Shown in pieces: positions 1 through 64,000 of a stretch of 64,000 nucleotides of DNA. Below the pieces are notes generated by a model. That model ran no database searches. It worked only from the letters and a program-made list of their open reading frames with translations, and was not told where the DNA came from. The position numbers and the translations under genes were made by a program. Positions within the stretch are counted from its first letter, which is position 1. Each line of letters opens with the position of its first letter. The stretch spans positions 1,191,540 to 1,255,539 of the forward strand of contig KE159598.1 in assembly GCA_000403275.2 (NCBI GenBank), written 5' to 3'. Source of the DNA: Lachnospiraceae bacterium 28-4. GTDB taxonomy: Bacteria; Bacillota; Clostridia; Lachnospirales; Lachnospiraceae.

Positions 1-677
1 CCATACCCCTTATTGGATGCGAAACCATAACCGGGGAAAATTTGGTCATATTGTACCATGAGCCTGTCTCTGGTCACTTTGGCGATAATGCTCGCCGCAG
101 CGATAGATATGCTTTTAGCATCTCCTTTGATAATCGGTATCTGCTGAAAAGGCACCCCCGGAATCGTCACCGCATCGTTCAAGAGCAAATCCGGCCGTAC
201 CGGAAGCATTCCGATAGCCTGGCGCATCGCTTCATAGGTCGCCTGCAGGATATTAATTTCATCGATCCTTTGGGGCGATGCATACCCGATACCTGTCGCC
301 ACCGCTTTTTCCATAATAATATCGTATAACTCTTCTCTTTTTTTTTCGGATAATTGCTTGGAATCATTAAGATATAAAATATCACAATTCGTCGGAAGAA
401 TAACGGCTCCGGCAACCACCGGCCCCGCAAGCGGCCCCCTCCCTACCTCGTCGATGCCGCAAATATACGAATATTCCTTATATGCATATTCGTATTCCTT
501 CATTTTTTCCGTCCGTTCTATTTCTTTTTCCAGATTGGTTAATTTCTTTTCCGCATTTTTGATCAATGTCCGCACGCCGCTTCTTTGATCTGAAGAATAT
601 GTTTTTATAAGTTCAGGCAGCTTTTCGATATTGGCTGCCTGAAAAATCGCTTTTATTTCATTTATCTTCTGTTCCAT
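1..677 (-). CDS. rnhB: Ribonuclease HII, 3' end cut by window edge
   Basis: The minus strand reads continuously from an ATG at 675-677 to the window start, about 225 residues, so the C-terminus is missing. RNase HII removes RNA from RNA-DNA hybrids and single ribonucleotides in DNA. After a variable N-terminal helical extension of about 75 residues, common in Firmicutes, comes the motif [19 protein letters not shown], whose Asp and Glu are metal ligands, then [23 protein letters not shown] and [27 protein letters not shown] ribosome binding site precedes the start. The gene follows lepB by 32 bp and is the last member seen of the rplS-lepB-rbgA-lepB-rnhB block. Identification is firm from the motifs. 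Confidence 0.96.
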
Positions 678-709
678 ATTTTATCCATATCCCTTCCATT
701 GCCCGGCTT

Positions 710-1249
710 TTATTGATGCTTTAAAATCCCGAATTTGTTTAACGGCCAGATGCGTATCCATGCCCTTCCGATAATATCGCTCCGGGCAATATTTCCAACG
801 GTAGGATCCCTGCTGTCCTGGCTGTTGTTCCGGTTGTCGCCCATGACAAAATATTCGTCTTCTCCCAAAGTGACCGGCTCATAAGCGCGGCCGGCATCTT
901 TTATGATTTCTTTGCCGTAGCTTTCTGTCAGCAATTCATCGTCGATAAAAATATTTCCTTCCTCATCGATAAAAATGGTTTCGCCGGGCAGACCGATGAT
1001 TCTTTTGATATAATAAGTATCCTTTTCGTATTGGAAAGGAAATACAACAATGTCAAACCGTTTTGGCTCCCGGAAACGGTAAGTCAGCTTATCTACAATC
1101 AAATTGTCATTTTCACTGAGAGTAGTCTCCATCGACCCTCCGATTACCTGTGTTCTCTGCCCTACAAAATGAATGACAATATAAGTCAGGCAAAGTACAA
1201 TAAGAAGATATAGACTTGTACTTAATATTTCTTTCAATACCTTTTTCAT
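710..1249 (-). CDS. lepB: Signal peptidase I (second copy)
   Basis: A 179-residue type I signal peptidase, which cleaves signal peptides from exported proteins on the outer face of the membrane. One N-terminal membrane segment (about residues 10-30) is followed by IGGSMETTL with the catalytic Ser, YYIKRIIGLPGE with the general-base Lys, and the box E motif MGDNRNNSQDSRD. Length fits short Gram-positive SipS-type enzymes. It lies 12 bp after rbgA and 32 bp before rnhB, so it is co-transcribed. A second paralogue sits on the other side of rbgA; the two differ enough not to be a recent duplication. Confidence 0.95.
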   Translation of the reverse strand: MKKVLKEILSTSLYLLIVLCLTYIVIHFVGQRTQVIGGSMETTLSENDNLIVDKLTYRFREPKRFDIVVFPFQYEKDTYYIKRIIGLPGETIFIDEEGNIFIDDELLTESYGKEIIKDAGRAYEPVTLGEDEYFVMGDNRNNSQDSRDPTVGNIARSDIIGRAWIRIWPLNKFGILKHQ

Positions 1250-1261
1250 ATTATTCAGCTC

Positions 1262-2125
1262 CTATGAATTTGACTGCACTTCATTCGGAAATTCCAACGT
1301 AATACGTCCCAGCCTTCCATGCCTGAAATCATCCAGAACAATAGCAGCGGCTCTTGATATATCCGGTTCTTCCCCTTTTAAATAGCAGCGTCTGTTGATA
1401 CATATTTCTTTTAATATTTCAAAAGTGTTCTCCGTTTTCCTATCGGTTTCGTAACGCTCCATCAGCGACCCCGGATAATTTTTTTCCAAAAAGCTTATGA
1501 GTTCCAGCGCCAGTTCATCGATATTCAATATTTCATCATTCATGGATCCGATCAACGCCAGCCGCATTCCTACCGCCTGTTCTTCGAATTTCGGCCAAAG
1601 GATACCCGGAGTATCCAGAAGTTCCAGCCCCTTATTCAGCCGTATCCACTGTTTTCCCTTGGTTACTCCCGGTTTATTGCCCGTTTTCGCACACGCTTTT
1701 CCCGCAAAAGAATTAATAAAAGTAGATTTTCCCACATTGGGTATGCCCACTACCATAGCCCGTACCGGACGGTTGATGATTCCCCTCATTTTATTTCTTT
1801 CGATCTTCTCCTTGCATGCTTCCTGCACCGCTTTTTGGATGTTTTTCATTCCTGTCTTGCTTCTGGAGTCGATCTCCACCGCGTAAAATCCTTTTTCCTT
1901 AAAATAACTGCTCCATTTTTTATTATATTCCGCATCCGCCAGGTCAAATTTATTTAAAAGCAATATCCTCGACTTATTTTTAGCCAGTTCATCGATATCC
2001 GGATTCCTGCTGCTCAAGGGAACCCTGGCATCTACCAGTTCGATTACCAGATCGATCAGCTTTATATTTTCCTGCATCATCCGTTTTGCTTTCGTCATAT
2101 GACCTGGATACCATTGATAATTCAT
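1262..2125 (-). CDS. rbgA: Ribosome biogenesis GTPase YlqF/RbgA
   Basis: A 287-residue circularly permuted GTPase needed for late assembly of the 50S subunit in Bacillus-type bacteria. The N-terminus has the family signature MNYQWYPGHMTKAKRMM. The permuted order is visible: the G4 motif LLLNKFDLA near residue 60 comes before the P-loop GIPNVGKST near residue 130 and the G3 motif DTPG near residue 175. The C-terminal helical domain is family-typical. The two lepB paralogues flank it. Confidence 0.96.
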   Translation of the reverse strand: MNYQWYPGHMTKAKRMMQENIKLIDLVIELVDARVPLSSRNPDIDELAKNKSRILLLNKFDLADAEYNKKWSSYFKEKGFYAVEIDSRSKTGMKNIQKAVQEACKEKIERNKMRGIINRPVRAMVVGIPNVGKSTFINSFAGKACAKTGNKPGVTKGKQWIRLNKGLELLDTPGILWPKFEEQAVGMRLALIGSMNDEILNIDELALELISFLEKNYPGSLMERYETDRKTENTFEILKEICINRRCYLKGEEPDISRAAAIVLDDFRHGRLGRITLEFPNEVQSNS

Positions 2126-2171
2126 TTTTCTTTCTAATACCTTTCTGTTATCTTTGCCTTTTTCTCCGTTG

Positions 2172-2756
2172 TCATTTCACCAGCCCCATGCCGTCCCCGC
2201 CTCCGCTCATATGGAACCAGGCTTTGCCATAGATGCTTTCTCTGTTGACAGGACCGATATTTCCTGACCGGCTGTCTTCGCTGCTGTTACGGTTATCGCC
2301 CAGGACAAAATATTCATCGCTGCCCAAGAGAATCTCATTTTCCGCAATCCCCGCATCTCCCATTTTATCATAGACTTCGTTTTCTTCGGGAATACCGTCC
2401 ACATAAAGCATGCCATCTATGATCTGTACACGCTGTCCGGGAACGGCCACCACTCTTTTCATATAATAATGGACATTTTGATTTCCTCCCGGAAGAAAAA
2501 CAATCACATCATCCTTTTTGGGTGCGGAAAATTTATAAATCAACCGGTTGACCAGTACTTTCTGTCCGTTATAAAGGGACGGCTCCATGGAAACTCCTAT
2601 CATGTTCGTCCGCATCCCCGCGCTGTATACGAGTACGGCCGCCAGAAATATCGCTGCAAATGTTCCAAACAGCATCCCGAATATTTCTCGCAGTACGCTT
2701 GCGTTTATTCTTTTCTTTTTCTCATAGAAACTTAATCCTTTGCGCTTTCTTCTCAT
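2172..2756 (-). CDS. lepB: Signal peptidase I (first copy)
   Basis: A 194-residue signal peptidase I. The basic N-terminus (RRKRKGLSFYEKKKR) precedes one membrane segment at about residues 28-48. IGVSMEPSL carries the catalytic Ser, YYMKRVVAVPGQ the catalytic Lys, and VLGDNRNSSEDSRSGNIG is box E. It lies 46 bp before rbgA. A structured segment (about 2824-2940) sits in its leader, downstream of the rplS terminator, so it may have its own promoter or be regulated in the leader. Confidence 0.95.
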   Translation of the reverse strand: MRRKRKGLSFYEKKKRINASVLREIFGMLFGTFAAIFLAAVLVYSAGMRTNMIGVSMEPSLYNGQKVLVNRLIYKFSAPKKDDVIVFLPGGNQNVHYYMKRVVAVPGQRVQIIDGMLYVDGIPEENEVYDKMGDAGIAENEILLGSDEYFVLGDNRNSSEDSRSGNIGPVNRESIYGKAWFHMSGGGDGMGLVK

Positions 2757-2823
2757 TCCCTTTATCCCTAACCCCTATACCGCTTCCCGGCGGCACAAAC
2801 TATCCATGGGAAGAACGCCCGCA

Positions 2824-2940
2824 TTTTGGGCATTCTTCGGTGTGAAGAACGGTTCGCGTCGCAAATTGCGATGCGAACCCTAGAAGTTCTTGGCGAAGCA
2901 CCCACTGGTGCGAGCTTTAGAACTTCTCTTCACACTACTA
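2824..2940 (-). other. Nested-hairpin element in the lepB leader
   Basis: The stretch folds as a multi-branched structure. An outer stem GTGTGAAGAA/TTCACAC encloses two inner hairpins: GGTTCGC..GCGAACC around a GCAAATTGC centre, and AGAAGTTCT..AGAACTTCT around GCACCCACTGGTGC. It lies between the rplS terminator and the lepB start and contains no plausible gene. It could be a leader RNA acting on lepB or an inserted cruciform repeat; the sequence alone does not decide. Confidence 0.5.
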
Positions 2941-2946
2941 TAATAT

Positions 2947-2985
2947 AAAAAACGGAAAAGAGCAATTACACATCGTAATTGCCCT
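2947..2985 (-). terminator. Rho-independent terminator after rplS
   Basis: On the minus strand a stem GGGCAATTAC / GTAATTGCTC with a five-base loop is followed by a T-rich tail (TTTTCCGTTTTTT), 17 bp after the rplS stop. It should reduce read-through into the lepB-rbgA-lepB-rnhB genes. Confidence 0.85.
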
Positions 2986-3001
2986 CTCTATTACCGGCTT
3001 A

Positions 3002-3346
3002 TTAAATCCGTTCCTTTACTTTCGCTTTCTTACCTACGCGTTCTCTTAAGTAGAACAGTTTTGCTCTTCTTACTTTACCCCTTCTTACAACCTCTACCTT
3101 TTCCACATTCGGAGAGTGCAACGGCCATGTTTTTTCCACGCCGATTCCGTTCGAAGATTTTCTTACGGTAAAGGTCGTCCGGTTTCCGCCGTTCTGAATC
3201 TTCAAAACAATTCCTTCAAACACCTGAACTCTTTCACGGTTACCCTCTTTGATCTTTCCGTATACCTTAACCGTGTCGCCCACTCTGAATTCCGGTGCGT
3301 TTTCCTTTAACTGTTCTGCTTCAATTTCTCTGATAATATCGTTCAT
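3002..3346 (-). CDS. rplS: 50S ribosomal protein L19
   Basis: A 114-residue L19, a large-subunit protein at the 30S-50S interface. It begins [20 protein letters not shown] and contains [32 protein letters not shown] and the C-terminal [23 protein letters not shown], all family-typical. The start is set at 3346 rather than the upstream in-frame ATG at 3361, because the five intervening codons contain the AAGGAGG ribosome binding site. In most Clostridia rplS directly follows trmD; here trmD is 9 kb away. Confidence 0.97.
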
Positions 3347-3497
3347 ATGTGCCTCCTTCATATCCAGATGTTCTTACTACATGAAAGTACAGAGGACCAT
3401 CCACTTTTTATGCAACATTGATACTTTACCATAAAAGAACGCGGAATGCAAGGGATTTTTCGCTGGGCGGTGGAAATTCAATTTTGGGGGTATGGAA

Positions 3498-3860
3498 AGA
3501 GAAGATCAGGCGGCATGGGATGCAGGGAATGGGAAAGGGGGAATGCCGGGCGGTGGAGGGACAGGACAGGCGGTGGCTGGATTTCCGTGCCAGCTTCGGA
3601 AAATGGATTTTCTAAATATTCCGGCATAGTTGTGTTAGCCGGACGCAACCGCCCGCGATTCGCCATCCAGGCTCATTGCGGGCTTTTGGCGACATCCATG
3701 TCACCACATTGCTGATGATTGGACGGAATATTAAGAAAATCTCATTTCCCTTCACAAAACAACGGAAATCCAGCCACCGCCTGTCCCGCCCCTCCACCGC
3801 CCGGCATTCCCTCTTTCCCATTCCCCGCATCCCATGCCGCCTGATCCTCTCCTGCCATGC
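3498..3860. repeat. Palindromic repeat, copy 1
   Basis: Arms of about 90 bp (3498-3589 and 3766-3858) are near-perfect inverted repeats, with about five mismatches by eye. They enclose a core of about 170 bp (3590-3760) that contains a smaller hairpin GGCGACATCCATGTCACC. No credible gene lies inside; open frames here arise from the GC-rich arms. Copy 2 at 3948-4268 has the same core in opposite orientation but quite different arms. No transposase is nearby. It could be a MITE-like element or a non-coding RNA with a very long closing stem. Confidence 0.8.
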
Positions 3861-3947
3861 TCTAAGCTTATAAATTTGATTTTCGTGTTTCTATATGATA
3901 TCCTGGATTGCAATATTGGAATATAAGAAGCTATCCATTCAGTGAAA

Positions 3948-4268
3948 GGGAGGGCGTGACTGGGTCGGAAAGGTGGGGGTGGCGGGCAAAGAGCCGGTGG
4001 GCGGGGAATGTTTTCGCCGCTGCTTTGCGGAGGGAAATGAGATTTTCTTAATATTCCGTTCAAAAAACAGCAATTTGGTGACATGGATGTCACCAAAAGC
4101 CCGCAGTGAGCCTGGATGGCGAATCGCGGGCGGTTGCGTCCGGCCAATACAACTATGCCGGAATATTTAGAAAATTCATTTTCCGAAGCTGGCACGGGAA
4201 AACATTCCCCGCCCGCCGACTCTTTGCCCGCCATCCCCGCCTTTCCGACCCAGTCACGCCCTCCTCCC
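3948..4268. repeat. Palindromic repeat, copy 2 (inverted relative to copy 1)
   Basis: Arms at 3948-4015 and 4198-4268 are inverted repeats of each other (GGGAGGGCGTGACTGGGTCG opens the left arm) but do not resemble the arms of copy 1. The core, about 4030-4195, is the reverse complement of the copy 1 core with few changes and includes the perfect hairpin GGTGACATGGATGTCACC. The element ends about 12 bp from the stop codon of the arabinofuranosidase gene, so it may also act as a terminator. The remaining spacer between rplS and copy 1 (3362-3497) shows nothing else. Confidence 0.8.
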
Positions 4269-4279
4269 ACACGATCCTA

Positions 4280-6184
4280 TCAGGACAACACCCATATCCG
4301 GTTAATAGAATGGGGCATTAAGGGGATGCCATCCGTTTCTATTATTAGTTTTCGGCTTTTGGGAAGTACACACATTTGTTCCGCGCTGTTGCAGTCCGAA
4401 ACTTTTTCTGCGTTCAATTCTGTGATTTCCACTTCTTTTCCTTCCGCGCCGGTCAGGAGGTATATTTCTTCTTCCAGGGAACGGTTTATAGCAAAAATAA
4501 TGGTTCTTCCTTCGTTGTCCCTGCAGGCTGCTGCATCCACATAAGGAATGCCTTGTATCGGTTCTATATTGCCTATCTGTTCCTCGATATCATATTGCTC
4601 GCATTCCATGTTTCCGTCCAGAATTTCGCATATGCCGGCTTCCGCATATAATTTCATGGCGTAGTAGCTTGCGGTTCCGTAAGCGTGTCCGTTTTTGCTG
4701 ACGATGCATCCTCCCGGCCATCCGTTTACCAGATCGGAAATATTGCACATCAAAAGTTTTTCCGCGTTCCGCAGGAACATATTCCACATCCCTGCATTAA
4801 ACAGAGCTGCTTCCAGCGTCTGTTCCCGGTAAGAATCGATCAGCGTCCCCATGTTGTATTCTGTCACCGCTATTTTGGCTTCGGGATTTTCTTTTCTTAC
4901 CGTGCGGAACGAATCCGCCAATATCTCCTCGTATTTTTTTACCGCGCCCGTTACCGCATAATAGATATCCTTATTATCATAATGTTTTTTTTCCATTTGT
5001 TTTAGCACATACATGTGGAGGCAGAGCGCATCCATATGGGTTCCCGCAAGCTTCATAGCCTGCTCGTTCCATTTTTGAGAGCGGTCATCGCCGTCGCCTC
5101 CACATATCATGAATACAATGCTCTCATCCTTTTCCTTCATCGCCCGGTAAAAGTCCATATATTTCCTGCCGTATTCTTCCGCGCTGCAATGTCCGATCTC
5201 CCAGTCACCAAATGTTTCGTTCCCGATATCCCAGTATTTTACATGATATGGCTGGGGATGTCCGTTTTTCGCCCGCATGCTTCCATAAAAAGTATCTTCC
5301 CCGCCATTGCAATATTCTACCCAGGCAGCCGCCTCTTCCGGGGTACCGCTTCCAAAATTCACGCAGATCATCGGTTCGCAGCCAATGCTTTCACAAAAGG
5401 CCATATATTCGTCTGTTCCAAAACTATTATCCTCATAACCTCCCCAATGGCGGTTAAAGCGATAGGGCCTTTGATCCCTTTCCCCTACGCCGTCCAGCCA
5501 GCAATAGCAATCCGCAAAGCATCCGCCGGGAAAGCGGATGACGGGAGGAGCCAGCGCTTTTATATGTTCATAGACTTCCTTCCATATGCCGTCCCTGGTC
5601 TCTTCGGGCATCAGGGACGCTCCGTCCAGCCATACCGTCCCCTCCCCCAGCAGACGGATTTCATACACTCCGCACCGGGTTCTTTTGTTTACATGAAATG
5701 CAAATGAAAATTTCTCCCACTCCGTATGCACGTAGAATTTCTGGCTGCCAAAAATAGTGCCGTCCTCTTCATAAGCACAAACCATAATTTCCGCATCACT
5801 TTCGGCTTTCGCCCACAAATACCCCCTGTAACTTCCTTCTTCCATGTAAAGGGCTCCCTGGGCGAGTCCCACATACCCGTCATAGTCATTATAACATGTA
5901 ATCTTCTGGGAAAATCCGTCTTTTGCTAAAGAATGTTCCTGATCCAAAGCAATCTCAAAAGCGTTCTTTCCTCCCGTGCGGTACCACGATTCCGCCACAT
6001 TGGGATTACCGTCTACCACACCTTCCGGTATTTCTTTTTTCCGGTCGAATCCGCGGTTTTTCAAAAGTTCCGCCCACATGCCTTCGTCGATACAATCTCT
6101 CATAAACTCAATAAAATGTCCGAAAATCAATGGGTTTGCTTTCTTTGCCCCTGTTTCCTTTATTAAAAACTTTGCTTTTTTCAT
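4280..6184 (-). CDS. Alpha-L-arabinofuranosidase, GH51
   Basis: About 634 residues. Members of this family release terminal L-arabinose from arabinan and arabinoxylan side chains. Family GH51 is shown by NPLIFGHFIEFMRDCIDEGMW near the N-terminus, IRFPGGCFADCYCWLDGVG, KYWDIGNETFGDWE with the acid/base Glu, and AVTEYNMGT with the nucleophile Glu. There is no signal peptide, so it acts in the cytoplasm on imported oligosaccharides. The start is placed at the third ATG (MKKAKFLIKETG); an upstream ATG at 6205 would add seven residues. It is the last gene of a transport and hydrolysis operon, 22 bp or less after a sugar permease gene. The call is firm at family level; the substrate is inferred. Confidence 0.9.
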   Translation of the reverse strand: MKKAKFLIKETGAKKANPLIFGHFIEFMRDCIDEGMWAELLKNRGFDRKKEIPEGVVDGNPNVAESWYRTGGKNAFEIALDQEHSLAKDGFSQKITCYNDYDGYVGLAQGALYMEEGSYRGYLWAKAESDAEIMVCAYEEDGTIFGSQKFYVHTEWEKFSFAFHVNKRTRCGVYEIRLLGEGTVWLDGASLMPEETRDGIWKEVYEHIKALAPPVIRFPGGCFADCYCWLDGVGERDQRPYRFNRHWGGYEDNSFGTDEYMAFCESIGCEPMICVNFGSGTPEEAAAWVEYCNGGEDTFYGSMRAKNGHPQPYHVKYWDIGNETFGDWEIGHCSAEEYGRKYMDFYRAMKEKDESIVFMICGGDGDDRSQKWNEQAMKLAGTHMDALCLHMYVLKQMEKKHYDNKDIYYAVTGAVKKYEEILADSFRTVRKENPEAKIAVTEYNMGTLIDSYREQTLEAALFNAGMWNMFLRNAEKLLMCNISDLVNGWPGGCIVSKNGHAYGTASYYAMKLYAEAGICEILDGNMECEQYDIEEQIGNIEPIQGIPYVDAAACRDNEGRTIIFAINRSLEEEIYLLTGAEGKEVEITELNAEKVSDCNSAEQMCVLPKSRKLIIETDGIPLMPHSINRIWVLS

Positions 6185-6205
6185 TTTTTTCCTCATTCTG
6201 GTCAT

Positions 6206-7060
6206 CTATCCTTTCATCCCCGTCATAGCGATTCCCTGCACAAACTGTTTTTGAGCCACAAGGTAGGCGATTAATATAGGCAGCAGGGACAGGCATGCAC
6301 CTGCCATAATTACCCCGTATTCCACCACATGGGTTCCCATAAAAGTAGCCAGGCCCGCAGGAAGCGTTTTCCTGCGCTCATCCGTAGTCATAAGCAACGG
6401 ATAGAGAAGATCGTTCCATTGATACATGAAATGGAAAATGAATAGCGATACAATCGCCGGTTTACACAAAGGAACCATTATTTTCCCAAAAATCCGAAAC
6501 TCTCCCGCTCCATCGATTCTTCCTGCTTCTTCCAGCCCTTTTGGCAGTGAAACAAAAAACGAACGCATCATAAAAATGCCGAAAGCATTGGTTGCCCTTG
6601 GAAGCAGCATTCCCACATAGGTGTTGATCAGACCGAACTTATATATTTCTACAAACAAAGGTACCATAATGACCTGAAACGGAATCATCATCGTTCCCAT
6701 AACGAGGAGAAACATCACATTTTTTCCAGGAAAATTCATTCTGGCAAACGCATATCCCGACATGGTATCGAACAAAAGTGACACAAGAGTAACAGAGGTG
6801 GCAAAAATAATCGTATTTTTATAATATTTGAGAAAAGGGATCCTGTCCCATATGCTAATATAGGAATCCAGACCAAACCGTCCGGAAAAAAGCTTTGGCG
6901 GAAAGGAAACGATATCGGCTTCCGCTTTAAAAGATGTCACCAACATCCAAAGGAAAGGATAAAGGACGATAAATGCCAGAAATCCAAGAGCGACAATACG
7001 GATCACCTTCCAAACATATTTACCAGCATATTCTGTATTTATTTTCATCTTTCTATTCAA
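6206..7060 (-). CDS. Carbohydrate ABC transporter permease, MalG type
   Basis: 284 residues with six predicted membrane helices. The EAA loop reads EEAGRIDGAGEFRIFGKIMVPLCKPA (about residues 180-205), the contact site for the shared cytoplasmic ATPase. It pairs with the MalF-type permease encoded 8 bp upstream. No ATPase gene is in the operon, so a general MsmK-type ATPase elsewhere probably powers it, as is common in Firmicutes. Placement between a binding-protein gene and the arabinofuranosidase suggests import of arabinose-containing oligosaccharides. Confidence 0.92.
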   Translation of the reverse strand: MNRKMKINTEYAGKYVWKVIRIVALGFLAFIVLYPFLWMLVTSFKAEADIVSFPPKLFSGRFGLDSYISIWDRIPFLKYYKNTIIFATSVTLVSLLFDTMSGYAFARMNFPGKNVMFLLVMGTMMIPFQVIMVPLFVEIYKFGLINTYVGMLLPRATNAFGIFMMRSFFVSLPKGLEEAGRIDGAGEFRIFGKIMVPLCKPAIVSLFIFHFMYQWNDLLYPLLMTTDERRKTLPAGLATFMGTHVVEYGVIMAGACLSLLPILIAYLVAQKQFVQGIAMTGMKG

Positions 7061-7067
7061 GCTCCTT

Positions 7068-7961
7068 TCATCCCAAATCCTCTTCTCCCCTTGTCATTTT
7101 CTTAAAAGTAAATGTGGAAACTAAAAACGTGATCAAAAACAAGGCTACGGCAATCGTTGAGGCATATCCCATATTAAACGAATCAAAGGCTGTGCTGTAA
7201 ATTAACTGTACCAGCGTCTGTGTCTTAAACAAAGGGCCTCCCTTTGTCATAACATATACCTGGTCGAATACCTGGAAAGACCCGATAATAGAATTAACGA
7301 TCGTAAAGCTTAAGGTAGGCATCAGCATGGGAACCGTTATTTTCAGGAATTTTTGCAAGCCTTTCGCACCGTCCATCTCCGCCGCCTCGTAATAAGACTC
7401 ATCAATGCCGTTTAAACCGGCTAAAAGTATCACCATATTAAAACCAAAATTTTTCCAGACGCCGACCAGAATAACGGTGGGCATGGCCCATTTCGGACTG
7501 TTCAGCACATTGATCGGTTTTACTCCGAGCAGACTGAGCCAATAACTGAATACCCCTATGTCCGGATTGACCAAAAAACTCCACAAAATAGAAACGATCG
7601 TCATAGAGCAGATGGCCGGAATAAAATAAACTGATTTGCAAAATCCGGAAAACCATCCTTTCTTTTTGATCATAACTGCCACAATAAGGGCCAGGCCGAT
7701 GAGCAGCGGCACTGAAAAAAGAGTAAAATACACCGTATTCCATAAAGCGTTCCAAAATCTTCCGTCTCCCAATAATTTCTTATAATTATCCAGTTTTTGG
7801 AACTCAATATGGTTGAACATCATATCGAATTTGAGAAGACTGAAAACAAACGATATGATCAATGGAACAAATACGAACACCGTAAAAATGATCATCGAAG
7901 GCATAACAAATAGCAGCCCCGTCCGTTCCCTCTTTTTTTCCAGTAAGGATTTTGTTTTCAT
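7068..7961 (-). CDS. Carbohydrate ABC transporter permease, MalF type
   Basis: 297 residues with six membrane segments. The first follows a basic N-terminus (MKTKSLLEKKRERTGLLFVMPS). The EAA loop is YEAAEMDGAKGLQKFLKITVPMLMP near residue 200. It forms the heterodimeric membrane channel with the MalG-type partner directly downstream. The upstream binding-protein gene is 200 bp away, across a strong stem-loop that may set unequal expression of binding protein and permeases. Confidence 0.92.
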   Translation of the reverse strand: MKTKSLLEKKRERTGLLFVMPSMIIFTVFVFVPLIISFVFSLLKFDMMFNHIEFQKLDNYKKLLGDGRFWNALWNTVYFTLFSVPLLIGLALIVAVMIKKKGWFSGFCKSVYFIPAICSMTIVSILWSFLVNPDIGVFSYWLSLLGVKPINVLNSPKWAMPTVILVGVWKNFGFNMVILLAGLNGIDESYYEAAEMDGAKGLQKFLKITVPMLMPTLSFTIVNSIIGSFQVFDQVYVMTKGGPLFKTQTLVQLIYSTAFDSFNMGYASTIAVALFLITFLVSTFTFKKMTRGEEDLG

Positions 7962-8017
7962 AGCTTTCCTTTCTTCTATCCGTCACCATATCCCTTGGCA
8001 TTTTTTATCTAAAATCC

Positions 8018-8080
8018 AGGCCCCGCCGCATGCCGCAGGACATTGTTCTTTTCCTGCCGCGGCCCGGCGGGGTATCTGGC
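8018..8080 (-). promoter_or_regulatory. Long intercistronic stem-loop between binding protein and permease genes
   Basis: On the minus strand CCAG-CCCCGCCG-GGCCGCGGCAGGA pairs with TCCTGCGGCATG-CGGCGGGG-CCTGG around an 11-base loop, a stem of roughly 25 bp. It has no T-run, so it is more likely an RNA-stabilising or processing hairpin protecting the binding-protein transcript than a full terminator. Confidence 0.6.
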
Positions 8081-8103
8081 TTTCTTACACATATGCTATA
8101 GAC

Positions 8104-8160
8104 ATATTGTCCAAGGACGTATCGTCCAAAGGCGTACCGCCCGAAGACACATTGTCCGCC
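8104..8160. repeat. Degenerate 15-bp tandem repeats
   Basis: Just after the binding-protein stop codon a 15-bp unit repeats about 3.7 times with drift: ATTGTCCAAGGACGT, ATCGTCCAAAGGCGT, ACCGCCCGAAGACAC, ATTGTCCGCC. No function is apparent. Confidence 0.55.
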
Positions 8161-8161
8161 G

Positions 8162-9517
8162 CTATTGGATTAAGCTTTCAATCACCGCATTTGCCTCGTC
8201 CAAGGCTTCCTGTACATCCGCATTTTCCAGAAGAATCTTTTCGAAAGCAGGTACGATTGCCTGTGTATCCACCTCTGCAAAGTTGGTCAGCTGCTGCAAA
8301 TACATTTTGCTCTCATTGGCCGGTTTTGCAAATTCCGCAATATACGGATTTTCCTTCATTCTTTCATCATCCGCAATATCCGTTCTCGCCGGAGGGAATC
8401 CTGTTCCAAGGCTCCATTTTACCTGTGTATCTTTGGAATTCCACCAACCAAAGAAATCGTAAACCGCCTCTTTATTCTTACTGGAAGAAGTCATATACAT
8501 GCCGACTGCATTCGCCTGTGTCACTTGCTCCTTGGGTCCTTTCGGTGCCTGTGCTACGCCGTAATCAATTCCTGCATTCGTGAATCCATTGGTCGCCCAG
8601 GGGCCGCAGAAATACATTGCCAATTTCTGGCTCTCGAAAAGTTTATCGATCTCCCCGCCTGTCAGCACTTCCGGCCCGAACTTCTTATCCCTGATATTTT
8701 CGGCCCATCTTGTCACTGTTTCCACGTTTTCCGGGCTGTTAAATACTGCCTTGCCGTCTTTGATAATATCTCCGCCATTTCCCCAAAGCATAATGCACCA
8801 CATGGGAGTCGTATCTTTTACCGCCATATCAAATCCGTATTTTCCTGTCTTTTCTACGATCTGCTGTGCATATTGTTCCAATTCTTCCCATGTTTCCGGC
8901 GCCTTCTCCGGATCAAGCCCGGCTTCTTCAAAGATCGTCTTGTTATAATATAAAAGCAATGTGGCAAAATTCATGGGAACACCATAATATTTTCCATCAT
9001 ATTTCAAATTTTCTTTTAACGTTTCCGGCACAACCGTTTCATCCACGATACCGGAAGAATAAATATCATCGACTGCCGCCAAAGCTCCGGGATCCGCATA
9101 AGAACCGATTCTTTCCGTCGCCATGGCAAGGATGTCCGGCCCTTCTCCTACCGGAAGCGCCGTAGCCAGCTTCTGGTAAAAACTATCCCAGGGCATAATA
9201 TCCATCTGTACTTCAATATTTTTGTCATTCGTTTCGTTATATTCCTTTACCAAAGCCTCCAGGGTTTCCCTGTCGGAACCTGTAAATCCATTCCAGAAAG
9301 TAATTACTGTCTTTTCCCCGTTGTTCGTTTCTGCCTCGGCATTATCTTCCGTGGCATTATCTGCTGCGGGTGCTTCCGCTTCTTCCGTATTTTCTGCTGA
9401 TTCCGCTTCAGGAGCGGCGCTCTGCTCCTGGCCGCCGTTTCCGGTACTGCCGCATCCAGCCAGCGCCGACACTGCCATTACCCCTGCGAGCATACATGCT
9501 AATAAACGTTTTTTCAT
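8162..9517 (-). CDS. Extracellular carbohydrate-binding lipoprotein
   Basis: 451 residues, ABC solute-binding protein family 1. The lipoprotein signal peptide ends in the lipobox SALAGCGS at about residues 17-24. A low-complexity Ala/Glu linker (residues 30-70) follows, then TVITFWNGFTGSDRETLEALVKEYN at the start of the binding domain, and MYMTSSSKNKEAVYDFFGWW with KWSLGTGFPPARTD further on. It captures sugars outside the membrane and delivers them to the two permeases. First transport gene after the GH2 gene (17 bp gap), under the divergent promoter at 11329-11357. Confidence 0.93.
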   Translation of the reverse strand: MKKRLLACMLAGVMAVSALAGCGSTGNGGQEQSAAPEAESAENTEEAEAPAADNATEDNAEAETNNGEKTVITFWNGFTGSDRETLEALVKEYNETNDKNIEVQMDIMPWDSFYQKLATALPVGEGPDILAMATERIGSYADPGALAAVDDIYSSGIVDETVVPETLKENLKYDGKYYGVPMNFATLLLYYNKTIFEEAGLDPEKAPETWEELEQYAQQIVEKTGKYGFDMAVKDTTPMWCIMLWGNGGDIIKDGKAVFNSPENVETVTRWAENIRDKKFGPEVLTGGEIDKLFESQKLAMYFCGPWATNGFTNAGIDYGVAQAPKGPKEQVTQANAVGMYMTSSSKNKEAVYDFFGWWNSKDTQVKWSLGTGFPPARTDIADDERMKENPYIAEFAKPANESKMYLQQLTNFAEVDTQAIVPAFEKILLENADVQEALDEANAVIESLIQ

Positions 9518-9533
9518 TCTTTTTCCTCCTTTT

Positions 9534-11291
9534 TCATAATCCTCTTATGATTTTCTTTATCTTTTCAGGCTCGATTTTATCTTCCCGGTCCATATACATA
9601 TGGCCGTTCTGCTCCTGCTCCACATCGGTCAGCTGCGTGTAGCAGAATCCACAGATAAATTCCGTCCCGTATATGGCATCCATGATTCCAGATAAACGTT
9701 CCAAAAATGCATCTTCATTGTTTTCCGCATCTCCGTATCCCCATCCATCCTCTGTTTTTCCATAAGCAATTCCTCCGAATTCGCTGAGAATGACCGGCTG
9801 CCCTTCATAGCGGAAACCCTTTGCAAACGCATAGCGTTCCCCGTTAAAAGAATGCTCATTTTTTAATATTCCCTCAAGGTTTTTCCAGTTTTTCCGAAGC
9901 GTCCTTCCATCCGGCGCATAATCGTGAAGCGTAAGAATATCCGATTTTGTATGTTCCCAGCCGTCATTGCTCACGACCAGCCTTGTATCGTCCAGCGCCT
10001 TCGTCATATAATAGACGGATTCCGTAAAGCTCTGCGCCTGTCCATCCTCGATAATTCTCGGAACGCCCCATGATTCGTTAAAGGGGACCCAGGTGATAAT
10101 TGACGGATGATTATAGTATTGTTTTACGATTTCTATCCATTCCTTCGCAGCGTTTTCCATCGATATTCCATTCAGTTCATAAAAAGAAGGAAACTCACAC
10201 CATACCAGCAGTCCTTTTACATCCGCCCAGTAATAAAACCGTTCGTCTTCCGTCTTCTGGTGCTTGCGGACTCCGTTGTATCCATAGGAAAGGATCTTGT
10301 CGATATCTTTTTTCAGCGCTTCCTCATTCGGAGGCGTCAATCCCGTATGCTCCCAATACCCCTGGTCCAAAATCATTTTCAGATAGCAGTCCATGTTATT
10401 TAATGTAATTCTTCTGCTGTCTGCAGCGATCTTCCGCAATCCAAAATAGCTGCCCACTTCATCTGTAAGTATTCCATCTTCGTAAATTCTTACGCATACA
10501 TCGTATAAATTCGGAGACTTCGGACACCAATATTTTACTTTCCATTTCACATGATCATTGATCAGTGAAAAGCGTCTGGAATAGCAGCTTCTGACCACCG
10601 TTTCCCTTATGCTGCATATCGTATCATCCTGAAAGGTAATTACTGTCTCTACTTCTACTTTTTCTGCCTCTCTCCTTTCCTTAATGACATATTCAAAATC
10701 TACCGCATTTTCATCGTATCGCGGAATCATATGCAGATGTTCCAGACGGCTTTCTCCTGTTTCTTCCGCCCAAAGGCTTTTCCAGATTCCCGTCGTCTGC
10801 ACATACCAGCAGTCATAATTCTCCTTAAGCCATCGCTGCTTTCCTCTCGGCTGGGCTGTCGTCAGGCTGTCGCTTATCCGGATTACAACAGTTCCTTCTC
10901 CATCCTCCAATGCCTCCGTAATATCAAAGGAAAATCTTGCGTATCCCCCCTTGTGGTTTCCGATAAAAATGCCGTTGACCCAGAGGTTCGTTTCATAATC
11001 GACGCCTTCCAGATTTAAAATGATCCTTCCGCCGCGTTTTCTTAACGGCTGAAAATCAATTTTTCTGCTGTACCATACGATTTCATGGACTTCGGTGCAT
11101 CCAATGCCGCTGTCCGTGCATTCGTAGGAAAACGGCACTAAAATCTTCCGGCTTTCAAAACCATTTTTCCATCCTGCCGAAAGTCCCTCATCCCCATCAT
11201 CAAAGCGAAAATTCCATTCGCCATTCAAATCAAGGTAAGAATCTCTGACGAACTGAGGCCTCGGATAATTTTCTTTATAATACTTCGTCAT
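9534..11291 (-). CDS. Glycoside hydrolase family 2 protein
   Basis: About 585 residues. The N-terminal sugar-binding domain (YLDLNGEWNFRFDDGDEG; WYSRKI; NLEGVDYETNLWVNG), an immunoglobulin-like domain and a TIM barrel are in GH2 order. The acid/base Glu is in ITWVPFNESWGVP and the nucleophile in PVILSEFGGIAYG. No signal peptide, so cytoplasmic. Activity may be beta-galactosidase, beta-glucuronidase or alpha-L-arabinopyranosidase; the sequence alone does not settle it. The start is the ATG at 11291, preceded by GAGGGATAAC; an upstream GTG at 11303 lies inside that binding site. First gene of the sugar operon. Confidence 0.9.
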   Translation of the reverse strand: MTKYYKENYPRPQFVRDSYLDLNGEWNFRFDDGDEGLSAGWKNGFESRKILVPFSYECTDSGIGCTEVHEIVWYSRKIDFQPLRKRGGRIILNLEGVDYETNLWVNGIFIGNHKGGYARFSFDITEALEDGEGTVVIRISDSLTTAQPRGKQRWLKENYDCWYVQTTGIWKSLWAEETGESRLEHLHMIPRYDENAVDFEYVIKERREAEKVEVETVITFQDDTICSIRETVVRSCYSRRFSLINDHVKWKVKYWCPKSPNLYDVCVRIYEDGILTDEVGSYFGLRKIAADSRRITLNNMDCYLKMILDQGYWEHTGLTPPNEEALKKDIDKILSYGYNGVRKHQKTEDERFYYWADVKGLLVWCEFPSFYELNGISMENAAKEWIEIVKQYYNHPSIITWVPFNESWGVPRIIEDGQAQSFTESVYYMTKALDDTRLVVSNDGWEHTKSDILTLHDYAPDGRTLRKNWKNLEGILKNEHSFNGERYAFAKGFRYEGQPVILSEFGGIAYGKTEDGWGYGDAENNEDAFLERLSGIMDAIYGTEFICGFCYTQLTDVEQEQNGHMYMDREDKIEPEKIKKIIRGL

Positions 11292-11328
11292 GTTATCCCT
11301 CACTTTATTTCAATTTTGATGTGCCTTT

Positions 11329-11357
11329 AATATAATATATTTTGTGCAATATGTCAA
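11329..11357 (-). promoter_or_regulatory. Promoter of the GH2/transport/arabinofuranosidase operon
   Basis: TTGACA (11352-11357 on the minus strand), a 17-bp spacer and TATATT (11329-11334), 38 bp upstream of the GH2 start. Two similar AT-rich motifs containing TGCACA lie at about 11338-11353 and 11382-11400, candidate binding sites for the divergent regulator. Confidence 0.75.
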
Positions 11358-11422
11358 TATTTATTTATAAAAAATACTTATTTTATGTGCATATTTACAA
11401 TTAAATTGTTTTCAGAATTCAT

Positions 11423-11447
11423 TTTATTACAGTATTATTGTAATAAA
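11423..11447. promoter_or_regulatory. Inverted-repeat operator candidate
   Basis: TTTATTAC (11423-11430), nine spacer bases, then GTAATAAA (11440-11447), a perfect 8-bp inverted repeat immediately next to the -35 box of the regulator gene. It is well placed for autoregulation by the ArsR-type protein. Confidence 0.55.
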
Positions 11448-11476
11448 TTGAGATTTTCTTAAGACTATGATATAAT
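11448..11476 (+). promoter_or_regulatory. Promoter of the ArsR-type regulator
   Basis: TTGAGA (11448-11453), a 17-bp spacer and TATAAT (11471-11476). The -10 overlaps an in-frame ATG at 11475, which rules out that ATG as the translation start. Confidence 0.75.
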
Positions 11477-11507
11477 GGATCACACGCAGAAAGGCATGGT
11501 AATTGAT

Positions 11508-12482
11508 ATGAAAACTAGAACGGTTCATGAAAATGAAAAAATAACACGACATATATCCTTAAGCCTGGATGACCCTGACCACTATCAGTCCTTGGAGCTG
11601 CTTGGAAAGGCTCTCTCTTCCCAGGTCCGCCTTAAGATTTTGTATCTTCTAAAACACCAGTCTCTCAATATTGTGGAACTGGCACAAAAATTGCAGATTC
11701 CTGTTTCTTCCGCCGCCTTCCACGTTAATCTGCTGGAGGAGGCCGGACTGATCACTGCTGAAATGCTTCCCGGCATCAGGGGTTCCCAAAAAGTCTGCAG
11801 CTCCCGCGCGGAAGATATCAAAATTTCCATCAACGATTCTCCCCGCCAGACGGCGGCACGGTCTTTTTCCGTGGATATGCCTATTGGCAATTATTTTGAT
11901 TTTAAAATTTATCCTACTTGCGGCATGGTAAATGAATCATCCTATATTGAATCCTGCGACGATGTGAGGGCTTTTTACTCTCCTGGCCGTATCTCGGCCC
12001 AGCTCATATGGTTTCACAAAGGATTTATCGAATACCGCTTCCCCAATCATTTCCTGATTGATTCCAGACCCAGTTATATCTCTTTCAGCCTGGAACTATG
12101 TTCGGAAGCTCCCGGATACCGGAATGTCTGGCCCTCCGATATTACTTTTTACCTCAATGACACCGAACTGCTCACTTATACATCGCCCGGCGATTTCGGC
12201 GGCCGCCATGGCAAGCTGACACCGGCGTGGTGGACGGACGGCAACACGCAGTTCGGCCTGTTAAAGACCATCGGCTTAGATAAAAAAGGAGTGTCGCTGG
12301 ACGGAGTGTTAAAAACAGAATCCGTTACCATCGACACCTTTGACCTGGCCACCAGCCCTTATATTTCTTTTAAAATCGCTATTAAAGAAGACGCCGTTCA
12401 TATAGGCGGCATCAATATCTTCGGCAAAGCTTACGGCGACCATGCGCAAAACATCACCATGCATATCGACGCCTTTTCTTGA
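11508..12482 (+). CDS. ArsR-family transcriptional regulator of the sugar locus
   Basis: About 324 residues. Residues 25-95 form a winged helix-turn-helix (LGKALSSQVRLKILYLLKHQSLNIVELAQKLQ, then VSSAAFHVNLLEEAGLI). The remaining 220 residues are a large domain rich in aromatic residues that I recognise only as resembling the C-terminal part of COG4189-type regulators; a ligand-binding role is inferred. It is divergent from the GH2 operon and probably controls it. The start is set at 11508 because the ATG at 11475 overlaps the -10 box; an ATG at 11496 is also possible but badly spaced from AGAAAGG. Confidence 0.85.
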   Translation: MKTRTVHENEKITRHISLSLDDPDHYQSLELLGKALSSQVRLKILYLLKHQSLNIVELAQKLQIPVSSAAFHVNLLEEAGLITAEMLPGIRGSQKVCSSRAEDIKISINDSPRQTAARSFSVDMPIGNYFDFKIYPTCGMVNESSYIESCDDVRAFYSPGRISAQLIWFHKGFIEYRFPNHFLIDSRPSYISFSLELCSEAPGYRNVWPSDITFYLNDTELLTYTSPGDFGGRHGKLTPAWWTDGNTQFGLLKTIGLDKKGVSLDGVLKTESVTIDTFDLATSPYISFKIAIKEDAVHIGGINIFGKAYGDHAQNITMHIDAFS

Positions 12483-12510
12483 AAGCCGGTTTTCATGCCG
12501 GTTTTTTATT
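12481..12510 (+). terminator. Terminator of the ArsR-type regulator
   Basis: AAAGCCGG and CCGGTTTT form an 8-bp stem (one G-T pair) with a TTTTCATG loop, followed by TTTTTTATT. It lies between the convergent regulator and trmD genes. Confidence 0.75.
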
Positions 12511-12524
12511 CCATAAACCAGCTC

Positions 12525-13958
12525 TCAAAGAGCTGCGTCGCTTGGGACGATCGCCCAGCAGTAAATTTCTTTGCTGACTTTCAGTCCCAGCTTCCTTTGA
12601 AGCTTCATAGATGCCTCATTCCCGACGATCACATCTCCGTAAGGAAGATGTCCTCTGGACAGGTGAAGGTTGATCATATAACTTTCCAGCTCCGCAGCGA
12701 TGCCCTTTCTTCTATACTCTTCAAATACTTCCAGCATGCCAAGGCTGCCTTCTATATGCTCCCCTATAAAACCCGCCAGTTTCCCTTCTATAAATGCGCC
12801 GAATATGGCTCCGCTTAACAATCGTTCCTCCACATACCCTTCCGATCCCAGGTGGTAATGTGCGGATATGACGGGCAGCCAGGAAATATCCAGCTGCAGG
12901 ATCTCTATTTCCCCGGATCGGGGCAGGGAAACGTCCCTGTTATAAACGGCGCGTTGGCACATCATCTTCTCTTTTACCGGAAACCGTCTTTCCATCGGAG
13001 GAAGCAGCCATTCCTCATGAAGAATGAACTGCCCGTCCTTGATCCGTTCCGGTATCTGATCCACTATTTTCTCTGCAGAAGCCTTGTCAAATGAGGACAG
13101 CATATAAACATCCGCTTTCTTATCCCAGACTACAGCTCCGTCCTCTCCCCCATAGATCAGTTCGCCCCGTCCTCTTCCCAGACTCTCCGACATATCGGCA
13201 TATAGCGCTTTGTTCTTTTTTACCAGCTTTTCCATCAGCTTTTTCCGCAGCGCATATTTTTCATAGAGATCAGGCCGCCAGCGTTGCGTTTTGATCTCCG
13301 ACTGCTCCAGACGCCATTCCCTGATTTTCTTGTGATTGCCTGAAAGCAATACCTCCGGCACCTTCTTTCCATGCCATTGTTCCGGCCTGGAATATTGCGG
13401 ATATTCGAGCAGATCATTATAAAAAGTCTCCTCGCCGGCCGAATCCTCATTGTGAAGTACGCCTGGTGCAAGCCTTGCGACCGCATCGATCATCACCAGC
13501 GCAGGAAGTTCTCCTCCTGTCAGCACATAGTCGCCGATCGAAACATAATCTGTCACGATCTCTTCCAACGCCCGTTCATCGATGCCCTCATAATGTCCGC
13601 AAAGAAATATAATATCTTCCTCTTTTGCCAGCTCCCCGGCCATTTCCTGATGAAAGGTTTTTCCCTGGGGAGTAAGGTATATCACCCTCGTTTTCGCTCC
13701 AGCTTTGCTTCCGCGTTTTTCCTTTATTTTTTCCTCTACCGCCCGCCAGCAGTCATAGACGGGCTGCGCCTGCATCAGCATGCCCGCGCCTCCTCCATAG
13801 GGATAATCATCCACTTTTCGATGCTTATCCTCCGTATAGTCCCGTATATTAACAGCTTCCAAAGATATGATACCGTTGTCGATTGCCCGTCCGAGAATAC
13901 TGTTTTTGGCTCCTTGTTCGATCATTTCCGGAAATAACGTCATGATATAAAAATTCAT
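12525..13958 (-). CDS. trmD: tRNA (guanine37-N1)-methyltransferase fused to a GNAT-like domain
   Basis: About 477 residues, against roughly 240-250 for usual TrmD. Residues 1-240 are a complete TrmD, which methylates G37 next to the anticodon and prevents frameshifting: [47 protein letters not shown] and the knot region [24 protein letters not shown]. Residues 260-477 are an added region whose end looks like a GCN5-type acetyltransferase ([37 protein letters not shown]). The start overlaps the rimM stop as ATGA, so translation is coupled. An upstream in-frame extension to 14027 lies inside rimM and is rejected. Confidence 0.93.
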
Positions 13959-14467
13959 TCTTCTAAAAGCCCTTCCATTAAATGCACTTCCATTTCTCCC
14001 GCTTCCACATCCACTTTCCGAATGCATTGTTTAATTGCCGGAATCAACAAATCCTTTTTATTTTCCCTTTCCACTACATAAACATCATTCGCTCCGGTTT
14101 CTATGACATCTTTTAACACGCCAAGTTTCTCTCCATTTTCATCTACCACCGAAACACCGAGCAGATCCGCAATAAAATATTCATCCTTCCCCAATTTCTG
14201 GGCATTCTCCCTGGCAACATAAAGTTCTCCGCCTTTATATGCTTCAATATCGTTTATATGATCGATCCCCTTAAATTTCAGAATGGCAAATTTTTTAAAA
14301 AATTTAACGCCTTCGATTTCAAGCTCCAGTTCTTCCTTCCCATGGTTTAGGATCACTTTTTTCATCTTTTTAAAACGATTTGGGCTGTCCGTAGTAGGAA
14401 AGACTTTAACCTCTCCTCGAATTCCATGGGTGGAGGAAATTACGCCCACTCTTAATTTATCTTCCAT
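13955..14467 (-). CDS. rimM: 16S rRNA processing protein RimM
   Basis: About 170 residues. RimM helps mature the 30S head and 3' domain. The N-terminal domain begins [30 protein letters not shown], and the C-terminal PRC-barrel contains [20 protein letters not shown] and [20 protein letters not shown]. The start is placed at the ATG at 14467, preceded by AAAAGG; a TTG at 14485 is the alternative. It lies behind a strong terminator after khpA and overlaps trmD by 4 bp. Confidence 0.93.
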
Positions 14468-14514
14468 ATTCCTTTTATTCAACAACCTTTCCTGACTATT
14501 TTTATAATTTTTAT

Positions 14515-14550
14515 AAAAAAAAGAGCCGGCCCGGCGGCCAACTCTTTTTA
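14515..14550 (-). terminator. Terminator or attenuator between khpA and rimM
   Basis: On the minus strand AAAGAGTTGGCC-GCCG-GGCCGGCTCTTTTTTTT directly follows the khpA stop. It likely ends most ylxM-ffh-rpsP-khpA transcripts and lowers expression of rimM-trmD. Confidence 0.85.
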
Positions 14551-14775
14551 AACAATTTCTACATCCACCTTCTTATTGTCTTTGGATGACGCTGCTTTTA
14601 CAACGGAACGAATCGCCTTCGCGATCCTTCCCTGTTTTCCGATCACCTTACCCATATCGGATTGTGCAACGTGGAGTTCTATGATGACATTTCTGCCCTC
14701 TTCTTTCTCCGATACCACCACTTCATCCGGATTGTCAACAAGTGCTTTTGCAATCACTTCAACTAATTCCTTCAT
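14548..14775 (-). CDS. khpA: KH-domain RNA-binding protein KhpA
   Basis: 75 residues forming a single KH domain: [21 protein letters not shown], then [32 protein letters not shown] with the G-K-Q-G loop that grips RNA. KhpA works with KhpB in RNA regulation and cell-envelope control in Firmicutes. It sits 29 bp after rpsP, the standard position. Confidence 0.94.
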
Positions 14776-14804
14776 AGTCCACCTCCAAAAGCGGCCAGAT
14801 ATCC

Positions 14805-15050
14805 TTATTTTGTAATACCTGCCTGTTTGAAAATCTTGTTAACAATTTCCGTAGGCTGTGCTCCGTTCGCTAACCATTTCTTAGCCAACTCTTCGTTTAC
14901 TTTAAAACTGCTTGGATCTGTCTTAGGGTCATAGGTTCCGATTTCTTCGATAAACCTTCCGTCTCTCGGGGATCTGGAATCTGCTACGATAATTCTATAG
15001 AAAGGAGCTTTCTTCTGACCCATTCTTCTTAACCTGATTTTTACTGCCAT
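14805..15050 (-). CDS. rpsP: 30S ribosomal protein S16
   Basis: 81 residues, standard S16 length. It starts [20 protein letters not shown] and contains [22 protein letters not shown]16 assists assembly of the 30S body. The ribosome binding site GGAGGTG lies just upstream. Confidence 0.97.
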
Positions 15051-15168
15051 GTTTTTTCACCTCCGCATATTGCTTTCCATTAATAAATTTTTATAAGAAA
15101 TAAAAATAAATACTCTTTGAAATATCTATTTCTATTATCTACAACTTTACGCGAAATCTCCCGAATGT

Positions 15169-16527
15169 CTAAAAAGGAAATTTCATTCCTCCGAACATCC
15201 CTTTTCCTTTCCTGCCGCCCATCATGCCGGGCAGTTGTTTCATCATTTTCTGGGATTGTTCAAACTGCTTTACAAAACGATTTACCACAGCGATATCCAC
15301 TCCTGCCCCTCTCGCGATACGGCTCTTTCTGCTCAGATTCAGCAGTTTCGGATTCTCTCTTTCCGCCGGGGTCATGCTGAGAATAATCGCTTCCGTTCTG
15401 GACAGCTGCTTTTCATCCACCATGGATTCAATATCCCCCAGCTGACGTCCCATGCCGGGTATCATTCCTAAAATGCTGGAAAGCCCTCCCATCTTTTTCA
15501 TCTGTTTCATGCTCTCCAGATAATCGTTAAAATCAAACTTGCCCTTCTTCATCCGGGCAGCCATTTCTTTTTCCTTATCTTCATCGATATCGATATTCGC
15601 CTGGACTTTATCGATCAACGTAAGCACATCGCCCATACCGAGGATACGGCTTGCCATCCGGTCAGGATAAAACTGTTCCAGATCCGAAAGCTTTTCCCCC
15701 ATACCTACATAAAGAATCGGCTTGCCTGTCACCGCTTTTACGGAAAGCGCCGCGCCGCCTCTCGTGTCGCCGTCCATCTTCGAAAGCACTACTCCGTCGA
15801 TGCCTACTTTTTCATCGAATTCTTTCGCCACATTCACGGCATCCTGACCTGTCATGGCGTCTACCACAAGCAGGGTTTGGTGAACTTCCATGGATGCTTT
15901 GATCTCCTGCAGCTCCGCCATCATTTCTTCATCAATATGAAGCCGTCCGGCAGTATCTAAAATAACCGCGTTATGTCCGTTTTTCTTCGCATGTTCCAAA
16001 GCTGCTTTTGCAATATCAGAAGGTTTATGGTTTTCCCCCATGGAAAACACATCCACTTCCTGCTTTTCACCGTTTATCTGAAGCTGCTTTACCGCCGCCG
16101 GGCGATAAATATCGCATGCCACAAGCAATGGCTTCTTTCCCTTTACTTTCAGCTTTCCTGCGATCTTTGCCGTAGTCGTCGTTTTACCAGCTCCCTGAAG
16201 GCCGCACATCATGATCACGGTTATCGATTTACCCGGCTGTAACTGAATCTCCGTCATCTCCGATCCCATCAGAGAAATCATCTCTTCATTTACGATCTTA
16301 ATAACCATCTGCCCCGGATTTAAACCGTTCATAACATCTGCGCCGACAGCTCTTGCCTCCACAGCTTTTACAAACTGCTTCACCACCTTAAAGCTGACAT
16401 CGGCTTCCAGCAATGCCATTTTTACTTCTTTTAAAGCCGCCTTTACATCCTCTTCCGTCAGACGGCCTTTGCTCCGCAGATTCTTAAATACATTTTGCAG
16501 TTTATCCGTCAAACTTTCAAACGCCAT
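15169..16527 (-). CDS. ffh: Signal recognition particle protein Ffh
   Basis: 452 residues. Ffh binds 4.5S RNA and signal sequences and, with FtsY, targets membrane proteins. The N domain is followed by the GTPase G domain (GLQGAGKTTTTAKIAGKL near residue 107, DTAGRLHIDEEMM near 190, SKMDGDTRGG near 245) and a methionine-rich M domain (MKQMKKMGGLSSILGMIPGMG, then SMTPAERENPKLLN). The C-terminus FGGMKFPF is typical. Cotranscribed with ylxM upstream. Confidence 0.97.
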   Translation of the reverse strand: MAFESLTDKLQNVFKNLRSKGRLTEEDVKAALKEVKMALLEADVSFKVVKQFVKAVEARAVGADVMNGLNPGQMVIKIVNEEMISLMGSEMTEIQLQPGKSITVIMMCGLQGAGKTTTTAKIAGKLKVKGKKPLLVACDIYRPAAVKQLQINGEKQEVDVFSMGENHKPSDIAKAALEHAKKNGHNAVILDTAGRLHIDEEMMAELQEIKASMEVHQTLLVVDAMTGQDAVNVAKEFDEKVGIDGVVLSKMDGDTRGGAALSVKAVTGKPILYVGMGEKLSDLEQFYPDRMASRILGMGDVLTLIDKVQANIDIDEDKEKEMAARMKKGKFDFNDYLESMKQMKKMGGLSSILGMIPGMGRQLGDIESMVDEKQLSRTEAIILSMTPAERENPKLLNLSRKSRIARGAGVDIAVVNRFVKQFEQSQKMMKQLPGMMGGRKGKGMFGGMKFPF

Positions 16528-16578
16528 ATATCAAACCTCTGTTTTTTCATTACAGTTGCTAACTAACTCAAACCTGTC

Positions 16579-16926
16579 TCACACTAATGCTTCCATCATT
16601 TTACCGGCCAGCTTTTTCAATTCTTTCCGCATCTGCTCCAAACTAAAAGAATTGTCCTCCGCCAATGCCTCGATCCGGTGGATATTTTCTTTCATTTCAT
16701 AAAACCTTTTTACCAAATGCAGCTTTTCTTCATAATCTTCCAGAATGCGATCACACCTTCGAATCAGGTCATGAACTCCTTGTCTGCTGATTCCCTGCAT
16801 TTCCGCGATTTCGCTTAAGGACAGATCATGATACACTGCATCTTCATATATTTTCCGCTGATGTTCTGTCAGCAATTCCCCATAAAAATCATATAATATG
16901 CCCTGTTCTACGATTTTTTCCATCAT
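16579..16926 (-). CDS. ylxM: YlxM/p13-family protein, SRP-associated regulator
   Basis: About 115 residues. The sigma-like helix-turn-helix reads LLTEHQRKIYEDAVYHDLSL, then SEIAEMQGISRQGVHDLIRRC (about residues 20-60), with a C-terminal coiled coil. YlxM adjoins ffh in nearly all Firmicutes and is thought to modulate SRP. The start is chosen at the first of two ATGs after GGAG; the longer frame to 16953 reads through that binding site. Confidence 0.9.
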   Translation of the reverse strand: MMEKIVEQGILYDFYGELLTEHQRKIYEDAVYHDLSLSEIAEMQGISRQGVHDLIRRCDRILEDYEEKLHLVKRFYEMKENIHRIEALAEDNSFSLEQMRKELKKLAGKMMEALV

Positions 16927-16958
16927 CCGTCTCCTAAAGCATGTAAAACACATTGCAT

Positions 16959-16987
16959 ATCATACTACAGCGAAGAGGTGGTGTCAA
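16959..16987 (-). promoter_or_regulatory. Promoter of the ylxM-ffh-rpsP-khpA operon
   Basis: TTGACA (16982-16987 on the minus strand), a 17-bp spacer and TATGAT (16959-16964), 33 bp upstream of ylxM. A strong housekeeping-type promoter. Confidence 0.85.
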
Positions 16988-17031
16988 GTGTTTTTTCTTT
17001 ACAAACTATTTTCCCCAAAACTAATCTAAAA

Positions 17032-17505
17032 TTAGAAAGCCAAAAAAATCTTAAGCATTTCTTTATTGAGAACCACATTTTCTTTTTTGTAATTTATAAT
17101 CACTCCGTCGATTCCTGCACAAGTTCCCAAAAATTCAAACAGTTCATCAATGAACATTACAAACCCTGAAGTATCATCACATTCTTTAAACCGTTCCCTG
17201 GAAGTAAATATCATGGCCAAATGCTGTTTGTTTTCTCCAATGACAATATTCACATCTCCTTTTTTATCTTTTCTGAAAATTTCTATATTTTCCGCACCTG
17301 GCGGAACCTCTCCGCTTTCTACGGAAATAATCAACCCTCCGTCCTCTCTCGATCTTCTCACCAATGCTGCCGTAAAATCCATAAACAGGAGAATATCTTC
17401 TTCTTTCTGTTTCCATTTTCCCATTTTTTCCTCGAGCGCAGCGTTATCCAGCATGAATTCTATTATTTCTCTTTTTTCATCGTCCGCTATTGCTTTCATA
17501 TCCAT
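17032..17505 (-). CDS. SseB-like hypothetical protein
   Basis: 157 residues. The middle and C-terminal part (IVIGENKQHLAMIFTSRERF, then FVMFIDELFEFLGTCAGIDGVIINYKKENVVLNKE) resembles the N-terminal domain of SseB-type proteins, a widespread family of unclear biochemical role. No signal peptide or membrane segment. It has its own promoter (17597-17625) and lies between the methyl-accepting gene and the ffh operon. Family assignment is moderate. Confidence 0.65.
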   Translation of the reverse strand: MDMKAIADDEKREIIEFMLDNAALEEKMGKWKQKEEDILLFMDFTAALVRRSREDGGLIISVESGEVPPGAENIEIFRKDKKGDVNIVIGENKQHLAMIFTSRERFKECDDTSGFVMFIDELFEFLGTCAGIDGVIINYKKENVVLNKEMLKIFLAF

Positions 17506-17583
17506 CTTTTCCTCCTGTTGTAATTTATTGTTTTTTCATTTCCCCTTTCTTTTATATTGTTTTCCATAACGCATTATTTTACA

Positions 17584-17625
17584 ACAATATATTGTAAATT
17601 TACCATATATTGGATGATAGGTCAA
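17584..17625 (-). promoter_or_regulatory. Promoter with palindromic operator for the SseB-like gene
   Basis: TTGACC (17620-17625) and TAAATT (17597-17602), 17 bp apart on the minus strand. A perfect palindrome ACAATATATTGT (17584-17595) lies at the predicted transcription start, a good repressor site candidate. Confidence 0.6.
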
Positions 17626-17649
17626 TCGAACAATGGTAATACTAAATAA

Positions 17650-17702
17650 AATTTTTTATAAAACAGCCGCCGGCAGCCTTTTTATCGGTGCCGACGGCAT
17701 AA
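17650..17702 (-). terminator. Terminator of the methyl-accepting protein gene
   Basis: GCCGTCGGCA pairs with TGCCGGCGGC around a 14-base loop on the minus strand, followed by TGTTTTATAAAAAATTTT. Confidence 0.8.
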
Positions 17703-17722
17703 ATCTTTCTCTATAACTTTTT

Positions 17723-19231
17723 TTACGCTTCCCGGGAAACGCCGGAATCGTCAATGATTTTCTGTAGTCTGTCGATCTCTTCCACCACACCGGCAAGCAG
17801 CCCGGATATATTGATCGTTCCTTTCACAGTTTTATCCGACATATTCTCCGTATTTTCTACATTCGCAAGCAATTCCTCGCTAAACGCGCTGAGGCTTTCC
17901 ACACTTCTTCCAATTTCTCCGTTGCTTTCCACGATTCTTTCCATATCGGCGTGCTGCACTTCCATTCTTTGACTGACTTCGTCGATATCTCCCCTTATCT
18001 TGTCAAAAGTCTCCCTTACTTTCCCGATCAATCCCGTCTGTTTCTCATTTGTCTGAATCAGCCCGTCCACGCTGACTCCTGCCATGTCAGCCTGTTTTTG
18101 CAATTCCAGAAAAATCCTGGAAATGTTGTTTGTGGCTTCCGTCGTCTGTTCTGCCAGCTTTTTAATTTCATCGGCCACTACCGCAAAGCCTTTGCCCGCA
18201 TCTCCTGCATGCGCCGCCTCAATACTCGCATTCAAAGCAAGCAGCGTAGTCTGGTCCGTCACTTCTTCAATCAAGCCTAATATTTCTTTTGCTTCGGCGG
18301 TTCTTTCCATCAGACCGGCCATCGTAGCGTCCACTTCATGCCCCGCCTCTTTGCAAAGGGAAGAAGTTTTCCCAAGTTCTTCCATATCCTGGTTTCCTTC
18401 TTCCGCCGCCTTTCTTGTTCCTATAAATTTATCCTGTACATCCTTTGCTGACTGCCGGGTAGTAAATGTCAGCTGCTTAATATTTTCTGTCATGCGCAGC
18501 TGGTTCTGGATCGTAGCGGCCAGTTCATTTGTCCCTGTCACAATATCCTCCACCGCTGTCTTGCTGCTTTTTCCCTGTTCTGCTATCTGCCTGGATTCTT
18601 CCGTAATATCCGCAATATTCGCGCTCAGATGGCTGACTGCCCCTACCATTTGATTCAGAATATTCGCCGTTTTTTCCTTTTCTTCTTCAATAATCCGTAT
18701 TTTTTGCGACGATACCCGATCCAAAGTCCTCGAGACCATATAGGAATATCCCACCACCATGAGAATCGACGCTATCTCGATCTCATAATTTACGATATCT
18801 TCTTTTGTAACCCCTCTCATAATATTCATTACAATAAAAACAACATTAATGACAAGTGTCAGGATTCCTGTTCCCATTGCCAGTTTTTTATCCTGATATA
18901 AAGAAAATATTACCAACATAGGAATAATATAAACAAATGAAAGAACGCTTACGCTCGTCCACAGTACAAACGCATATAGGATTCCATATCCTATCGCTGC
19001 CACCGTCCTTACTGCCAGTGATCCTTTATCCTTCCGGTATATCAGGAAAGACAAAAGAAACGGCGCCAAAAGCAATGCGGAAAATATCGCTACATAACCG
19101 GGAGTTCTGTTTCCCTTCAGCAATTCCACAAGATAGGCGGCAAATAATACCGCCACTGTCATTCCATAACCGATAAGCATTCTTCCGTTCATAAATTCCA
19201 GTTCCTGAAAAGATTTCTTATGCGCTTCCAT
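17723..19231 (-). CDS. Methyl-accepting chemotaxis-type protein with a multi-pass membrane domain
   Basis: 502 residues. The first 180 form about six membrane helices with hardly any extracellular loop, instead of the usual two-helix, ligand-domain layout. No clear HAMP domain follows; a coiled-coil signalling domain begins near residue 190. The hairpin tip that binds CheA/CheW is clear: [20 protein letters not shown], then [21 protein letters not shown]. The sensor probably detects membrane or intramembrane signals. No che or fli genes are in the window. Confidence 0.9.
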
Positions 19232-19275
19232 AATTATGCCCGCTCCTCTTATGTTATTATTTTATTGTGCCAACC

Positions 19276-19304
19276 ATTATAGCAAAATACAAAGCCTTAT
19301 TCAA
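19276..19304 (-). promoter_or_regulatory. Promoter of the methyl-accepting protein gene
   Basis: TTGAAT (19299-19304 on the minus strand), a 17-bp spacer and TATAAT (19276-19281), about 45 bp upstream of the start codon. Confidence 0.75.
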
Positions 19305-19379
19305 TCTACAATTATGCCTGAAAAACTGCGTTTTGTGTTCATCGTTCACATTCCGTCCTGATGCTAGAGCGGCTATACA

Positions 19380-19428
19380 AAGGGCCCGGAGCGGAACCAA
19401 TGTTTCCCGCCCGAGCCCTCTTTGCCAG
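19380..19428. terminator. Hairpin downstream of the hybrid kinase gene
   Basis: AAAGGGCCCGGAGCGGAA and its imperfect complement TTCCCGCCCGAGCCCTCTTT flank CCAATG. There is no strong T-run, so termination is only probable. Confidence 0.5.
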
Positions 19429-19459
19429 CAAAGCGTCTTTTTTTCTGTATATGTTTCTC

Positions 19460-22400
19460 CTATTGAACCAATATCTTATCCAAAGTATCCAGCAGCATTT
19501 TTACATCAATCGGTTTTGCCAGATGCCCATTCATCCCACAGTTTAATGCTTCCTGCTTATCTTCTTCAAATGCATTGGCCGTCATGGCCAGAATCGGAAT
19601 AGAAGCCAGATCAGGATCGTCCAGCTTGCGGATCGCCCTTGTCGCTTCATATCCATTCATCACCGGCATCCTTACATCCATGAGCACCAGCTGGTAATAT
19701 CCCGGCTCGGATTTCTTCAGCATATCCACCGCGATCTGTCCGTTATCCGCAACTTCTGTCGAAAATCCCGCATCTCCCAAAATCGCCGTAGCAATTTCCT
19801 GGTTCAATTCATTATCTTCTGCCAGCAAAATGCGTCCTACATGACGGCTTACTTGTTCGCTTCCGGTTTCTTCTCCCTCTTCTCCCGTATTCACGATCGA
19901 ATGCAGACAGCTTCGAAGCTCGGATAAAAACAGCGGTTTGCTGCAAAACGCGGTAATACCGGCTTCCTTTGCCTCTTCTTCAATATCCAGCCAGTCATAT
20001 GCCGTCAAAAGAATGATCGGCACAGTTTCTCCCATTTCTTTCCGTATTCTCCTCGTCACCTCAATACCGTTCATATCCGGCAGCATCCAGTCGATCACAT
20101 ATACGTCATAAATGTCGTCCCTCATCACAGCCTGTCTCGTCCGTAACAACGCTTCTTTGCCGGATAAAGTCCATTCCGCGCGCATTCCGATCTGTCCGAG
20201 CATATAGGTGACGCTGTCACAAGTATTGAAATCATCGTCCACCACCAGAGCCCGGCAATCCTTCAACTGCGGTATATCCTTTGGCTCCTGGGACTCCGAA
20301 TTCAATCGGAACGTAAAGCAGACTGTCACCTCGGTTCCTTCTCCCTGTTCGCTCTTTACCTCTATGGTGCCATTCATCATATCCACAATATTTTTGGTAA
20401 TCGCCATTCCCAGTCCGGTTCCCTGTATTCCGCTGATCGTGCTGCTCTTCTCCCTTTCAAAAGGTTCGAAAATATGTGACACGAATTCTTCACTCATACC
20501 GATTCCCGTATCCCGGATACTGAATTCGTAATTTGCATAACCTGCCGGCGCTCCAGGTTTTTCTCTGATGCGCATGCTGATGATGCCGCCGGCCGCCGTA
20601 TATTTAACCGCATTGCTCAATAAATTCAAAAGTACCTGGTTTAACCGAAGCTTGTCACAATATATCTCTTCATCTATCACATCCACCGCATCCATATAAA
20701 GATCCAGCTGTTTCGCATGCACGTCCGCCAGAAGTATATTGCGCAGGCCATACAAAATATCCGGCAGGGAACATGGCTTTTCATCCAAATGCATTTTCCC
20801 GCTTTCAATACGGCTCATATCCAAAACGTCATTGATCAGGCTCAGCAAATGGTTTCCCGATGTCATAATCTTTTTCAAATATTCCGCTACCTGTTCCTTG
20901 TCGTCCATATGCGCGATTGCAAGAGTGGTAAATCCGACAATCGCGTTCATCGGCGTGCGGATGTCATGGGACATATTGGACAAAAAGACGCTTTTTGCCT
21001 TGTTTGCCTGGTTCGCCTGCTGCAGCGCGTCTTCCAACAGATTTTTCTTTTCGATTTCGTTTCGAATTTCTTCTTCTACACTGCGGAATCCTAAAACAAT
21101 CCCCCGCTCTTCCGACCATTTTCCTGTCCGTACAATTTTTAACTGGTAATATTCTATTTCTCCATTGATGTAAGCACGATAATTCACATACTGCAAACTT
21201 TTTTCCAACAATTCTTCCTTCAAATAATCTACGGAAGAAAACTGTCTCACCATTTTCCGGTCATCCTCGTGTACAAATTTTTGTATGTAATCCTCCATGC
21301 TCTTTTGGAAAGAGATCTTTCCTTCCTTATCCGAAGCAAAAATTTTTCCATCCTCTCCGTTTATCCGGAATGGAATGCCAATGTCCGTATCCAGGTCAAA
21401 GTAGCAGACGATGCTGTAATCGATCCCCAACGCCTGAATCAGCTCCAGCTGCCATCTTTCATTTTTCTTTTCCTGCAGCTTCTGGGCAGTGCAGTCCAGG
21501 AGAAATCTCTGATAGAAAAGTTCCCCGTTTTCCTGCAGCAATTTAATATTGCCCATGATATGCAGCGTTTCGCCGCTCTTGTGCTGCACTCTGTATTCGA
21601 TGCTGACGCTGTCACCTTCCTTTTGCAGTTTCTTCATGCATTCCTGAAGCTTTTCCCTGTCTTCCTCCACAACGCTTCCCGCAACCATGTCAAATCCGTC
21701 TTTTACCAATTCGTCCATAGACTCGTATCCCATGATCTTAAGCGCCGCCTTATTTATACTCAAAACGCGTGTCCCATCTACGCTATGGCATATAACCCCG
21801 CAGTCAATCGAGGTAAATATCTTTTCCAGCGTCTGATTCTTCTGCGTCAGTTCCTGTTTATAAGCCCGTTCTTTTGTTACATCGATCGCTACCCCTACGG
21901 TCCCCATTACGCTGCCGTCCAAATTATAAAGGGGGGATTTATATGTTGTAAGCGTACGTCTCCCAGCACCTGTCTGAATCGTTTCTTCCGATATGAAAGT
22001 TTTTTTGCTTTCCATAACCTCTCTCTCGGATTCGATGCAGGCAGGATCATCCCGTTCCACATCCCAAATATAAGCGTGTCCCCGCCCTTCTACCTGATGT
22101 TTGGGCTTGTTTACCGTCTGACAGAAACTATCGTTTACCTTCTCATGAATACCATTTTTATCTTTATACCAGATCAGGTTCGGGATGTGATTGATCGTGA
22201 CTTCAAAAAAATGGTTGGTCTGCCAGAAGTCTTTGCTCATTTTATATGTTTGCTGCCATCTTAAAAAACGAAACCTTATTTCCTCTTCCGTCATAAGGCC
22301 GATCCATATATCTTTCACCTCAGGCAGAATACCGGAGAGAAGCCCTGTCTGCTCCTTATCCGCAATCAGGATCAACTCTGCTTCCTTGTTTTTTGATGAA

Positions 22401-22603
22401 ACGATTCTGTCTGCCACATTTTTCGTCTCCGAATCCCGTAAATCAGCCAGAATCACATTTGCTTTAGCCGCCAGCGCCTCATCCACTTCGCCGCTTTCCC
22501 AAAACTCATGTGTAAAATGCTCAAGCGGGGGCATCTCCTTTATTATTTCAAAGATTTCACTCCGATCTCCCAACAAATAAAAGTGTACGCAACAATGGTA
22601 CAT
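19460..22603 (-). CDS. Hybrid sensor histidine kinase with PAS domains and two receivers
   Basis: 1047 residues, no membrane segment. A receiver-like N-terminal region (1-110) is followed by PAS domains (about 130-250, ITKINHIPNLIWYKDKNG-like, and 260-380), a further sensor region to 540, a HisKA domain with the phosphorylated His in FLSNMSHDIRTPMNAIVGF, and an ATPase domain (NLLSNAVKYTAAGG, RDTGIGM, GTGLGMAITKNIVDMMNG). Two receivers follow: one with Asp in YVIDWMLPDMNG, the other with Asp in LVLMDVRMPVMNGYEATRAI. Starts at ATG with AAGGAGG six bases upstream. The output is unknown: it has no DNA-binding domain and no partner regulator nearby, and sits next to a chemoreceptor-like gene. Note that residues 130-137 read FFEVTINH. 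Confidence 0.93.
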   Translation of the reverse strand: MYHCCVHFYLLGDRSEIFEIIKEMPPLEHFTHEFWESGEVDEALAAKANVILADLRDSETKNVADRIVSSKNKEAELILIADKEQTGLLSGILPEVKDIWIGLMTEEEIRFRFLRWQQTYKMSKDFWQTNHFFEVTINHIPNLIWYKDKNGIHEKVNDSFCQTVNKPKHQVEGRGHAYIWDVERDDPACIESEREVMESKKTFISEETIQTGAGRRTLTTYKSPLYNLDGSVMGTVGVAIDVTKERAYKQELTQKNQTLEKIFTSIDCGVICHSVDGTRVLSINKAALKIMGYESMDELVKDGFDMVAGSVVEEDREKLQECMKKLQKEGDSVSIEYRVQHKSGETLHIMGNIKLLQENGELFYQRFLLDCTAQKLQEKKNERWQLELIQALGIDYSIVCYFDLDTDIGIPFRINGEDGKIFASDKEGKISFQKSMEDYIQKFVHEDDRKMVRQFSSVDYLKEELLEKSLQYVNYRAYINGEIEYYQLKIVRTGKWSEERGIVLGFRSVEEEIRNEIEKKNLLEDALQQANQANKAKSVFLSNMSHDIRTPMNAIVGFTTLAIAHMDDKEQVAEYLKKIMTSGNHLLSLINDVLDMSRIESGKMHLDEKPCSLPDILYGLRNILLADVHAKQLDLYMDAVDVIDEEIYCDKLRLNQVLLNLLSNAVKYTAAGGIISMRIREKPGAPAGYANYEFSIRDTGIGMSEEFVSHIFEPFEREKSSTISGIQGTGLGMAITKNIVDMMNGTIEVKSEQGEGTEVTVCFTFRLNSESQEPKDIPQLKDCRALVVDDDFNTCDSVTYMLGQIGMRAEWTLSGKEALLRTRQAVMRDDIYDVYVIDWMLPDMNGIEVTRRIRKEMGETVPIILLTAYDWLDIEEEAKEAGITAFCSKPLFLSELRSCLHSIVNTGEEGEETGSEQVSRHVGRILLAEDNELNQEIATAILGDAGFSTEVADNGQIAVDMLKKSEPGYYQLVLMDVRMPVMNGYEATRAIRKLDDPDLASIPILAMTANAFEEDKQEALNCGMNGHLAKPIDVKMLLDTLDKILVQ

Positions 22604-22852
22604 ACCGCTTCCTCCTTATGCATGTAATCGATAATGAGTCTTATCATACTATTTCAATTATATATGATATTTCACGCATTGGCAAAGCCTTTTTCCAGTC
22701 TATTTATTAACTTATTACGCTAAAATGTCAGACTTGAAAGACGGTATGCTTTTGCTTTGGTTCATCGTATCCAGCCGCATCGCCTCTATGGTTGGAGATA
22801 ACATTACCAACCGACTGGCGCCGTCGAATCCAGAGCATCCATCATAAGCGCA

Positions 22853-23152
22853 TTGATCGGCCGCTCAACCGAAGACGTGGAGACAGGCACGGAATCTACA
22901 AATCTTACGATTTCTGCGATGCAGGTCATCAGTGAATGCATCCAGTCGATTAAAGTGCTGATGGATGAAATTGCATTGGCCAGCGCCCAGCAATCGGAAA
23001 TGATCGTCTCCGTGGAAAACCGAATTAAAGAGGTTTCCAAAGTAACGGAAGCGAACTCTACTTCGGCAGAAGAAAGCGCGGCCATTTCCAATGAGTTATC
23101 CAATCAGTCGAAAACGCTGAATCGTTTGATCAGCCAGTTCCGTATTGAATAA
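22853..23152 (+). pseudogene. Chemoreceptor C-terminal fragment
   Basis: About 99 codons (ISECIQSIKVLMDEIALASA, then SVENRIKEVSKVTEANSTSAEESAAISNELS) match the far C-terminal coiled coil of a methyl-accepting protein. The hairpin tip and all sensing domains are absent; upstream in-frame sequence hits a stop at about 22846. The remaining spacer from 22604 holds nothing else recognisable. A decayed relic of a once complete gene on the plus strand. Confidence 0.75.
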
Positions 23153-23167
23153 ATAATCAAAAAACCC

Positions 23168-23228
23168 TATTTTTTTTTCAGCGCGGCATGCCCGGATAGT
23201 TTTCCACCGGCAGCCGCGCTGAATTTTG
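23168..23228. terminator. Hairpin terminator between the relic and the BspA-like gene
   Basis: TTCAGCGCGGC and GCCGCGCTGAA form a stem with T- or A-rich flanks on one side (CCTATTTTTTTTTCAG), between two convergent genes. Confidence 0.65.
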
Positions 23229-23245
23229 TTACAAGCTGTTTGCTC

Positions 23246-25741
23246 CTATTTGTAAATCAATGCATAAGCATAAAACTTATCTGTTTTTATTGTAATTGTT
23301 TCAGGGTCACTGTCTGAATCGTTATAAACAGTCGGCTGCCCATCTTCCGTAACACAAATCATCTTATATTCTCTGTTTTCTTTATAAATGGCTGACGGAA
23401 TTTTTATCGTAAACTCCACTTCCTTATCCATGCTGTATGTAGTACCGGAAGGCGGGTAAATATTATAAGTTCTCCCAATCGTATAATCCCCAAGGACTGC
23501 CTCAAAAGACTTGAAGCACATAGGCCCCTGTATCGCGTTATTTATCTCAATCTTATAGGCATTATCTTTGGACGGAGTGTACTGTACGGCTTCTTTCCCC
23601 ACGCATGCATACCGCTTTATTTCGTCAGGAGTTGTAGGTTTCCATGTGTCCACAATCGCTTTTATTCCTACATTTATCATAGAAGATGTCCCCGGAGTAC
23701 TTCCGGTTTTGTCGTTGTTGGAACCCGCATTATTACTTCCGTTATCTCCGCCTGGATTGCCGCCTGGGTTGTTATCGTTATCCCCGTCAGGATTGCCGCC
23801 TGGATTGTTATCGCTGTCCCCGCCCGGGTTGTCATTATTATCATCGCCGGGGTTAGGGTTATCGCCAGGATTATTATCATCGCCACCGCCCGGGTTATTA
23901 TTATCATCATCAGGATCCGGAGCCGGCGCTGGAATATAGTTATAATGTATCGTTGACTCTGACACTTTAGAAGCCGTATCGCCCAATTTTCCTATACTGT
24001 TCCACTGCGTCTCGGTACCGGTAAAGTATATATCTTTTAGCGGACAATCTGCAAATGCGGCCATTCCTATTGTGGTTACACTGTCGGGAATGATAACAGT
24101 CGTAAATGCCGAGCAGCTGGCAAACGCATGCATCCCAATACTTTCTGCTCCTTGCGGAATTTCCACTCCGGCGAGCATCTTACAATTCTGGAACATCCCC
24201 TCGCCAATGCGGTCTATATTTAGAGGCAGTGTTACGCTCATCAGGTTCCAGCATTCCGTAAACATATTATCGCCTAATTTTACCTGTTTGCTGCCTTGGG
24301 TGAATTTCACACTTTTCATTTCCGTACATTCCATAAATGTTGCACTGCCTATCTCTCCGATGCTGGCAGGCAAAGTGATAGATGCGAGACTTGTGCAAGC
24401 ACGGAAAACATTTTGTCCGATTGTTTCCACCCCTTCGCCAATAGTCACCGAACTAAGATTTTTACATCCGCGGAAAGCATCATCACCAATGGTTTTTACG
24501 CCGGAAGGAATCGTCGCCGAAATGATCTTGGAATCCCTGAAAGCGCTATTGCCAATTACTGTCACACTGGAAGCAATCTCTACACTCAAAGCCCCGCAGT
24601 TCCAAAATGCGCCGGAGCCAATATTGGTAACACCATCCCCAATAACTATTTTTTGGATTTGACTGTTGTTATCGCTCCACGGCTGTTCTTCAACACTGCT
24701 GAAATCCGGCATAGCTCCTTTGCCCGAAATGGTCAGTATACCTGCTTTCGTCAGGTTCCAGGCAAGCCCTCCGGCAAGAGTTCCGCTTGCTATCGAAGTG
24801 TCGGCCTCCGGATCATCCGGCGAAATATAGCCTTCCGGGTATCGGGTAATATAATGGCTGGTGTTTCTCAACACCTCTTCTTTGGATATGGTTCGCCCCC
24901 AATGCACCTTACCTACGTGGTCTCCGGTACTCATGTTTCCTTCGGCAACCACCACGCCCACATCGCTTACATTGAGTACGATCACAGTATGAACATCATT
25001 GTTTACCTGCAGGATGTCCCCGGCTTTTATATCCTCAAATAAAAATTCACCTGCTGCGTATATTCTGGCCGGCCAGCTTCCAAACGCCGCATCGCTGAGG
25101 GTAAATGCAAAAGCCACACAGCCAACGGCACTAATCTTCTTTCCATTAAGGAGTCCGCCATTCCAATGATAATATCCCTTTGAATCCGAATAGGGCTCAT
25201 CATTGGTCCATACCGTTCCTTCCTTATACTGATCCTGATCTTTCAGCGCGATCATGGACTCATAAATTTCTGTCGGAGTAGGAAAGGAACTATCACGTGT
25301 AGTCATTAGCGTTGATGGATAAACCAAGGAGACGGCTTCTACCGGAATCTCTTCTGGAAGAATATTCTCTTGCTCCGGAACGGCTTCTACCGGGGTTGTT
25401 GGCTCATCAGCACCGGGATTTGTTTGCCCGGGTATCTCTTCTTCAGGAACATCATCCTGTCCCGGTTCGGTTTCTTCCGGGGTATTCGGCTCATTAACAC
25501 CTGGTACCGTTTCCTCCGGTATTTCCTCTCCTGGTATTTCTTCCTCAGGAACATCCTCTTGCCCTGGCTCTGTTTCTGCCGGAGCATTCGGCTCATCGAC
25601 ATTGGGAACCGTTTCTTCTTGCGTTTTTTCCGAAAGAACATTCCCTTGATGCAAAGGATCTTCCTGGGCTGCGTATGCTGCTAATGGACTGGAAATGCAT
25701 AAGCATATCGCTAAAGCAGCTGAAAGAACTCGTTGTTTCAA
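23246..25741 (-). CDS. Secreted BspA-like leucine-rich-repeat protein with cysteine-peptidase-like domain
   Basis: 831 residues. A signal peptide (VLSAALAICLCISSPLAAYA) is followed by Pro/Glu-rich repeats with period about 22 (EEIPGEEIPEETVPGVNEPN type; residues 25-140), and a domain at 155-305 with a Cys in SAVGCVAFAFTLSDA and a His in DILQVNNDVHTVIVL, suggesting an amidase or papain-like fold. Six or so LRR_5 repeats follow (for example VTNIGSGAFWNCGALSVEIA), then an Asn/Asp/Gly/Pro spacer (630-700) and an unrecognised C-terminal domain. TTG start with AGGAGG eight bases upstream. No LPXTG or membrane anchor. The role is probably host or wall contact; this is inferred. Confidence 0.85.
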   Translation of the reverse strand: MKQRVLSAALAICLCISSPLAAYAAQEDPLHQGNVLSEKTQEETVPNVDEPNAPAETEPGQEDVPEEEIPGEEIPEETVPGVNEPNTPEETEPGQDDVPEEEIPGQTNPGADEPTTPVEAVPEQENILPEEIPVEAVSLVYPSTLMTTRDSSFPTPTEIYESMIALKDQDQYKEGTVWTNDEPYSDSKGYYHWNGGLLNGKKISAVGCVAFAFTLSDAAFGSWPARIYAAGEFLFEDIKAGDILQVNNDVHTVIVLNVSDVGVVVAEGNMSTGDHVGKVHWGRTISKEEVLRNTSHYITRYPEGYISPDDPEADTSIASGTLAGGLAWNLTKAGILTISGKGAMPDFSSVEEQPWSDNNSQIQKIVIGDGVTNIGSGAFWNCGALSVEIASSVTVIGNSAFRDSKIISATIPSGVKTIGDDAFRGCKNLSSVTIGEGVETIGQNVFRACTSLASITLPASIGEIGSATFMECTEMKSVKFTQGSKQVKLGDNMFTECWNLMSVTLPLNIDRIGEGMFQNCKMLAGVEIPQGAESIGMHAFASCSAFTTVIIPDSVTTIGMAAFADCPLKDIYFTGTETQWNSIGKLGDTASKVSESTIHYNYIPAPAPDPDDDNNNPGGGDDNNPGDNPNPGDDNNDNPGGDSDNNPGGNPDGDNDNNPGGNPGGDNGSNNAGSNNDKTGSTPGTSSMINVGIKAIVDTWKPTTPDEIKRYACVGKEAVQYTPSKDNAYKIEINNAIQGPMCFKSFEAVLGDYTIGRTYNIYPPSGTTYSMDKEVEFTIKIPSAIYKENREYKMICVTEDGQPTVYNDSDSDPETITIKTDKFYAYALIYK

Positions 25742-25819
25742 TTTTATGACCTCCTATTTTTTGTTTGGGGAGAACTTTTGATTGACAATACTCTCCCAAT
25801 ATATCATTATGCAAATATG

Positions 25820-25848
25820 ATTATATCCAGCCAAAATTAATTTGTAAA
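25820..25848 (-). promoter_or_regulatory. Promoter of the BspA-like gene
   Basis: TTTACA (25843-25848 on the minus strand, inside the last codons of jetD), a 17-bp spacer and TATAAT (25820-25825). It shows that the surface-protein gene need not depend on the Wadjet promoter. Confidence 0.65.
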
Positions 25849-27174
25849 GCCAAAAAGGGCAAGCTTTTCTGTCTTAATATCTTCCACCATCCAATCAATT
25901 AAATGCTCTTGATACCCTGCTCTTCTTTCTGTTTTCAAAAGCTGTGCAAGTTCCCGCAATTGGACATTCGTAATCTTATCCAGCCGGTTCAAACGTTTTT
26001 CTGTAAGCATCTCATTCGATATTGACCTGTAATAGTCCTCCGTCGTCATTCTCCATGGAAAAATCTGCCCGGAGCCTCTTTCAATCACTCTGTCCGCTAT
26101 CTCAATCCCTTCCGGGTCTATATCACCGCAGTAATATAATTTGCATCCAGACTTTAGCAGTAAATCAATTAAAAATAAAGAAGCTGTTCTTAACTGTCCG
26201 GAAGTACACACAATCGGATATTCTTCCCCTCCCATTTCTTCACACACTTGGGAAAAGACCATCTGGTTTTCGATAATAAATACTTTCTTCCTGTTGCTGT
26301 CCGCCCTTGTCAGCCTGCTCAGATTGGAAAGCGTCAGAACATATTTTTCGCCCTTTCTGATAAAAGACCGGTAAGCTTCATGTTCCCTTTCGCCTTCGTA
26401 GAAATGGATTCCATAACACGTGGTATAGCTGGAGATATCGTCAGGCATAATCCCTGCCGCATAATACAGGGCTAAAACATCCTCCTGTGCTTTTGGTTCC
26501 TCTGTCTTATAGGTAAAGCTTAAAGCGCTGATCAGCAAACGTCCTGCTGCATTCTGCCTGTCAAAAAAATGGGGATTCTTTGTGATTTCTGCCCCCAGCA
26601 CAGCCAGCCTGACATATTCCTTTCCATTCCCATCCCCTGGGGACAGGTATGTCAATGCACTGCACACTTCCATAAGCACTTCTTTTATACCGTCCCTTGA
26701 TTTTTCTCTTTCCCTCATAATCAACTGATAACCGTATTTCCGCTGTTCCCTCACTTCATTGAGCCATAGAGTTCCCCCGGCGTCCTTTCCAAACCGGCTT
26801 CCCGCCTCATGCAGCACTTCTTCCCAAAACCGTTTGTTTAACTCCGTCTTTTCTTCTCTCCTCTGGCTGTTTGACAATATTTTTTCATTAAAATATTTTT
26901 CTACAAGAGCAGCCACTTCAACACCACAATACTTCGTCTCATCCAGTGCCGCCTGTAGCTGGGCAATGGAAAATTCAAAATCACCAGGCAGCAGACTTCT
27001 CCCAAAAACTTTACCCAAAGCGATGCATTCCGCCTCAGATAAATTATTAAGAAAAATTCTCCCTGAAAGCTTCCCATATTTTATGTACTTTTTCTTCATC
27101 TCCATAAACATACGGGTATATGCTTTATGATTCCTGAAATAAAGAGCGCATTCCTCCAGATTTTTTTCTTCCAC
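25837..27174 (-). CDS. jetD: Wadjet JetD, TOPRIM nuclease subunit (DUF2399 type)
   Basis: About 445 residues. JetD is the nuclease of the Wadjet complex and cuts plasmid DNA after the SMC motor has extruded it. The C-terminal half holds the TOPRIM-like core: KVFIIENQMVFSQV with the metal-binding Glu, PIVCTSGQLRTASLFLIDLL, and LYYCGDIDPEGIEIADRVIE with the Asp-x-Asp pair. This order matches the TIGR02679/DUF2399 family of type III Wadjet. GTG start at 27174, four bases after the jetC stop, with GAGG inside the jetC end as binding site; the longer frame to 27291 runs within jetC and is rejected. Confidence 0.88.
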   Translation of the reverse strand: MEEKNLEECALYFRNHKAYTRMFMEMKKKYIKYGKLSGRIFLNNLSEAECIALGKVFGRSLLPGDFEFSIAQLQAALDETKYCGVEVAALVEKYFNEKILSNSQRREEKTELNKRFWEEVLHEAGSRFGKDAGGTLWLNEVREQRKYGYQLIMREREKSRDGIKEVLMEVCSALTYLSPGDGNGKEYVRLAVLGAEITKNPHFFDRQNAAGRLLISALSFTYKTEEPKAQEDVLALYYAAGIMPDDISSYTTCYGIHFYEGEREHEAYRSFIRKGEKYVLTLSNLSRLTRADSNRKKVFIIENQMVFSQVCEEMGGEEYPIVCTSGQLRTASLFLIDLLLKSGCKLYYCGDIDPEGIEIADRVIERGSGQIFPWRMTTEDYYRSISNEMLTEKRLNRLDKITNVQLRELAQLLKTERRAGYQEHLIDWMVEDIKTEKLALFGFTN

Positions 27175-27175
27175 T

Positions 27176-30100
27176 TCACTGTTCCTCAATGATTCTCTGT
27201 TTTCCGTTCCACAAATAATAAATAACCGTAACCACCTGTGAATTAGCCGGCCTAAGCAATTCTGCGATCCGCAGGAAGGGTACGGACGCATAGCATCCCC
27301 ACAATACCTGCGAATTCATAATATAGTCAAAATCAAATTTTCTTACCAGGTCAAACATGCTGCTGATATTTTTGTCATCCACCCCCGCAAATGCTTCGTC
27401 CAACGCAATCATTCTCGGCAAATCATCCTGCTCTGCTTTTTTATATTGCGCATTCACTGCAGCAAACAGCGGAACATACATGGCCATTGCCTTTTCCCCG
27501 CCGCTGAAGCGGTTAAAGGCTCCGTTGGTCAGTTCTTTTTTGTTATCGTTATTCCGATAGTAAAACATTTTAAACTCAAACCACTTCCGGTAGTCCAGCG
27601 CTTCTCGCACCAAATCCGAATAGCTTAAGACTTCGCCGTTTTCCTCCGCTATCTGCTTTACCGTATAAATTTTATTCCTGAAATGTGCGGAAATTTTTTC
27701 GATATCTTCCGCAGTCATCAATTCCCTGTCACGGTTAAGCATCTTCTCCAGCTCTGCGGTATCCAGTTCCCCCTCTCCATCTGCAGTCTTCGCTCGCCAG
27801 TCCAGTGAAAAGGTCAGTGACATGGAGGTATCCATCTTTCGCATAAGGGAGGACATATCCTGAATCCATTTCCTGCTTTCTGCAATACGGACATTCAACT
27901 TTCTGCTCAGCGTATCCGACAGGATATTTTCAAACAACTCTCTGTCCTTCTGGCGGATCAACAGTTCGGTTTCATCAATCCTCTCTTTGATCACCTGATA
28001 GAATTCTTCAAAATATAGCTTCCGCCCCTGCATATAAGAAACAATCCTATGACGTTTGCGCAGCACCATCGCATCTGTTGTCTCTTCTGCAAAACAATCT
28101 TCCATAAATGTCCCGTAAATTACCAGGTTTCCAATATGGGCATGAAAAATCCTGTCCATATTCGACACGATCTCTGCTACGGACTTATTTCTGTCAGTTT
28201 CCCTGATTATCGTTTTTGCCTGTTCCGCCGCTTCCGGTATTGTTTTGCTTTCTCTGTCAAATACAAGCCCCAGGGATAATTCTTCATCAAAATATTTCCT
28301 GAGCCGGGCTTCCTTCTCCACTTTTTCCGTCACACTATTTTTCTGTGCCTCAATACCCGGCTCCAGTCTTTTCACACCTTCTTCCCATACTGCCTGTTTT
28401 TTACCTAATTCCGTTTCTTCCTTACCTTTTGAATCCAGTTCATCCCGGATCAGTTTCAACCGCTCCGCCCTCTCTTTATTCTCAGGTGCATTCAGGAATT
28501 CTTCCAGTTTCTCTATCTGTAGCTTCTGCTCCTGTATTTCCTGCTCTGCCCTTTTTTTATGGAGATCTTCTATATCGATTGCATCCTCCTCTTTCTCGAT
28601 CAACTGTTTGTGCATATCTTTACTGGCTTCCTCGGCCAAAAAGCGCATTCCAGCCATCTGAAAGGATTCTAACTGACGCGCATACTCATGGATCGCTCCC
28701 AGTATTTCCTCATAACTCTCCATGTTTCTTTCGTAGGGCAGCTCCCGGCATCTGGTTATAATTCGCTGTGCGGACTGCTTTTTTAGGATTTCACAGCTTT
28801 CTTTTTCTTTCTGTTTCTTCCCGCATTCCTCACTGCACTTTTCAAATGTCCAGTTTAGATCCTTCTTCATCGCGATTGCCTCGTCCAGCTCGTCAAATAC
28901 GGGCAATCCGTGAAATTCTTCCTGCAAGATCCCAATTCTTTTCTTCACTCCGCTGATTTCCTGCTCCGATGTTTCCAATTCCTGCTGCAAAAGCTGCAAT
29001 TCTTCCGTTTTTTTTCTAATTTGTTCCTTCTTCTTCTCCCTTCGTATGGATTCTCCAATATAACAAGCTTCCGTTTCAGGCCTGCTGTACCCTTCCAAGG
29101 CACCATGCCTGAAATAACCATCGGGCCTTAACACAATCCGGCAATCGTCTTCCTCCCCGATATTGGACAAGATCCTCTCAGTCATCTTCCGCAGCTCCAT
29201 ATCTTCGGTCGCCGCTGTCAGTTTACGGCATCTCATTTTCCCGGAATCTTCTAAGCAGAGAATCTTATCTGACCATGCTCCTAAAACCTTCATTGCCCGC
29301 GTATAATCCTTCTGCACCACCACCAGGGCATCTAAAAGCCCCGCATCTTCCAACTGGCATTCCAGCAAATCCCGATCCTGCATAGAAGCATACTCTGTAA
29401 AATCCACGGCCTCATAAAAAGGCAGAAAGGAAATATGATTCTCTGTCAGCTTCTCCCTCGTCCTGCACAGGATTTCCCTGCGCACAGGCGTTATCTCCGG
29501 TACTTTTTCTAATTCCTTCAATTCTTCCCTGCAGACTCTCAAAGACTCCGCCAGTTTTTCTTTCTGTGCTTCCAGAGCGGAAAGCCCGCTTCCCAGCTTC
29601 TGGTTTTTCATCTCCCATATGTTTCCGATGAGATTGCGTATATTCCCATAATCCGGCATTCCCTGGTATTTCTGGATATAGACTGCCATCTGTTCCAGTT
29701 CCTTTTTGGACAGATAAAATTCCTGGTTATGCTGCTCCAGACCATAGTATGCCTCAATCAGGTCATCCCGTAGCGCCTCTTCCATTGTCTCCGCATCGTT
29801 TACCTGCTGCCATGCCTGCGCTTTCTTTTCCTCCAAGCTGCTGCACTCTTCTGACAACCTGTCCCATTGTATCTGTATTTCTTTGAATTTTTTCAGTTCC
29901 TCCAATGCCGCTTCCACATTTTTGCTTAGTTTTTCAATTTCACTTCTGATTTTCTTACATTCGTCATAACCATCGGAATTCTTCCACAAGCTTAAAATTT
30001 GTCCATGCCCGGAAAAGCAGATAAGCTCCTGGAGTTCATCCATCTCATGCACAAGCTGCTCTATCTCCATCTGATAAGCGTCAATATTTTTCTGGATCCC

Positions 30101-31213
30101 ACGTACCGCAGCATCGTACTCCCGTATTGCATTTCTGTGGCTCTCAATGCTTTGGCAATACATGGCAAATTCCTTCCCAGCATCTTCCTGTCTGTTTCGG
30201 CATTGTCTTAATTTTTCATCCGCCTCTTCTAAATCTATTGTTCCGACAGCTTCTTTCTCCCGTTCCAGGAGACTTTTTTCCGCTTTGAGCTCCCCTGCTC
30301 TTTTGTAAGATTTCTCCAGCTTTTCCTTAGTCTCCTTTAATTCCTCCATTTCTGCTTCCAGTTTTCCCCTGGCAGCGTCCACCATGTTCTTTTCTTCCAG
30401 ATACGCCGCAGCTTTCTGTCCCAGCATATACTGATTATATCTTACATACTCATTTCGTATAATCTGCAGATCTTTATAAGCCCTTTTTAATCCCTCCAGC
30501 TTATCCTGTATATCATCCATTTTTTCCATGGCGTCCACCATAGCGCGCAAATCCTCATCGGACAAAGTCTGCAAAGAATCGTTCAGTATCTCATATACTT
30601 TTTTCGGCGTAAATTCCTTGGAAAGCTTGGGAGCCCGGACCTTTATGAGCAGCCGTATAAACTGTTCGTACTGCTCCAGCCTCGGGAACCCGAATATATG
30701 TTTATTTACAAAACGCATATAATCTTTCTGCGTTTCCGTAAACAGATTATTTTCTCCCAGTACCTTTTTCATCTCCTGCTTCGTATACGCGATCTTTGTA
30801 TTTCCCACTTCCCGGTACAGATTAAAATCATATCCGATTCTCCTCCCATCCAATACCACAAACCCCCAGAAGCCCATAGCTTTCCCCTTTTGAGCCTGTT
30901 GGCCGATTCCAATTGTCCGATAACGGTTCCCCTTCTTAAACTCCAAGTACAGATAGCCGGTGGCTTCCTCCTTCTCCCCGTCATTCAGAAAATAGTATTC
31001 CATTCTTCTGTCATTGGAGCCAAAAGGGTCCAGCCGGCTGGGAGTCCTGTCACCATCCAGTATAAAAGGAATAAAACTCTGTGTTGTGATCGATTTTCCT
31101 GAACCATTCTGCCCGCGCAGAAGCAATTTACCGTCTGCAAAAGAAAATACTTCATCATCGTACAGCCAGAAATTCACAAATCCTATTCGGTTCATATGCC
31201 AACGCTCGCTCAT
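27176..31213 (-). CDS. jetC: Wadjet JetC, SMC-like ATPase (TIGR02680 type)
   Basis: 1345 residues, the length expected for TIGR02680. The N-terminus has the family signature (GFVNFWLYDDEVFSFADGKL) and a Walker A motif LLRGQNGSGKSITTQS near residue 35. A long coiled coil (about residues 260-1050) interrupted by a hinge-like region follows; the C-terminal ATPase half carries the signature motif NRFSGGEKAMAMYVPLF and Walker B RMIALDEAFAGVDDKN. JetC dimers extrude DNA loops and detect small circular DNA. The start overlaps the jetB stop as ATGA. No frameshift or loss of catalytic motifs, so the motor looks intact. Confidence 0.94.
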   Translation of the reverse strand: MSERWHMNRIGFVNFWLYDDEVFSFADGKLLLRGQNGSGKSITTQSFIPFILDGDRTPSRLDPFGSNDRRMEYYFLNDGEKEEATGYLYLEFKKGNRYRTIGIGQQAQKGKAMGFWGFVVLDGRRIGYDFNLYREVGNTKIAYTKQEMKKVLGENNLFTETQKDYMRFVNKHIFGFPRLEQYEQFIRLLIKVRAPKLSKEFTPKKVYEILNDSLQTLSDEDLRAMVDAMEKMDDIQDKLEGLKRAYKDLQIIRNEYVRYNQYMLGQKAAAYLEEKNMVDAARGKLEAEMEELKETKEKLEKSYKRAGELKAEKSLLEREKEAVGTIDLEEADEKLRQCRNRQEDAGKEFAMYCQSIESHRNAIREYDAAVRGIQKNIDAYQMEIEQLVHEMDELQELICFSGHGQILSLWKNSDGYDECKKIRSEIEKLSKNVEAALEELKKFKEIQIQWDRLSEECSSLEEKKAQAWQQVNDAETMEEALRDDLIEAYYGLEQHNQEFYLSKKELEQMAVYIQKYQGMPDYGNIRNLIGNIWEMKNQKLGSGLSALEAQKEKLAESLRVCREELKELEKVPEITPVRREILCRTREKLTENHISFLPFYEAVDFTEYASMQDRDLLECQLEDAGLLDALVVVQKDYTRAMKVLGAWSDKILCLEDSGKMRCRKLTAATEDMELRKMTERILSNIGEEDDCRIVLRPDGYFRHGALEGYSRPETEACYIGESIRREKKKEQIRKKTEELQLLQQELETSEQEISGVKKRIGILQEEFHGLPVFDELDEAIAMKKDLNWTFEKCSEECGKKQKEKESCEILKKQSAQRIITRCRELPYERNMESYEEILGAIHEYARQLESFQMAGMRFLAEEASKDMHKQLIEKEEDAIDIEDLHKKRAEQEIQEQKLQIEKLEEFLNAPENKERAERLKLIRDELDSKGKEETELGKKQAVWEEGVKRLEPGIEAQKNSVTEKVEKEARLRKYFDEELSLGLVFDRESKTIPEAAEQAKTIIRETDRNKSVAEIVSNMDRIFHAHIGNLVIYGTFMEDCFAEETTDAMVLRKRHRIVSYMQGRKLYFEEFYQVIKERIDETELLIRQKDRELFENILSDTLSRKLNVRIAESRKWIQDMSSLMRKMDTSMSLTFSLDWRAKTADGEGELDTAELEKMLNRDRELMTAEDIEKISAHFRNKIYTVKQIAEENGEVLSYSDLVREALDYRKWFEFKMFYYRNNDNKKELTNGAFNRFSGGEKAMAMYVPLFAAVNAQYKKAEQDDLPRMIALDEAFAGVDDKNISSMFDLVRKFDFDYIMNSQVLWGCYASVPFLRIAELLRPANSQVVTVIYYLWNGKQRIIEEQ

Positions 31214-32349
31214 CTGTTCTTCTCCTTTGCATCAAACTCTGCCGGATAACTCCCGATCATTTTTCCTGCCGCCGGATAGATGACAAGTTCTTCGCCACAC
31301 TCGCCAATCATCATCCATGATTTCATATAAGAGATAACCGCTGTCAACAGCTTTACGTCCTCCATCTCTCTGTATTCCTTGCTCCATGCCAGTCTGTACT
31401 TATCGCGGCAATGGTAAATTTCTTTCTGAAACTCTTTTGTTGAAACCACAATGCACCCATCATACCGCTCTTTCCAAACACCCTCGTCTGCTTTTTCCCT
31501 GATCCGTCCGCACAAAAGTAAAACAAGTTCCGGGAGCATAGCCTCTCTTGGATGCATTTCTCCAAAAGATTCCCCTTCATCCATCACCAGAAAGGCAGCG
31601 TTTTTGTGGATATGAAGCTGTCCTCCCAAATATTCACTGAAATTTTTCTGTATCCACTGCCTCTGGTTTTTTAAATAGATACTGTCCGGGTTATCAGACT
31701 GGTTCCAGTAAAGGGCCGGGGCCGCAGCGATCTGCCTGTATACACGATTAATCCTGTAGTGCCCCCTGTCCGCTTCGCCTTCCTGATTCTGTTGCTTTTC
31801 AAAGTCTTCCCATGACTGGAAACCAGCTATGCTATATGCAAAATTTACCGCCATATATCTGGAAAGCCCTGTGTTCTCATATAAGATTTCCTGTCCAATG
31901 CTGCTGCCCACATTATCGCTGCTGCCTTCATATGCTTCTAACAACCTCATGTTCTCACAAAACTGCAGTACTCTTACGAGGGACTTCCTCTGTGTAAAAG
32001 ACGTCCAGTCTACATCCATCACATCTTTTAGCTGCAGTTCCAGCATATCTACCAATTCAGATAACAAAAATTGCTCCTGTTCTTCCTTATCTTCCAGGAA
32101 TATTAAGACAGCGCAAAAAAGACAGTAATCCCTGCTCTCCGTAAAGTCTGTAATGCCCATATAGCCTTCCGCGCGGGCAGGTATTTTCTCCACCTTCAAT
32201 ATCTGTTCGTTATTGATTACCGTCCAGCCCAACTGTTCCCGGAAAAATTTCTGGCATTTCGTCAGCTCTCTGCGGACCTTCACATATAATTCTTTATTTT
32301 TCTTTTTGTCAATCCAACAATTCTCTATTAATGCCCTTGCCGCTTCCAT
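31210..32349 (-). CDS. jetB: Wadjet JetB, DUF2398-type winged-helix subunit
   Basis: 379 residues, matching the length of TIGR02678/DUF2398, the KITE-like subunit that bridges JetA and JetC. Recognisable parts are the N-terminal AARALIENCWIDKKKNKELY, the segment YCLFCAVLIFLEDKEEQEQFLLSELVD, and the FTQRKSLVRVLQFCENMRLL winged-helix region. It begins 5 bp after jetA and overlaps jetC by 4 bp. Family identity comes partly from operon position. Confidence 0.87.
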   Translation of the reverse strand: MEAARALIENCWIDKKKNKELYVKVRRELTKCQKFFREQLGWTVINNEQILKVEKIPARAEGYMGITDFTESRDYCLFCAVLIFLEDKEEQEQFLLSELVDMLELQLKDVMDVDWTSFTQRKSLVRVLQFCENMRLLEAYEGSSDNVGSSIGQEILYENTGLSRYMAVNFAYSIAGFQSWEDFEKQQNQEGEADRGHYRINRVYRQIAAAPALYWNQSDNPDSIYLKNQRQWIQKNFSEYLGGQLHIHKNAAFLVMDEGESFGEMHPREAMLPELVLLLCGRIREKADEGVWKERYDGCIVVSTKEFQKEIYHCRDKYRLAWSKEYREMEDVKLLTAVISYMKSWMMIGECGEELVIYPAAGKMIGSYPAEFDAKEKNR

Positions 32350-32354
32350 TTTTC

Positions 32355-33827
32355 CTAATCCTCAAACTGAAATATATATTTAGGCATCACCAGTTTCCCG
32401 TCTTCACATTTCAGAGTGTGGCTCCCTTCCTGTTTTATTAAGCGAAAAGCCTGTCCATACTCGGTACGTCCGTTTTTGGAAACCGTCAGATTCGCCTGTG
32501 CGATCCAGCGCAGAAAAGTCTCCCTTGTATCCACTGAAATGCAGTCGTCAATCCGGCTGATATCCAGTTGGCCGTCCTGAATATATTTCATAACCAGCTT
32601 TCTGTCTTCCTCCAGTTTTTTCAAATATTGGTTACGCTGTGCAAGTTTCTCCAGCGCTTTACTTTCAAACCCGGATTTATGTATTCTTGGTTTATAAGTT
32701 CTGGTATGGGGCTTTAATTCATATTCCGACGGCAGTTCATCAAAAACACTGCTGTTTATGCTATCCGTGGAACGCGGACAATTTACTTTAAAATGCCGCA
32801 CATGCTGTATTCCGAATATATGTGCCGAAAGTTTATGTGCCGCTTCCACGTTTTCGCACCGCGCAAACATCTGGATAAATTTCTTATAATCTTCTTTACG
32901 GCTGATTCCCCAATTTTGTATCTGTACGATCAGTGCTGCATTTTGTATGATTTTCCGTATCACTTCGTCTGTAATATCCATCACTTTCTGGCTTTCGCTT
33001 GGGTGCTTATCGGTCGAAATAAACCAATCTGACAGGCTCTTCCATTTTCCGTAAATATTTTCTCTTATCGCATTCTCCCTTAAATCCTGGATTTCCGAAT
33101 TCGGATGTGGAATTGCCAGCTCACTTTCAATTACTCTCTCCAATACCCCGTCTACCATCTTCTGTGATAATTTCTTAATGATATTTTCAATACGTATGGA
33201 TTTATTCTGAAGCTGCTGCACAAACTCCTGTAGATAAGAAATAAATCTGTCTTTATGTATGACAAATTCAATAGACTTGAGAACTTTATCTGATTTGCCT
33301 GAATAGAATTCTCTCAAATAATCCTGATAATTCCGATTTAACCTCTTAAAATCTTCCTGCAAATTGCTCCACCATTCATTCACGGCTTTCAGTTCCTGAC
33401 GGTCAATCTGCTCTATTTCATGCAAGGCATTTTCAATCCGCACAAAATAATTCATGGACAGATTCCCACTGTCCATGAAAAGATTCTCAAGTTTCACAGT
33501 CATTCTCTCTATCTCTACTGCGTACTCCGACATTGTATAACGGTACTGCTTATTTTTATATTCCGCAATCGTATAAACTCTTTTCGGATCCTGGATAGGG
33601 GTAAGATTTTTCCATCCAACTAACGCCTCTAAATCTGTTTTCAACTGCTCCATAGCATAATCTGAAAACTCCGGATACTCTCTAAGCAGCTCCAGCACAT
33701 CTTCCTTATATAATTGGAAATGCATTTTTTCGTACTCTATAAAAAAAATCCGCATAATACGCCTGTATTGCGGCGCATTACCAGCAGATAAATATATAGT
33801 TTCCTGAATTGATTCCAAATATTTCAA
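32355..33827 (-). CDS. jetA: Wadjet JetA, DUF2397-type kleisin-like subunit
   Basis: 490 residues, as expected for TIGR02677/DUF2397. The N-terminus (RRIMRIFFIEYEKMHFQLYK, then EDVLELLREYPEF) and C-terminus (LRWIAQANLTVSKNGRTEYG, FRLIKQEGSHTLKCEDGKL) fit the family, with helical segments between. JetA closes the SMC ring. It starts at TTG with AAGGGGGG about eight bases upstream and is first in the jetABCD operon, about 105 bp behind a promoter shared in form with the helicase cassette. Confidence 0.88.
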   Translation of the reverse strand: MKYLESIQETIYLSAGNAPQYRRIMRIFFIEYEKMHFQLYKEDVLELLREYPEFSDYAMEQLKTDLEALVGWKNLTPIQDPKRVYTIAEYKNKQYRYTMSEYAVEIERMTVKLENLFMDSGNLSMNYFVRIENALHEIEQIDRQELKAVNEWWSNLQEDFKRLNRNYQDYLREFYSGKSDKVLKSIEFVIHKDRFISYLQEFVQQLQNKSIRIENIIKKLSQKMVDGVLERVIESELAIPHPNSEIQDLRENAIRENIYGKWKSLSDWFISTDKHPSESQKVMDITDEVIRKIIQNAALIVQIQNWGISRKEDYKKFIQMFARCENVEAAHKLSAHIFGIQHVRHFKVNCPRSTDSINSSVFDELPSEYELKPHTRTYKPRIHKSGFESKALEKLAQRNQYLKKLEEDRKLVMKYIQDGQLDISRIDDCISVDTRETFLRWIAQANLTVSKNGRTEYGQAFRLIKQEGSHTLKCEDGKLVMPKYIFQFED

Positions 33828-33885
33828 ATTGTATCCCCCTTCATACCCCCGTATCGTCTTCTCTGAAAATCCTATTGATTACCGT

Positions 33886-33924
33886 TTAAGATTGTCCAAA
33901 CATCCCGTCATATATATTCTCCAT
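33886..33924 (-). other. Possible 12-codon leader frame before jetA
   Basis: ATG to TAA encodes MENIYDGMFGQS, preceded by AAGGA and just downstream of the promoter. A related 13-codon frame (MWEIYTMEHYVQS) occupies the same position in the helicase cassette. It may be a translated leader or simply shared promoter-proximal sequence. The predicted transcription start is only 7-8 bases upstream, so translation initiation might be weak. Confidence 0.4.
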
Positions 33925-33938
33925 ATTCCTTAGTATAA

Positions 33939-33967
33939 ATCATATCATTTTCATATCGTATACACAA
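33939..33967 (-). promoter_or_regulatory. jetABCD promoter
   Basis: TTGTGT (33962-33967 on the minus strand), a 17-bp spacer and TATGAT (33939-33944). The region aligns with the helicase-operon promoter at 42654-42682, with the same spacing and mostly identical spacer (ATATGAAAATGA). Confidence 0.75.
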
Positions 33968-34018
33968 CTACATTTAAAATATAATTTGGATTTTTTCAAA
34001 TCTCCTACATTTAATTTA

Positions 34019-34099
34019 TCATTTCAATTTGCCCACCGATATACTGACAGACGCCAACCGCTCCACTATTATTTGCTCATCTACATACATTATTTTCAT
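34019..34099 (-). CDS. Possible 26-residue peptide upstream of the jet promoter
   Basis: Reads MKIMYVDEQIIVERLASVSI.. with GGAAAGGTG directly before the ATG. It could be a small regulator or the relic of one. No relative is obvious in the equivalent part of the helicase cassette. Confidence 0.25.
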   Translation of the reverse strand: MKIMYVDEQIIVERLASVSISVGKLK

Positions 34100-34155
34100 C
34101 ACCTTTCCATTCACAGCTTTTATTGCTTAATATACCTCTCATTTTCTTATACATT

Positions 34156-34335
34156 TTAACAATACTTTTTCATACCTGTATTCACAATCGACGTGAAAAA
34201 TTTCTTCTGGATTTCTGACAATATTGGTATCTCCCTTATCATTTCCTGTATTCTATTCATATTATTACCTATTTGGGGTGTCAATCTATAAACAACTTCC
34301 AAGCATTCTAAATATTCTCTATTTATTAATTCCAA
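34156..34335 (-). CDS. Small hypothetical protein in the Wadjet upstream region
   Basis: About 59 residues from a TTG start (ELINREYLECLEVVYRLTPQ, then IGNNMNRIQEMIREIPILSEI). GAGAGGTAG lies about eight bases upstream, and a promoter TTGTAT-17 bp-TATACT at the edge of the direct repeat (about 34393-34421) points to it. Mostly helical, no known motif. The helicase cassette lacks a counterpart. It may be a regulator of the jet operon; a real gene is probable but not certain. Confidence 0.45.
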   Translation of the reverse strand: MELINREYLECLEVVYRLTPQIGNNMNRIQEMIREIPILSEIQKKFFTSIVNTGMKKYC

Positions 34336-34507
34336 AATACTACCTCTCGTTCTCAATCTTTCTTAAATAAATATCGTCAAAATATTAAAATCAGTATAGC
34401 ATGCTAACCCATTTCATACAACGCATAATAAACACTTTGTTCGGCTCTATATTCTATAAAATAACATACACTTTATCCCAAAATTCCCCTCGCTTTTACC
34501 CTAGCAG

Positions 34508-34673
34508 ACTATTTTCGACACAAAGCGCCCCATACCCTGCGTATGTCAAGTTAATGTCACAAACTTTTTTCACTTCTTTTGAGTGAAAATCGCTGAAACC
34601 CGCATAACTTCGTGGGGCGTATGGTTTGCTAATGCTAAGTTGGGGCAAAATTGACGGTGAATTAATGTCAAGT
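34508..34673. repeat. 166-bp direct repeat, copy 1 (cassette boundary)
   Basis: Aligns without gaps to 43018-43183, nine mismatches by hand count. It contains the hairpin TTTCACT..AGTGAAA, an imperfect inverted pair around GCGCCCCATA / TGGGGCGTATGG, and terminal motifs ATGTCAAGTTAATGTCAC and GAATTAATGTCAAGT. Weaker similarity continues leftward to about 34418 and then through the operon promoter. It ends 31 bp from the stop codon of the downstream helicase fragment. Likely an attachment-site remnant. Confidence 0.85.
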
Positions 34674-34704
34674 AAAAGAGGTCTCCCAAACATAAGAATA
34701 AAAT

Positions 34705-36663
34705 TTATTTTAATAACTGACAAGATATTCTTTCAATTGAATTAACAATTTCCGACCACCATGGACTACTAGTGATTGCAGCTATACTTCCTCCCATTGC
34801 TAACACATTCTGGAATTTCTCCACCCATGTTTGCTTATCTATTTTTCTTGATTTTTCTATCGTACTAGTCAGTTCTCTTAAAAGTGACAATGCCTCCTCT
34901 TCTTGCTGTTTATTACAATTATTCCGGATTATATTTTCAATATTTACAATTTCATTATTATACAAATTATTTATTATATTTTCTTTATAAACGGTTCCCT
35001 CATATACTGTTACTTTTTTTATCTTATTGTGTTCAAATACTGCCATATTAACATTTCCTCCTTCATTTATTACACTGTCTCTAATTAAAGTTAAATTTGT
35101 TCTCTTAGAACACAACATGTTCATAATGTAATCATCTACCTTTTTTCTGAGTAAAACATCATCTTCATCCTCCTCTCGCTCTTCATATAAAGCAATAATA
35201 TCATCCAAATAGCTTTCCTCCACAAAATAGTATTTCATTGTTAAAATATCAAATAATGGATATATATTTCCAAGTCTTAAAAGACAATTCTTGTACATGG
35301 TCACAAACAAACGATATGTAATTTGTTCTTTATTCTCTCTTATTTTATCACTAGATAATAAAATCAACTTGTCAGATTTTATATGATACACCTCACTTGC
35401 ATTTATTTCATCTATCATATTGCGAATATTTCTTATCTGGGATTCATCATTTTCTTCCGACATCGGAAATATCCAATACACCTTTTGACTATACTCTATT
35501 CTTATCAGACACTCTCTAACAATTTCCCATTTAGCAGTTGTACACCCTTCGGAAAACAATTCGCAAATATCGTTCACCGTTAATATTCCATTTTCTTCAT
35601 AATTCCACAATATTGTTCTAGCATCTTCGCTAATCCTCTGTATTTCATACAAATGATCTGTCTCATTCCAAATCCCTTTCATTTGATAATAAGCCTTTAA
35701 TGCATCATAAAGTTCTTGAAATACACTTCTAGGAATTCCTGTTTTTTCTTTGTTTCTTATATTTCTAACATAAGAAATTACATCCATATGTCTTTGCATA
35801 GCCTCTTTTCGAAGTCTCATCAATCGCTCTCTTGAAAGAAATCCAATATGTCTGCTGGCAAGTAAAACTGTATCTTCAGGTACTCCATATTTAATTTTAC
35901 CGGCTTCTTTTGCCAAGCTATTACACCATTTTTCATTTATACCATATTCTTCAAAACTATAAGATAATGCTTCCCACAAATACGCTACCACATCTCCCAA
36001 CCGATCCATATCTCCTAATTTGGCACTTCTGATACCAGTACTTTTCCCAATATTTTTAACTGTATTACCACTACACCATTCATACATAAGCACCGCATTT
36101 TTAAGGGCTCGTCCTTTACTTTGATTCGGCAATTTACCATAATTCTTTTCATAAATATCCAATATCCGATGCAATGAACCCTTAGGTAACAAATTTGTTT
36201 TCTTTTTCTGCAAATATTTGATGGCGTTTCCCGTATCTTCTGGCTTATCTTCATCTATACCTTTATTAACTTCTATTGCAGTACACAATTCAAATAAGAT
36301 ATCTAGAAAATATACATGAAAAAGGCCAAAAAATACTTCTCTACTAATTTTTTCTTTAGCTTTGTCATCGTCCATATATTCAATTTCAATCCGCTTCCTG
36401 TCAGAAGTATAATATGACATAATCCGTTCCTGTAAATCCCTAATAATCTTGACAGTATTAAGATTCAGAGCATAACCTGCCAATTTTTCTCCTTTGCGAG
36501 TTATTGAATAATCTCCTACTTTATCTACTTCTTCAATCAACTGTGCGTGTTTTAACTCCTCCAACTGATTCTTATAGTCCTCTGATATATTATTCGGAAT
36601 TTCTATCTGCTCTCCCTTCTCAATTTTCTTCCTATTACTTTCTAAACCTCCATGCCCGCACAC
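34705..36663 (-). pseudogene. C-terminal half of the second Ski2-like helicase, split by IS110
   Basis: 652 codons with no helicase ATPase motifs. Its first part has a winged-helix segment (NQLEELKHAQLIEEVDKVGDYSITRKGEKL-like, residues 30-60) that corresponds to LEELVKYNLIEEEGSERYSLSRIGEAL after the helicase core of the intact paralogue, so it continues the fragment at 38238-39872. The rest is helical with no recognised domain; the end has a hydrophobic patch (LAMGGSIAAITSSPWW). A GTG at 36663 opens the frame but is probably not a natural start; the frame reads on into the IS end. Together the halves would encode about 1190 residues. Confidence 0.8.
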
Positions 36664-36689
36664 TTGGCACCACCATAAATGAAACTGTG

Positions 36690-36915
36690 CAGACGATAGG
36701 TTCTTGATTTTGTTTGTGCCGTTATTTATACTTATGGCAACGGCAAAAATCGTGTTTATTTTGGGCTGGAAGCCCGTTTTCTAAACTGATTTCAGGTACT
36801 CTCATTTGCACCACCACCTGTCCAGCCATTTAAGAACCCCGGTTCACGGCAAAAGGACGTATAGTAAAATGATAAGAGACAGAGTACCGTGCCGTAAATT
36901 CCACCAGGAGGTGCC
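36690..36915 (+). ncRNA. Candidate bridge RNA region of the IS110 element
   Basis: The long upstream non-coding end has several hairpins, such as GGGCTGGAAGCCC and GGCTGGA..TCCAGCC, and no open frame. In IS110-group elements this position encodes the bridge RNA whose two loops pair with target and donor DNA. Assignment rests on position and foldability, not on a matched family. Confidence 0.45.
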
Positions 36916-36918
36916 AGT

Positions 36919-38154
36919 ATGGATAGAATTTACGACAATTGTTGTGGTATTGATGTTCACAAAAAACTTATCGTTGCCTGCTTCCGATGCGGCAAAAAGC
37001 AGGACGTGCGTGAGTTTGGCGCAACAACCAGAGAACTCCTCTCATTGGCTGACTGGCTCAAAGAAGGCGGCTGTGAAATGGTCGCTATGGAGAGTACAGC
37101 CTCTTATTGGAAGCCTCTGTACAACATCCTTGAATCTTCTGACTTGAATGCCATGGTGGTCAATGCCCGCCATATGAAAGCTGTTCCAGGTCGAAAAACA
37201 GACGTAAAAGATGCGGAATGGATCGCTGACCTTTTACAGCACGGTCTGCTTCAGCCCAGTTACATTCCCGACAAAGACCAGCGGGAACTGAGGGAATTAG
37301 TCCGTTATCGCAAAAGCCTTGTAGGTGAACGTACCAGAGAATTGAACAGGCTCCAGAAGATGCTGGAAGGAGCCAACATCAAGTTGTCCGGGACCGTATC
37401 TGACATCAATGGCAAAAGCGCCCGCAGCATCCTGGAGTATCTCCTTACCGGGGAGCCCATCGATGAGGCAAAATACGATGAGATGTATAATCAGAAGGTC
37501 ATTGCCCATAATCTCAAAGCCACCAGGGAGCAGATCATTGATGATCTCAATGGTGTCATGTCATCTCTCCAGCGCCGGATGATGAAGGAACTTCTCATCC
37601 ATTTGGACGAACTGAATATTCACATCAGAAATCTGGATGATGAGATTGACAACTTCATGAAACCGGAGGAAAAGCAAGCTTCCCAGGCAATCCAGGACGT
37701 GACTGGCATAGGCAATACCAGTGCCCAGGCCATCATTTCTGTCATTGGTACGGATATGGAGCGTTTTCCAACGGATAAACACATTTCATCCTGGGCAGGG
37801 TTGTGTCCTGGAGACAATGAAAGCGCCAAAAAGAGAAAATCTGGAAAGACCAGAAAAGGGAACTCTCTACTACGGACAACATTGATCACCTGTGCGCATG
37901 CAGCTGTAAAAAACAAGAAGTCTTACTTCCATGCTCAGTTTATGCGGATAAGTGCCCACCGAGGGACAAGGCGTGCCTATGTGGCCGTTGCCCATTCCAT
38001 GCTCATTGCGATATACCACATCCTCAAGGATGGTGTTGTTTTCAAGGATCTGGGAGCTGATTATTACAACCAGTTCAACAAGGAACGCAAGATCAATGCA
38101 TACCTTAAAAAGTTAAAAGCGCTTGGTTGGGAAGCTCCAGTAGTTGCCGCATAA
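36919..38154 (+). CDS. IS110-family transposase (DEDD recombinase)
   Basis: 411 residues. The N-terminal RuvC-like DEDD domain shows GIDVHKKLIVACF (Asp), VAMESTASYWKPLY (Glu) and GRKTDVKDAEWIADLL (two Asp). A coiled coil at 110-260 precedes the C-terminal Tnp domain (SAQAIISVIGTDMERF, HISSWAGLCPGDNESAKKRK) with the conserved catalytic Ser region. Full length and undisrupted, so it may still be active. AGGAGGTG lies seven bases before the ATG. Confidence 0.93.
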   Translation: MDRIYDNCCGIDVHKKLIVACFRCGKKQDVREFGATTRELLSLADWLKEGGCEMVAMESTASYWKPLYNILESSDLNAMVVNARHMKAVPGRKTDVKDAEWIADLLQHGLLQPSYIPDKDQRELRELVRYRKSLVGERTRELNRLQKMLEGANIKLSGTVSDINGKSARSILEYLLTGEPIDEAKYDEMYNQKVIAHNLKATREQIIDDLNGVMSSLQRRMMKELLIHLDELNIHIRNLDDEIDNFMKPEEKQASQAIQDVTGIGNTSAQAIISVIGTDMERFPTDKHISSWAGLCPGDNESAKKRKSGKTRKGNSLLRTTLITCAHAAVKNKKSYFHAQFMRISAHRGTRRAYVAVAHSMLIAIYHILKDGVVFKDLGADYYNQFNKERKINAYLKKLKALGWEAPVVAA

Positions 38155-38237
38155 ACCTGTCAGTTAAGTTTAAAATCAGCTTTTTTGAGTTTGACAGGGG
38201 CAGTCTGCGCTTTTTGGGCTACCCGGAAGGTTGTGTT

Positions 38238-39872
38238 TCATAGTAAACAATATTGAAAAAACAAATTATTCATAGCACTTCCATATTGGGCCAGTTCAAA
38301 ATTCCCCTGATTATCCGCAATTCCACTATTGCACTGTACAAGGTTTAATGCAAATGGCGCCTTTTCTTTATTATTTAGATTTAATAAATGAGACATTATA
38401 TTAATTGGTTTAGCCTTTACATATTTATTCCAATAATCATTTGCCTCTGACTTAGAAGAAACAATTAAGTAGCTTTCTCCACAATCTGCTGATCTCAAAC
38501 CCAATCTTCCTGCTCTACCAATATAATTTTTATATTCAGAAGATGACATATAAGCTTTTTTATCCCCAGCCTTTGGCAACCTAGTCCCAGCTAAAATTAC
38601 CACATCTGCCGGCATATTGACTCCAATAGCTAAAGTTCCTGTTGCCACAACAATATCAATAAGTCCATTCTCATTCCTAAATTCCTCTTCCACAAAATTT
38701 CTAACAGTTTTTGACAAACCACCGTGATGATAGGCCACTCTATAGGGAAGACATTTGTTTATAAAATCTCCAATATCTTCTTCTGCTTCTTTTAGATTAA
38801 CAAATTCCTCTTTTATAGGATTTATTGTTTGTTTGTCTACCAAATTATTATTCACCAAATATGTACCTAAATTCTTCGCCACTTCTTCTACAGAATTTTT
38901 ATAATTAATAAATACTAATATTTTAGGTTTTTTATTCGGTTCCCGGGAAAATAGATAATTCACCAATGGATAAACTAACGATTTTTCACATTTCCCCTTT
39001 TTTAAGTCTGGTCTCACAATTTTATCATAAAGTTTTTTTTCTTTTCCATGTTCCCCGCTTTCACTTTTGTCTTTATTTACACATTCGTCCTCATCTGCTA
39101 GTTCTTCATTAAGATAATAGAATAAAGTGTACATCGAATCTTGTTCTTCATTATTTCGCTTTTCTTTATCTGGCCAAATTATATACTCCCTCAAACCTTT
39201 AGGACGTTTTGTGCATTTTATTTCCTTTGCATTAATCCACTTTTGCAAATATAAAACATCACATTGCAAAGTTGTCAAACCAATTAATTTGCACCGTTGA
39301 TTCATCATATTAATTTTTGTAAGCGCAATTTCCAATTTCGCTCCTCTATCTTCTACATTCAACATCTGCAACTCATCAATTACAATCAAACAACATTTTT
39401 TTACAAATCTTGTATCTTGTGCCAAAAGTGCAAAAAATTTCTCATAAACCATTACAGCAATCTTAAAGTTTCCTTCAATAATATCATCATCATGATCCTG
39501 ATAATCAGAAGATGATGCAAACACTGTCCAATTCAAATGCTTTTCAAAAAGATTTCCAAATTCCTTCCGCTTTTCTGATACCATAACACGCAATGGCACT
39601 AAATATATAATTTTGTTCTCATTATTATCCAATCTTTCCATACTACCAAAATACGCCATAGCCATTTCCGCTACCATTGTTTTTCCTGAAGAAGTTCTTC
39701 CTCTTACAATTATATTTTCCTCAGATTCCCAAAATTCATCTTTCGAAAATGCTTCTTTTTGCATTTGCGTTAAATAATCACAATCCTCCATCCCTTTATG
39801 TTTTTCACGAAACAAATCCAACATCTCATTGTCCATTTTTTTCTCTAAATCTTTAAGTGATTCTATCTTCAT
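38238..39872 (-). pseudogene. N-terminal half of the second Ski2-like helicase, split by IS110
   Basis: 544 codons containing a complete superfamily 2 helicase core: RGRTSSGKTMVAEMA (motif I), VPLRVMVSEKRKE (Ia), CLIVIDELQML (II, DELQ), LIGLTTLQC (III), ILVFINYKNSVEEVAKNL (IV), VVATGTLAIGVNMPADVVIL (V) and YIGRAGRLGL (VI). The tail (MNNLFFQYCLL) runs into the IS end and stops. Its missing C-terminal part is at 34705-36663. It follows the first helicase by 25 bp as second gene of the cassette. The split protein might retain ATPase activity but has lost its C-terminal 650 residues. Confidence 0.85.
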
Positions 39873-39897
39873 AAACGTTATTCCTTTCTCATTTGAA

Positions 39898-42387
39898 TTA
39901 CTTTAAAATTTTATACACATAATTTCTAAATCTTTTAGTCAACATATAGTTACTACTCATTTCTTCTGTCTCATTCTGGAAACTCTTAATAATCTCCGCA
40001 GTTTTATAATCACCAAATCTTTTTAACAAGCGTCCAATTTGAGGTCGACATGAAACAGGCAAGTTCTCTATCGTTCCTTTCATACAAGAATATGGATAGC
40101 CATATTTTAATTCTTCTCTGACTTCATTTAACATTTCTATAAGTTTAGATTTTCCATCATAGCAACCAACAAAATCCATGACTCCCGACAATAAATATAG
40201 TATTTGATTCGTAATATTTTGAATATACCCTACTGTAACCTTAATTTGATATCTTCTATAAATATCCTGAAGCAATGCTCCATTTGACCATTCACATATA
40301 AGTATTGTATTAGAAAACTGTATCAACCCATATGCTAAATCCACGCTCAAATAACAATAACCATTCTCATTTATAGGTATAAGTTCCAATACGCATTCCT
40401 TATATTGTTCCAACTTCTTTCGAAATACCTTTGCTACACTCAAACTTATCTGTCCTGATTGCAACAAGCTATCAATATATCCAGAATATTTTCTTAAAAA
40501 TTCTAATAGTTCCTCCTTTTTTCTCGATATCAACCCATACTCTAGATTTTCCAAAAGCTCACACAAATCATAGATAAGTAAAAATTTAGAATATTTAAAA
40601 TCATCTTCCTTTATCATTCGGCGATGGATTCTATCAAATATTTTAATCGCCAAAACAGAAAAATGTTTTCCTCTTAATGCTTCTCCTATCCTGCTTAATG
40701 AATACCTCTCACTCCCTTCCTCCTCAATCAGGTTATATTTTACTAATTCTTCCAGAATAATATCTGTATATCTTTGTTCAACAAAACATCTCCCTGTTAA
40801 TACTCTAATTGCGTCTGCTATATCTTTCTGCGAAAAAAATTGTTCATTATCTATCTCTAGAAAATCTAATATGTACATTACACATTCTTGCGGTTTCTTT
40901 TTTAATTTTCTATAAAACAGATGCAAGCAATCAGGTAAATTATCATTTTCCTCATTATAATAACAACGCCTTACAATACTTGTAGACATCTCATTTTTTG
41001 TTAAAAGATATGCATATCCAACATATTTTGACTTTTCTGCAAAAAAGCCCAATCTTCCTGCTCTTCCAATAAAATTTTGGTATTCTGCGCGATTAATATA
41101 CCTCCAAAAATAATTACCATATGTAGATATATTGCTAGGATAATCATCCATATCAGTTATTTTTGCTCTGTTAAATACAATTACAACATCTGTTGAACTA
41201 TTTATTCCATATGCTAATGTTTCTGTAGATACAATGATATTAATCCTGCTTTTTCCTTTTTTTCTACTGAACTCTTTTTCTATCTCACTCCGTAATTCAT
41301 ACGGCAAATCTGCATTGTGAATCATTACACCATATTTACTACACTTTTCCAAACTTTTATCTATACACCCAAAACCATTATCATCCAATTCGTTCTTTAT
41401 TCGGCATAATTCCCTACTCCAATCCCCATAATCACTTAGTCTTTCCTTTATCATATTTCCAAGATATTTTGCAATACCCTTCGATGACTGTTTATTATTA
41501 CAAAAAATTATCATATTATGGCCTCTTTTCCGATGTTCAAATACAAGAGCCTTCAATACCTCCTTTGCTTGAATCGTATCTAAATCATCTTTTTCCTCTA
41601 ATATAGACGTAGCCGACATAAACTTCTTTTTCTGTTTAAACTTTATTTCAAAAATCCATTTCTCTTCTTCATCCTTTGGATAAAAAATTTGTTCATCAGC
41701 CTGATAAATCGCCTCTTTCAACACAACATTTCTATTCGAAAAAAAAATTTTTAAAAAGTTTAATTCCTTATATTCTGGCATTTTACACTCTGGTACCGTT
41801 AAGCCAATAATTCTAGCTGTATTTTGTCGGCTCTCAACAGAAACATATTCCTCATATTTTTTTAATATATAATGAACTCTTAAACCTCTATTCATTGACA
41901 TCATTATAGATAATTCATCAAAAACAATTAGATCATATTTGCCAAATATATTATCATTTTTTCGGTTTATTCTCAAATAGTTTTCCAATTTTTCATATAT
42001 GAGAATTGCAATATCACAATCCCCTGTAAAAATTTTATCATCATCTTCAAAATAATCACTAGATGATCTGTAGATAATGGTCTCTCGATCAAAATATTCC
42101 TTAAACATCTTATATTTTTCATTTAACAACGCCTTGTAAGGAACTAAATATAGTAATCTGCGTCTATCTATCTTGTTGGCCATTAACGCAAATATTGTTA
42201 ATAATGTTTTACCAGTACCTGCCGCAGCTTGAACCACAATATTCCTACTACAATCCCAAAACTCAGGAGTCTCTATTGCTTTTTTCTGCAAATCCGTTAA
42301 TGCTTTTATACTCCTACTTAAAGAGTTACATAATTTTTTAACATCATAATTATCATGAACTTGTGGATATGAACTTATCTTCAGCAT
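39898..42387 (-). CDS. Ski2-like DExH helicase, first gene of a two-helicase cassette
   Basis: 829 residues. Motif I VVQAAAGTGKTLLTIFAL, motif Ia VPYKALLNEKYK, motif II DLIVFDELSIM (DELS), motif III IIGLTVPE, motif IV MIIFCNNKQSSKGIAKYL, motif V IIVSTETLAYGINSSTDVVI and motif VI FIGRAGRLGF give a Ski2-like core, followed by a winged helix (about residue 550) and a helical C-terminus without a nuclease motif. The closest known types are Hel308/Brr2-like. ATG start with CAAGGAG upstream; about 265 bp leader behind the shared-type promoter. The partner helicase is directly downstream. A function in phage or plasmid defence is inferred from pairing and from the Wadjet neighbour. Confidence 0.85.
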   Translation of the reverse strand: MLKISSYPQVHDNYDVKKLCNSLSRSIKALTDLQKKAIETPEFWDCSRNIVVQAAAGTGKTLLTIFALMANKIDRRRLLYLVPYKALLNEKYKMFKEYFDRETIIYRSSSDYFEDDDKIFTGDCDIAILIYEKLENYLRINRKNDNIFGKYDLIVFDELSIMMSMNRGLRVHYILKKYEEYVSVESRQNTARIIGLTVPECKMPEYKELNFLKIFFSNRNVVLKEAIYQADEQIFYPKDEEEKWIFEIKFKQKKKFMSATSILEEKDDLDTIQAKEVLKALVFEHRKRGHNMIIFCNNKQSSKGIAKYLGNMIKERLSDYGDWSRELCRIKNELDDNGFGCIDKSLEKCSKYGVMIHNADLPYELRSEIEKEFSRKKGKSRINIIVSTETLAYGINSSTDVVIVFNRAKITDMDDYPSNISTYGNYFWRYINRAEYQNFIGRAGRLGFFAEKSKYVGYAYLLTKNEMSTSIVRRCYYNEENDNLPDCLHLFYRKLKKKPQECVMYILDFLEIDNEQFFSQKDIADAIRVLTGRCFVEQRYTDIILEELVKYNLIEEEGSERYSLSRIGEALRGKHFSVLAIKIFDRIHRRMIKEDDFKYSKFLLIYDLCELLENLEYGLISRKKEELLEFLRKYSGYIDSLLQSGQISLSVAKVFRKKLEQYKECVLELIPINENGYCYLSVDLAYGLIQFSNTILICEWSNGALLQDIYRRYQIKVTVGYIQNITNQILYLLSGVMDFVGCYDGKSKLIEMLNEVREELKYGYPYSCMKGTIENLPVSCRPQIGRLLKRFGDYKTAEIIKSFQNETEEMSSNYMLTKRFRNYVYKILK

Positions 42388-42588
42388 ATTTTATATTTTC
42401 TCCTTGCGTTATACAAAAGAATAATCTCAGAAGTTCAAAAAGCTTACCCCTTAATTCCTTATCTGACACCCAGAAAAAGCATACATTTCTACATCATAAA
42501 TCCCACTTAGGTAATAGGAAAACAACTCCCAGTATAGCCTTCCCAAAAATCTTATTCATTACTGAAATGATCATTTATCGACAATCAT

Positions 42589-42630
42589 TTAAGACTGTAC
42601 GTAATGCTCCATCGTATATATTTCCCACAT
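42589..42630 (-). other. Possible 13-codon leader frame before the helicase operon
   Basis: ATG to TAA encodes MWEIYTMEHYVQS, with CGGAG upstream, placed after the promoter as in the jet cassette (MENIYDGMFGQS). Similar ends (EIY/NIY, QS-stop). The following 200 bp up to the helicase start hold no clear gene. Confidence 0.4.
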
Positions 42631-42653
42631 AATGCTCCGTATTTCTTATTTAT

Positions 42654-42682
42654 ATCTTATCATTTTCATATTACATATACAA
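42654..42682 (-). promoter_or_regulatory. Promoter of the two-helicase cassette
   Basis: TTGTAT (42677-42682 on the minus strand), a 17-bp spacer and TAAGAT (42654-42659), matching the jet promoter in spacing and in most spacer bases. Confidence 0.7.
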
Positions 42683-42762
42683 CTACATTCAAAATACTAT
42701 TTGCTTTTTACAACTTTTTTACAAATCCTCCACCTTTATTACATTGACTTAAATTCCCTCTC

Positions 42763-42774
42763 CTGATATATCAG
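42763..42774. promoter_or_regulatory. Palindromic operator candidate upstream of the helicase promoter
   Basis: CTGATATATCAG is a perfect 12-bp palindrome about 80 bp upstream of the -35 box. The jet cassette has a degraded version (CAGTATATCGG near 34040). Might bind a regulator or be a remnant of one shared regulatory site. Confidence 0.4.
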
Positions 42775-43017
42775 CAGGGAGATTTCCCCCACTTATACAT
42801 TGCATCTCACTCTCTATCTTCACCCTCGGACACCCTAAAATACACGACACAGTAATTTTGTCATTTTATGTAAGAACCTATAAATGACTAATGACCGTAA
42901 GCAAATTAAATCTATTCGAATTTTAAATCAACGCATAATAATCACTTCATTCGACACCATACATCACAAAATAGAGTCCTTATTTCCCCAAAAGCCTACT
43001 CTATTCTATCTTGGTAA

Positions 43018-43183
43018 ACTATTTTCGACACAAATCGACCCGTAACCCGCGTATGTCAAGTTAATGTCACAAACTTTTTTCACTTTTTTTGAGTGAAAAT
43101 CGCTGAAACCCGCATAACTTCGTGGGGCGTATGGTTCGCTAATGCTAAGTTAGGGCAAAATTGACGGTGAATTAGTGTCAAGT
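43018..43183. repeat. 166-bp direct repeat, copy 2 (ICE/cassette junction)
   Basis: Nearly identical to 34508-34673. Its right end, GTGTCAAGT, is where similarity between the copies stops and where the truncated fourth frame after the recombinases acquires its stop codon. The stretch 42683-43017 between promoter and repeat holds no convincing gene. Best explanation: this is the ICE side of an attachment junction. Confidence 0.85.
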
Positions 43184-43237
43184 TGTTATTGCCACCTGAT
43201 CCGGATTGCCCACCCTCATGTATATTACTGCTTTCAT
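43178..43237 (-). pseudogene. Truncated start of a fourth recombinase-like gene at the attachment junction
   Basis: The frame MKAVIYMRVGNPDQVAITT begins with an ATG that overlaps the stop of the upstream recombinase as ATGA, with AAAGGAG ahead. The first residues look like the opening beta strand of a resolvase-type protein (K-A-V-I-Y-x-R-V). The stop TGA comes from ACTTGACA, the end of the 166-bp direct repeat. Seen directly: the overlap, binding site and junction. Inferred: the rest of the gene sits at the other ICE end and is rejoined on excision. Confidence 0.55.
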
Positions 43238-44793
43238 TCTGTCTCCTTTCCATTTTCGCGGAAGTTCCACACAATTTCAACTCTTTTGTCTTTGTAAACG
43301 TATATTTTCTTAATAAATATATCAGCCACTTCCTGTGTCAGCGTTTCTAAATGGGAATACCGTATGACCTGCTTCATATCTTCCTCTGTCCTGCGGTATT
43401 CTTCCCGAAGCTGTTCCAGTTCTTTCCCATATTTTTCTTCCTCTGCTGATAAGGAAACGATCTGCTCTATTATACCGTCCGCCTTCTGTCTGTAGGATGT
43501 GGCCTGAACCGAACCAAACGCATAGCTTTCATATAAGGCATCCGCCTCTGCCTGGAGCTGCTTTTTCCTGCCCCGGCACTCTGCTATCTTCTTTTCCAGC
43601 CTTGCCATACAAGACTTCTGGAAAGAAACAAGACTCTGGTTCTCCTTTGCGGCATCCCCGCGTACCATCAGTTCCCTGTTCAACATAGTCAGCACGGCTT
43701 CCTCTAACAAGTCAGCAGAAAAATAGGTACAGCACTCCGGTATCTGCAAAACAGCATGTTTCCGGCACTCAAACCTGCGGTATTTATTCTTCCCCCGTAT
43801 GGGTTTATACGTCATGGAATAACCGCACCCGCCGCAGAACAGTTTCCCTACAAGGGGGTTTTTCTCCCCTTTTCTGGCAGTGTCCGCTCCTTTACGGAAC
43901 AGGCACACCTTTTCGTAATCTTCCAATGAAACAAGCGGCTCATGGTGGTCTGGTATCACTTTCCAGTCCTCAGCCGGCACAGCGATACCGCCTTTACTGC
44001 CCACATACTTCCGCTTCGACTTCCCATAGGCCATCTCACCTAAGTAAAAGCGGTTATTCAGGACAGCCCGGACAGACACGTTATCCCATGCCTGCATCCT
44101 GCCGCTTTTCTCTGCCCTCTCAGGATGGCGCATCTGTGTTTTGGTCGGTATCCCCTTTTCATTGAGAATCCTTGCGATCTGTGTGCTGCCGTTCCCATCA
44201 AGGGCAAGGGCAAAGATGTAACGCACAATCTCCGCTTCCTTCTCATTTACCACAACCGCATTTTTGATTTCCTTATCTTTTTCATACCCAAAGGGAACCT
44301 GTCCGAAAACATATTCCCCACCCGCGCATTTATTTTCAACCGAAGTTTTGACCTTTACGGATATATCTTTGCTGTATAAATCATACAAAAGTGTCTGGAA
44401 AGCCGTGTCGATCGGGGTAGTGCTTCCTGCATGGTCACGGCTGTCATAATGGTCATTTACCGCGATAAACCGCACCCCCATGAATGGGAATATCTGGTTC
44501 ATATAGGTTCCAAGCTCGATATAGTCCCTTGAGAAACGGGACATATCCTTGACAAGCACACATCCTATCTTATTGTCCCTGATCTCTTTTAGGAGCCTCT
44601 GCATCCCCGGCCTTTCCATGCTTGTGCCGGAATAGCCGTCATCACAAAACTCGGAAACCTCTTTATCCCTCAATTCACCGTTACCGCGTATGTAAGCGTG
44701 AAGCATAGCCCTCTGGCTGCTGATACTGTTGCTCTCGTCCTTATCGTCCGCATCTTCCAGGGAAAGCCGCAGATAAATTGCAAGTTTATCCAT
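43234..44793 (-). CDS. Large serine recombinase 1 of 3
   Basis: 519 residues. The resolvase domain has LAIYLRLSLEDADDKDES and NSISSQRAMLHAYI with the catalytic Ser, GYSGTSMERPGMQRLLKEI, and VLVKDMSRFSRDYIELGTY. A recombinase domain (about 170-280), a zinc ribbon (KLFCGGCGYSMTYKP, ECRKHAVLQIPEC) and a C-terminal coiled coil follow, as in TnpX. It starts 8 bp inside the preceding recombinase gene with GGAGGGGG upstream. Acts in excision and integration of the element. Confidence 0.93.
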   Translation of the reverse strand: MDKLAIYLRLSLEDADDKDESNSISSQRAMLHAYIRGNGELRDKEVSEFCDDGYSGTSMERPGMQRLLKEIRDNKIGCVLVKDMSRFSRDYIELGTYMNQIFPFMGVRFIAVNDHYDSRDHAGSTTPIDTAFQTLLYDLYSKDISVKVKTSVENKCAGGEYVFGQVPFGYEKDKEIKNAVVVNEKEAEIVRYIFALALDGNGSTQIARILNEKGIPTKTQMRHPERAEKSGRMQAWDNVSVRAVLNNRFYLGEMAYGKSKRKYVGSKGGIAVPAEDWKVIPDHHEPLVSLEDYEKVCLFRKGADTARKGEKNPLVGKLFCGGCGYSMTYKPIRGKNKYRRFECRKHAVLQIPECCTYFSADLLEEAVLTMLNRELMVRGDAAKENQSLVSFQKSCMARLEKKIAECRGRKKQLQAEADALYESYAFGSVQATSYRQKADGIIEQIVSLSAEEEKYGKELEQLREEYRRTEEDMKQVIRYSHLETLTQEVADIFIKKIYVYKDKRVEIVWNFRENGKETE

Positions 44794-46489
44794 TTATAAG
44801 CACCCCCTCCAGCAGTTCATTTGTATAGGCGAACTCCACTTCTATCCGCTTCCCCGGATAGACATAAATCTTCTGGATCAGGGATTCTACCATTTCCCTT
44901 GTCAGTTCCCTGCCGCTTTTTAACCGGAGCAGGGCACGGGCCGCCGCAAGGTATTTCCCCGATACAGTATTAAGGTTCTTCCTTTCTGCTTCCAGTTCCT
45001 CCCTCTGCCGGCTTAAGTCTTTTAACCTCCCCTCCTGCCGCATCTTATAAGCAACATACTCGCTCTGGGGGATAATGCCCTCACGGTATTCCACATATTT
45101 TGTCCGTTCCTCCTCTTTTGCCGAGGAGGTCTCCCTTTCTGCTTTCTTGATTTTTGTATCAACCACTGTCCCGGCTGTCCTGAGCTGCTCTTTTACAACC
45201 TCCGTATACTGCTTTGGTTTTCCTAAATACACGGAAAACTCCATTCTAAGGAGAGGTAACAGGATATCCACCAGTTCCGCCTTTGAAATACGGTTTGATG
45301 CAGGGCAGCTCTCCACTTTTGTCTGCCCGCCGTTTAAGCAGAAATAACCGTCCAGTCTTGCCTTCCTGCCATCCGCATAGGTTTTCACATAACTGTGCCG
45401 CGTCATTTTCCTGCCGCACACGCCGCAGTAAAGCACACTGTCAAAAATATTCTCCCCAATCGGGCATCCTTTTGTCGGATGGTCATGGGATTTCGTCCTT
45501 TCATGGAGCCTTTCCCTTACTTTTGCCGCTTCTGCAAACACCGCCGCATCAATAACAGGTTCATGGGCATTTTCTTTGACTACCCATTCTTCCTCCGCTT
45601 TGTGGATACGGTTTTTCTCGTCCCTTACAGTGATGGAAGTCCGTCCCTGCACCAGCTTCCCGGTGTATGTCTCACTTTTCACGATACGCTCCACAGAGCC
45701 TTTATCCCAGCCTTTGTATTCTCCCTGTTCCGGGTCAAAAAAGACTTTTCCGGTTTTCTTATACACAGACGGCGGGTTGCACTTTTTCCTGTTCAGGTCA
45801 TCCGCCACCGCCGTGAAGCTGCCCGTTTCAATAAACAGCCTGAAAATATGCTTCACAATCCCCGCAGTATTTTCATCCGGCGTTAGTTTCCGTATTTTCT
45901 TGTCCCACGCGGCTTTGTAACCGTAGGGCGGCGGTCCTCCCACATAGGAGCCTTCCTGCCGTCTTTGCTTTAGATGCTGCTTTGCTTTTACGGAAAAGTC
46001 CTTTGCATACATATCGTTGACAAGATTTTTTATCTCCGTTGCCATCTGCTTTGTATCGCTTCCGCGGTGTCCCGTATCAAGGCCGTCAGCAACCGCAATA
46101 AATCGGACGCCCAGGAACGGGAAGATTTTCTCAATATAATTTCCCGCTTCCAGATAGTTCCGTCCAAACCGGGAAAGGTCTTTGACCACTACGCAGTCAA
46201 TGTCGCCCAGCCGTATGTCCTGCATAAGCCTCTGAAACTCGTCACGTTCAAAATTGCTCCCCGTTTTCCCCAGGTCTGTATAACGGTCTATGATCTCTAT
46301 CCGCTCTGTCCCTTCCCGGTTCAGTTCTTCGATATGCTTTTCCGCAATCTTTACCTGCACTTCTACGGATTCGTTCTTTTTCCTGTCCTGGTCTGATGAA
46401 AGCCTTGCATAAATGCCTGCTTTGTAACATGTTCTCGTTTTTTTATCCGCCACAGCAGGGGCGGAAGTCCTCTTTGACACTCTGCCCAT
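44786..46489 (-). CDS. Large serine recombinase 2 of 3
   Basis: 567 residues. Resolvase domain: AGIYARLSSDQDRKKNESVE with the Ser-containing motif, KTGSNFERDEFQRLMQDI, VVVKDLSRFGRNYLEAGNYI. Zinc ribbon: YCGVCGRKMTRHSYV with a later ESCPAS. Coiled-coil end. One base follows the upstream recombinase stop and 8 bp overlap the next gene. The three recombinases diverge clearly from each other, so they likely have separate tasks in one reaction. Confidence 0.93.
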   Translation of the reverse strand: MGRVSKRTSAPAVADKKTRTCYKAGIYARLSSDQDRKKNESVEVQVKIAEKHIEELNREGTERIEIIDRYTDLGKTGSNFERDEFQRLMQDIRLGDIDCVVVKDLSRFGRNYLEAGNYIEKIFPFLGVRFIAVADGLDTGHRGSDTKQMATEIKNLVNDMYAKDFSVKAKQHLKQRRQEGSYVGGPPPYGYKAAWDKKIRKLTPDENTAGIVKHIFRLFIETGSFTAVADDLNRKKCNPPSVYKKTGKVFFDPEQGEYKGWDKGSVERIVKSETYTGKLVQGRTSITVRDEKNRIHKAEEEWVVKENAHEPVIDAAVFAEAAKVRERLHERTKSHDHPTKGCPIGENIFDSVLYCGVCGRKMTRHSYVKTYADGRKARLDGYFCLNGGQTKVESCPASNRISKAELVDILLPLLRMEFSVYLGKPKQYTEVVKEQLRTAGTVVDTKIKKAERETSSAKEEERTKYVEYREGIIPQSEYVAYKMRQEGRLKDLSRQREELEAERKNLNTVSGKYLAAARALLRLKSGRELTREMVESLIQKIYVYPGKRIEVEFAYTNELLEGVLING

Positions 46490-46490
46490 G

Positions 46491-48158
46491 CTATGCGCTC
46501 CTTTCCGCCGTTTGTGCTTTCGCTGCCTGGTCTGTCAGAACCTTCCGGCCAATGCCTGCCATGACAGCAAACGTATCCATAAAGTAAAAGTCGATCACGA
46601 CCTGCCTGTTTTCATATACATCAATCCGCCTTACAAGGCTGCTCAGCGTATGCCGGTCTATCTCCCTCAACTCCACACAGTCCTGGAACGTTTTCAGTCG
46701 CCCCGCAGAAAGCGCCCCTTTTTTGAACATATCTTTAATGAGCTGTTCCTGTTTCTGCATGGCAGCTTCCAGTTCCTTCCCTTTCTGCGAGAAGCCGCTG
46801 TGCAGGCGCTCAAATTCCTCCTTTGTGACAACGCCCTCCCGTAAATCTTCATACAGGCCGGAGCAGAGGGAGTAATATTTATCCTGTTCCTTTTTCAGCC
46901 GCCCGATCTCCCTGTCATACCGTGCAACCGCCTCAAAGTTGGTCTCATACTGCACCGCCCGGTCAAAAAGCTCCTTTTCTTTCAGGAAGGAATTTGCAAA
47001 CTTCCGGATACTCTCACAGACGATCCCTTTCAGCACACTTTCCTCTATGCTGTGCCTGCTGCACCCTTCCCCACGGTTCTTTGTAGAGCAGATGTAATAA
47101 ACTTTTGCCGTATCTTTATAACGTATTACCCGCCTCACCATCTGTTCACCACAGTCGCCACAGAACAGTATCCCCATGAAAGGGCTGGGTGTTCCCGAAT
47201 CCGGGCTTTTGCGCCCGTCTGCCTTGAGCAGGTGCTGTACTACCGCAAAATCATCGGCAGAAACGATTGCTTCATGGGTATTCTCCACCTTTACCCATTC
47301 CCCTTCCGGTTTTGCGGTATGCTTCTTCACTTTATAGTTTACCTTTTCCGTTTTTCCCTGAACCATATGCCCCAGGTAAACTTCATTTGTCAGTATCCGC
47401 TTTATTGTTGTGCCTCCCCATCCGCTTCTGCCTGTTCCTGAAAAGCCGCCATTATAGGAAAGCCCCATAGACTTTTTATATTCTTTTGGGGAAAGGATAC
47501 CGAGGCTGTTCAGTTTTTCCGCAATCGCGGACAATGCCAGCCCTTCGATTTTCCATGCGAAGATCCGCCGCACGTTCTCCGCCGCGTATTCATCAATAAC
47601 AAGCCTGTTTTTATCTGTGTCACTTTTTCTGTACCCGTAAGCGGCAAAAGCGGCAATACACTCCCCATTTTTATACTTTACCGCAAACTGGCTCTTTACC
47701 TTTGTGGAAATATCCCGGCAGTAGGAATCGTTTATGAAATTTTTTACCGGCAAGACGATGGAGCTTTCCCCCGTATCCGCCGATATGCTGTCAAAGTGGT
47801 CGGTAAGCGCAATAAAGCGCACGGAAAGAGCCGGGAAAACCTTTTGTATATATCTCCCGGATTCAATGTAATCGCGCCCGAAACGGGACAGGTCTTTCAC
47901 TACCACGCAGTTCACCCTGCCTGCCTCAATGTCGCCGATCATCCTCTTAAATTCTGGCCTGTCGAAATTGCTCCCTGAAAAGCCGTCGTCCACATAGATA
48001 TCGTAAAGCTCTATGTCCGGCTGCTCCCTTAAGAATGATTTGATGAGTTCCCTCTGATTTCCGATGCTGTTGCTCTCGGACTTATTTAAACTGCCCCTGT
48101 CCTCGTCATCCTTTGAAAGACGGAGGTACATGGCCGCATAGAATTGTTTTTCTTTCAA
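46491..48158 (-). CDS. Large serine recombinase 3 of 3 (first in operon)
   Basis: About 555 residues. FYAAMYLRLSKDDEDRGSL then ESNSIGNQRELIKSFL carry the catalytic Ser; DDGFSGSNFDRPEFKRMI, VVVKDLSRFGRDYIESGRYI and the zinc ribbon LFCGDCGEQMVRRVI are complete. The start is set at a TTG (48158) because AGGGGTGA lies eight bases ahead; another TTG at 48191 has no binding site. It opens the recombinase operon and is preceded by the DUF6870-like gene 115 bp upstream. Confidence 0.93.
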   Translation of the reverse strand: MKEKQFYAAMYLRLSKDDEDRGSLNKSESNSIGNQRELIKSFLREQPDIELYDIYVDDGFSGSNFDRPEFKRMIGDIEAGRVNCVVVKDLSRFGRDYIESGRYIQKVFPALSVRFIALTDHFDSISADTGESSIVLPVKNFINDSYCRDISTKVKSQFAVKYKNGECIAAFAAYGYRKSDTDKNRLVIDEYAAENVRRIFAWKIEGLALSAIAEKLNSLGILSPKEYKKSMGLSYNGGFSGTGRSGWGGTTIKRILTNEVYLGHMVQGKTEKVNYKVKKHTAKPEGEWVKVENTHEAIVSADDFAVVQHLLKADGRKSPDSGTPSPFMGILFCGDCGEQMVRRVIRYKDTAKVYYICSTKNRGEGCSRHSIEESVLKGIVCESIRKFANSFLKEKELFDRAVQYETNFEAVARYDREIGRLKKEQDKYYSLCSGLYEDLREGVVTKEEFERLHSGFSQKGKELEAAMQKQEQLIKDMFKKGALSAGRLKTFQDCVELREIDRHTLSSLVRRIDVYENRQVVIDFYFMDTFAVMAGIGRKVLTDQAAKAQTAERSA

Positions 48159-48305
48159 CTGTATCACCCCTGACTTTTTATTAGCTAACAAGGATAGCCG
48201 TTATCCCGCTCATATCTAAAAGCCAGGGCTTCCACTGAATCAAGTCCTGACTTTAGATTAACATAACTTTTCCGTTCTTTCAAGAACAAACTCCTTTTAT
48301 TCCGG

Positions 48306-48575
48306 CTAAATATGTATCTCCGCAAGCCTTCTTAAATATTCTTCCATCTTATCATCAATGGTCGGCCCTTCCTTCATAAAACGGACTTTCACGATATAGT
48401 CCCCGATCCGGTGGACGTATACGTTATTGGTCTGCGCTGCAAATGAAGCCAGCTTCTGGGCGACAGGCTTTTTCGTGTCTACCACAATATCCCTTAAATC
48501 CGTCAGGCTGTTAATATCCACATCCCGTATATCCACAGCCGCCATCTCCTGTAACTTTTCCCTTGTCAGTTCCAT
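48306..48575 (-). CDS. Small ICE protein, DUF6870-like
   Basis: 89 residues: MELTREKLQEMAAVDIRDVD, then LVDTKKPVAQKLASFAAQTNN-like and YIVKVRFMKEGPTIDDKMEEYL. I recognise it as similar to small proteins (DUF6870) that precede serine recombinase genes on ICEs of Firmicutes. Function unknown; no DNA-binding motif is evident. GGGGCAGGAT precedes the ATG. Confidence 0.75.
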   Translation of the reverse strand: MELTREKLQEMAAVDIRDVDINSLTDLRDIVVDTKKPVAQKLASFAAQTNNVYVHRIGDYIVKVRFMKEGPTIDDKMEEYLRRLAEIHI

Positions 48576-48628
48576 ATCCTGCCCCTTGACCGCCTTTCTA
48601 TATTCTATTTCCCGTTAAGGTTGTCTTA

Positions 48629-48856
48629 TCACAAAAAATCTGTTCCCCCTGTATACCAGCGGGATGGAACACCTTGCGCCGCAAACGCCGCCCATTCATC
48701 AAAACGCATCGAAAAAAGGCTTGCGGTGCCAGGTCTTACATCCCGTAAGAAATCCGGCAGATGCTTTTTCACACCTGCCGGAGATAGGAAAGGGAAAACC
48801 GCCCGGACAGACACGTTATATCCTCCCTGTCCGGTGCCGGTTCCCATAAAAATCAA
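48629..48856 (-). CDS. Hypothetical small ORF on the ICE
   Basis: About 75 codons (FPFLSPAGVKKHLPDFLRDV, FSMRFDEWAAFAAQGVPSRW). Composition is protein-like, but only a weak binding site is present and I recognise no family. Possibly a real ICE gene or a fragment. Confidence 0.3.
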   Translation of the reverse strand: MIFMGTGTGQGGYNVSVRAVFPFLSPAGVKKHLPDFLRDVRPGTASLFSMRFDEWAAFAAQGVPSRWYTGGTDFL

Positions 48857-48859
48857 AAA

Positions 48860-49380
48860 ATCCTGTCTTGTGCCGTATTGTCAGGCAGCCGGACTGCCTT
48901 ACTGCTCACCCCCGGCACGGGAATATCCAAGCCGCCTGCGGCTCCATAAGCGCCATGATACCAACAGCAGGTGGCGGCAGGTGACTAAGCTGCCCAGGCC
49001 ATGCCCTCAGTATCCCCCTTTCACCCTGCGGTACGGGAATATGCTGGTTCTCCTTTACTGGCGGCTCATGGCGGTCCCGGCGCTGCCACACGCCGGTCAC
49101 AGGCCCTCCGGGTTGCCGCTCGTGCCTTTGAAGTCATCTTGTTTGACGGGGCAGGCCAGGCAGGAAGGGGAAAACAGCTTCCCTCCTTTATCCTCCCCGC
49201 GCCCGCAGGCAGTCATCGCGCCCGTGCCTGGGCCGCTTGCTTTACAGCCCCGCACAGCAGGAGAAACTTGAATACTGGTTATGAACAGAGATTCACCCTG
49301 TTATTTTCCAATGTCCGTAAGAGGGAGCAGAACCCCCTCATAATGTAAGGGACTAAAACCGCATCCTGATAGAAAAGAAT
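48860..49380. other. GC-rich ICE spacer without a recognisable gene
   Basis: Several short overlapping open frames exist on both strands, none with a good start signal or recognisable protein. The composition is richer in G+C than the flanks. It contains repeated CCCAGGC/CCGGCAC-like words but no clear repeat structure. Confidence 0.5.
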
Positions 49381-49384
49381 TTGA

Positions 49385-49834
49385 TTATTTTTCCATCATT
49401 TTTCTCAGCTTGTCCAAAAGCCTGTTTTTCCGGTAATGGATGGTATTCTGTGAGACGGCATACATCCCAGCCACTTCCCGCTCCGTCTTTTCCAGATAGA
49501 ACAGTTCGTTAAGCAATGCCAGTTCCTCTGCGGAAAGGCTTTGCAATACAGCCTGCAATTTCTCCATCATTGCGGCCCTGACCACCCTGTCCTCCACGGA
49601 ATCGCCGGATGCGGTAAACTGCCAGTCCTGCTCCGCAAGCTGCTCATAGGACAGTTCCCGGCTGGGGATGTATTGTATTTCCTGTGTTTCCGGGTTGACT
49701 TTTGTACGCCCTTTTTTCAGCTTCCCCATAAAATAACGTTCCTTGTCCTCGGCGCGGTAATATTCCCGGTACACTTCCCTGCTCACCGGTACAGGCTGCC
49801 CATCTATGTATAAATAAAAATCTTTTTCCTGCAT
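49385..49834 (-). CDS. Sigma-70 region 4-type regulator of the ICE
   Basis: About 149 residues. The N-terminal half (MQEKDFYLYIDGQPVPVSRE) is typical of ICE-encoded sigma-like proteins; the C-terminal half carries region 4: LQSLSAEELALLNELFYLEK, TEREVAGMYAVSQNTIHYRK with the helix-turn-helix. The start is the ATG at 49834, seven bases after GGAGGG; the longer frame to 49933 is rejected. Such proteins usually control transfer genes of the element. Confidence 0.85.
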   Translation of the reverse strand: MQEKDFYLYIDGQPVPVSREVYREYYRAEDKERYFMGKLKKGRTKVNPETQEIQYIPSRELSYEQLAEQDWQFTASGDSVEDRVVRAAMMEKLQAVLQSLSAEELALLNELFYLEKTEREVAGMYAVSQNTIHYRKNRLLDKLRKMMEK

Positions 49835-49934
49835 GGTTTCCCTCCGAAATCCTGAAAATGAATAAGTTCCAGAATCCCGGAGGGCGGGGAACGGCACCGT
49901 GGGAAAGCGACACCACACGGCAAAAAAAGACATA

Positions 49935-49980
49935 AAAAAAGCCGCGCCCGGAAGATACCAGGCACGGCGGGATGCTTTTT
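49935..49980 (-). terminator. Hairpin upstream of the sigma-like gene
   Basis: GCCGTGCC..GGGCGCGGCTTTTTTT on the minus strand forms a terminator-like stem about 100 bp before the sigma-like start; may attenuate its transcription. Confidence 0.6.
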
Positions 49981-50032
49981 GTATTTTATTGGTATTTCAT
50001 AAATATGCAGGGGGGTTTTTGTCGATAACAGA

Positions 50033-50064
50033 AGCGCCGCAATCCCCGTAAGGACTGCGGCGCT
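50033..50064. terminator. Perfect hairpin AGCGCCGCA/TGCGGCGCT
   Basis: A 9-bp perfect stem around a 14-base loop lies in the 465-bp spacer between the sigma-like and response-regulator genes. The rest of that spacer (50065-50260) shows no gene. Confidence 0.55.
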
Positions 50065-50260
50065 TCTATGTAACTGTTTCGTTTCTGTTTCTTTCCCCGG
50101 ACTTCCCAATATATTCCCCTTACCAACGGGAAATGATATTAGTTCCTAAAGTTTTCGCTGATTTCCCTGCTTATTTGTAATAAAAGGAATTATAAACGGT
50201 GATTTTGTCAACAGATAATCGCCGGGTTATCAAAAGATAAGCAGATAACGCAAATTGCGA

Positions 50261-50294
50261 CAAAAAAACGGCATAACCGAAAGGGTTATACCAT
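50261..50294 (-). terminator. Terminator of the response regulator gene
   Basis: GGTATAACCC-TTTC-GGTTATGCC followed by GTTTTTTTG on the minus strand, just after the stop codon. Confidence 0.8.
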
Positions 50295-50301
50295 TTTTGT
50301 C

Positions 50302-51006
50302 TTATATAGTATCCTGAATAAACCGGTAGCCTACGCCGCGTATGTTTTCAATCCGGCAGGAGGTACAGCCTGCATCCTCCAGTTTCCTGCGTATCCGGTT
50401 CAGGCAGGAGTGGAGCCCATTGTCGGCATCCCGCAGGTAATCTTCACCCCATACGTCACGGTAAAGCTGCTCATTTGTAAATACCCGCCCCGGACTGGAT
50501 GCAAGCAGGCAGAGCAGGTTAAACTCATACCGGGGGAATTCCGTTTCCTGTGAATTGATGATAACCTCGTGGTAATCCACGTTGATAAACAGATTCCCCC
50601 TTGAAATAATGCTGGATGCCTGCTGCTTTGTCTGGTTCAGTTCCGTATAGCGGCGGATCAGCGCAAGGCCGCTGGCAATGGTTTCCTCCAGATAACTGTC
50701 TGTCCACTTAATGTATTCATCCGCTCCTGCTTTAATCGCAGCCGTTTTTTCTGTACTGTCATACTGCCGGTCTAAGATCAGGATCGGGGCTTTTATCAAT
50801 CCCCTTATAATCTTTAACGGCGGTAAGTATTGCCGTCCGTCTGAAAATATAATAACCAGCAGATAATCCGTATTCCCTGACAGTTCGCCGGCTGCTTCCC
50901 CCGCATCCTGGACGATGCGGGCGGATATGCCTTTTTTCTGCCATTCTCCCTGAAGGTCAGCCAACTGTGGTCTTTCATGGCATACTATCAATATCCATCG
51001 TTCCAT
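50302..51006 (-). CDS. OmpR-type regulator with a degenerate receiver
   Basis: 234 residues. The C-terminal winged helix (residues 135-230) is clear: FPRYEFNLLCLLASSPGRVF, TNEQLYRDVWGEDYL, LHSCLNRIRRKLEDAG, IENIRGVGYRFI. The N-terminal receiver keeps the fold (APILILDRQYDSTEKTAAIKAGADEYIKW) but the acidic pair near the start is replaced (LIVCHERPQ) and the beta-3 position reads VIIFSDGRQ without a standard phospho-acceptor Asp. No histidine kinase is adjacent. Probably a phosphorylation-independent regulator of the ICE. Confidence 0.85.
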   Translation of the reverse strand: MERWILIVCHERPQLADLQGEWQKKGISARIVQDAGEAAGELSGNTDYLLVIIFSDGRQYLPPLKIIRGLIKAPILILDRQYDSTEKTAAIKAGADEYIKWTDSYLEETIASGLALIRRYTELNQTKQQASSIISRGNLFINVDYHEVIINSQETEFPRYEFNLLCLLASSPGRVFTNEQLYRDVWGEDYLRDADNGLHSCLNRIRRKLEDAGCTSCRIENIRGVGYRFIQDTI

Positions 51007-51010
51007 AATT

Positions 51011-51040
51011 GCGCCCTATCCAAGAACTCGGATAGGGCGC
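51011..51040. repeat. Hairpin at the left border of the RIT element
   Basis: GCGCCCTATCC and GGATAGGGCGC form a perfect 11-bp inverted repeat around AAGAACTC, directly adjoining the RIT inverted repeat and the start of the response regulator gene. Could be the insertion target or a regulatory hairpin. Confidence 0.55.
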
Positions 51041-51176
51041 ATTATCCGAGATTTTTAATTATCCGAGGAAATTCTTAAAAACCTTTTGTATGCGGGGGTT
51101 CATGCAAAAAATCTCGGATAAAATTTATCCACATGGGCATAGTACAGTTAAAGCTATCAAACAGGAGGTTTTAACT

Positions 51177-52148
51177 ATGGGTTACCATACAAGGGAAACC
51201 AACACAGTGCCATGCGGATACCACGAATTGAATCCGGAAATGGAGGCTCTTTTAGCGGAGTACCTTGAAGACGGGAAACGCAAGGGACTTCAGGAAAGCA
51301 GCATCCATCTTCACGATAAGATTGGGCACTACTTTTTATCCGCCCTGGCTGATACAGGCTGCGCAGCGCCGCAGGCAATGAACGCCCAAAATGTAGGAGC
51401 CGCGTGTTTAATGGTCAGCAGCAAATGGTACCTTTCACACATCCGGACATTCCTCAGATATGCATATCAGGCCAGACATACCGACAGGGATTACAGCGGC
51501 ATCGTTCCTCTTTTCAAGAGGCCGCAGCCGTACCCTTCTGTTTATACAATAGAAGAAATCCTGAAAATTGAAAATAGCGTAGGCCGGGACTCCCCACATG
51601 GAAAGCGAGATTACGCAGTGCTGCTTCTTGCGACACGGCTGGGGATCAGGAGCGGGGACATCTCATCCATGACATTCCGGGAACTGGATTTTGGCAGGAA
51701 CCTGATTCTGCTTACACAGCACAAAACCGGCGTTGACATTGAACTTCCCATGGTCCCGGATGTAAAGGCCGCCCTGAAACAGTATTTAGAGGAAGAACGG
51801 GCCTGCTATGACAGCCCGTATGTATTTCTCCGCATCGTTCCCCCTTACAGCCATATCTCTGTGCAGGCAATCACCAAGATCGTCAGGACTGCCATTATGG
51901 CAGCTGGAATTGATCCGGCGGGACGCAAACAGGGCGCACATGCTTTCCGGTCGTCCCTGGCAAGTTCCATGGTCAATGACAACATCCCTTATGAGGCGGT
52001 AAGGAAAGCCCTTGGGCATACAGACCAGAACGCCATCCAATCCTATGTCAGTCTGGATGTGGAGCAGCTGCGGAACTACGCCCTCCCGGTCATGGAGGCG
52101 ACAGGTACATTTGCTGCTTTTCTGGAGGGGAGGTGGCGCCTGTCATGA
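51177..52148 (+). CDS. ritA: RIT tyrosine recombinase A
   Basis: 323 residues. Catalytic segments of the tyrosine recombinase fold: ATRLGIRSGDISSM (first Arg), TQHKTGVDIEL (Lys), GAHAFRSSLASSMV (His-x-x-Arg), ALGHTDQNAIQSYVSLD (His and Tyr). The N-terminal half is a SAM-like core-binding domain. Start at 51177, eight bases after AGGAGG; the longer frame to 51090 runs into the terminal repeat. Its stop overlaps ritB as ATGA. Confidence 0.9.
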   Translation: MGYHTRETNTVPCGYHELNPEMEALLAEYLEDGKRKGLQESSIHLHDKIGHYFLSALADTGCAAPQAMNAQNVGAACLMVSSKWYLSHIRTFLRYAYQARHTDRDYSGIVPLFKRPQPYPSVYTIEEILKIENSVGRDSPHGKRDYAVLLLATRLGIRSGDISSMTFRELDFGRNLILLTQHKTGVDIELPMVPDVKAALKQYLEEERACYDSPYVFLRIVPPYSHISVQAITKIVRTAIMAAGIDPAGRKQGAHAFRSSLASSMVNDNIPYEAVRKALGHTDQNAIQSYVSLDVEQLRNYALPVMEATGTFAAFLEGRWRLS

Positions 52149-53134
52149 CACAGTTCCAGTCGGTTTTCAAACATGAGCTTGCAGAATATCTGGAAATCAG
52201 CCAGGGGACTGTCAGCGATGATACTTTGCGGAGTACACGCAGAACCCTTCTTTCGTTCGATTCACTGCTGGTGGCAGAAAACGCCGACAGGGTTACGGAA
52301 ACAGCCATCAATCACTGGATCAGGGAACTCCAGCAGATAAACGCGCCCAAAACGGTCAGCGATAAGGTAAGCTATCTCCGCAAATTTTTGCGGTACCTTC
52401 AATACAAGGGGTACAGTGTTTTCATGCCCGCCTGCCCCAAAACATCAGACAGCTATGTCCCATATATTTTTTCGGACAGGGAAATCCAAACGCTTCTGTC
52501 CTGCGCCGACAGCTGGGCCAACAGGCATACAGACCCGAAAACCCGCCGGACGGACATGGAGTTCTGTATGCTGCTCCGGATGCTCCTTGGGTGCGGGTTC
52601 CGCCTGGGAGAACCGCTTGCCGCCAGGGTAAAAGATATAAATTTCCGCAATGGGACCATCCTGATCCGCCATGCCAAGAACAACAAACAGCGTGTTGTTC
52701 CAATGGACAGGACATTGACAGAGATGCTGGAAAGATACTGCATTGCTATGGGGATCAAAACAGAACCGGAAAGCTGTCTGTTCCCGGCAGCCAGGGGCCA
52801 AGAGTTTTCCGTCAGTAAAGGAACCTTTGATTTTCGGTTTAGGAACCTCTTGCGGGAAACCGGCCTGTATGTACAGGAAAAATCCCATTCCAGAGGGCAG
52901 TGCCTTCATTGCTTCCGTCACTATTTTGCCATCCATTCATTTGCGCAGGCAGAGAAAAACGGACACCCGACAGATAACTCTGTTCCTTTCCTGTCAGTCT
53001 ATCTTGGACACCATGACATGGACGAAACGGAGAAATATCTGAAATTCAGTGGTGATATGTTCCCTGAATATACGGAGCTGTTTGAAGATTATGCCGCTGG
53101 CGTATTCACGGAGGTGGCGTATGAGGAAAAATAA
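52145..53134 (+). CDS. ritB: RIT tyrosine recombinase B
   Basis: 329 residues. Catalytic residues in LLGCGFRLGEPLAARV, IRHAKNNKQRVVPM, LHCFRHYFAIHSFA and YLGHHDMDETEKYLKF. Translationally coupled to ritA by a 4-bp overlap, with GGGGAGGTGG ahead of the ATG, and overlapping ritC by 14 bp. Confidence 0.9.
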   Translation: MTQFQSVFKHELAEYLEISQGTVSDDTLRSTRRTLLSFDSLLVAENADRVTETAINHWIRELQQINAPKTVSDKVSYLRKFLRYLQYKGYSVFMPACPKTSDSYVPYIFSDREIQTLLSCADSWANRHTDPKTRRTDMEFCMLLRMLLGCGFRLGEPLAARVKDINFRNGTILIRHAKNNKQRVVPMDRTLTEMLERYCIAMGIKTEPESCLFPAARGQEFSVSKGTFDFRFRNLLRETGLYVQEKSHSRGQCLHCFRHYFAIHSFAQAEKNGHPTDNSVPFLSVYLGHHDMDETEKYLKFSGDMFPEYTELFEDYAAGVFTEVAYEEK

Positions 53135-54149
53135 ACTTCCTGAATTCATGCTCCTCCTGGAACAGTTTTTTACGGAATATATGCCGCTCTCGTCAGGGCT
53201 TTCCCCTAATACCACGAGATCCTATAAACATACCTTCCGCCTTTTGTTCCAGTATGTTTATCAGGAAAAGAAGAAAAATGCTGGTGAAATCCTCTTCCGG
53301 GATTTGAATTTCGAGACTATTGACGGCTTCCTGAAATGGATCGAAGCAGAACGGGGATGCTCAGTATCCACAAGGAATCTCAGGCTTTCAGCATTGGCCT
53401 CTTTTGCCGGTTACGCACAGAACAGGAATTTTGAAGCAGCGACTGTGTTTGCAAATGCGGTGAAAAGAGTGCCTGTAAAAAAAGAGGCCGTCCAGCCGAG
53501 GACCACCTTTACGCTTGATGAAGTTTCAATCCTGCTCCGGCTTCCTGAACCCGGGAAACGGATGGGCTTCCGTGACCAGGTCCTTTTGAACCTGATGTAT
53601 GCCAGCGGAGCCAGGGCACAGGAAATCTGCGATCTCAAAGTCAGGGACTTCCTGGCCGAGAAAAACCTCTATAAGCTTACAATTACTGGAAAGGGAAACA
53701 AAACCCGGAGGATCGTGATTGCAAGGCCTAGCGGAACTCTCCTGGAACGATATCTGGAGGAAACGGGAAAGGCCGGTCGGTTGGAGGCCTACATCTTTTC
53801 CAGCCAGACCCATCCGCAGATGAGCATTTCCTGTATTGAGGAGATTTATAAAAAATATATCATGCTCGCAAGAGCAGGGCATCCGGAAATGTTCCTTGAA
53901 AAACGCTACACCCCGCACACCATGAGGCATACGACCGCCACACATATGTTGGAAGCCGGGGTACCAATTATGGCAATCAAAAATTTCCTCGGACATTCCT
54001 CGATCTCCACAACAGAACGGTATGCTGAACTTTCACAGGGAACCGTAAACAGGCATATCCGGGATTGGAACGAAAAGTGGTTTTCCCATCAAAAAGAAAA
54101 TCCTATTACACAAAAGAAAGAGCATCAGCTCCCTGACTTCCTGAAATAG
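53121..54149 (+). CDS. ritC: RIT tyrosine recombinase C
   Basis: 342 residues. Catalytic residues in YASGARAQEICDLKV, TGKGNKTRRIVIA, YTPHTMRHTTATHML and FLGHSSISTTERYAEL, the closest of the three to XerC/D-type recombinases. Start at ATG 53121 following GGAGGTGGCGT inside ritB; the longer frame to 53049 lies within ritB and is rejected. Confidence 0.92.
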   Translation: MRKNKLPEFMLLLEQFFTEYMPLSSGLSPNTTRSYKHTFRLLFQYVYQEKKKNAGEILFRDLNFETIDGFLKWIEAERGCSVSTRNLRLSALASFAGYAQNRNFEAATVFANAVKRVPVKKEAVQPRTTFTLDEVSILLRLPEPGKRMGFRDQVLLNLMYASGARAQEICDLKVRDFLAEKNLYKLTITGKGNKTRRIVIARPSGTLLERYLEETGKAGRLEAYIFSSQTHPQMSISCIEEIYKKYIMLARAGHPEMFLEKRYTPHTMRHTTATHMLEAGVPIMAIKNFLGHSSISTTERYAELSQGTVNRHIRDWNEKWFSHQKENPITQKKEHQLPDFLK

Positions 54150-54341
54150 TTCTTACATTATCCGAGGCAACTTCTCTGAAAGCCTTTTATGCTGGCGGTT
54201 TTGAGAGTTTCCTCGGATAATTGATTATCTCGGATAATGCCCCCTTCTATCGTTATCACAATATAAATGTTTCTGTTCTGCCACCTTTCTGTCCTATTTG
54301 GAACCAGATTCTGTTACTCCATGTACGGTTCAGGGATATCA

Positions 54342-57300
54342 TCAATTGTCTTCCTCTTTCTTCTTCACCACAAAGAATACACCGATCCCCATGATGACCA
54401 CCAGCGCGCCGACCACGATAAGCCACCACGGTCTCCACGCCTGCGGGCTTTCTTCTGCCTGCCCGGTGCTGTCTTTATCCGGGGTATCCGGCTGTTCAGG
54501 CTCGGTGGCATTGCCGCTTTCTTCCTCCTGTTCCCCATCTATCGCAATCACATAGTCTGACGCATGGGTAAAGGCAAGGGATACGGTGCCGTCCTCTGCG
54601 ACTTCGTCAGAACAGATAAATTCAAGCTCCCCAGTGCTTTCGTTGTAGTAATACAAACTTGCCGTATATCCGGCGTTCTCTTTGCCTAGCTCTATGGAAA
54701 GCACCGCCGTAAAGCCGAACTCCCCTTCATAGGCGAGGCTTATCTGGATGCTGTAACGCTCCCCGGTGACGTTGTTCACGATATCCACCGGGATGGCATT
54801 TGTTTCTGTCTTTACGGAAAAGTCAATGTCGCCCGCCTTATCCGTTGTGATGCTCTTTCCGTCCACGCTCCAGAGTATGCCATTGCCCATATCAAAGGTG
54901 ATGGTGATGTCCTTCCCCTTAATGCTGTCAAAAATATCTCCCGGAACCACCACAGAGCCGTTCATATCCACGTTGATGGTGCTGCCTTCCTGCGCCTGTT
55001 CTTCCTCGGCACGGATCACATCCCAGCCGATCTTGCCGTCCGCTCCCTTGATGAATGGCTGTTTTGTTCCCTGTGCGGGTGTTCCTGTGCCGCTGACCGG
55101 AGCGGTTCCCGGCTTTACTGTATTTCCACTACCCGGATTCACTGGCGTTGTCCCTGTCCCCGGTGCGGTTTCATTCCCCGGATTGGTATTTGTGTCCGTG
55201 GGCTGCGTCACAGACGGCTGCGGCGTAGTATTTCCATTGCCAGGATTCGTGCTGCCATTACCGCCGCTGCCCTGCCCTTCATCACTGCCACTGGAGCCGC
55301 CGTTATTTTCATTTCCTCCGGAATTGCCACCGCTACCGCCGTTATCTCCATTTCCGCCGGAACTGCCACCACCGCCGGAACTTGGCGGTAACTTCGCTAT
55401 ATCCTCCGTCCTTATTACATATCCACAGACGCTACATTTGTAAGTTCTGACACCTTTCTCCGTTTCCGTTGGTGCTTTTGTCACGCTTCCGCCGTCCTCT
55501 GTATGGGCTGCGGTGTCCGATTTATCCCCACAGGTACATTCGTGCCAATGACTGCTGCTGTCCGACTTCCAAACCGTTCCATAGCTGTGCGTGTGCGGCA
55601 GTACATCTATGCTCTCTGTACGCATGATGCAGCCACAGACACTGCACTTATAAGTCATAACCCCCGTTTCCTTTTCTGTAGGCGCTTTTGACACACTCCC
55701 GTCATCCTCTGTATGGGCTGCGGTATCTGTTTTATCCCCGCAGACACATTCATGCCAGTGGCTGCTTTCATCTGATTTCCAATCTGTACTGTAATTGTGT
55801 GTGTGGGACGATGGCAGTTTATCAATATCCGCTGTCCTTATCACATAACCGCAGACACGGCACTTATACGTCATGACTCCGGTTTCCGTTTCTGTCGGCG
55901 CTTTCGTCACGCTCCCGCCGTCCTCTATGTGGGATGCAAGCTCTGACTTATTCCCGCAGGAACATTCATACCAATGGCTGTCTGCATCTGATTTCCACTC
56001 TGTACCGTAGTTATGCGTATGAGACGGCGGCAGTCTGTCTATCATCTCCTCCTGCATCACATAGCCACAGACGCTGCACTTATACGTCCTGATGCCGGTT
56101 TCTGTTTCTGTTGCGGGCTTTGTCACGCTTCCGCCATCCTTTATATGGGCGGCGGTGTCTGTCCTATCCCCGCAGGCGCACTCATGCCAGTGGCTGCTTC
56201 CGTCTGACTTCCAATCTGTACTGTAATCATGCCCTGCATTTACCGTAACTGTTACTGTAGTAATGTTCCCTGCTTTGTCAGCCGCCTCAATGGTCTGTGC
56301 GCCGGATGCAGCGCCTAAAGTAAATTTACCGTCTGACAAAGCCTGCTCTTTCCCATTCACGGTTACAGATTCCAGATTATCATCTGTGACCGTCACCGTC
56401 TGAGATGTGCAGTAAGTTTCCCCGTCCGTAACGCCGGTAATGGACGGAGATGTGCCATCGAATACCATGCCGTCAGAAGAAATATAAGTCACATTTCCCT
56501 GATTATCCGTAATCCTTGCATAAACCACGCAGGATTGATCCGGGCTGATGCTAAAGGTTGTTTTGTCTGTATTTCCGGCTGTCCAACTGTCCAGCGCTTT
56601 TACTTCGTCCTCTGTCAGCTCACCGTCTGATATGTAATAAGATACAGAAGCCACGCCGGATTCGTTATCCTGTGCAGTAATCGTTACCTGCTCCGTTTTC
56701 TTAAAAAACAGCCCGAAAGTAATCGTATGTAAAAAGCTGTTCCAGTGGTTTGTACTTATGCTAATTTCCCCTGTCGGCGCACCCGCATCTTTCAACAGTT
56801 CTCCATATTTACCTCCACATACTGTACATATGGCTTTTTCCGTATAGGTGGCAGTACCGCCGGTACAATTTTCTGTTTCCGTGGAATCACAGCCAGACCT
56901 CTGACAGCTATGGGTATGCGTCCCGTTTCCGGTACTCTCCCATGCCCCGTATTCATGCCCTTTGGCGGAAATTTTTGTATCCGTTATTTCCTGTTTCCCG
57001 TCAGAATCGGAAAACAGCTTATTACATACGTCACAGCTCCAGTATTCTATGTTTCCGTCTGTAAGACAGCCTGCTTCCCGCCCTTCATGGTGAGTCAGCG
57101 TATGTGCTTTCACAGCAATTACAATATCAGCGTCTGCAATTTCTGTCTTTCCGTCCTGATCTGAAAATTTCTTCCCACAGATAGAGCAGTCCCAATACTC
57201 CTTATTTCCTGCCGCTGTACAGGTTGCCCCCTGTTCTGCATGATGAATCAGTGTGTGGTCAGTAATCGGAATAATTATATCTGTAATTTCCGCCTGCCCG

Positions 57301-59498
57301 TCTTTATCCGAAAATATTTTCTTACATACAGAACACTCCCAATACTCTAAAGTTCCCGTTTGCGTACAGTCCGCATCAACCTTTTCGTGATGGGTAAGTG
57401 TATGGGCGGCAATCGGTATTTCCGTATCTGTAATTTCGTTCTGCCCGTCCTGATCTGAAAATTTCTTTCCACAAACAGAGCACTCCCAATATTCCAAAAT
57501 CCCCGTATGTGTGCAATCCGCTTCCACCCTGTCATGATGGGTAAGCGCCGCACCGTTATTGTGGATACATGGAAGAATTATGACGGTTTTTGAAATAGTT
57601 CCTTTGTCTGCATGGGTATAAGTGGCAGTATATTCCATATCAGATACTTTTGTAACACTCAATATCCAGCCACTCGTATCCACCGTAAAATCCTGATTGC
57701 AGATTGTAACATTCCCCGCAAGGGTTACTTTCCCCTTAATCTCCGCCGCCATGTCCGCCGAGGTATAGTGCATATCCGAAGGAACAGAAATCATGTCTGC
57801 TGTAGGTGCGGATTTAATATTATAGGTTCCCTTAGAGCCAAGAATTGTATTGCTGTCCAGCACATTGGCAGAACTGAGAGTCAGTAAGCCATCGCTGCTT
57901 GCTTCTGTTGAACCGCCGATACCGGGAGCATCGGAGATTCCATCGAAGCCTCCCTTTGCAACCACTTTACCGCCATTAATAGTGATATTACCACCCTTAC
58001 CATCGTTAGTAAAATCCCCCGCTGCACCACCAATTCCGGCGGACGCATAACCTGCACTTCCACCAGTAGCTGTGATGTTTCCGCCATTGATTATCACTGT
58101 TCCACAGTCAATATCGCCGTCATTATTATTTAAATCATAAAGTGAACCACCAATGCCAGCACTATATGGTCCAGAAACATCCAATGAACCTGCGCTCTCT
58201 GCGGTAATTACTAAGGTTGCTCCTTTCGGTACATAAATTCCACATTCAGAACCCTTTATTGTATTGCTGCCCTCTAAGGTCAGATTCATGGTCGCGTTGG
58301 GGGCGATGCCTACATATGCCGCCTCGAAAATATTTAAGCCGGAAAACGTCACATTATGGGTGCCGCTTTCCACAGAAATCATTGCAGCTTGGCCTGTGCC
58401 GGTAAAGGTATGCCCCGGACAGCCGCCGTCTTCTGCGGTTAATATATTTTTAAGAGTTTGAGATATGTTAATTTCTTCCGCAGTCTGCACCGGTGCGTTG
58501 GCATTGTCAAGTGCCTCTTGCAGTTCGTAGCAACGAGACAGGTCAATCTCCTCCTGTTCGTCCTCGTTCAGTTCCCCATAGAGAACAAGGATTTCTTCAA
58601 GCTGCGCCCGCACATCCTCTGCATTATCCTCCGTTACCTTATCCGGCAGGGCAGCAATCAAATCCTCAACAGGACAGATGCGGCACTTATAGGTACACAG
58701 GCTGCCTTCCCCGTCCTCCGATTTTGGTATATAGCCGCAGTCCGCATCATGCTCCTGATGATGTTTGCAGATGCCTGTATCTTCCTGATTCTCCGTATTT
58801 TCTTCCGGCGCTTTTCCTTTGCAGTCTAAGAGACTGGCATCATCAGCACCGCACACAGGGCAGTCCCCGTTGATGCTGTCCTCCGTGCATAATGTCTCAC
58901 AGATACATTTGGCGGTATCTGTTCCCGTATCTTCGGTATTCTCCCCGGTATCCTCCGGCTCCGTGCCATTACAGATTTCACAGACATAGCCGCAGTCCTG
59001 CGCTTCTTGATAACCGCAGCTTTCGTCATGCTCGTGATGACAGTCCAGCACCTTTGTGACACAGCCGCTTTCCTCACTGCATACATGGGTACAGAGTGAC
59101 GGCTCCCGATTCCCTGCATCAGAGGGCGTAGCATTTCCCTCTCCCATGCTTTCCTCCGTTTCCCCCGTTTCCGGATAGCACCCGTCCGTATGCGTATGCA
59201 CACACTCCGTAACAGTTTTATAACATTCTTCCGTATGCTCATGGGTACACGGCTGTGCTTCCCTATAACCGCAGTCCGGCGTATGCTCCGTGTGATGTTC
59301 ACAAAGCCCCGCTTCCCTGCCCGAAGCAGACACGGCAAGCCCGCTGGCAGGCAGCGTATTGAATATTAAAGCCGCCGCCATCAGGAAGCCCATGCTTTGA
59401 CGCAGCCTGCCCCCTTTTCGTTTTCTTCCCTCTTTTTCATCCAGAAAATCCCCTACAGGGTGTTTTCTGAAAGAAAATAATCCTTTATCCTTTTCCAT
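54342..59498 (-). CDS. Large Cys/His-rich cell-surface protein of the ICE
   Basis: 1718 residues. A basic start and signal peptide (LRQSMGFLMAAALIFNTLPA, about residues 30-55) are followed by about 220 residues with repeated CxHxHTxxC-type motifs (CTHEHTEECY, CVHTHTDGCY, CEHHTEHTPDCGY), a beta-helix-like glycine-rich region (residues 370-560), four repeats of about 65 residues (TLTHH..EYWECSVCGKKFSDQDG), four of about 60 (HNYSTDWKSDESSHWHECVC), a Gly/Asn/Ser/Pro spacer, a globular domain and a C-terminal membrane helix with KKKEEDN. Each repeat carries paired cysteines, so structural zinc or disulfides are likely. No LPXTG motif is seen; anchoring is by the helix. Probably an adhesin; overlaps the pseudo-receiver gene by 46 bp. 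Confidence 0.85.
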   Translation of the reverse strand: MEKDKGLFSFRKHPVGDFLDEKEGRKRKGGRLRQSMGFLMAAALIFNTLPASGLAVSASGREAGLCEHHTEHTPDCGYREAQPCTHEHTEECYKTVTECVHTHTDGCYPETGETEESMGEGNATPSDAGNREPSLCTHVCSEESGCVTKVLDCHHEHDESCGYQEAQDCGYVCEICNGTEPEDTGENTEDTGTDTAKCICETLCTEDSINGDCPVCGADDASLLDCKGKAPEENTENQEDTGICKHHQEHDADCGYIPKSEDGEGSLCTYKCRICPVEDLIAALPDKVTEDNAEDVRAQLEEILVLYGELNEDEQEEIDLSRCYELQEALDNANAPVQTAEEINISQTLKNILTAEDGGCPGHTFTGTGQAAMISVESGTHNVTFSGLNIFEAAYVGIAPNATMNLTLEGSNTIKGSECGIYVPKGATLVITAESAGSLDVSGPYSAGIGGSLYDLNNNDGDIDCGTVIINGGNITATGGSAGYASAGIGGAAGDFTNDGKGGNITINGGKVVAKGGFDGISDAPGIGGSTEASSDGLLTLSSANVLDSNTILGSKGTYNIKSAPTADMISVPSDMHYTSADMAAEIKGKVTLAGNVTICNQDFTVDTSGWILSVTKVSDMEYTATYTHADKGTISKTVIILPCIHNNGAALTHHDRVEADCTHTGILEYWECSVCGKKFSDQDGQNEITDTEIPIAAHTLTHHEKVDADCTQTGTLEYWECSVCKKIFSDKDGQAEITDIIIPITDHTLIHHAEQGATCTAAGNKEYWDCSICGKKFSDQDGKTEIADADIVIAVKAHTLTHHEGREAGCLTDGNIEYWSCDVCNKLFSDSDGKQEITDTKISAKGHEYGAWESTGNGTHTHSCQRSGCDSTETENCTGGTATYTEKAICTVCGGKYGELLKDAGAPTGEISISTNHWNSFLHTITFGLFFKKTEQVTITAQDNESGVASVSYYISDGELTEDEVKALDSWTAGNTDKTTFSISPDQSCVVYARITDNQGNVTYISSDGMVFDGTSPSITGVTDGETYCTSQTVTVTDDNLESVTVNGKEQALSDGKFTLGAASGAQTIEAADKAGNITTVTVTVNAGHDYSTDWKSDGSSHWHECACGDRTDTAAHIKDGGSVTKPATETETGIRTYKCSVCGYVMQEEMIDRLPPSHTHNYGTEWKSDADSHWYECSCGNKSELASHIEDGGSVTKAPTETETGVMTYKCRVCGYVIRTADIDKLPSSHTHNYSTDWKSDESSHWHECVCGDKTDTAAHTEDDGSVSKAPTEKETGVMTYKCSVCGCIMRTESIDVLPHTHSYGTVWKSDSSSHWHECTCGDKSDTAAHTEDGGSVTKAPTETEKGVRTYKCSVCGYVIRTEDIAKLPPSSGGGGSSGGNGDNGGSGGNSGGNENNGGSSGSDEGQGSGGNGSTNPGNGNTTPQPSVTQPTDTNTNPGNETAPGTGTTPVNPGSGNTVKPGTAPVSGTGTPAQGTKQPFIKGADGKIGWDVIRAEEEQAQEGSTINVDMNGSVVVPGDIFDSIKGKDITITFDMGNGILWSVDGKSITTDKAGDIDFSVKTETNAIPVDIVNNVTGERYSIQISLAYEGEFGFTAVLSIELGKENAGYTASLYYYNESTGELEFICSDEVAEDGTVSLAFTHASDYVIAIDGEQEEESGNATEPEQPDTPDKDSTGQAEESPQAWRPWWLIVVGALVVIMGIGVFFVVKKKEEDN

Positions 59499-59986
59499 AT
59501 CGTTCCATTCCTCCTTGCTTTTCCGAAGGAAAAATGCTCCTGCCCCTGCGGGGGCAGAGGAATTTCCCTCCGTTCCGAAACATTTCCTTCACAGATATCC
59601 TGATAAACCGGGGCTTTCACAGACCATCTCTGCCATATGGCAATATCTCCTTCCTTTATCCTCCTAAGCGGCTCCCTGAACCTCGTTTCCTCCAGCGGGC
59701 GCACGATAAAGTCGAAACTATGCGTCCGTATCGCCTCCCTTGCAAAATAGGGATCGTCCGTAATCCAGATCACCAGCGTATTTCCATACAGTTCCCGGTA
59801 TTTACACACCAGCTCCATCCCCTGTGCGCCGTTTATGCCCACTACCACAACATCATATTCCCGCTCAAGATGGTACTCCCTGTCAATCACGCCCCGGCTT
59901 ACCGTAACATCTGACAGTTCATCCGCAAGTATCCCGGAAAGCATTTCATATTCCGGTATGCTCTTTGTATAGATGACAGCATCCAT
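59453..59986 (-). CDS. Pseudo-receiver protein preceding the surface-protein gene
   Basis: 177 residues. Resembles a response-regulator receiver (EYDVVVVGINGAQGMELVCK, LVIWITDDPYFAREAIRTHSFDFIVRPLEETRF) with the usual Lys replaced by Arg and the phospho-acceptor Asp replaced by Gly in VVVVGINGA. No output domain; the last 50 residues are a basic tail. It overlaps the large surface-protein gene, so it is presumably coupled to it. Role unknown. Confidence 0.75.
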   Translation of the reverse strand: MDAVIYTKSIPEYEMLSGILADELSDVTVSRGVIDREYHLEREYDVVVVGINGAQGMELVCKYRELYGNTLVIWITDDPYFAREAIRTHSFDFIVRPLEETRFREPLRRIKEGDIAIWQRWSVKAPVYQDICEGNVSERREIPLPPQGQEHFSFGKARRNGTIWKRIKDYFLSENTL

Positions 59987-60015
59987 ATCCCACTCCTCCT
60001 TATCCTGTTTAAAGA

Positions 60016-60091
60016 CGCAAAAAAACCGCCGGGGAACGGGTCATTCCACAGGGCATAAAAGCCCCGCAGGAAATCCCCGCCTCCGGCGGTC
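60016..60091 (-). terminator. Terminator-like attenuator before the pseudo-receiver operon
   Basis: On the minus strand GACCGCCGG..CCGGCGGTTTTTTTGCG encloses inner complementary segments (CTGCGGGG/CCCTGTGG). It lies about 30 bp before the pseudo-receiver start, between its probable promoter and the gene, so it should attenuate expression. Confidence 0.65.
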
Positions 60092-60145
60092 TTATATTTA
60101 ATAACACGATATATAAAAAGATACGGCAAAAAGACAGATTTATAA

Positions 60146-60236
<91 letters not shown>

Positions 60237-60274
60237 TAATTATCAGGCATTCCGGCATATCCTGTCAACCTCCT

Positions 60275-60302
60275 TTGGCAAAAAATTTCACTTTATTATA
60301 AT
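60275..60302 (+). promoter_or_regulatory. Candidate distal promoter toward the LytTR gene
   Basis: TTGGCA (60275-60280), a 16-bp spacer and TATAAT (60297-60302), upstream of the LytTR operator repeats. Confidence 0.5.
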
Positions 60303-60328
60303 AGATTTCCGAAAAAAAACAAGACTTT

Positions 60329-60362
60329 TGGCAGGAACGTCAATTTTCTGGCAAGAACGTCA
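60329..60362 (+). promoter_or_regulatory. LytTR-type direct-repeat operator
   Basis: TGGCAGGAACGTCA (60329-60342) and TGGCAAGAACGTCA (60349-60362) are direct repeats with a 20-bp period, as expected for dimeric LytTR binding, about 31 bp upstream of the proximal -35 box. Autoregulation is the likely meaning. Confidence 0.7.
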
Positions 60363-60393
60363 GGCAGATTTTATAAATCAGGTCTTGACAGGT

Positions 60394-60422
60394 TTGAAAA
60401 ATGTCTTTTTTTGTTGTATGAT
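60394..60422 (+). promoter_or_regulatory. Proximal promoter of the LytTR/GHKL operon
   Basis: TTGAAA (60394-60399), a 17-bp spacer and TATGAT (60417-60422). Confidence 0.65.
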
Positions 60423-60459
60423 TATATTTGATTTTTTATGGATTTGAGGTGAAACCAGT

Positions 60460-61251
60460 TTGAAGATTGCTTTAGTAGATGATGAACAGAACTATCTGGA
60501 CGAAATGGCAGGGCTTGTCTGCGACTTTGGCGCACAGCGCCACTGCCATGTGGAAACTGTCCCATTCCTGAATGCGGAAGGCTTCTTTAAGGCATTCGGG
60601 GACGGCAGCTTTTCTGCAGGCGGCTGTTTTGATGCCGTTTTTATGGACATTTACATGGACGGCATGGACGGCGTTGCCGCCGCACAAAAAATCCGGAGCA
60701 TGGACAACAGGTGTGTCCTCGTGTTTCTGACTTCCAGCTCGGACTTTATGCCGGACGCCTTCTCCTGCCATGCGTTTGAATATATTATCAAGCCTTTCTC
60801 CCCGCAGCGTATATTCAAAGTCCTTGGGGACATTCTGGAAATGCTTCCCCCACTGCAAAAATACATAGAGGTAATAAACGGCAGGAAAACCATTCATGTA
60901 TTCCTTGACGAGATTTCCTCCGTCATTACGGACGCACATTATCTTGACATCGCCCTTTCAAACGGGGAAACCCTGCACTGCCGCATGACCATGCCGGAAT
61001 TTGTAATGCTTACAGATGGGGATTCCCGCTTCCTTGCCGTCAATAAGGGTATCATGGTAAACGCTGGCTGCATCCTTGAATTTACGGACAACTGCTGTGT
61101 GCTGGAAAACGGCGCAAAGCTGCCAATCCGTGTGCGGGACCGCCTGAAAATCGAACAGGCGGCGAGGGATTACAATTTCAGGAAGATACGGGAGCGTCAG
61201 GCACACTTTGCCGGACGCCCTGTGCCGGAAGGCATCAGGAAGGGGGACTGA
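60460..61251 (+). CDS. LytTR-family response regulator
   Basis: 263 residues. The receiver has the acidic pair in IALVDDEQNYLD, the phospho-acceptor Asp in AVFMDIYMDGMDG, and the Lys in YIIKPFSPQRI. The LytTR DNA-binding domain follows (residues 135-235: YIEVINGRKTIHVFLDEISS, FLAVNKGIMVNAGCILEF). TTG start with GAGGTG eight bases upstream. It pairs with the GHKL kinase encoded 2 bp downstream, an AgrA/AgrC-like arrangement. Confidence 0.92.
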   Translation: MKIALVDDEQNYLDEMAGLVCDFGAQRHCHVETVPFLNAEGFFKAFGDGSFSAGGCFDAVFMDIYMDGMDGVAAAQKIRSMDNRCVLVFLTSSSDFMPDAFSCHAFEYIIKPFSPQRIFKVLGDILEMLPPLQKYIEVINGRKTIHVFLDEISSVITDAHYLDIALSNGETLHCRMTMPEFVMLTDGDSRFLAVNKGIMVNAGCILEFTDNCCVLENGAKLPIRVRDRLKIEQAARDYNFRKIRERQAHFAGRPVPEGIRKGD

Positions 61252-61253
61252 AC

Positions 61254-62570
61254 ATGGATATGGAAAAATGGTTATCGGCGCTGCTGGTGCTTCTGGTACT
61301 GCTTCCTTCGGGGGCATCCTGCTATTATGTAATGAAGAACCAGATGAAGTACACCCTGCGTAAGACAGCCGCACTATTCATGGCTGTCCTGCTCCCATAT
61401 GCTTTTCTCTGCTCCGCTTTAAGCGTCTTACTGCGGATTGATGTAAATATCATCCTCCTGCCGTCCCTCATCCTGTTCTTTTTCCCATACCGCTGCACCG
61501 TGACAGCAAGCCTGCCAAAATGCCTTGCCGTCTATGTGGGTGTCTGTGCCGTCCATACCTTTCCGGCACAGTTCGCCTATGCCTTTGACGCTTTTCTTCA
61601 TCCGGCGTCGGGTGCGGCGGACTTCTCTGTGGAAGCGGCTTTTTTCCGGCTTGTGCTTTCCTGTCTGGTTGCCGCCGCTTTCGCACAGCCTGCCTGCGGG
61701 CTTTTTTTCAGGATTATCGACTGTCTGGACACTCCAAAGATATGGTACTCCACCGTCATATTGTCCTCTGTCTTTCTGTTCTTCAATATAGCGGCTGTCC
61801 CCCAGTCCTACAGCACCCTCCATACAGGGCGTATGTTTTCCCTTTTCCTGCTACTGGAGGGCTGCCTGTTTGCAATCCTTACAGCAATTTATGTGCTCCT
61901 TTACCTGGGGACAAGCGTTATACTGGAACACGCCGAGCTGAAGGAACACACACAGCTTCTTGAAATGCAGGCACGCCAGTACCGGACATTGCAGGAGCAT
62001 ATGCGTCAGACTGCACGTCTGCGGCATGACTTCCGCCATTCCGTGCGCCTGCTTTCTTCCCTTGCAGAAAAAGGGGACATCGGCAGCATCCAGACACATC
62101 TTGCGACATACGAGGTCAGCCTTGCGGAAAATGCACCCTCAAATTACTGTGCCAGCGCTGCCCTCAATGCGCTGTTTAGCCACTATCACGAGATAGCTGT
62201 TTCAGCAGGCATAGACACAGACTGGCATATTGAACTGCCGGAGCTTACGCCTGCCAATGAACTTGACATCGTTTCCCTGTTCGGGAACCTGATAGAGAAC
62301 GCCATCGACGGGTGCCTTACCGTGCCGGAGGGCAGGCGGTATTTCTGCCTGACCACGGAAATCCGCCATAAAAGCAGTCTGTACATCGTTTCCACCAACA
62401 ACTTTGACGGCAGGGTGCGGAAAGGGAAGGACGGCTACCGTTCCACGAAGCACGGCGGAAACGGGATCGGGCTTGCTGCCATTGCAGCAGCAGCAGAAAA
62501 GTACGGCGGTTCGGCACAGGCTTCCAACAGCGGAACGGAGTTTTATGTAGATGTGGTGCTGAAAATATGA
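61254..62570 (+). CDS. GHKL-type sensor histidine kinase
   Basis: 438 residues with about six membrane helices in the first 220, a coiled coil (EHAELKEHTQLLEMQARQYR), the phosphorylated His in ARLRHDFRHSVRLLSS, and a GHKL ATPase domain (FGNLIENAIDGCL, KHGGNGIGLAAIAAAAEKYGG). Of the AgrC/FsrC kind, which often sense peptides. No peptide gene is obvious next to it. Partner of the LytTR regulator. Confidence 0.92.
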   Translation: MDMEKWLSALLVLLVLLPSGASCYYVMKNQMKYTLRKTAALFMAVLLPYAFLCSALSVLLRIDVNIILLPSLILFFFPYRCTVTASLPKCLAVYVGVCAVHTFPAQFAYAFDAFLHPASGAADFSVEAAFFRLVLSCLVAAAFAQPACGLFFRIIDCLDTPKIWYSTVILSSVFLFFNIAAVPQSYSTLHTGRMFSLFLLLEGCLFAILTAIYVLLYLGTSVILEHAELKEHTQLLEMQARQYRTLQEHMRQTARLRHDFRHSVRLLSSLAEKGDIGSIQTHLATYEVSLAENAPSNYCASAALNALFSHYHEIAVSAGIDTDWHIELPELTPANELDIVSLFGNLIENAIDGCLTVPEGRRYFCLTTEIRHKSSLYIVSTNNFDGRVRKGKDGYRSTKHGGNGIGLAAIAAAAEKYGGSAQASNSGTEFYVDVVLKI

Positions 62571-62935
62571 GTGGGTTCAGAGGGTTCAAAAATGAACACG
62601 GGTTTTTTATAACCAGTAATTTTAGCAGTGGCAAGCAATGGATAACGATATTCTTTACGAATATCGCTATCCCCGCTCCGGCACCTTACGGTGCCTCGCT
62701 ATGCTTGTTGGGGACACCCCAATCCCCGGCAAAAATCACTTTCGTTCTTTTGCGAACACGCCTTGCGGCGTGGCTTTCCACTCATGCACAGCCTGAGTTT
62801 TCTCCCATGCGGTCGCTGCTTCCCGCACCTCCGCGCAGGAAGGAAAAACTTATGTTCCTTTTATAGCACAGGCAGAATCAAGTCTGCGGTTTCTTGCTTT
62901 TTTCCCAATCCACCATTATAATAAAGCCTATCATA
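62571..62935. other. Hairpin-rich non-coding ICE segment
   Basis: Many short stems follow one another: GATATTC-TTTAC-GAATATC (62649-62669), GGCACC-TTAC-GGTGCC, GGGGACACCCC, ACGCC-TTG-CGGCGT. Short frames here lack start signals. Such stretches near relaxase genes may hold a transfer origin or a structured RNA; neither is shown. Confidence 0.5.
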
Positions 62936-62951
62936 CATGGGAGGAAAAAAC

Positions 62952-63176
62952 ATGTTCACTTATGAAGATTTCAAATCGTTATCCGGGATAACCGACCGTG
63001 ATGAACTTATGTCCGCCGTCGCACAGATTCCCGAAGAAGATTTACGGACTGCCCTCTTTATAACGCTCCTTTCCTGGGGCAAGAGCATAGAGATAAATGA
63101 AGAATTGTGGAAGCGGGAGCATGAACGCGCAGATAAAGCGGAAGCAATACTAAATTCGCAATCTTCCGAAAAATGA
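62952..63176 (+). CDS. Small hypothetical ICE protein
   Basis: 74 residues from an ATG with GGGAGG seven bases before it: MFTYEDFKSLSGITDRDELM, ALFITLLSWGKSIEINEELW, then a charged helix. No family recognised. The strong binding site and helical composition support a real gene. Confidence 0.65.
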   Translation: MFTYEDFKSLSGITDRDELMSAVAQIPEEDLRTALFITLLSWGKSIEINEELWKREHERADKAEAILNSQSSEK

Positions 63177-63216
63177 TACCATTCCCCGCAGCCGCCATTT
63201 CCTGAAAAAGAGCAAT

Positions 63217-63268
63217 AAAAAAAGAGGAAACCAAAAGGGCAATCCCCTCTGGTTTCCTCTTTTTTTAC
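63217..63268. terminator. Bidirectional terminator
   Basis: AAAAAGAGGAAACCA and TGGTTTCCTCTTTTTTT form a stem with A and T tracts on both sides, between the convergent small gene and the relaxase gene. Confidence 0.9.
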
Positions 63269-63270
63269 TG

Positions 63271-63996
63271 TCAGCGTTCCGTTTCTTTTTTCTTCTCCGC
63301 TTCCTGCGGTTCCAGACCTAAAATAATATCAACATTGTGCTTCGCCGTCTGGTAATCTACCATTTCTTTCCGCGCCGCCTTATATTCCTCATAGCACTCT
63401 TTTTTCTCTGCCAGGAGCGCGGCATATTCTTGAGATAATTGTGCCACTTTCGGTATCGGCTTTCCATCCAGCGCATCAAAGGCCGCCTTTGCCGCCTCAT
63501 GCTTTTTAATTTCTTCCGCGTGTCCGGCAAGGTATTCTTTTTTGTGGCGCGACTTCTTATATTCCTTATAAACCTCCCGCGTTTTGGAGTAATTGATGAT
63601 GTGCGTTTTTAACTGCGCGTTCCCGGCCATGCGCCCCTCAAGCTGCCTGATGCGGACAGAAAGCGCATCAAATTTTTCCCCGGCAGCATCTGCCCGCGCC
63701 GCCAGTTCCCCATAATCGGCCACGCCGTTCTCCACAAGGAAATTTAAAGTCTTTGCCGCTTCTTTCAGGTTGAAAACTTTCGCCCACCGTTCATAGCCTT
63801 TCCCTTTTCCTGCCTGCATTTTTGCCTGGATATCCACAAGGAGGTTGACATCCCTTGCTGCTGTCTGGCCTTTTGATTTTGTCTCCGTCCCGGTGCGGGC
63901 TTTGCCGATCCGTTCCTTTAATGCGGCCTCCGTATAGTCCTCCCCCAGACGGAAAGAACGAGTGAAATTCTCCTGCCCCGGCGCACGGAACTCCAA
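63271..63996 (-). CDS. C-terminal part of an ICE relaxase (5' end outside the window)
   Basis: At least 241 residues; the start lies beyond the right edge. The helical sequence LVDIQAKMQAGKGKGYERWA, KVFNLKEAAKTLNFLVENGV, LKTHIINYSKTREVYKEYKK and EYAALLAEKKECYEEYKAAR is that of the C-terminal domain of MobA/VirD2-type relaxases from Tn1549-like and related ICEs, which nick the transfer origin. Catalytic N-terminal motifs are not visible here. Confidence 0.85.
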   Translation of the reverse strand: MEFRAPGQENFTRSFRLGEDYTEAALKERIGKARTGTETKSKGQTAARDVNLLVDIQAKMQAGKGKGYERWAKVFNLKEAAKTLNFLVENGVADYGELAARADAAGEKFDALSVRIRQLEGRMAGNAQLKTHIINYSKTREVYKEYKKSRHKKEYLAGHAEEIKKHEAAKAAFDALDGKPIPKVAQLSQEYAALLAEKKECYEEYKAARKEMVDYQTAKHNVDIILGLEPQEAEKKKETER

Positions 63997-64000
63997 AGAC

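Follow-up and report, generated by a model that had tools for sequence, protein, structure and literature searches.

The assembly of defence islands is incompletely understood. We examined it in a stretch of 64,000 nucleotides from Lachnospiraceae bacterium 28-4 (contig KE159598.1 of assembly GCA_000403275.2; hereafter the window), where the limits of the units, the target site, the rebuilt end of the gene, and the recombinase element are all legible, so that arrival order, interspecies exchange, and dependence on the recombinases are directly testable. An initial annotation had proposed that a Wadjet operon and a two-helicase operon, each bounded by a 166-bp repeat, were added one after another at a fixed site in the manner of SCC composite islands. 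Our analysis indicates that the repeats probably serve an SCC-like cassette system as attachment sites, the target being the 3′ end of a CspB-like S8 protease gene.

Repeats and cassettes of the window

The features on which the analysis draws are listed by position in the window.

25837 to 33827, minus strand: Wadjet type II payload (PADLOC, Pfam), with JetD at 25837-27291, JetC at 27176-31213, JetB at 31210-32349, and JetA at 32355-33827
33939 to 33967, minus strand: promoter-like TTGTGT-17-TATGAT upstream of jetA
34496 to 34537, minus strand: S8 protease 3′ tail in the Wadjet cassette, core included, reading GYGALCVENSLLG and stop
34508 to 34673, plus strand: boundary repeat copy 1, putative att site, with the Wadjet unit on its left and the helicase unit on its right
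34529 to 34537: core of copy 1, CCCATACCC, the presumed crossover stretch
34538 to 34673, plus strand: putative recombinase arm of copy 1, a GCGTATGTCAAG half-site, with inner motif GTGGGGCGTATGG at 34612-34624 and end motif GAATTAATGTCAAGT at 34659-34673
34705 to 42387, minus strand: helicase cassette payload, with a 652-aa protein at 34705-36663 and helicases at 38238-39872 and 39898-42387
36919 to 38154, plus strand: IS110 transposase gene between the 652-aa gene and the helicase genes
42654 to 42682, minus strand: promoter-like TTGTAT-17-TAAGAT upstream of the first helicase gene
43006 to 43048, minus strand: S8 protease 3′ tail in the helicase cassette, core included, reading GYGSICVENSLPR and stop
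43018 to 43183, plus strand: boundary repeat copy 2, putative att site between the helicase unit and the serine recombinase element
43039 to 43048: core of copy 2, CCCGTAACCC, the presumed crossover stretch
43049 to 43183, plus strand: putative recombinase arm of copy 2, with the copy-1 motifs at 43122-43134 and 43169-43183
43184 to 64000: window part of an ICE-like recombinase element, which runs on to an S8 junction near G000:C1:1316558
43234 to 48191, minus strand: three large serine recombinases (519, 567, and 566 aa), each with a YxRLS catalytic motif

Base-by-base comparison of the two copies (34508-34673 and 43018-43183) gave nine mismatches and zero gaps over 166 bp, the same figures as those of the initial annotation. 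The weaker similarity that it described beyond the repeat is also present: a repeat search extended the pair ungapped to 262 nt at 83% identity (34412-34673 and 42922-43183), the main loss of identity falling in the outer part, where 61 of the 100 positions at 34408-34507 match. BLAST of the strain's own genome returned two full copies, the second with E 3.8e-70. Two weak partial matches, 3.9 kb apart, were observed on contig 3 of the same genome.

All four genes of the Wadjet operon match JetA2-JetD2 in PADLOC, as expected from its original assignment; no border repeat copy was found to the left of this cassette within the window. The neighboring operon does encode two DEAD/DEAH helicases, and the defence role first ascribed to it is suggested by its position only. 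The helicases match Hachiman HamB models (E 1.7e-32 and 1e-16) alongside other helicase models, and at E <= 1e-100 the 829-aa helicase was detected in the strain's own genome only among 299 family genomes and in none of the viral contigs. The 652-aa protein gave no match in Pfam, PADLOC, or NCBIfam models or in a PDB sequence search.

The promoters TTGTGT-17-TATGAT and TTGTAT-17-TAAGAT are present as first described, on the minus strand at 33967..33939 and 42682..42654. They lie within a separate 59-nt block of 81% identity (33936-33994 and 42651-42709), about 540 bp (copy 1) and 340 bp (copy 2) to the left of the repeats and outside the 90-bp zone of weaker similarity. The idea of a promoter architecture common to the cassettes is right, because this block also heads other cassettes, whose payloads are unrelated, and is kept in both cassettes of the window; it has to be amended in that the block is a second module, which elsewhere mostly stands just upstream of a 311-aa gene. 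This gene is 84-92% identical in eight loci and absent from the window's two cassettes. Its product weakly resembles Rpn nucleases (E 7e-5, below the cut-off), and its structure prediction has a mean pLDDT of 43.5. We rejected the repeat itself as a promoter, its left part being a protease-gene tail and the promoter a separate block.

The repeat carries the end of an S8 protease gene

Each repeat copy is made up of about 30 bp on the left that encode, antisense, the C-terminal tail of an S8 protease, a short G-run core, and a recombinase arm of about 135 bp. The 166-bp repeat thus reads as an attachment site; it does mark the border of a unit, as the initial annotation held, with the correction that its left part is a protease-gene tail. 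On the minus strand, the reading left of the core continues the S8 protease. The S8 tail frame is found in 60 of 66 distinct left halves, either as GYGALCVENSLPG and variants or as the GYGRLDIAGTF type, the latter being the tail of a second S8 paralogue. Among 53 distinct tails of the main type, the per-site difference is 0.291, 0.103, and 0.415 at codon positions 1, 2, and 3; position 2 differs least and position 3 most, a pattern expected for protein under selection. S8 genes in genomes without a detected repeat end in peptides such as VGYGALCVRDSLPV or VGYGSLCVADSLPR, the same tail as in the cassettes. Of the solved structures, CspB is the closest to the S8 protein (E 6.5e-80), which scores below the cut-offs of the NCBIfam Csp models.

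The fate of the S8 gene itself indicates where insertion occurs. In nine of the 17 genomes examined, the strain's own included, the S8 tail is exchanged for the end of the recombinase element (GGTGGGG followed by GCGTATGGTAATATAGTGTCAAGTTAG or a near variant). Of the other eight, G305, G308, and G314 keep the tail, G317 and G334 have another native end, and in G306, G320, and G327 the S8 gene ends at a different place; in G305, a fragmented MAG, the sole close S8 gene found keeps its tail despite the trio element. The S8 gene and the recombinase trio lie in correct orientation on one contig at 82 kb in the window genome, 127 kb in G303, 43 kb in G319, and 7 kb in G321. When the window's 82-kb element was removed in silico, the S8 5′ part joined to the copy-2 tail gave a 596-aa open frame that ends in YPNARVGYGSICVENSLPR; joined to the copy-1 tail it likewise gave 596 aa, ending in GYGALCVENSLLG. 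Since excision restores the S8 frame, each insertion would rebuild the target site. The fixed insertion site first postulated is therefore borne out as a constant target gene, and its place is corrected: it is the 3′ end of S8, which lies outside the window, 82 kb rightward of copy 2.

The complementary arrangement, a repeat copy followed by an S8 gene ending in a cassette-type tail, occurs in 11 genomes (ten of the examined loci and L039); in G268 and G281 the S8 end is of the cassette type, with no further copy in the stretch fetched. In G306, G317, and contig 139 of G320, the trio adjoins a GYGRLD-type tail without a cassette. A 202-aa gene lies between the trio and this tail in G306.

A hairpin left of the tail was considered as a native S8 terminator and rejected. 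Among 30 S8 loci it was seen by eye only in G340, G344, and G013, and a pattern script flagged G344 alone; G340 and G344 have arrays, and G013 had no repeat match in the family search. Compared with shuffled sequences, the hairpin is far more stable in G307 (z -4.0), which does not hold for the window copies (z -0.43 and -0.34) or G305 (z -0.15).

Spread and layout of the arrays

The repeat was matched at E <= 0.001 in 17 of 299 family genomes (an even draw that includes the strain's own), in few of them at full length, and in eight of 16 genomes of the genus, own included. An exact 32-mer from the repeat was found in 40 stretches of the species genome collection, which are titled Lachnospiraceae, other Clostridia, or unclassified or uncultured bacteria; plasmids and phages gave no match to the repeat, nor did viral contigs to the 32-mer. 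The 38 genomes behind the 40 stretches (L035 and L061 fall in genomes already given) were searched again and yielded 89 repeat matches on 59 contigs, with at least two matches on 19 contigs; the presence of the repeat in 38 of 38 is uninformative on frequency because these genomes were selected for it. Among adjacent copies no more than 20 kb apart in these repeat-selected genomes, 30 of 30 pairs share one orientation, at distances of 1.1-9.4 kb.

These data bear on another account, in which the repeat is itself a mobile sequence of the IS or MITE kind or arose by a local duplication confined to this strain. The count of just two full copies in the strain's own genome would fit such an origin, which we nevertheless regard as extremely improbable: the exact 32-mer occurs in 40 stretches of other genomes, and neighboring copies are co-oriented, enclose variable cargo, and are nested in the S8 tail frame. 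The two observations that the initial annotation had named against its own proposal fared accordingly, in that the repeat was not seen at many unrelated places in the genomes looked at and a single duplication in this strain is contradicted by neighboring copies with variable cargo in other genomes.

To the right of the last copy, we examined 37 loci with a copy above 20 bits, counting the window and leaving out the short loci L024-L063 and the weak contig-3 pair. The last copy is followed by the trio in 18 loci, by the S8 gene in ten, and by a contig end within 8 kb in eight; the remaining locus, on contig 27 of G311, has neither S8 nor trio within 9.6 kb to the right of the repeat. In G321 the trio and then S8 follow the last copy. 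From core to core, a unit consists of arm, payload, promoter, and S8 tail, and the units are stacked head to tail in a single orientation. At the visible right ends of the arrays, with one exception, there is either an S8 gene whose end is supplied by the adjoining cassette or the trio element.

Cargo between the repeats

The initial annotation suggested listing what lies between consecutive copies, and this listing revealed changing cassettes with many defence systems. We defined 35 intervals, each of which starts at a copy and extends as far as the following copy or the S8 gene, and assigned cargo classes from defence and domain scans of a subset of the interval proteins, or by homology to a scanned protein. 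A named defence match is present in 14 of the 35. Gabija occurs in G312 and G319 and GajB alone in G307; Wadjet II and an ApeA-like protein are separate entries in G319, and AbiL is found in G305. A type II RM system lies in G315, with a weaker match in G327; RADAR-like genes (RdrB or an adenosine deaminase domain) are present in G320 and G262, the former also with Septu PtuA. Septu occurs in G331, reverse transcriptase UG10 in G329 and G340, and a SIR2-kinase in G323. Six further intervals encode SMEK-NACHT, STAND-like (below the Pfam cut-off), or TOTE-type proteins (G312, G315 twice, G307, G300, and G344). Other or unassigned genes fill 12 intervals, among them an IS66 transposase, an ABC transporter set, a HipA-like kinase pair, a set of 952, 526, and 477 aa, a Schlafen-type protein, and the window's helicases; three intervals have no gene of at least 150 aa. 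In G326, a Wadjet I system is found to the left of a copy.

No serine recombinase was found in the cassettes, and two cassette proteins gave phage-integrase matches below the Pfam cut-off. In the 35 intervals, 83 genes are on the minus strand and six on the plus strand, versus 168 and 40 left of the arrays, a difference that counts as weak evidence.

Exchange borders

The same cassette is seen beside different neighbors and different trios, and identity in the closest pairs stops in the core. On the trio side, the window, G303, G305, and G330 (L056) are 99.6-99.8% identical; this identity ends at the core, and the left sides differ. The Gabija cassettes of G312 and G319 are 99.8% identical over 5641 bp, core to core, and the trio proteins beside them are 62-67% alike. 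In both sets identity stops within a few core bases, which argues against the possibility that the cassettes are shuffled and stacked by homologous recombination between 135-166-bp repeats left over from old insertions rather than by a site-specific recombinase. Such recombination also leaves the rebuilt S8 tails unexplained, and it is at odds with the finding that nine genomes have S8 interrupted at one and the same G-run and joined there to the same element end, and with trio elements that adjoin an S8-type tail without a cassette in G306, G317, and G320.

A wider comparison of 57 copies yielded evidence on both sides. Across all 18 pairs with the same right and different left sides, the arms have a median identity of 0.974 versus a background of 0.84 (11 of the 18 reach at least 0.95), and the tails have 0.78 versus a background of 0.76; the arm follows the right-hand unit, in favor of the cassette model. 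In four of these pairs (G307/G300, G273/L026, G329/G340, and L040/G307) the arms are at background, 0.79-0.86, next to cargo flanks of 0.94-0.99, and G311/G300, alike on both flanks, has arms of 0.84; these unlinked arms favor homologous recombination. So do six of the seven pairs with the same left and different right sides, which lack the expected split between tail and arm: only G319/G312 behaves as the cassette model predicts (tail 1.00, arm 0.80), and the other six have arms alike at 0.96-1.00, with tails of 0.72-0.88 in five. The same-left pairs discriminate little, because some of the left flanks are the shared front module (0.86-0.92), and still they do not help the model. In G300/G307 and G273/L026, a change-point fit places the change in identity near the right end of the repeat, and crossovers there need only RecA; the fit assumed a background of 0.55 and cannot locate a border within the conserved tail, and the base-by-base alignments and the pair comparison were relied on instead. 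The unlinked arms require either homologous recombination within them or a second site where the repeat ends on the right. As the process that built the arrays, we judge homologous recombination to be quite improbable.

The recombinase element

Three large serine recombinase genes adjoin copy 2, in agreement with the recombinase operon originally placed there. All three proteins possess Resolvase, Recombinase, and zinc-ribbon domains. Among curated models, CcrB, CcrC, and XisF come closest, with scores far under the threshold (NCBIfam scores of 97.9 bits for CcrB and 96.8 for CcrC, both versus a cut-off of 900), and TnpX and YokA are nearest to the third recombinase among solved structures. 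An open frame of 97-121 aa lies between repeat and trio in G307, G319, G320, G321, G322, and G326, with none in the window; the single frame put through a domain scan is a resolvase domain, and in those whose sequence was inspected RVG stands at the position of the catalytic serine.

Between copy 2 and S8, the element encodes a coupling protein (PF02534, E 2.8e-55), a TraG-type ATPase (PF19044, E 5e-11), and a MobA/MobL relaxase (PF03389, E 8.6e-90), and for this reason we call it ICE-like. These conjugation-type genes fall outside the window; the relaxase gene has another serine recombinase in its vicinity and may be part of an element nested within this one. G303 and G305 lack the tyrosine recombinase trio that the window has at 51090-54149. 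The smallest serine recombinase trio element spans 7 kb (G321) and the largest 127 kb (G303).

With such an element next to the array, each cassette could be a decayed ICE or IME that lost its mobility genes and kept its att sites; the array would then document one ICE arrival after another rather than the movement of gene cassettes. CIME accretion of this type is an established route (PMC5704250), serine integrase triplets occur in streptococcal ICEs (PMC4701971), and one trio element spans only 7 kb, so that element size is variable. A decayed element should, however, retain the two-armed end GGGG-GCGTATGGTAATATAG on the S8 side, where an S8 tail is found in 60 of 66 copies, and the compact payloads, the recurrent promoter module, and the near-identical transfer between genomes argue for maintained units. 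Decay is accordingly an unlikely origin of the cassettes, although one with some merit.

Proposed mechanism and implications

Returning to cassettes that use the S8 3′ end as their attachment site, we infer from the sequences that the trio carries out the recombination and acts in trans. It would cut at the GG/CC core and link the 3′ end of S8 to a cassette in circular form (tail-core-arm). The tail carried by the cassette would take the place of the displaced one, leaving S8 readable and creating a new target site, with the consequence that the next cassette would enter between S8 and the last cassette. The recombinase element, with its two-armed site CTTGACATACGC-GGGG-GCGTATGGTAATATAGTGTCAAG, would enter at the same place and cap the array. 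The cassettes would depend on the trio in trans, and the promoter of each would express its payload independently of S8. Joining of a tail-core-arm site to an S8-core-tail site differs from the usual attP × attB reaction of serine integrases, and several of the compared pairs need a further exchange route. The serial addition suggested by the initial annotation is supported by the arrays, the core borders, the rebuilt target, and the placement of the trio; the adjacent recombinases, its proposed agents, presumably fill that role.

We lean toward a broader interpretation in which Lachnospiraceae run a dedicated system of defence-gene capture: non-autonomous cassettes (promoter, S8 tail, and arm) would be moved in trans by the trio and stacked at a germination-type protease gene that is restored each time. 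The array would then be an exchangeable immune repertoire, and the unassigned cassettes would be candidate new defence systems, namely the two helicases with the 652-aa protein, the set of 952, 526, and 477 aa, and a 1339-aa protein with KilA-N. What lies between two repeats is a cassette, and the repeats therefore offer a systematic source of undescribed defence candidates in hosts that are gut bacteria, some of them available as isolates; Lachnospiraceae bacterium 10-1 and Parablautia intestinalis D8-82 are among the array-bearing isolates whose records were used.

Comparison with known systems

Integrons comprise one-way arrays of interchangeable cassettes, with attC sites, beside a tyrosine integrase. 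The arrays described here likewise hold interchangeable cassettes in one direction beside a recombinase, but they differ in having serine recombinases, multi-gene cassettes with their own promoter, and a location at a host gene. The neighbors of the array are serine recombinases, with no IntI-type tyrosine integrase next to it, and an attC-type site is not among the features seen. The window's Wadjet operon is an ordinary type II member, and its setting alone is unusual.

By description, the trio resembles that of streptococcal triplet ICEs, with three adjacent, co-oriented large serine recombinases at the element end by the target gene; the window genome has both the co-oriented trio at the element end and conjugation genes. 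The streptococcal elements disrupt mutT, traG, or hsdM, and the excerpted account describes no defence-cassette array or gene-end replacement for them (PMC4701971). A single serine recombinase with terminal inverted motifs is reported for IME_Rho_tet (PMC12904643). CIME and ICE accretion (PMC5704250) also stacks recombinase-less units flanked by att sites beside an ICE, and recombinase-free, att-flanked units do lie beside a recombinase element here. The present units differ in carrying a target-gene tail rather than a second element arm and in recurring as compact transferable cassettes; with respect to an origin from a decayed ICE or IME, their S8 side is a gene tail and not an element end. 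A partial survey of the literature that included few subscription journals returned nothing on S8 or csp genes as a target or on defence arrays of this kind.

The closest parallel is SCC. SCC elements use large serine recombinases, insert at the 3′ end of rlmH, supply the gene end anew, and form tandem composite arrays. The system described here shares the large serine recombinases, the re-supplied 3′ end of a conserved gene, the tandem arrays, and the defence cargo, of which SCCmec with CRISPR-Cas is an example (excerpt of PMC10434264). By sequence, insertion re-supplies the end of the target gene and regenerates the target site, as in SCC. The differences are that the target is a CspB-like S8 protease gene and not rlmH, that three recombinases stand in a row and are not Ccr by cut-off (best 97.9 of 900 bits), that most cassettes comprise one or two systems and that none was found to include a serine recombinase, and that the host belongs to the Lachnospiraceae and the arm, of about 135 bp, has multiple motifs. 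The system works like SCC, yet its target, its recombinase family, and its host place it outside SCC.

Left border and variant repeat copies

To the left of the Wadjet II cassette, the border of the array (window 22840-25837) looks eroded. In the window, jetD is directly adjoined by a BspA-type LRR gene; the comparison genome G319 has a repeat copy at that place. A 99-aa piece in the window is a remnant of a 697-aa gene that is intact in G327 and that, judged by eye, is chemoreceptor-like.

The S8 protease genes at two loci, L155 (G337) and L188 (G327), are cut at a different G-run, close to residue 565 in the numbering of the reference S8 protein, where the element end is related to the usual one; the serine recombinase trios of these two genomes are more distant. 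Some S8 tails, in the left halves of the repeat copies at loci L034, L059, L061, L067, and L075, carry a 22-bp hairpin (CCTCAAGTC-GGAA-GACTTGAGG or a variant), and the tail frame stays open in L034, L059, and L061. Locus L071 of the window's own genome (G000:C3:858951 and 862835) holds two partial arm-like copies, 3.9 kb apart and in identical orientation, that adjoin other coding sequence and perhaps represent a related system at a different gene.

Recurrent cassette genes

A 311-aa, weakly Rpn-like protein (L077:8604-9539 and seven further loci) is the product of the gene at the front of cassettes whose payloads are unrelated. Two recurrent cassettes lack a named system, one encoding proteins of 952, 526/500, and 477 aa (L075, L133) and the other a 1339-aa protein with KilA-N (L064, L087); both are candidates for new defence systems. 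The helicase cassette also contains a transposase gene:

window 36919-38154, strand opposite to the helicase cassette genes, IS110-type transposase gene, between the 652-aa gene and a helicase gene

Genes within the recombinase-bearing elements

In three loci, the stretch that separates the repeat from the recombinase trio encodes a small degenerate resolvase-like protein:

L082:14075-14440, small degenerate resolvase-like protein
L064:18554-18847, small degenerate resolvase-like protein
L092:9514-9840, small degenerate resolvase-like protein

Its catalytic serine motif is replaced by RVG, and it may act as a regulator or as a directionality factor.

Three consecutive tyrosine recombinase genes (window 51017-54234) are inserted in the ICE-like element. 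This segment is missing from G303 and G305, in which both sides are 98.5-99.8% identical to the window, and it looks like a separate recombinase-trio element. At L139:9644-15566, also inside the ICE-like element, a VapE-like protein, a MobA/MobL relaxase, and an additional serine recombinase are grouped together, an arrangement that resembles a nested mobilizable element.
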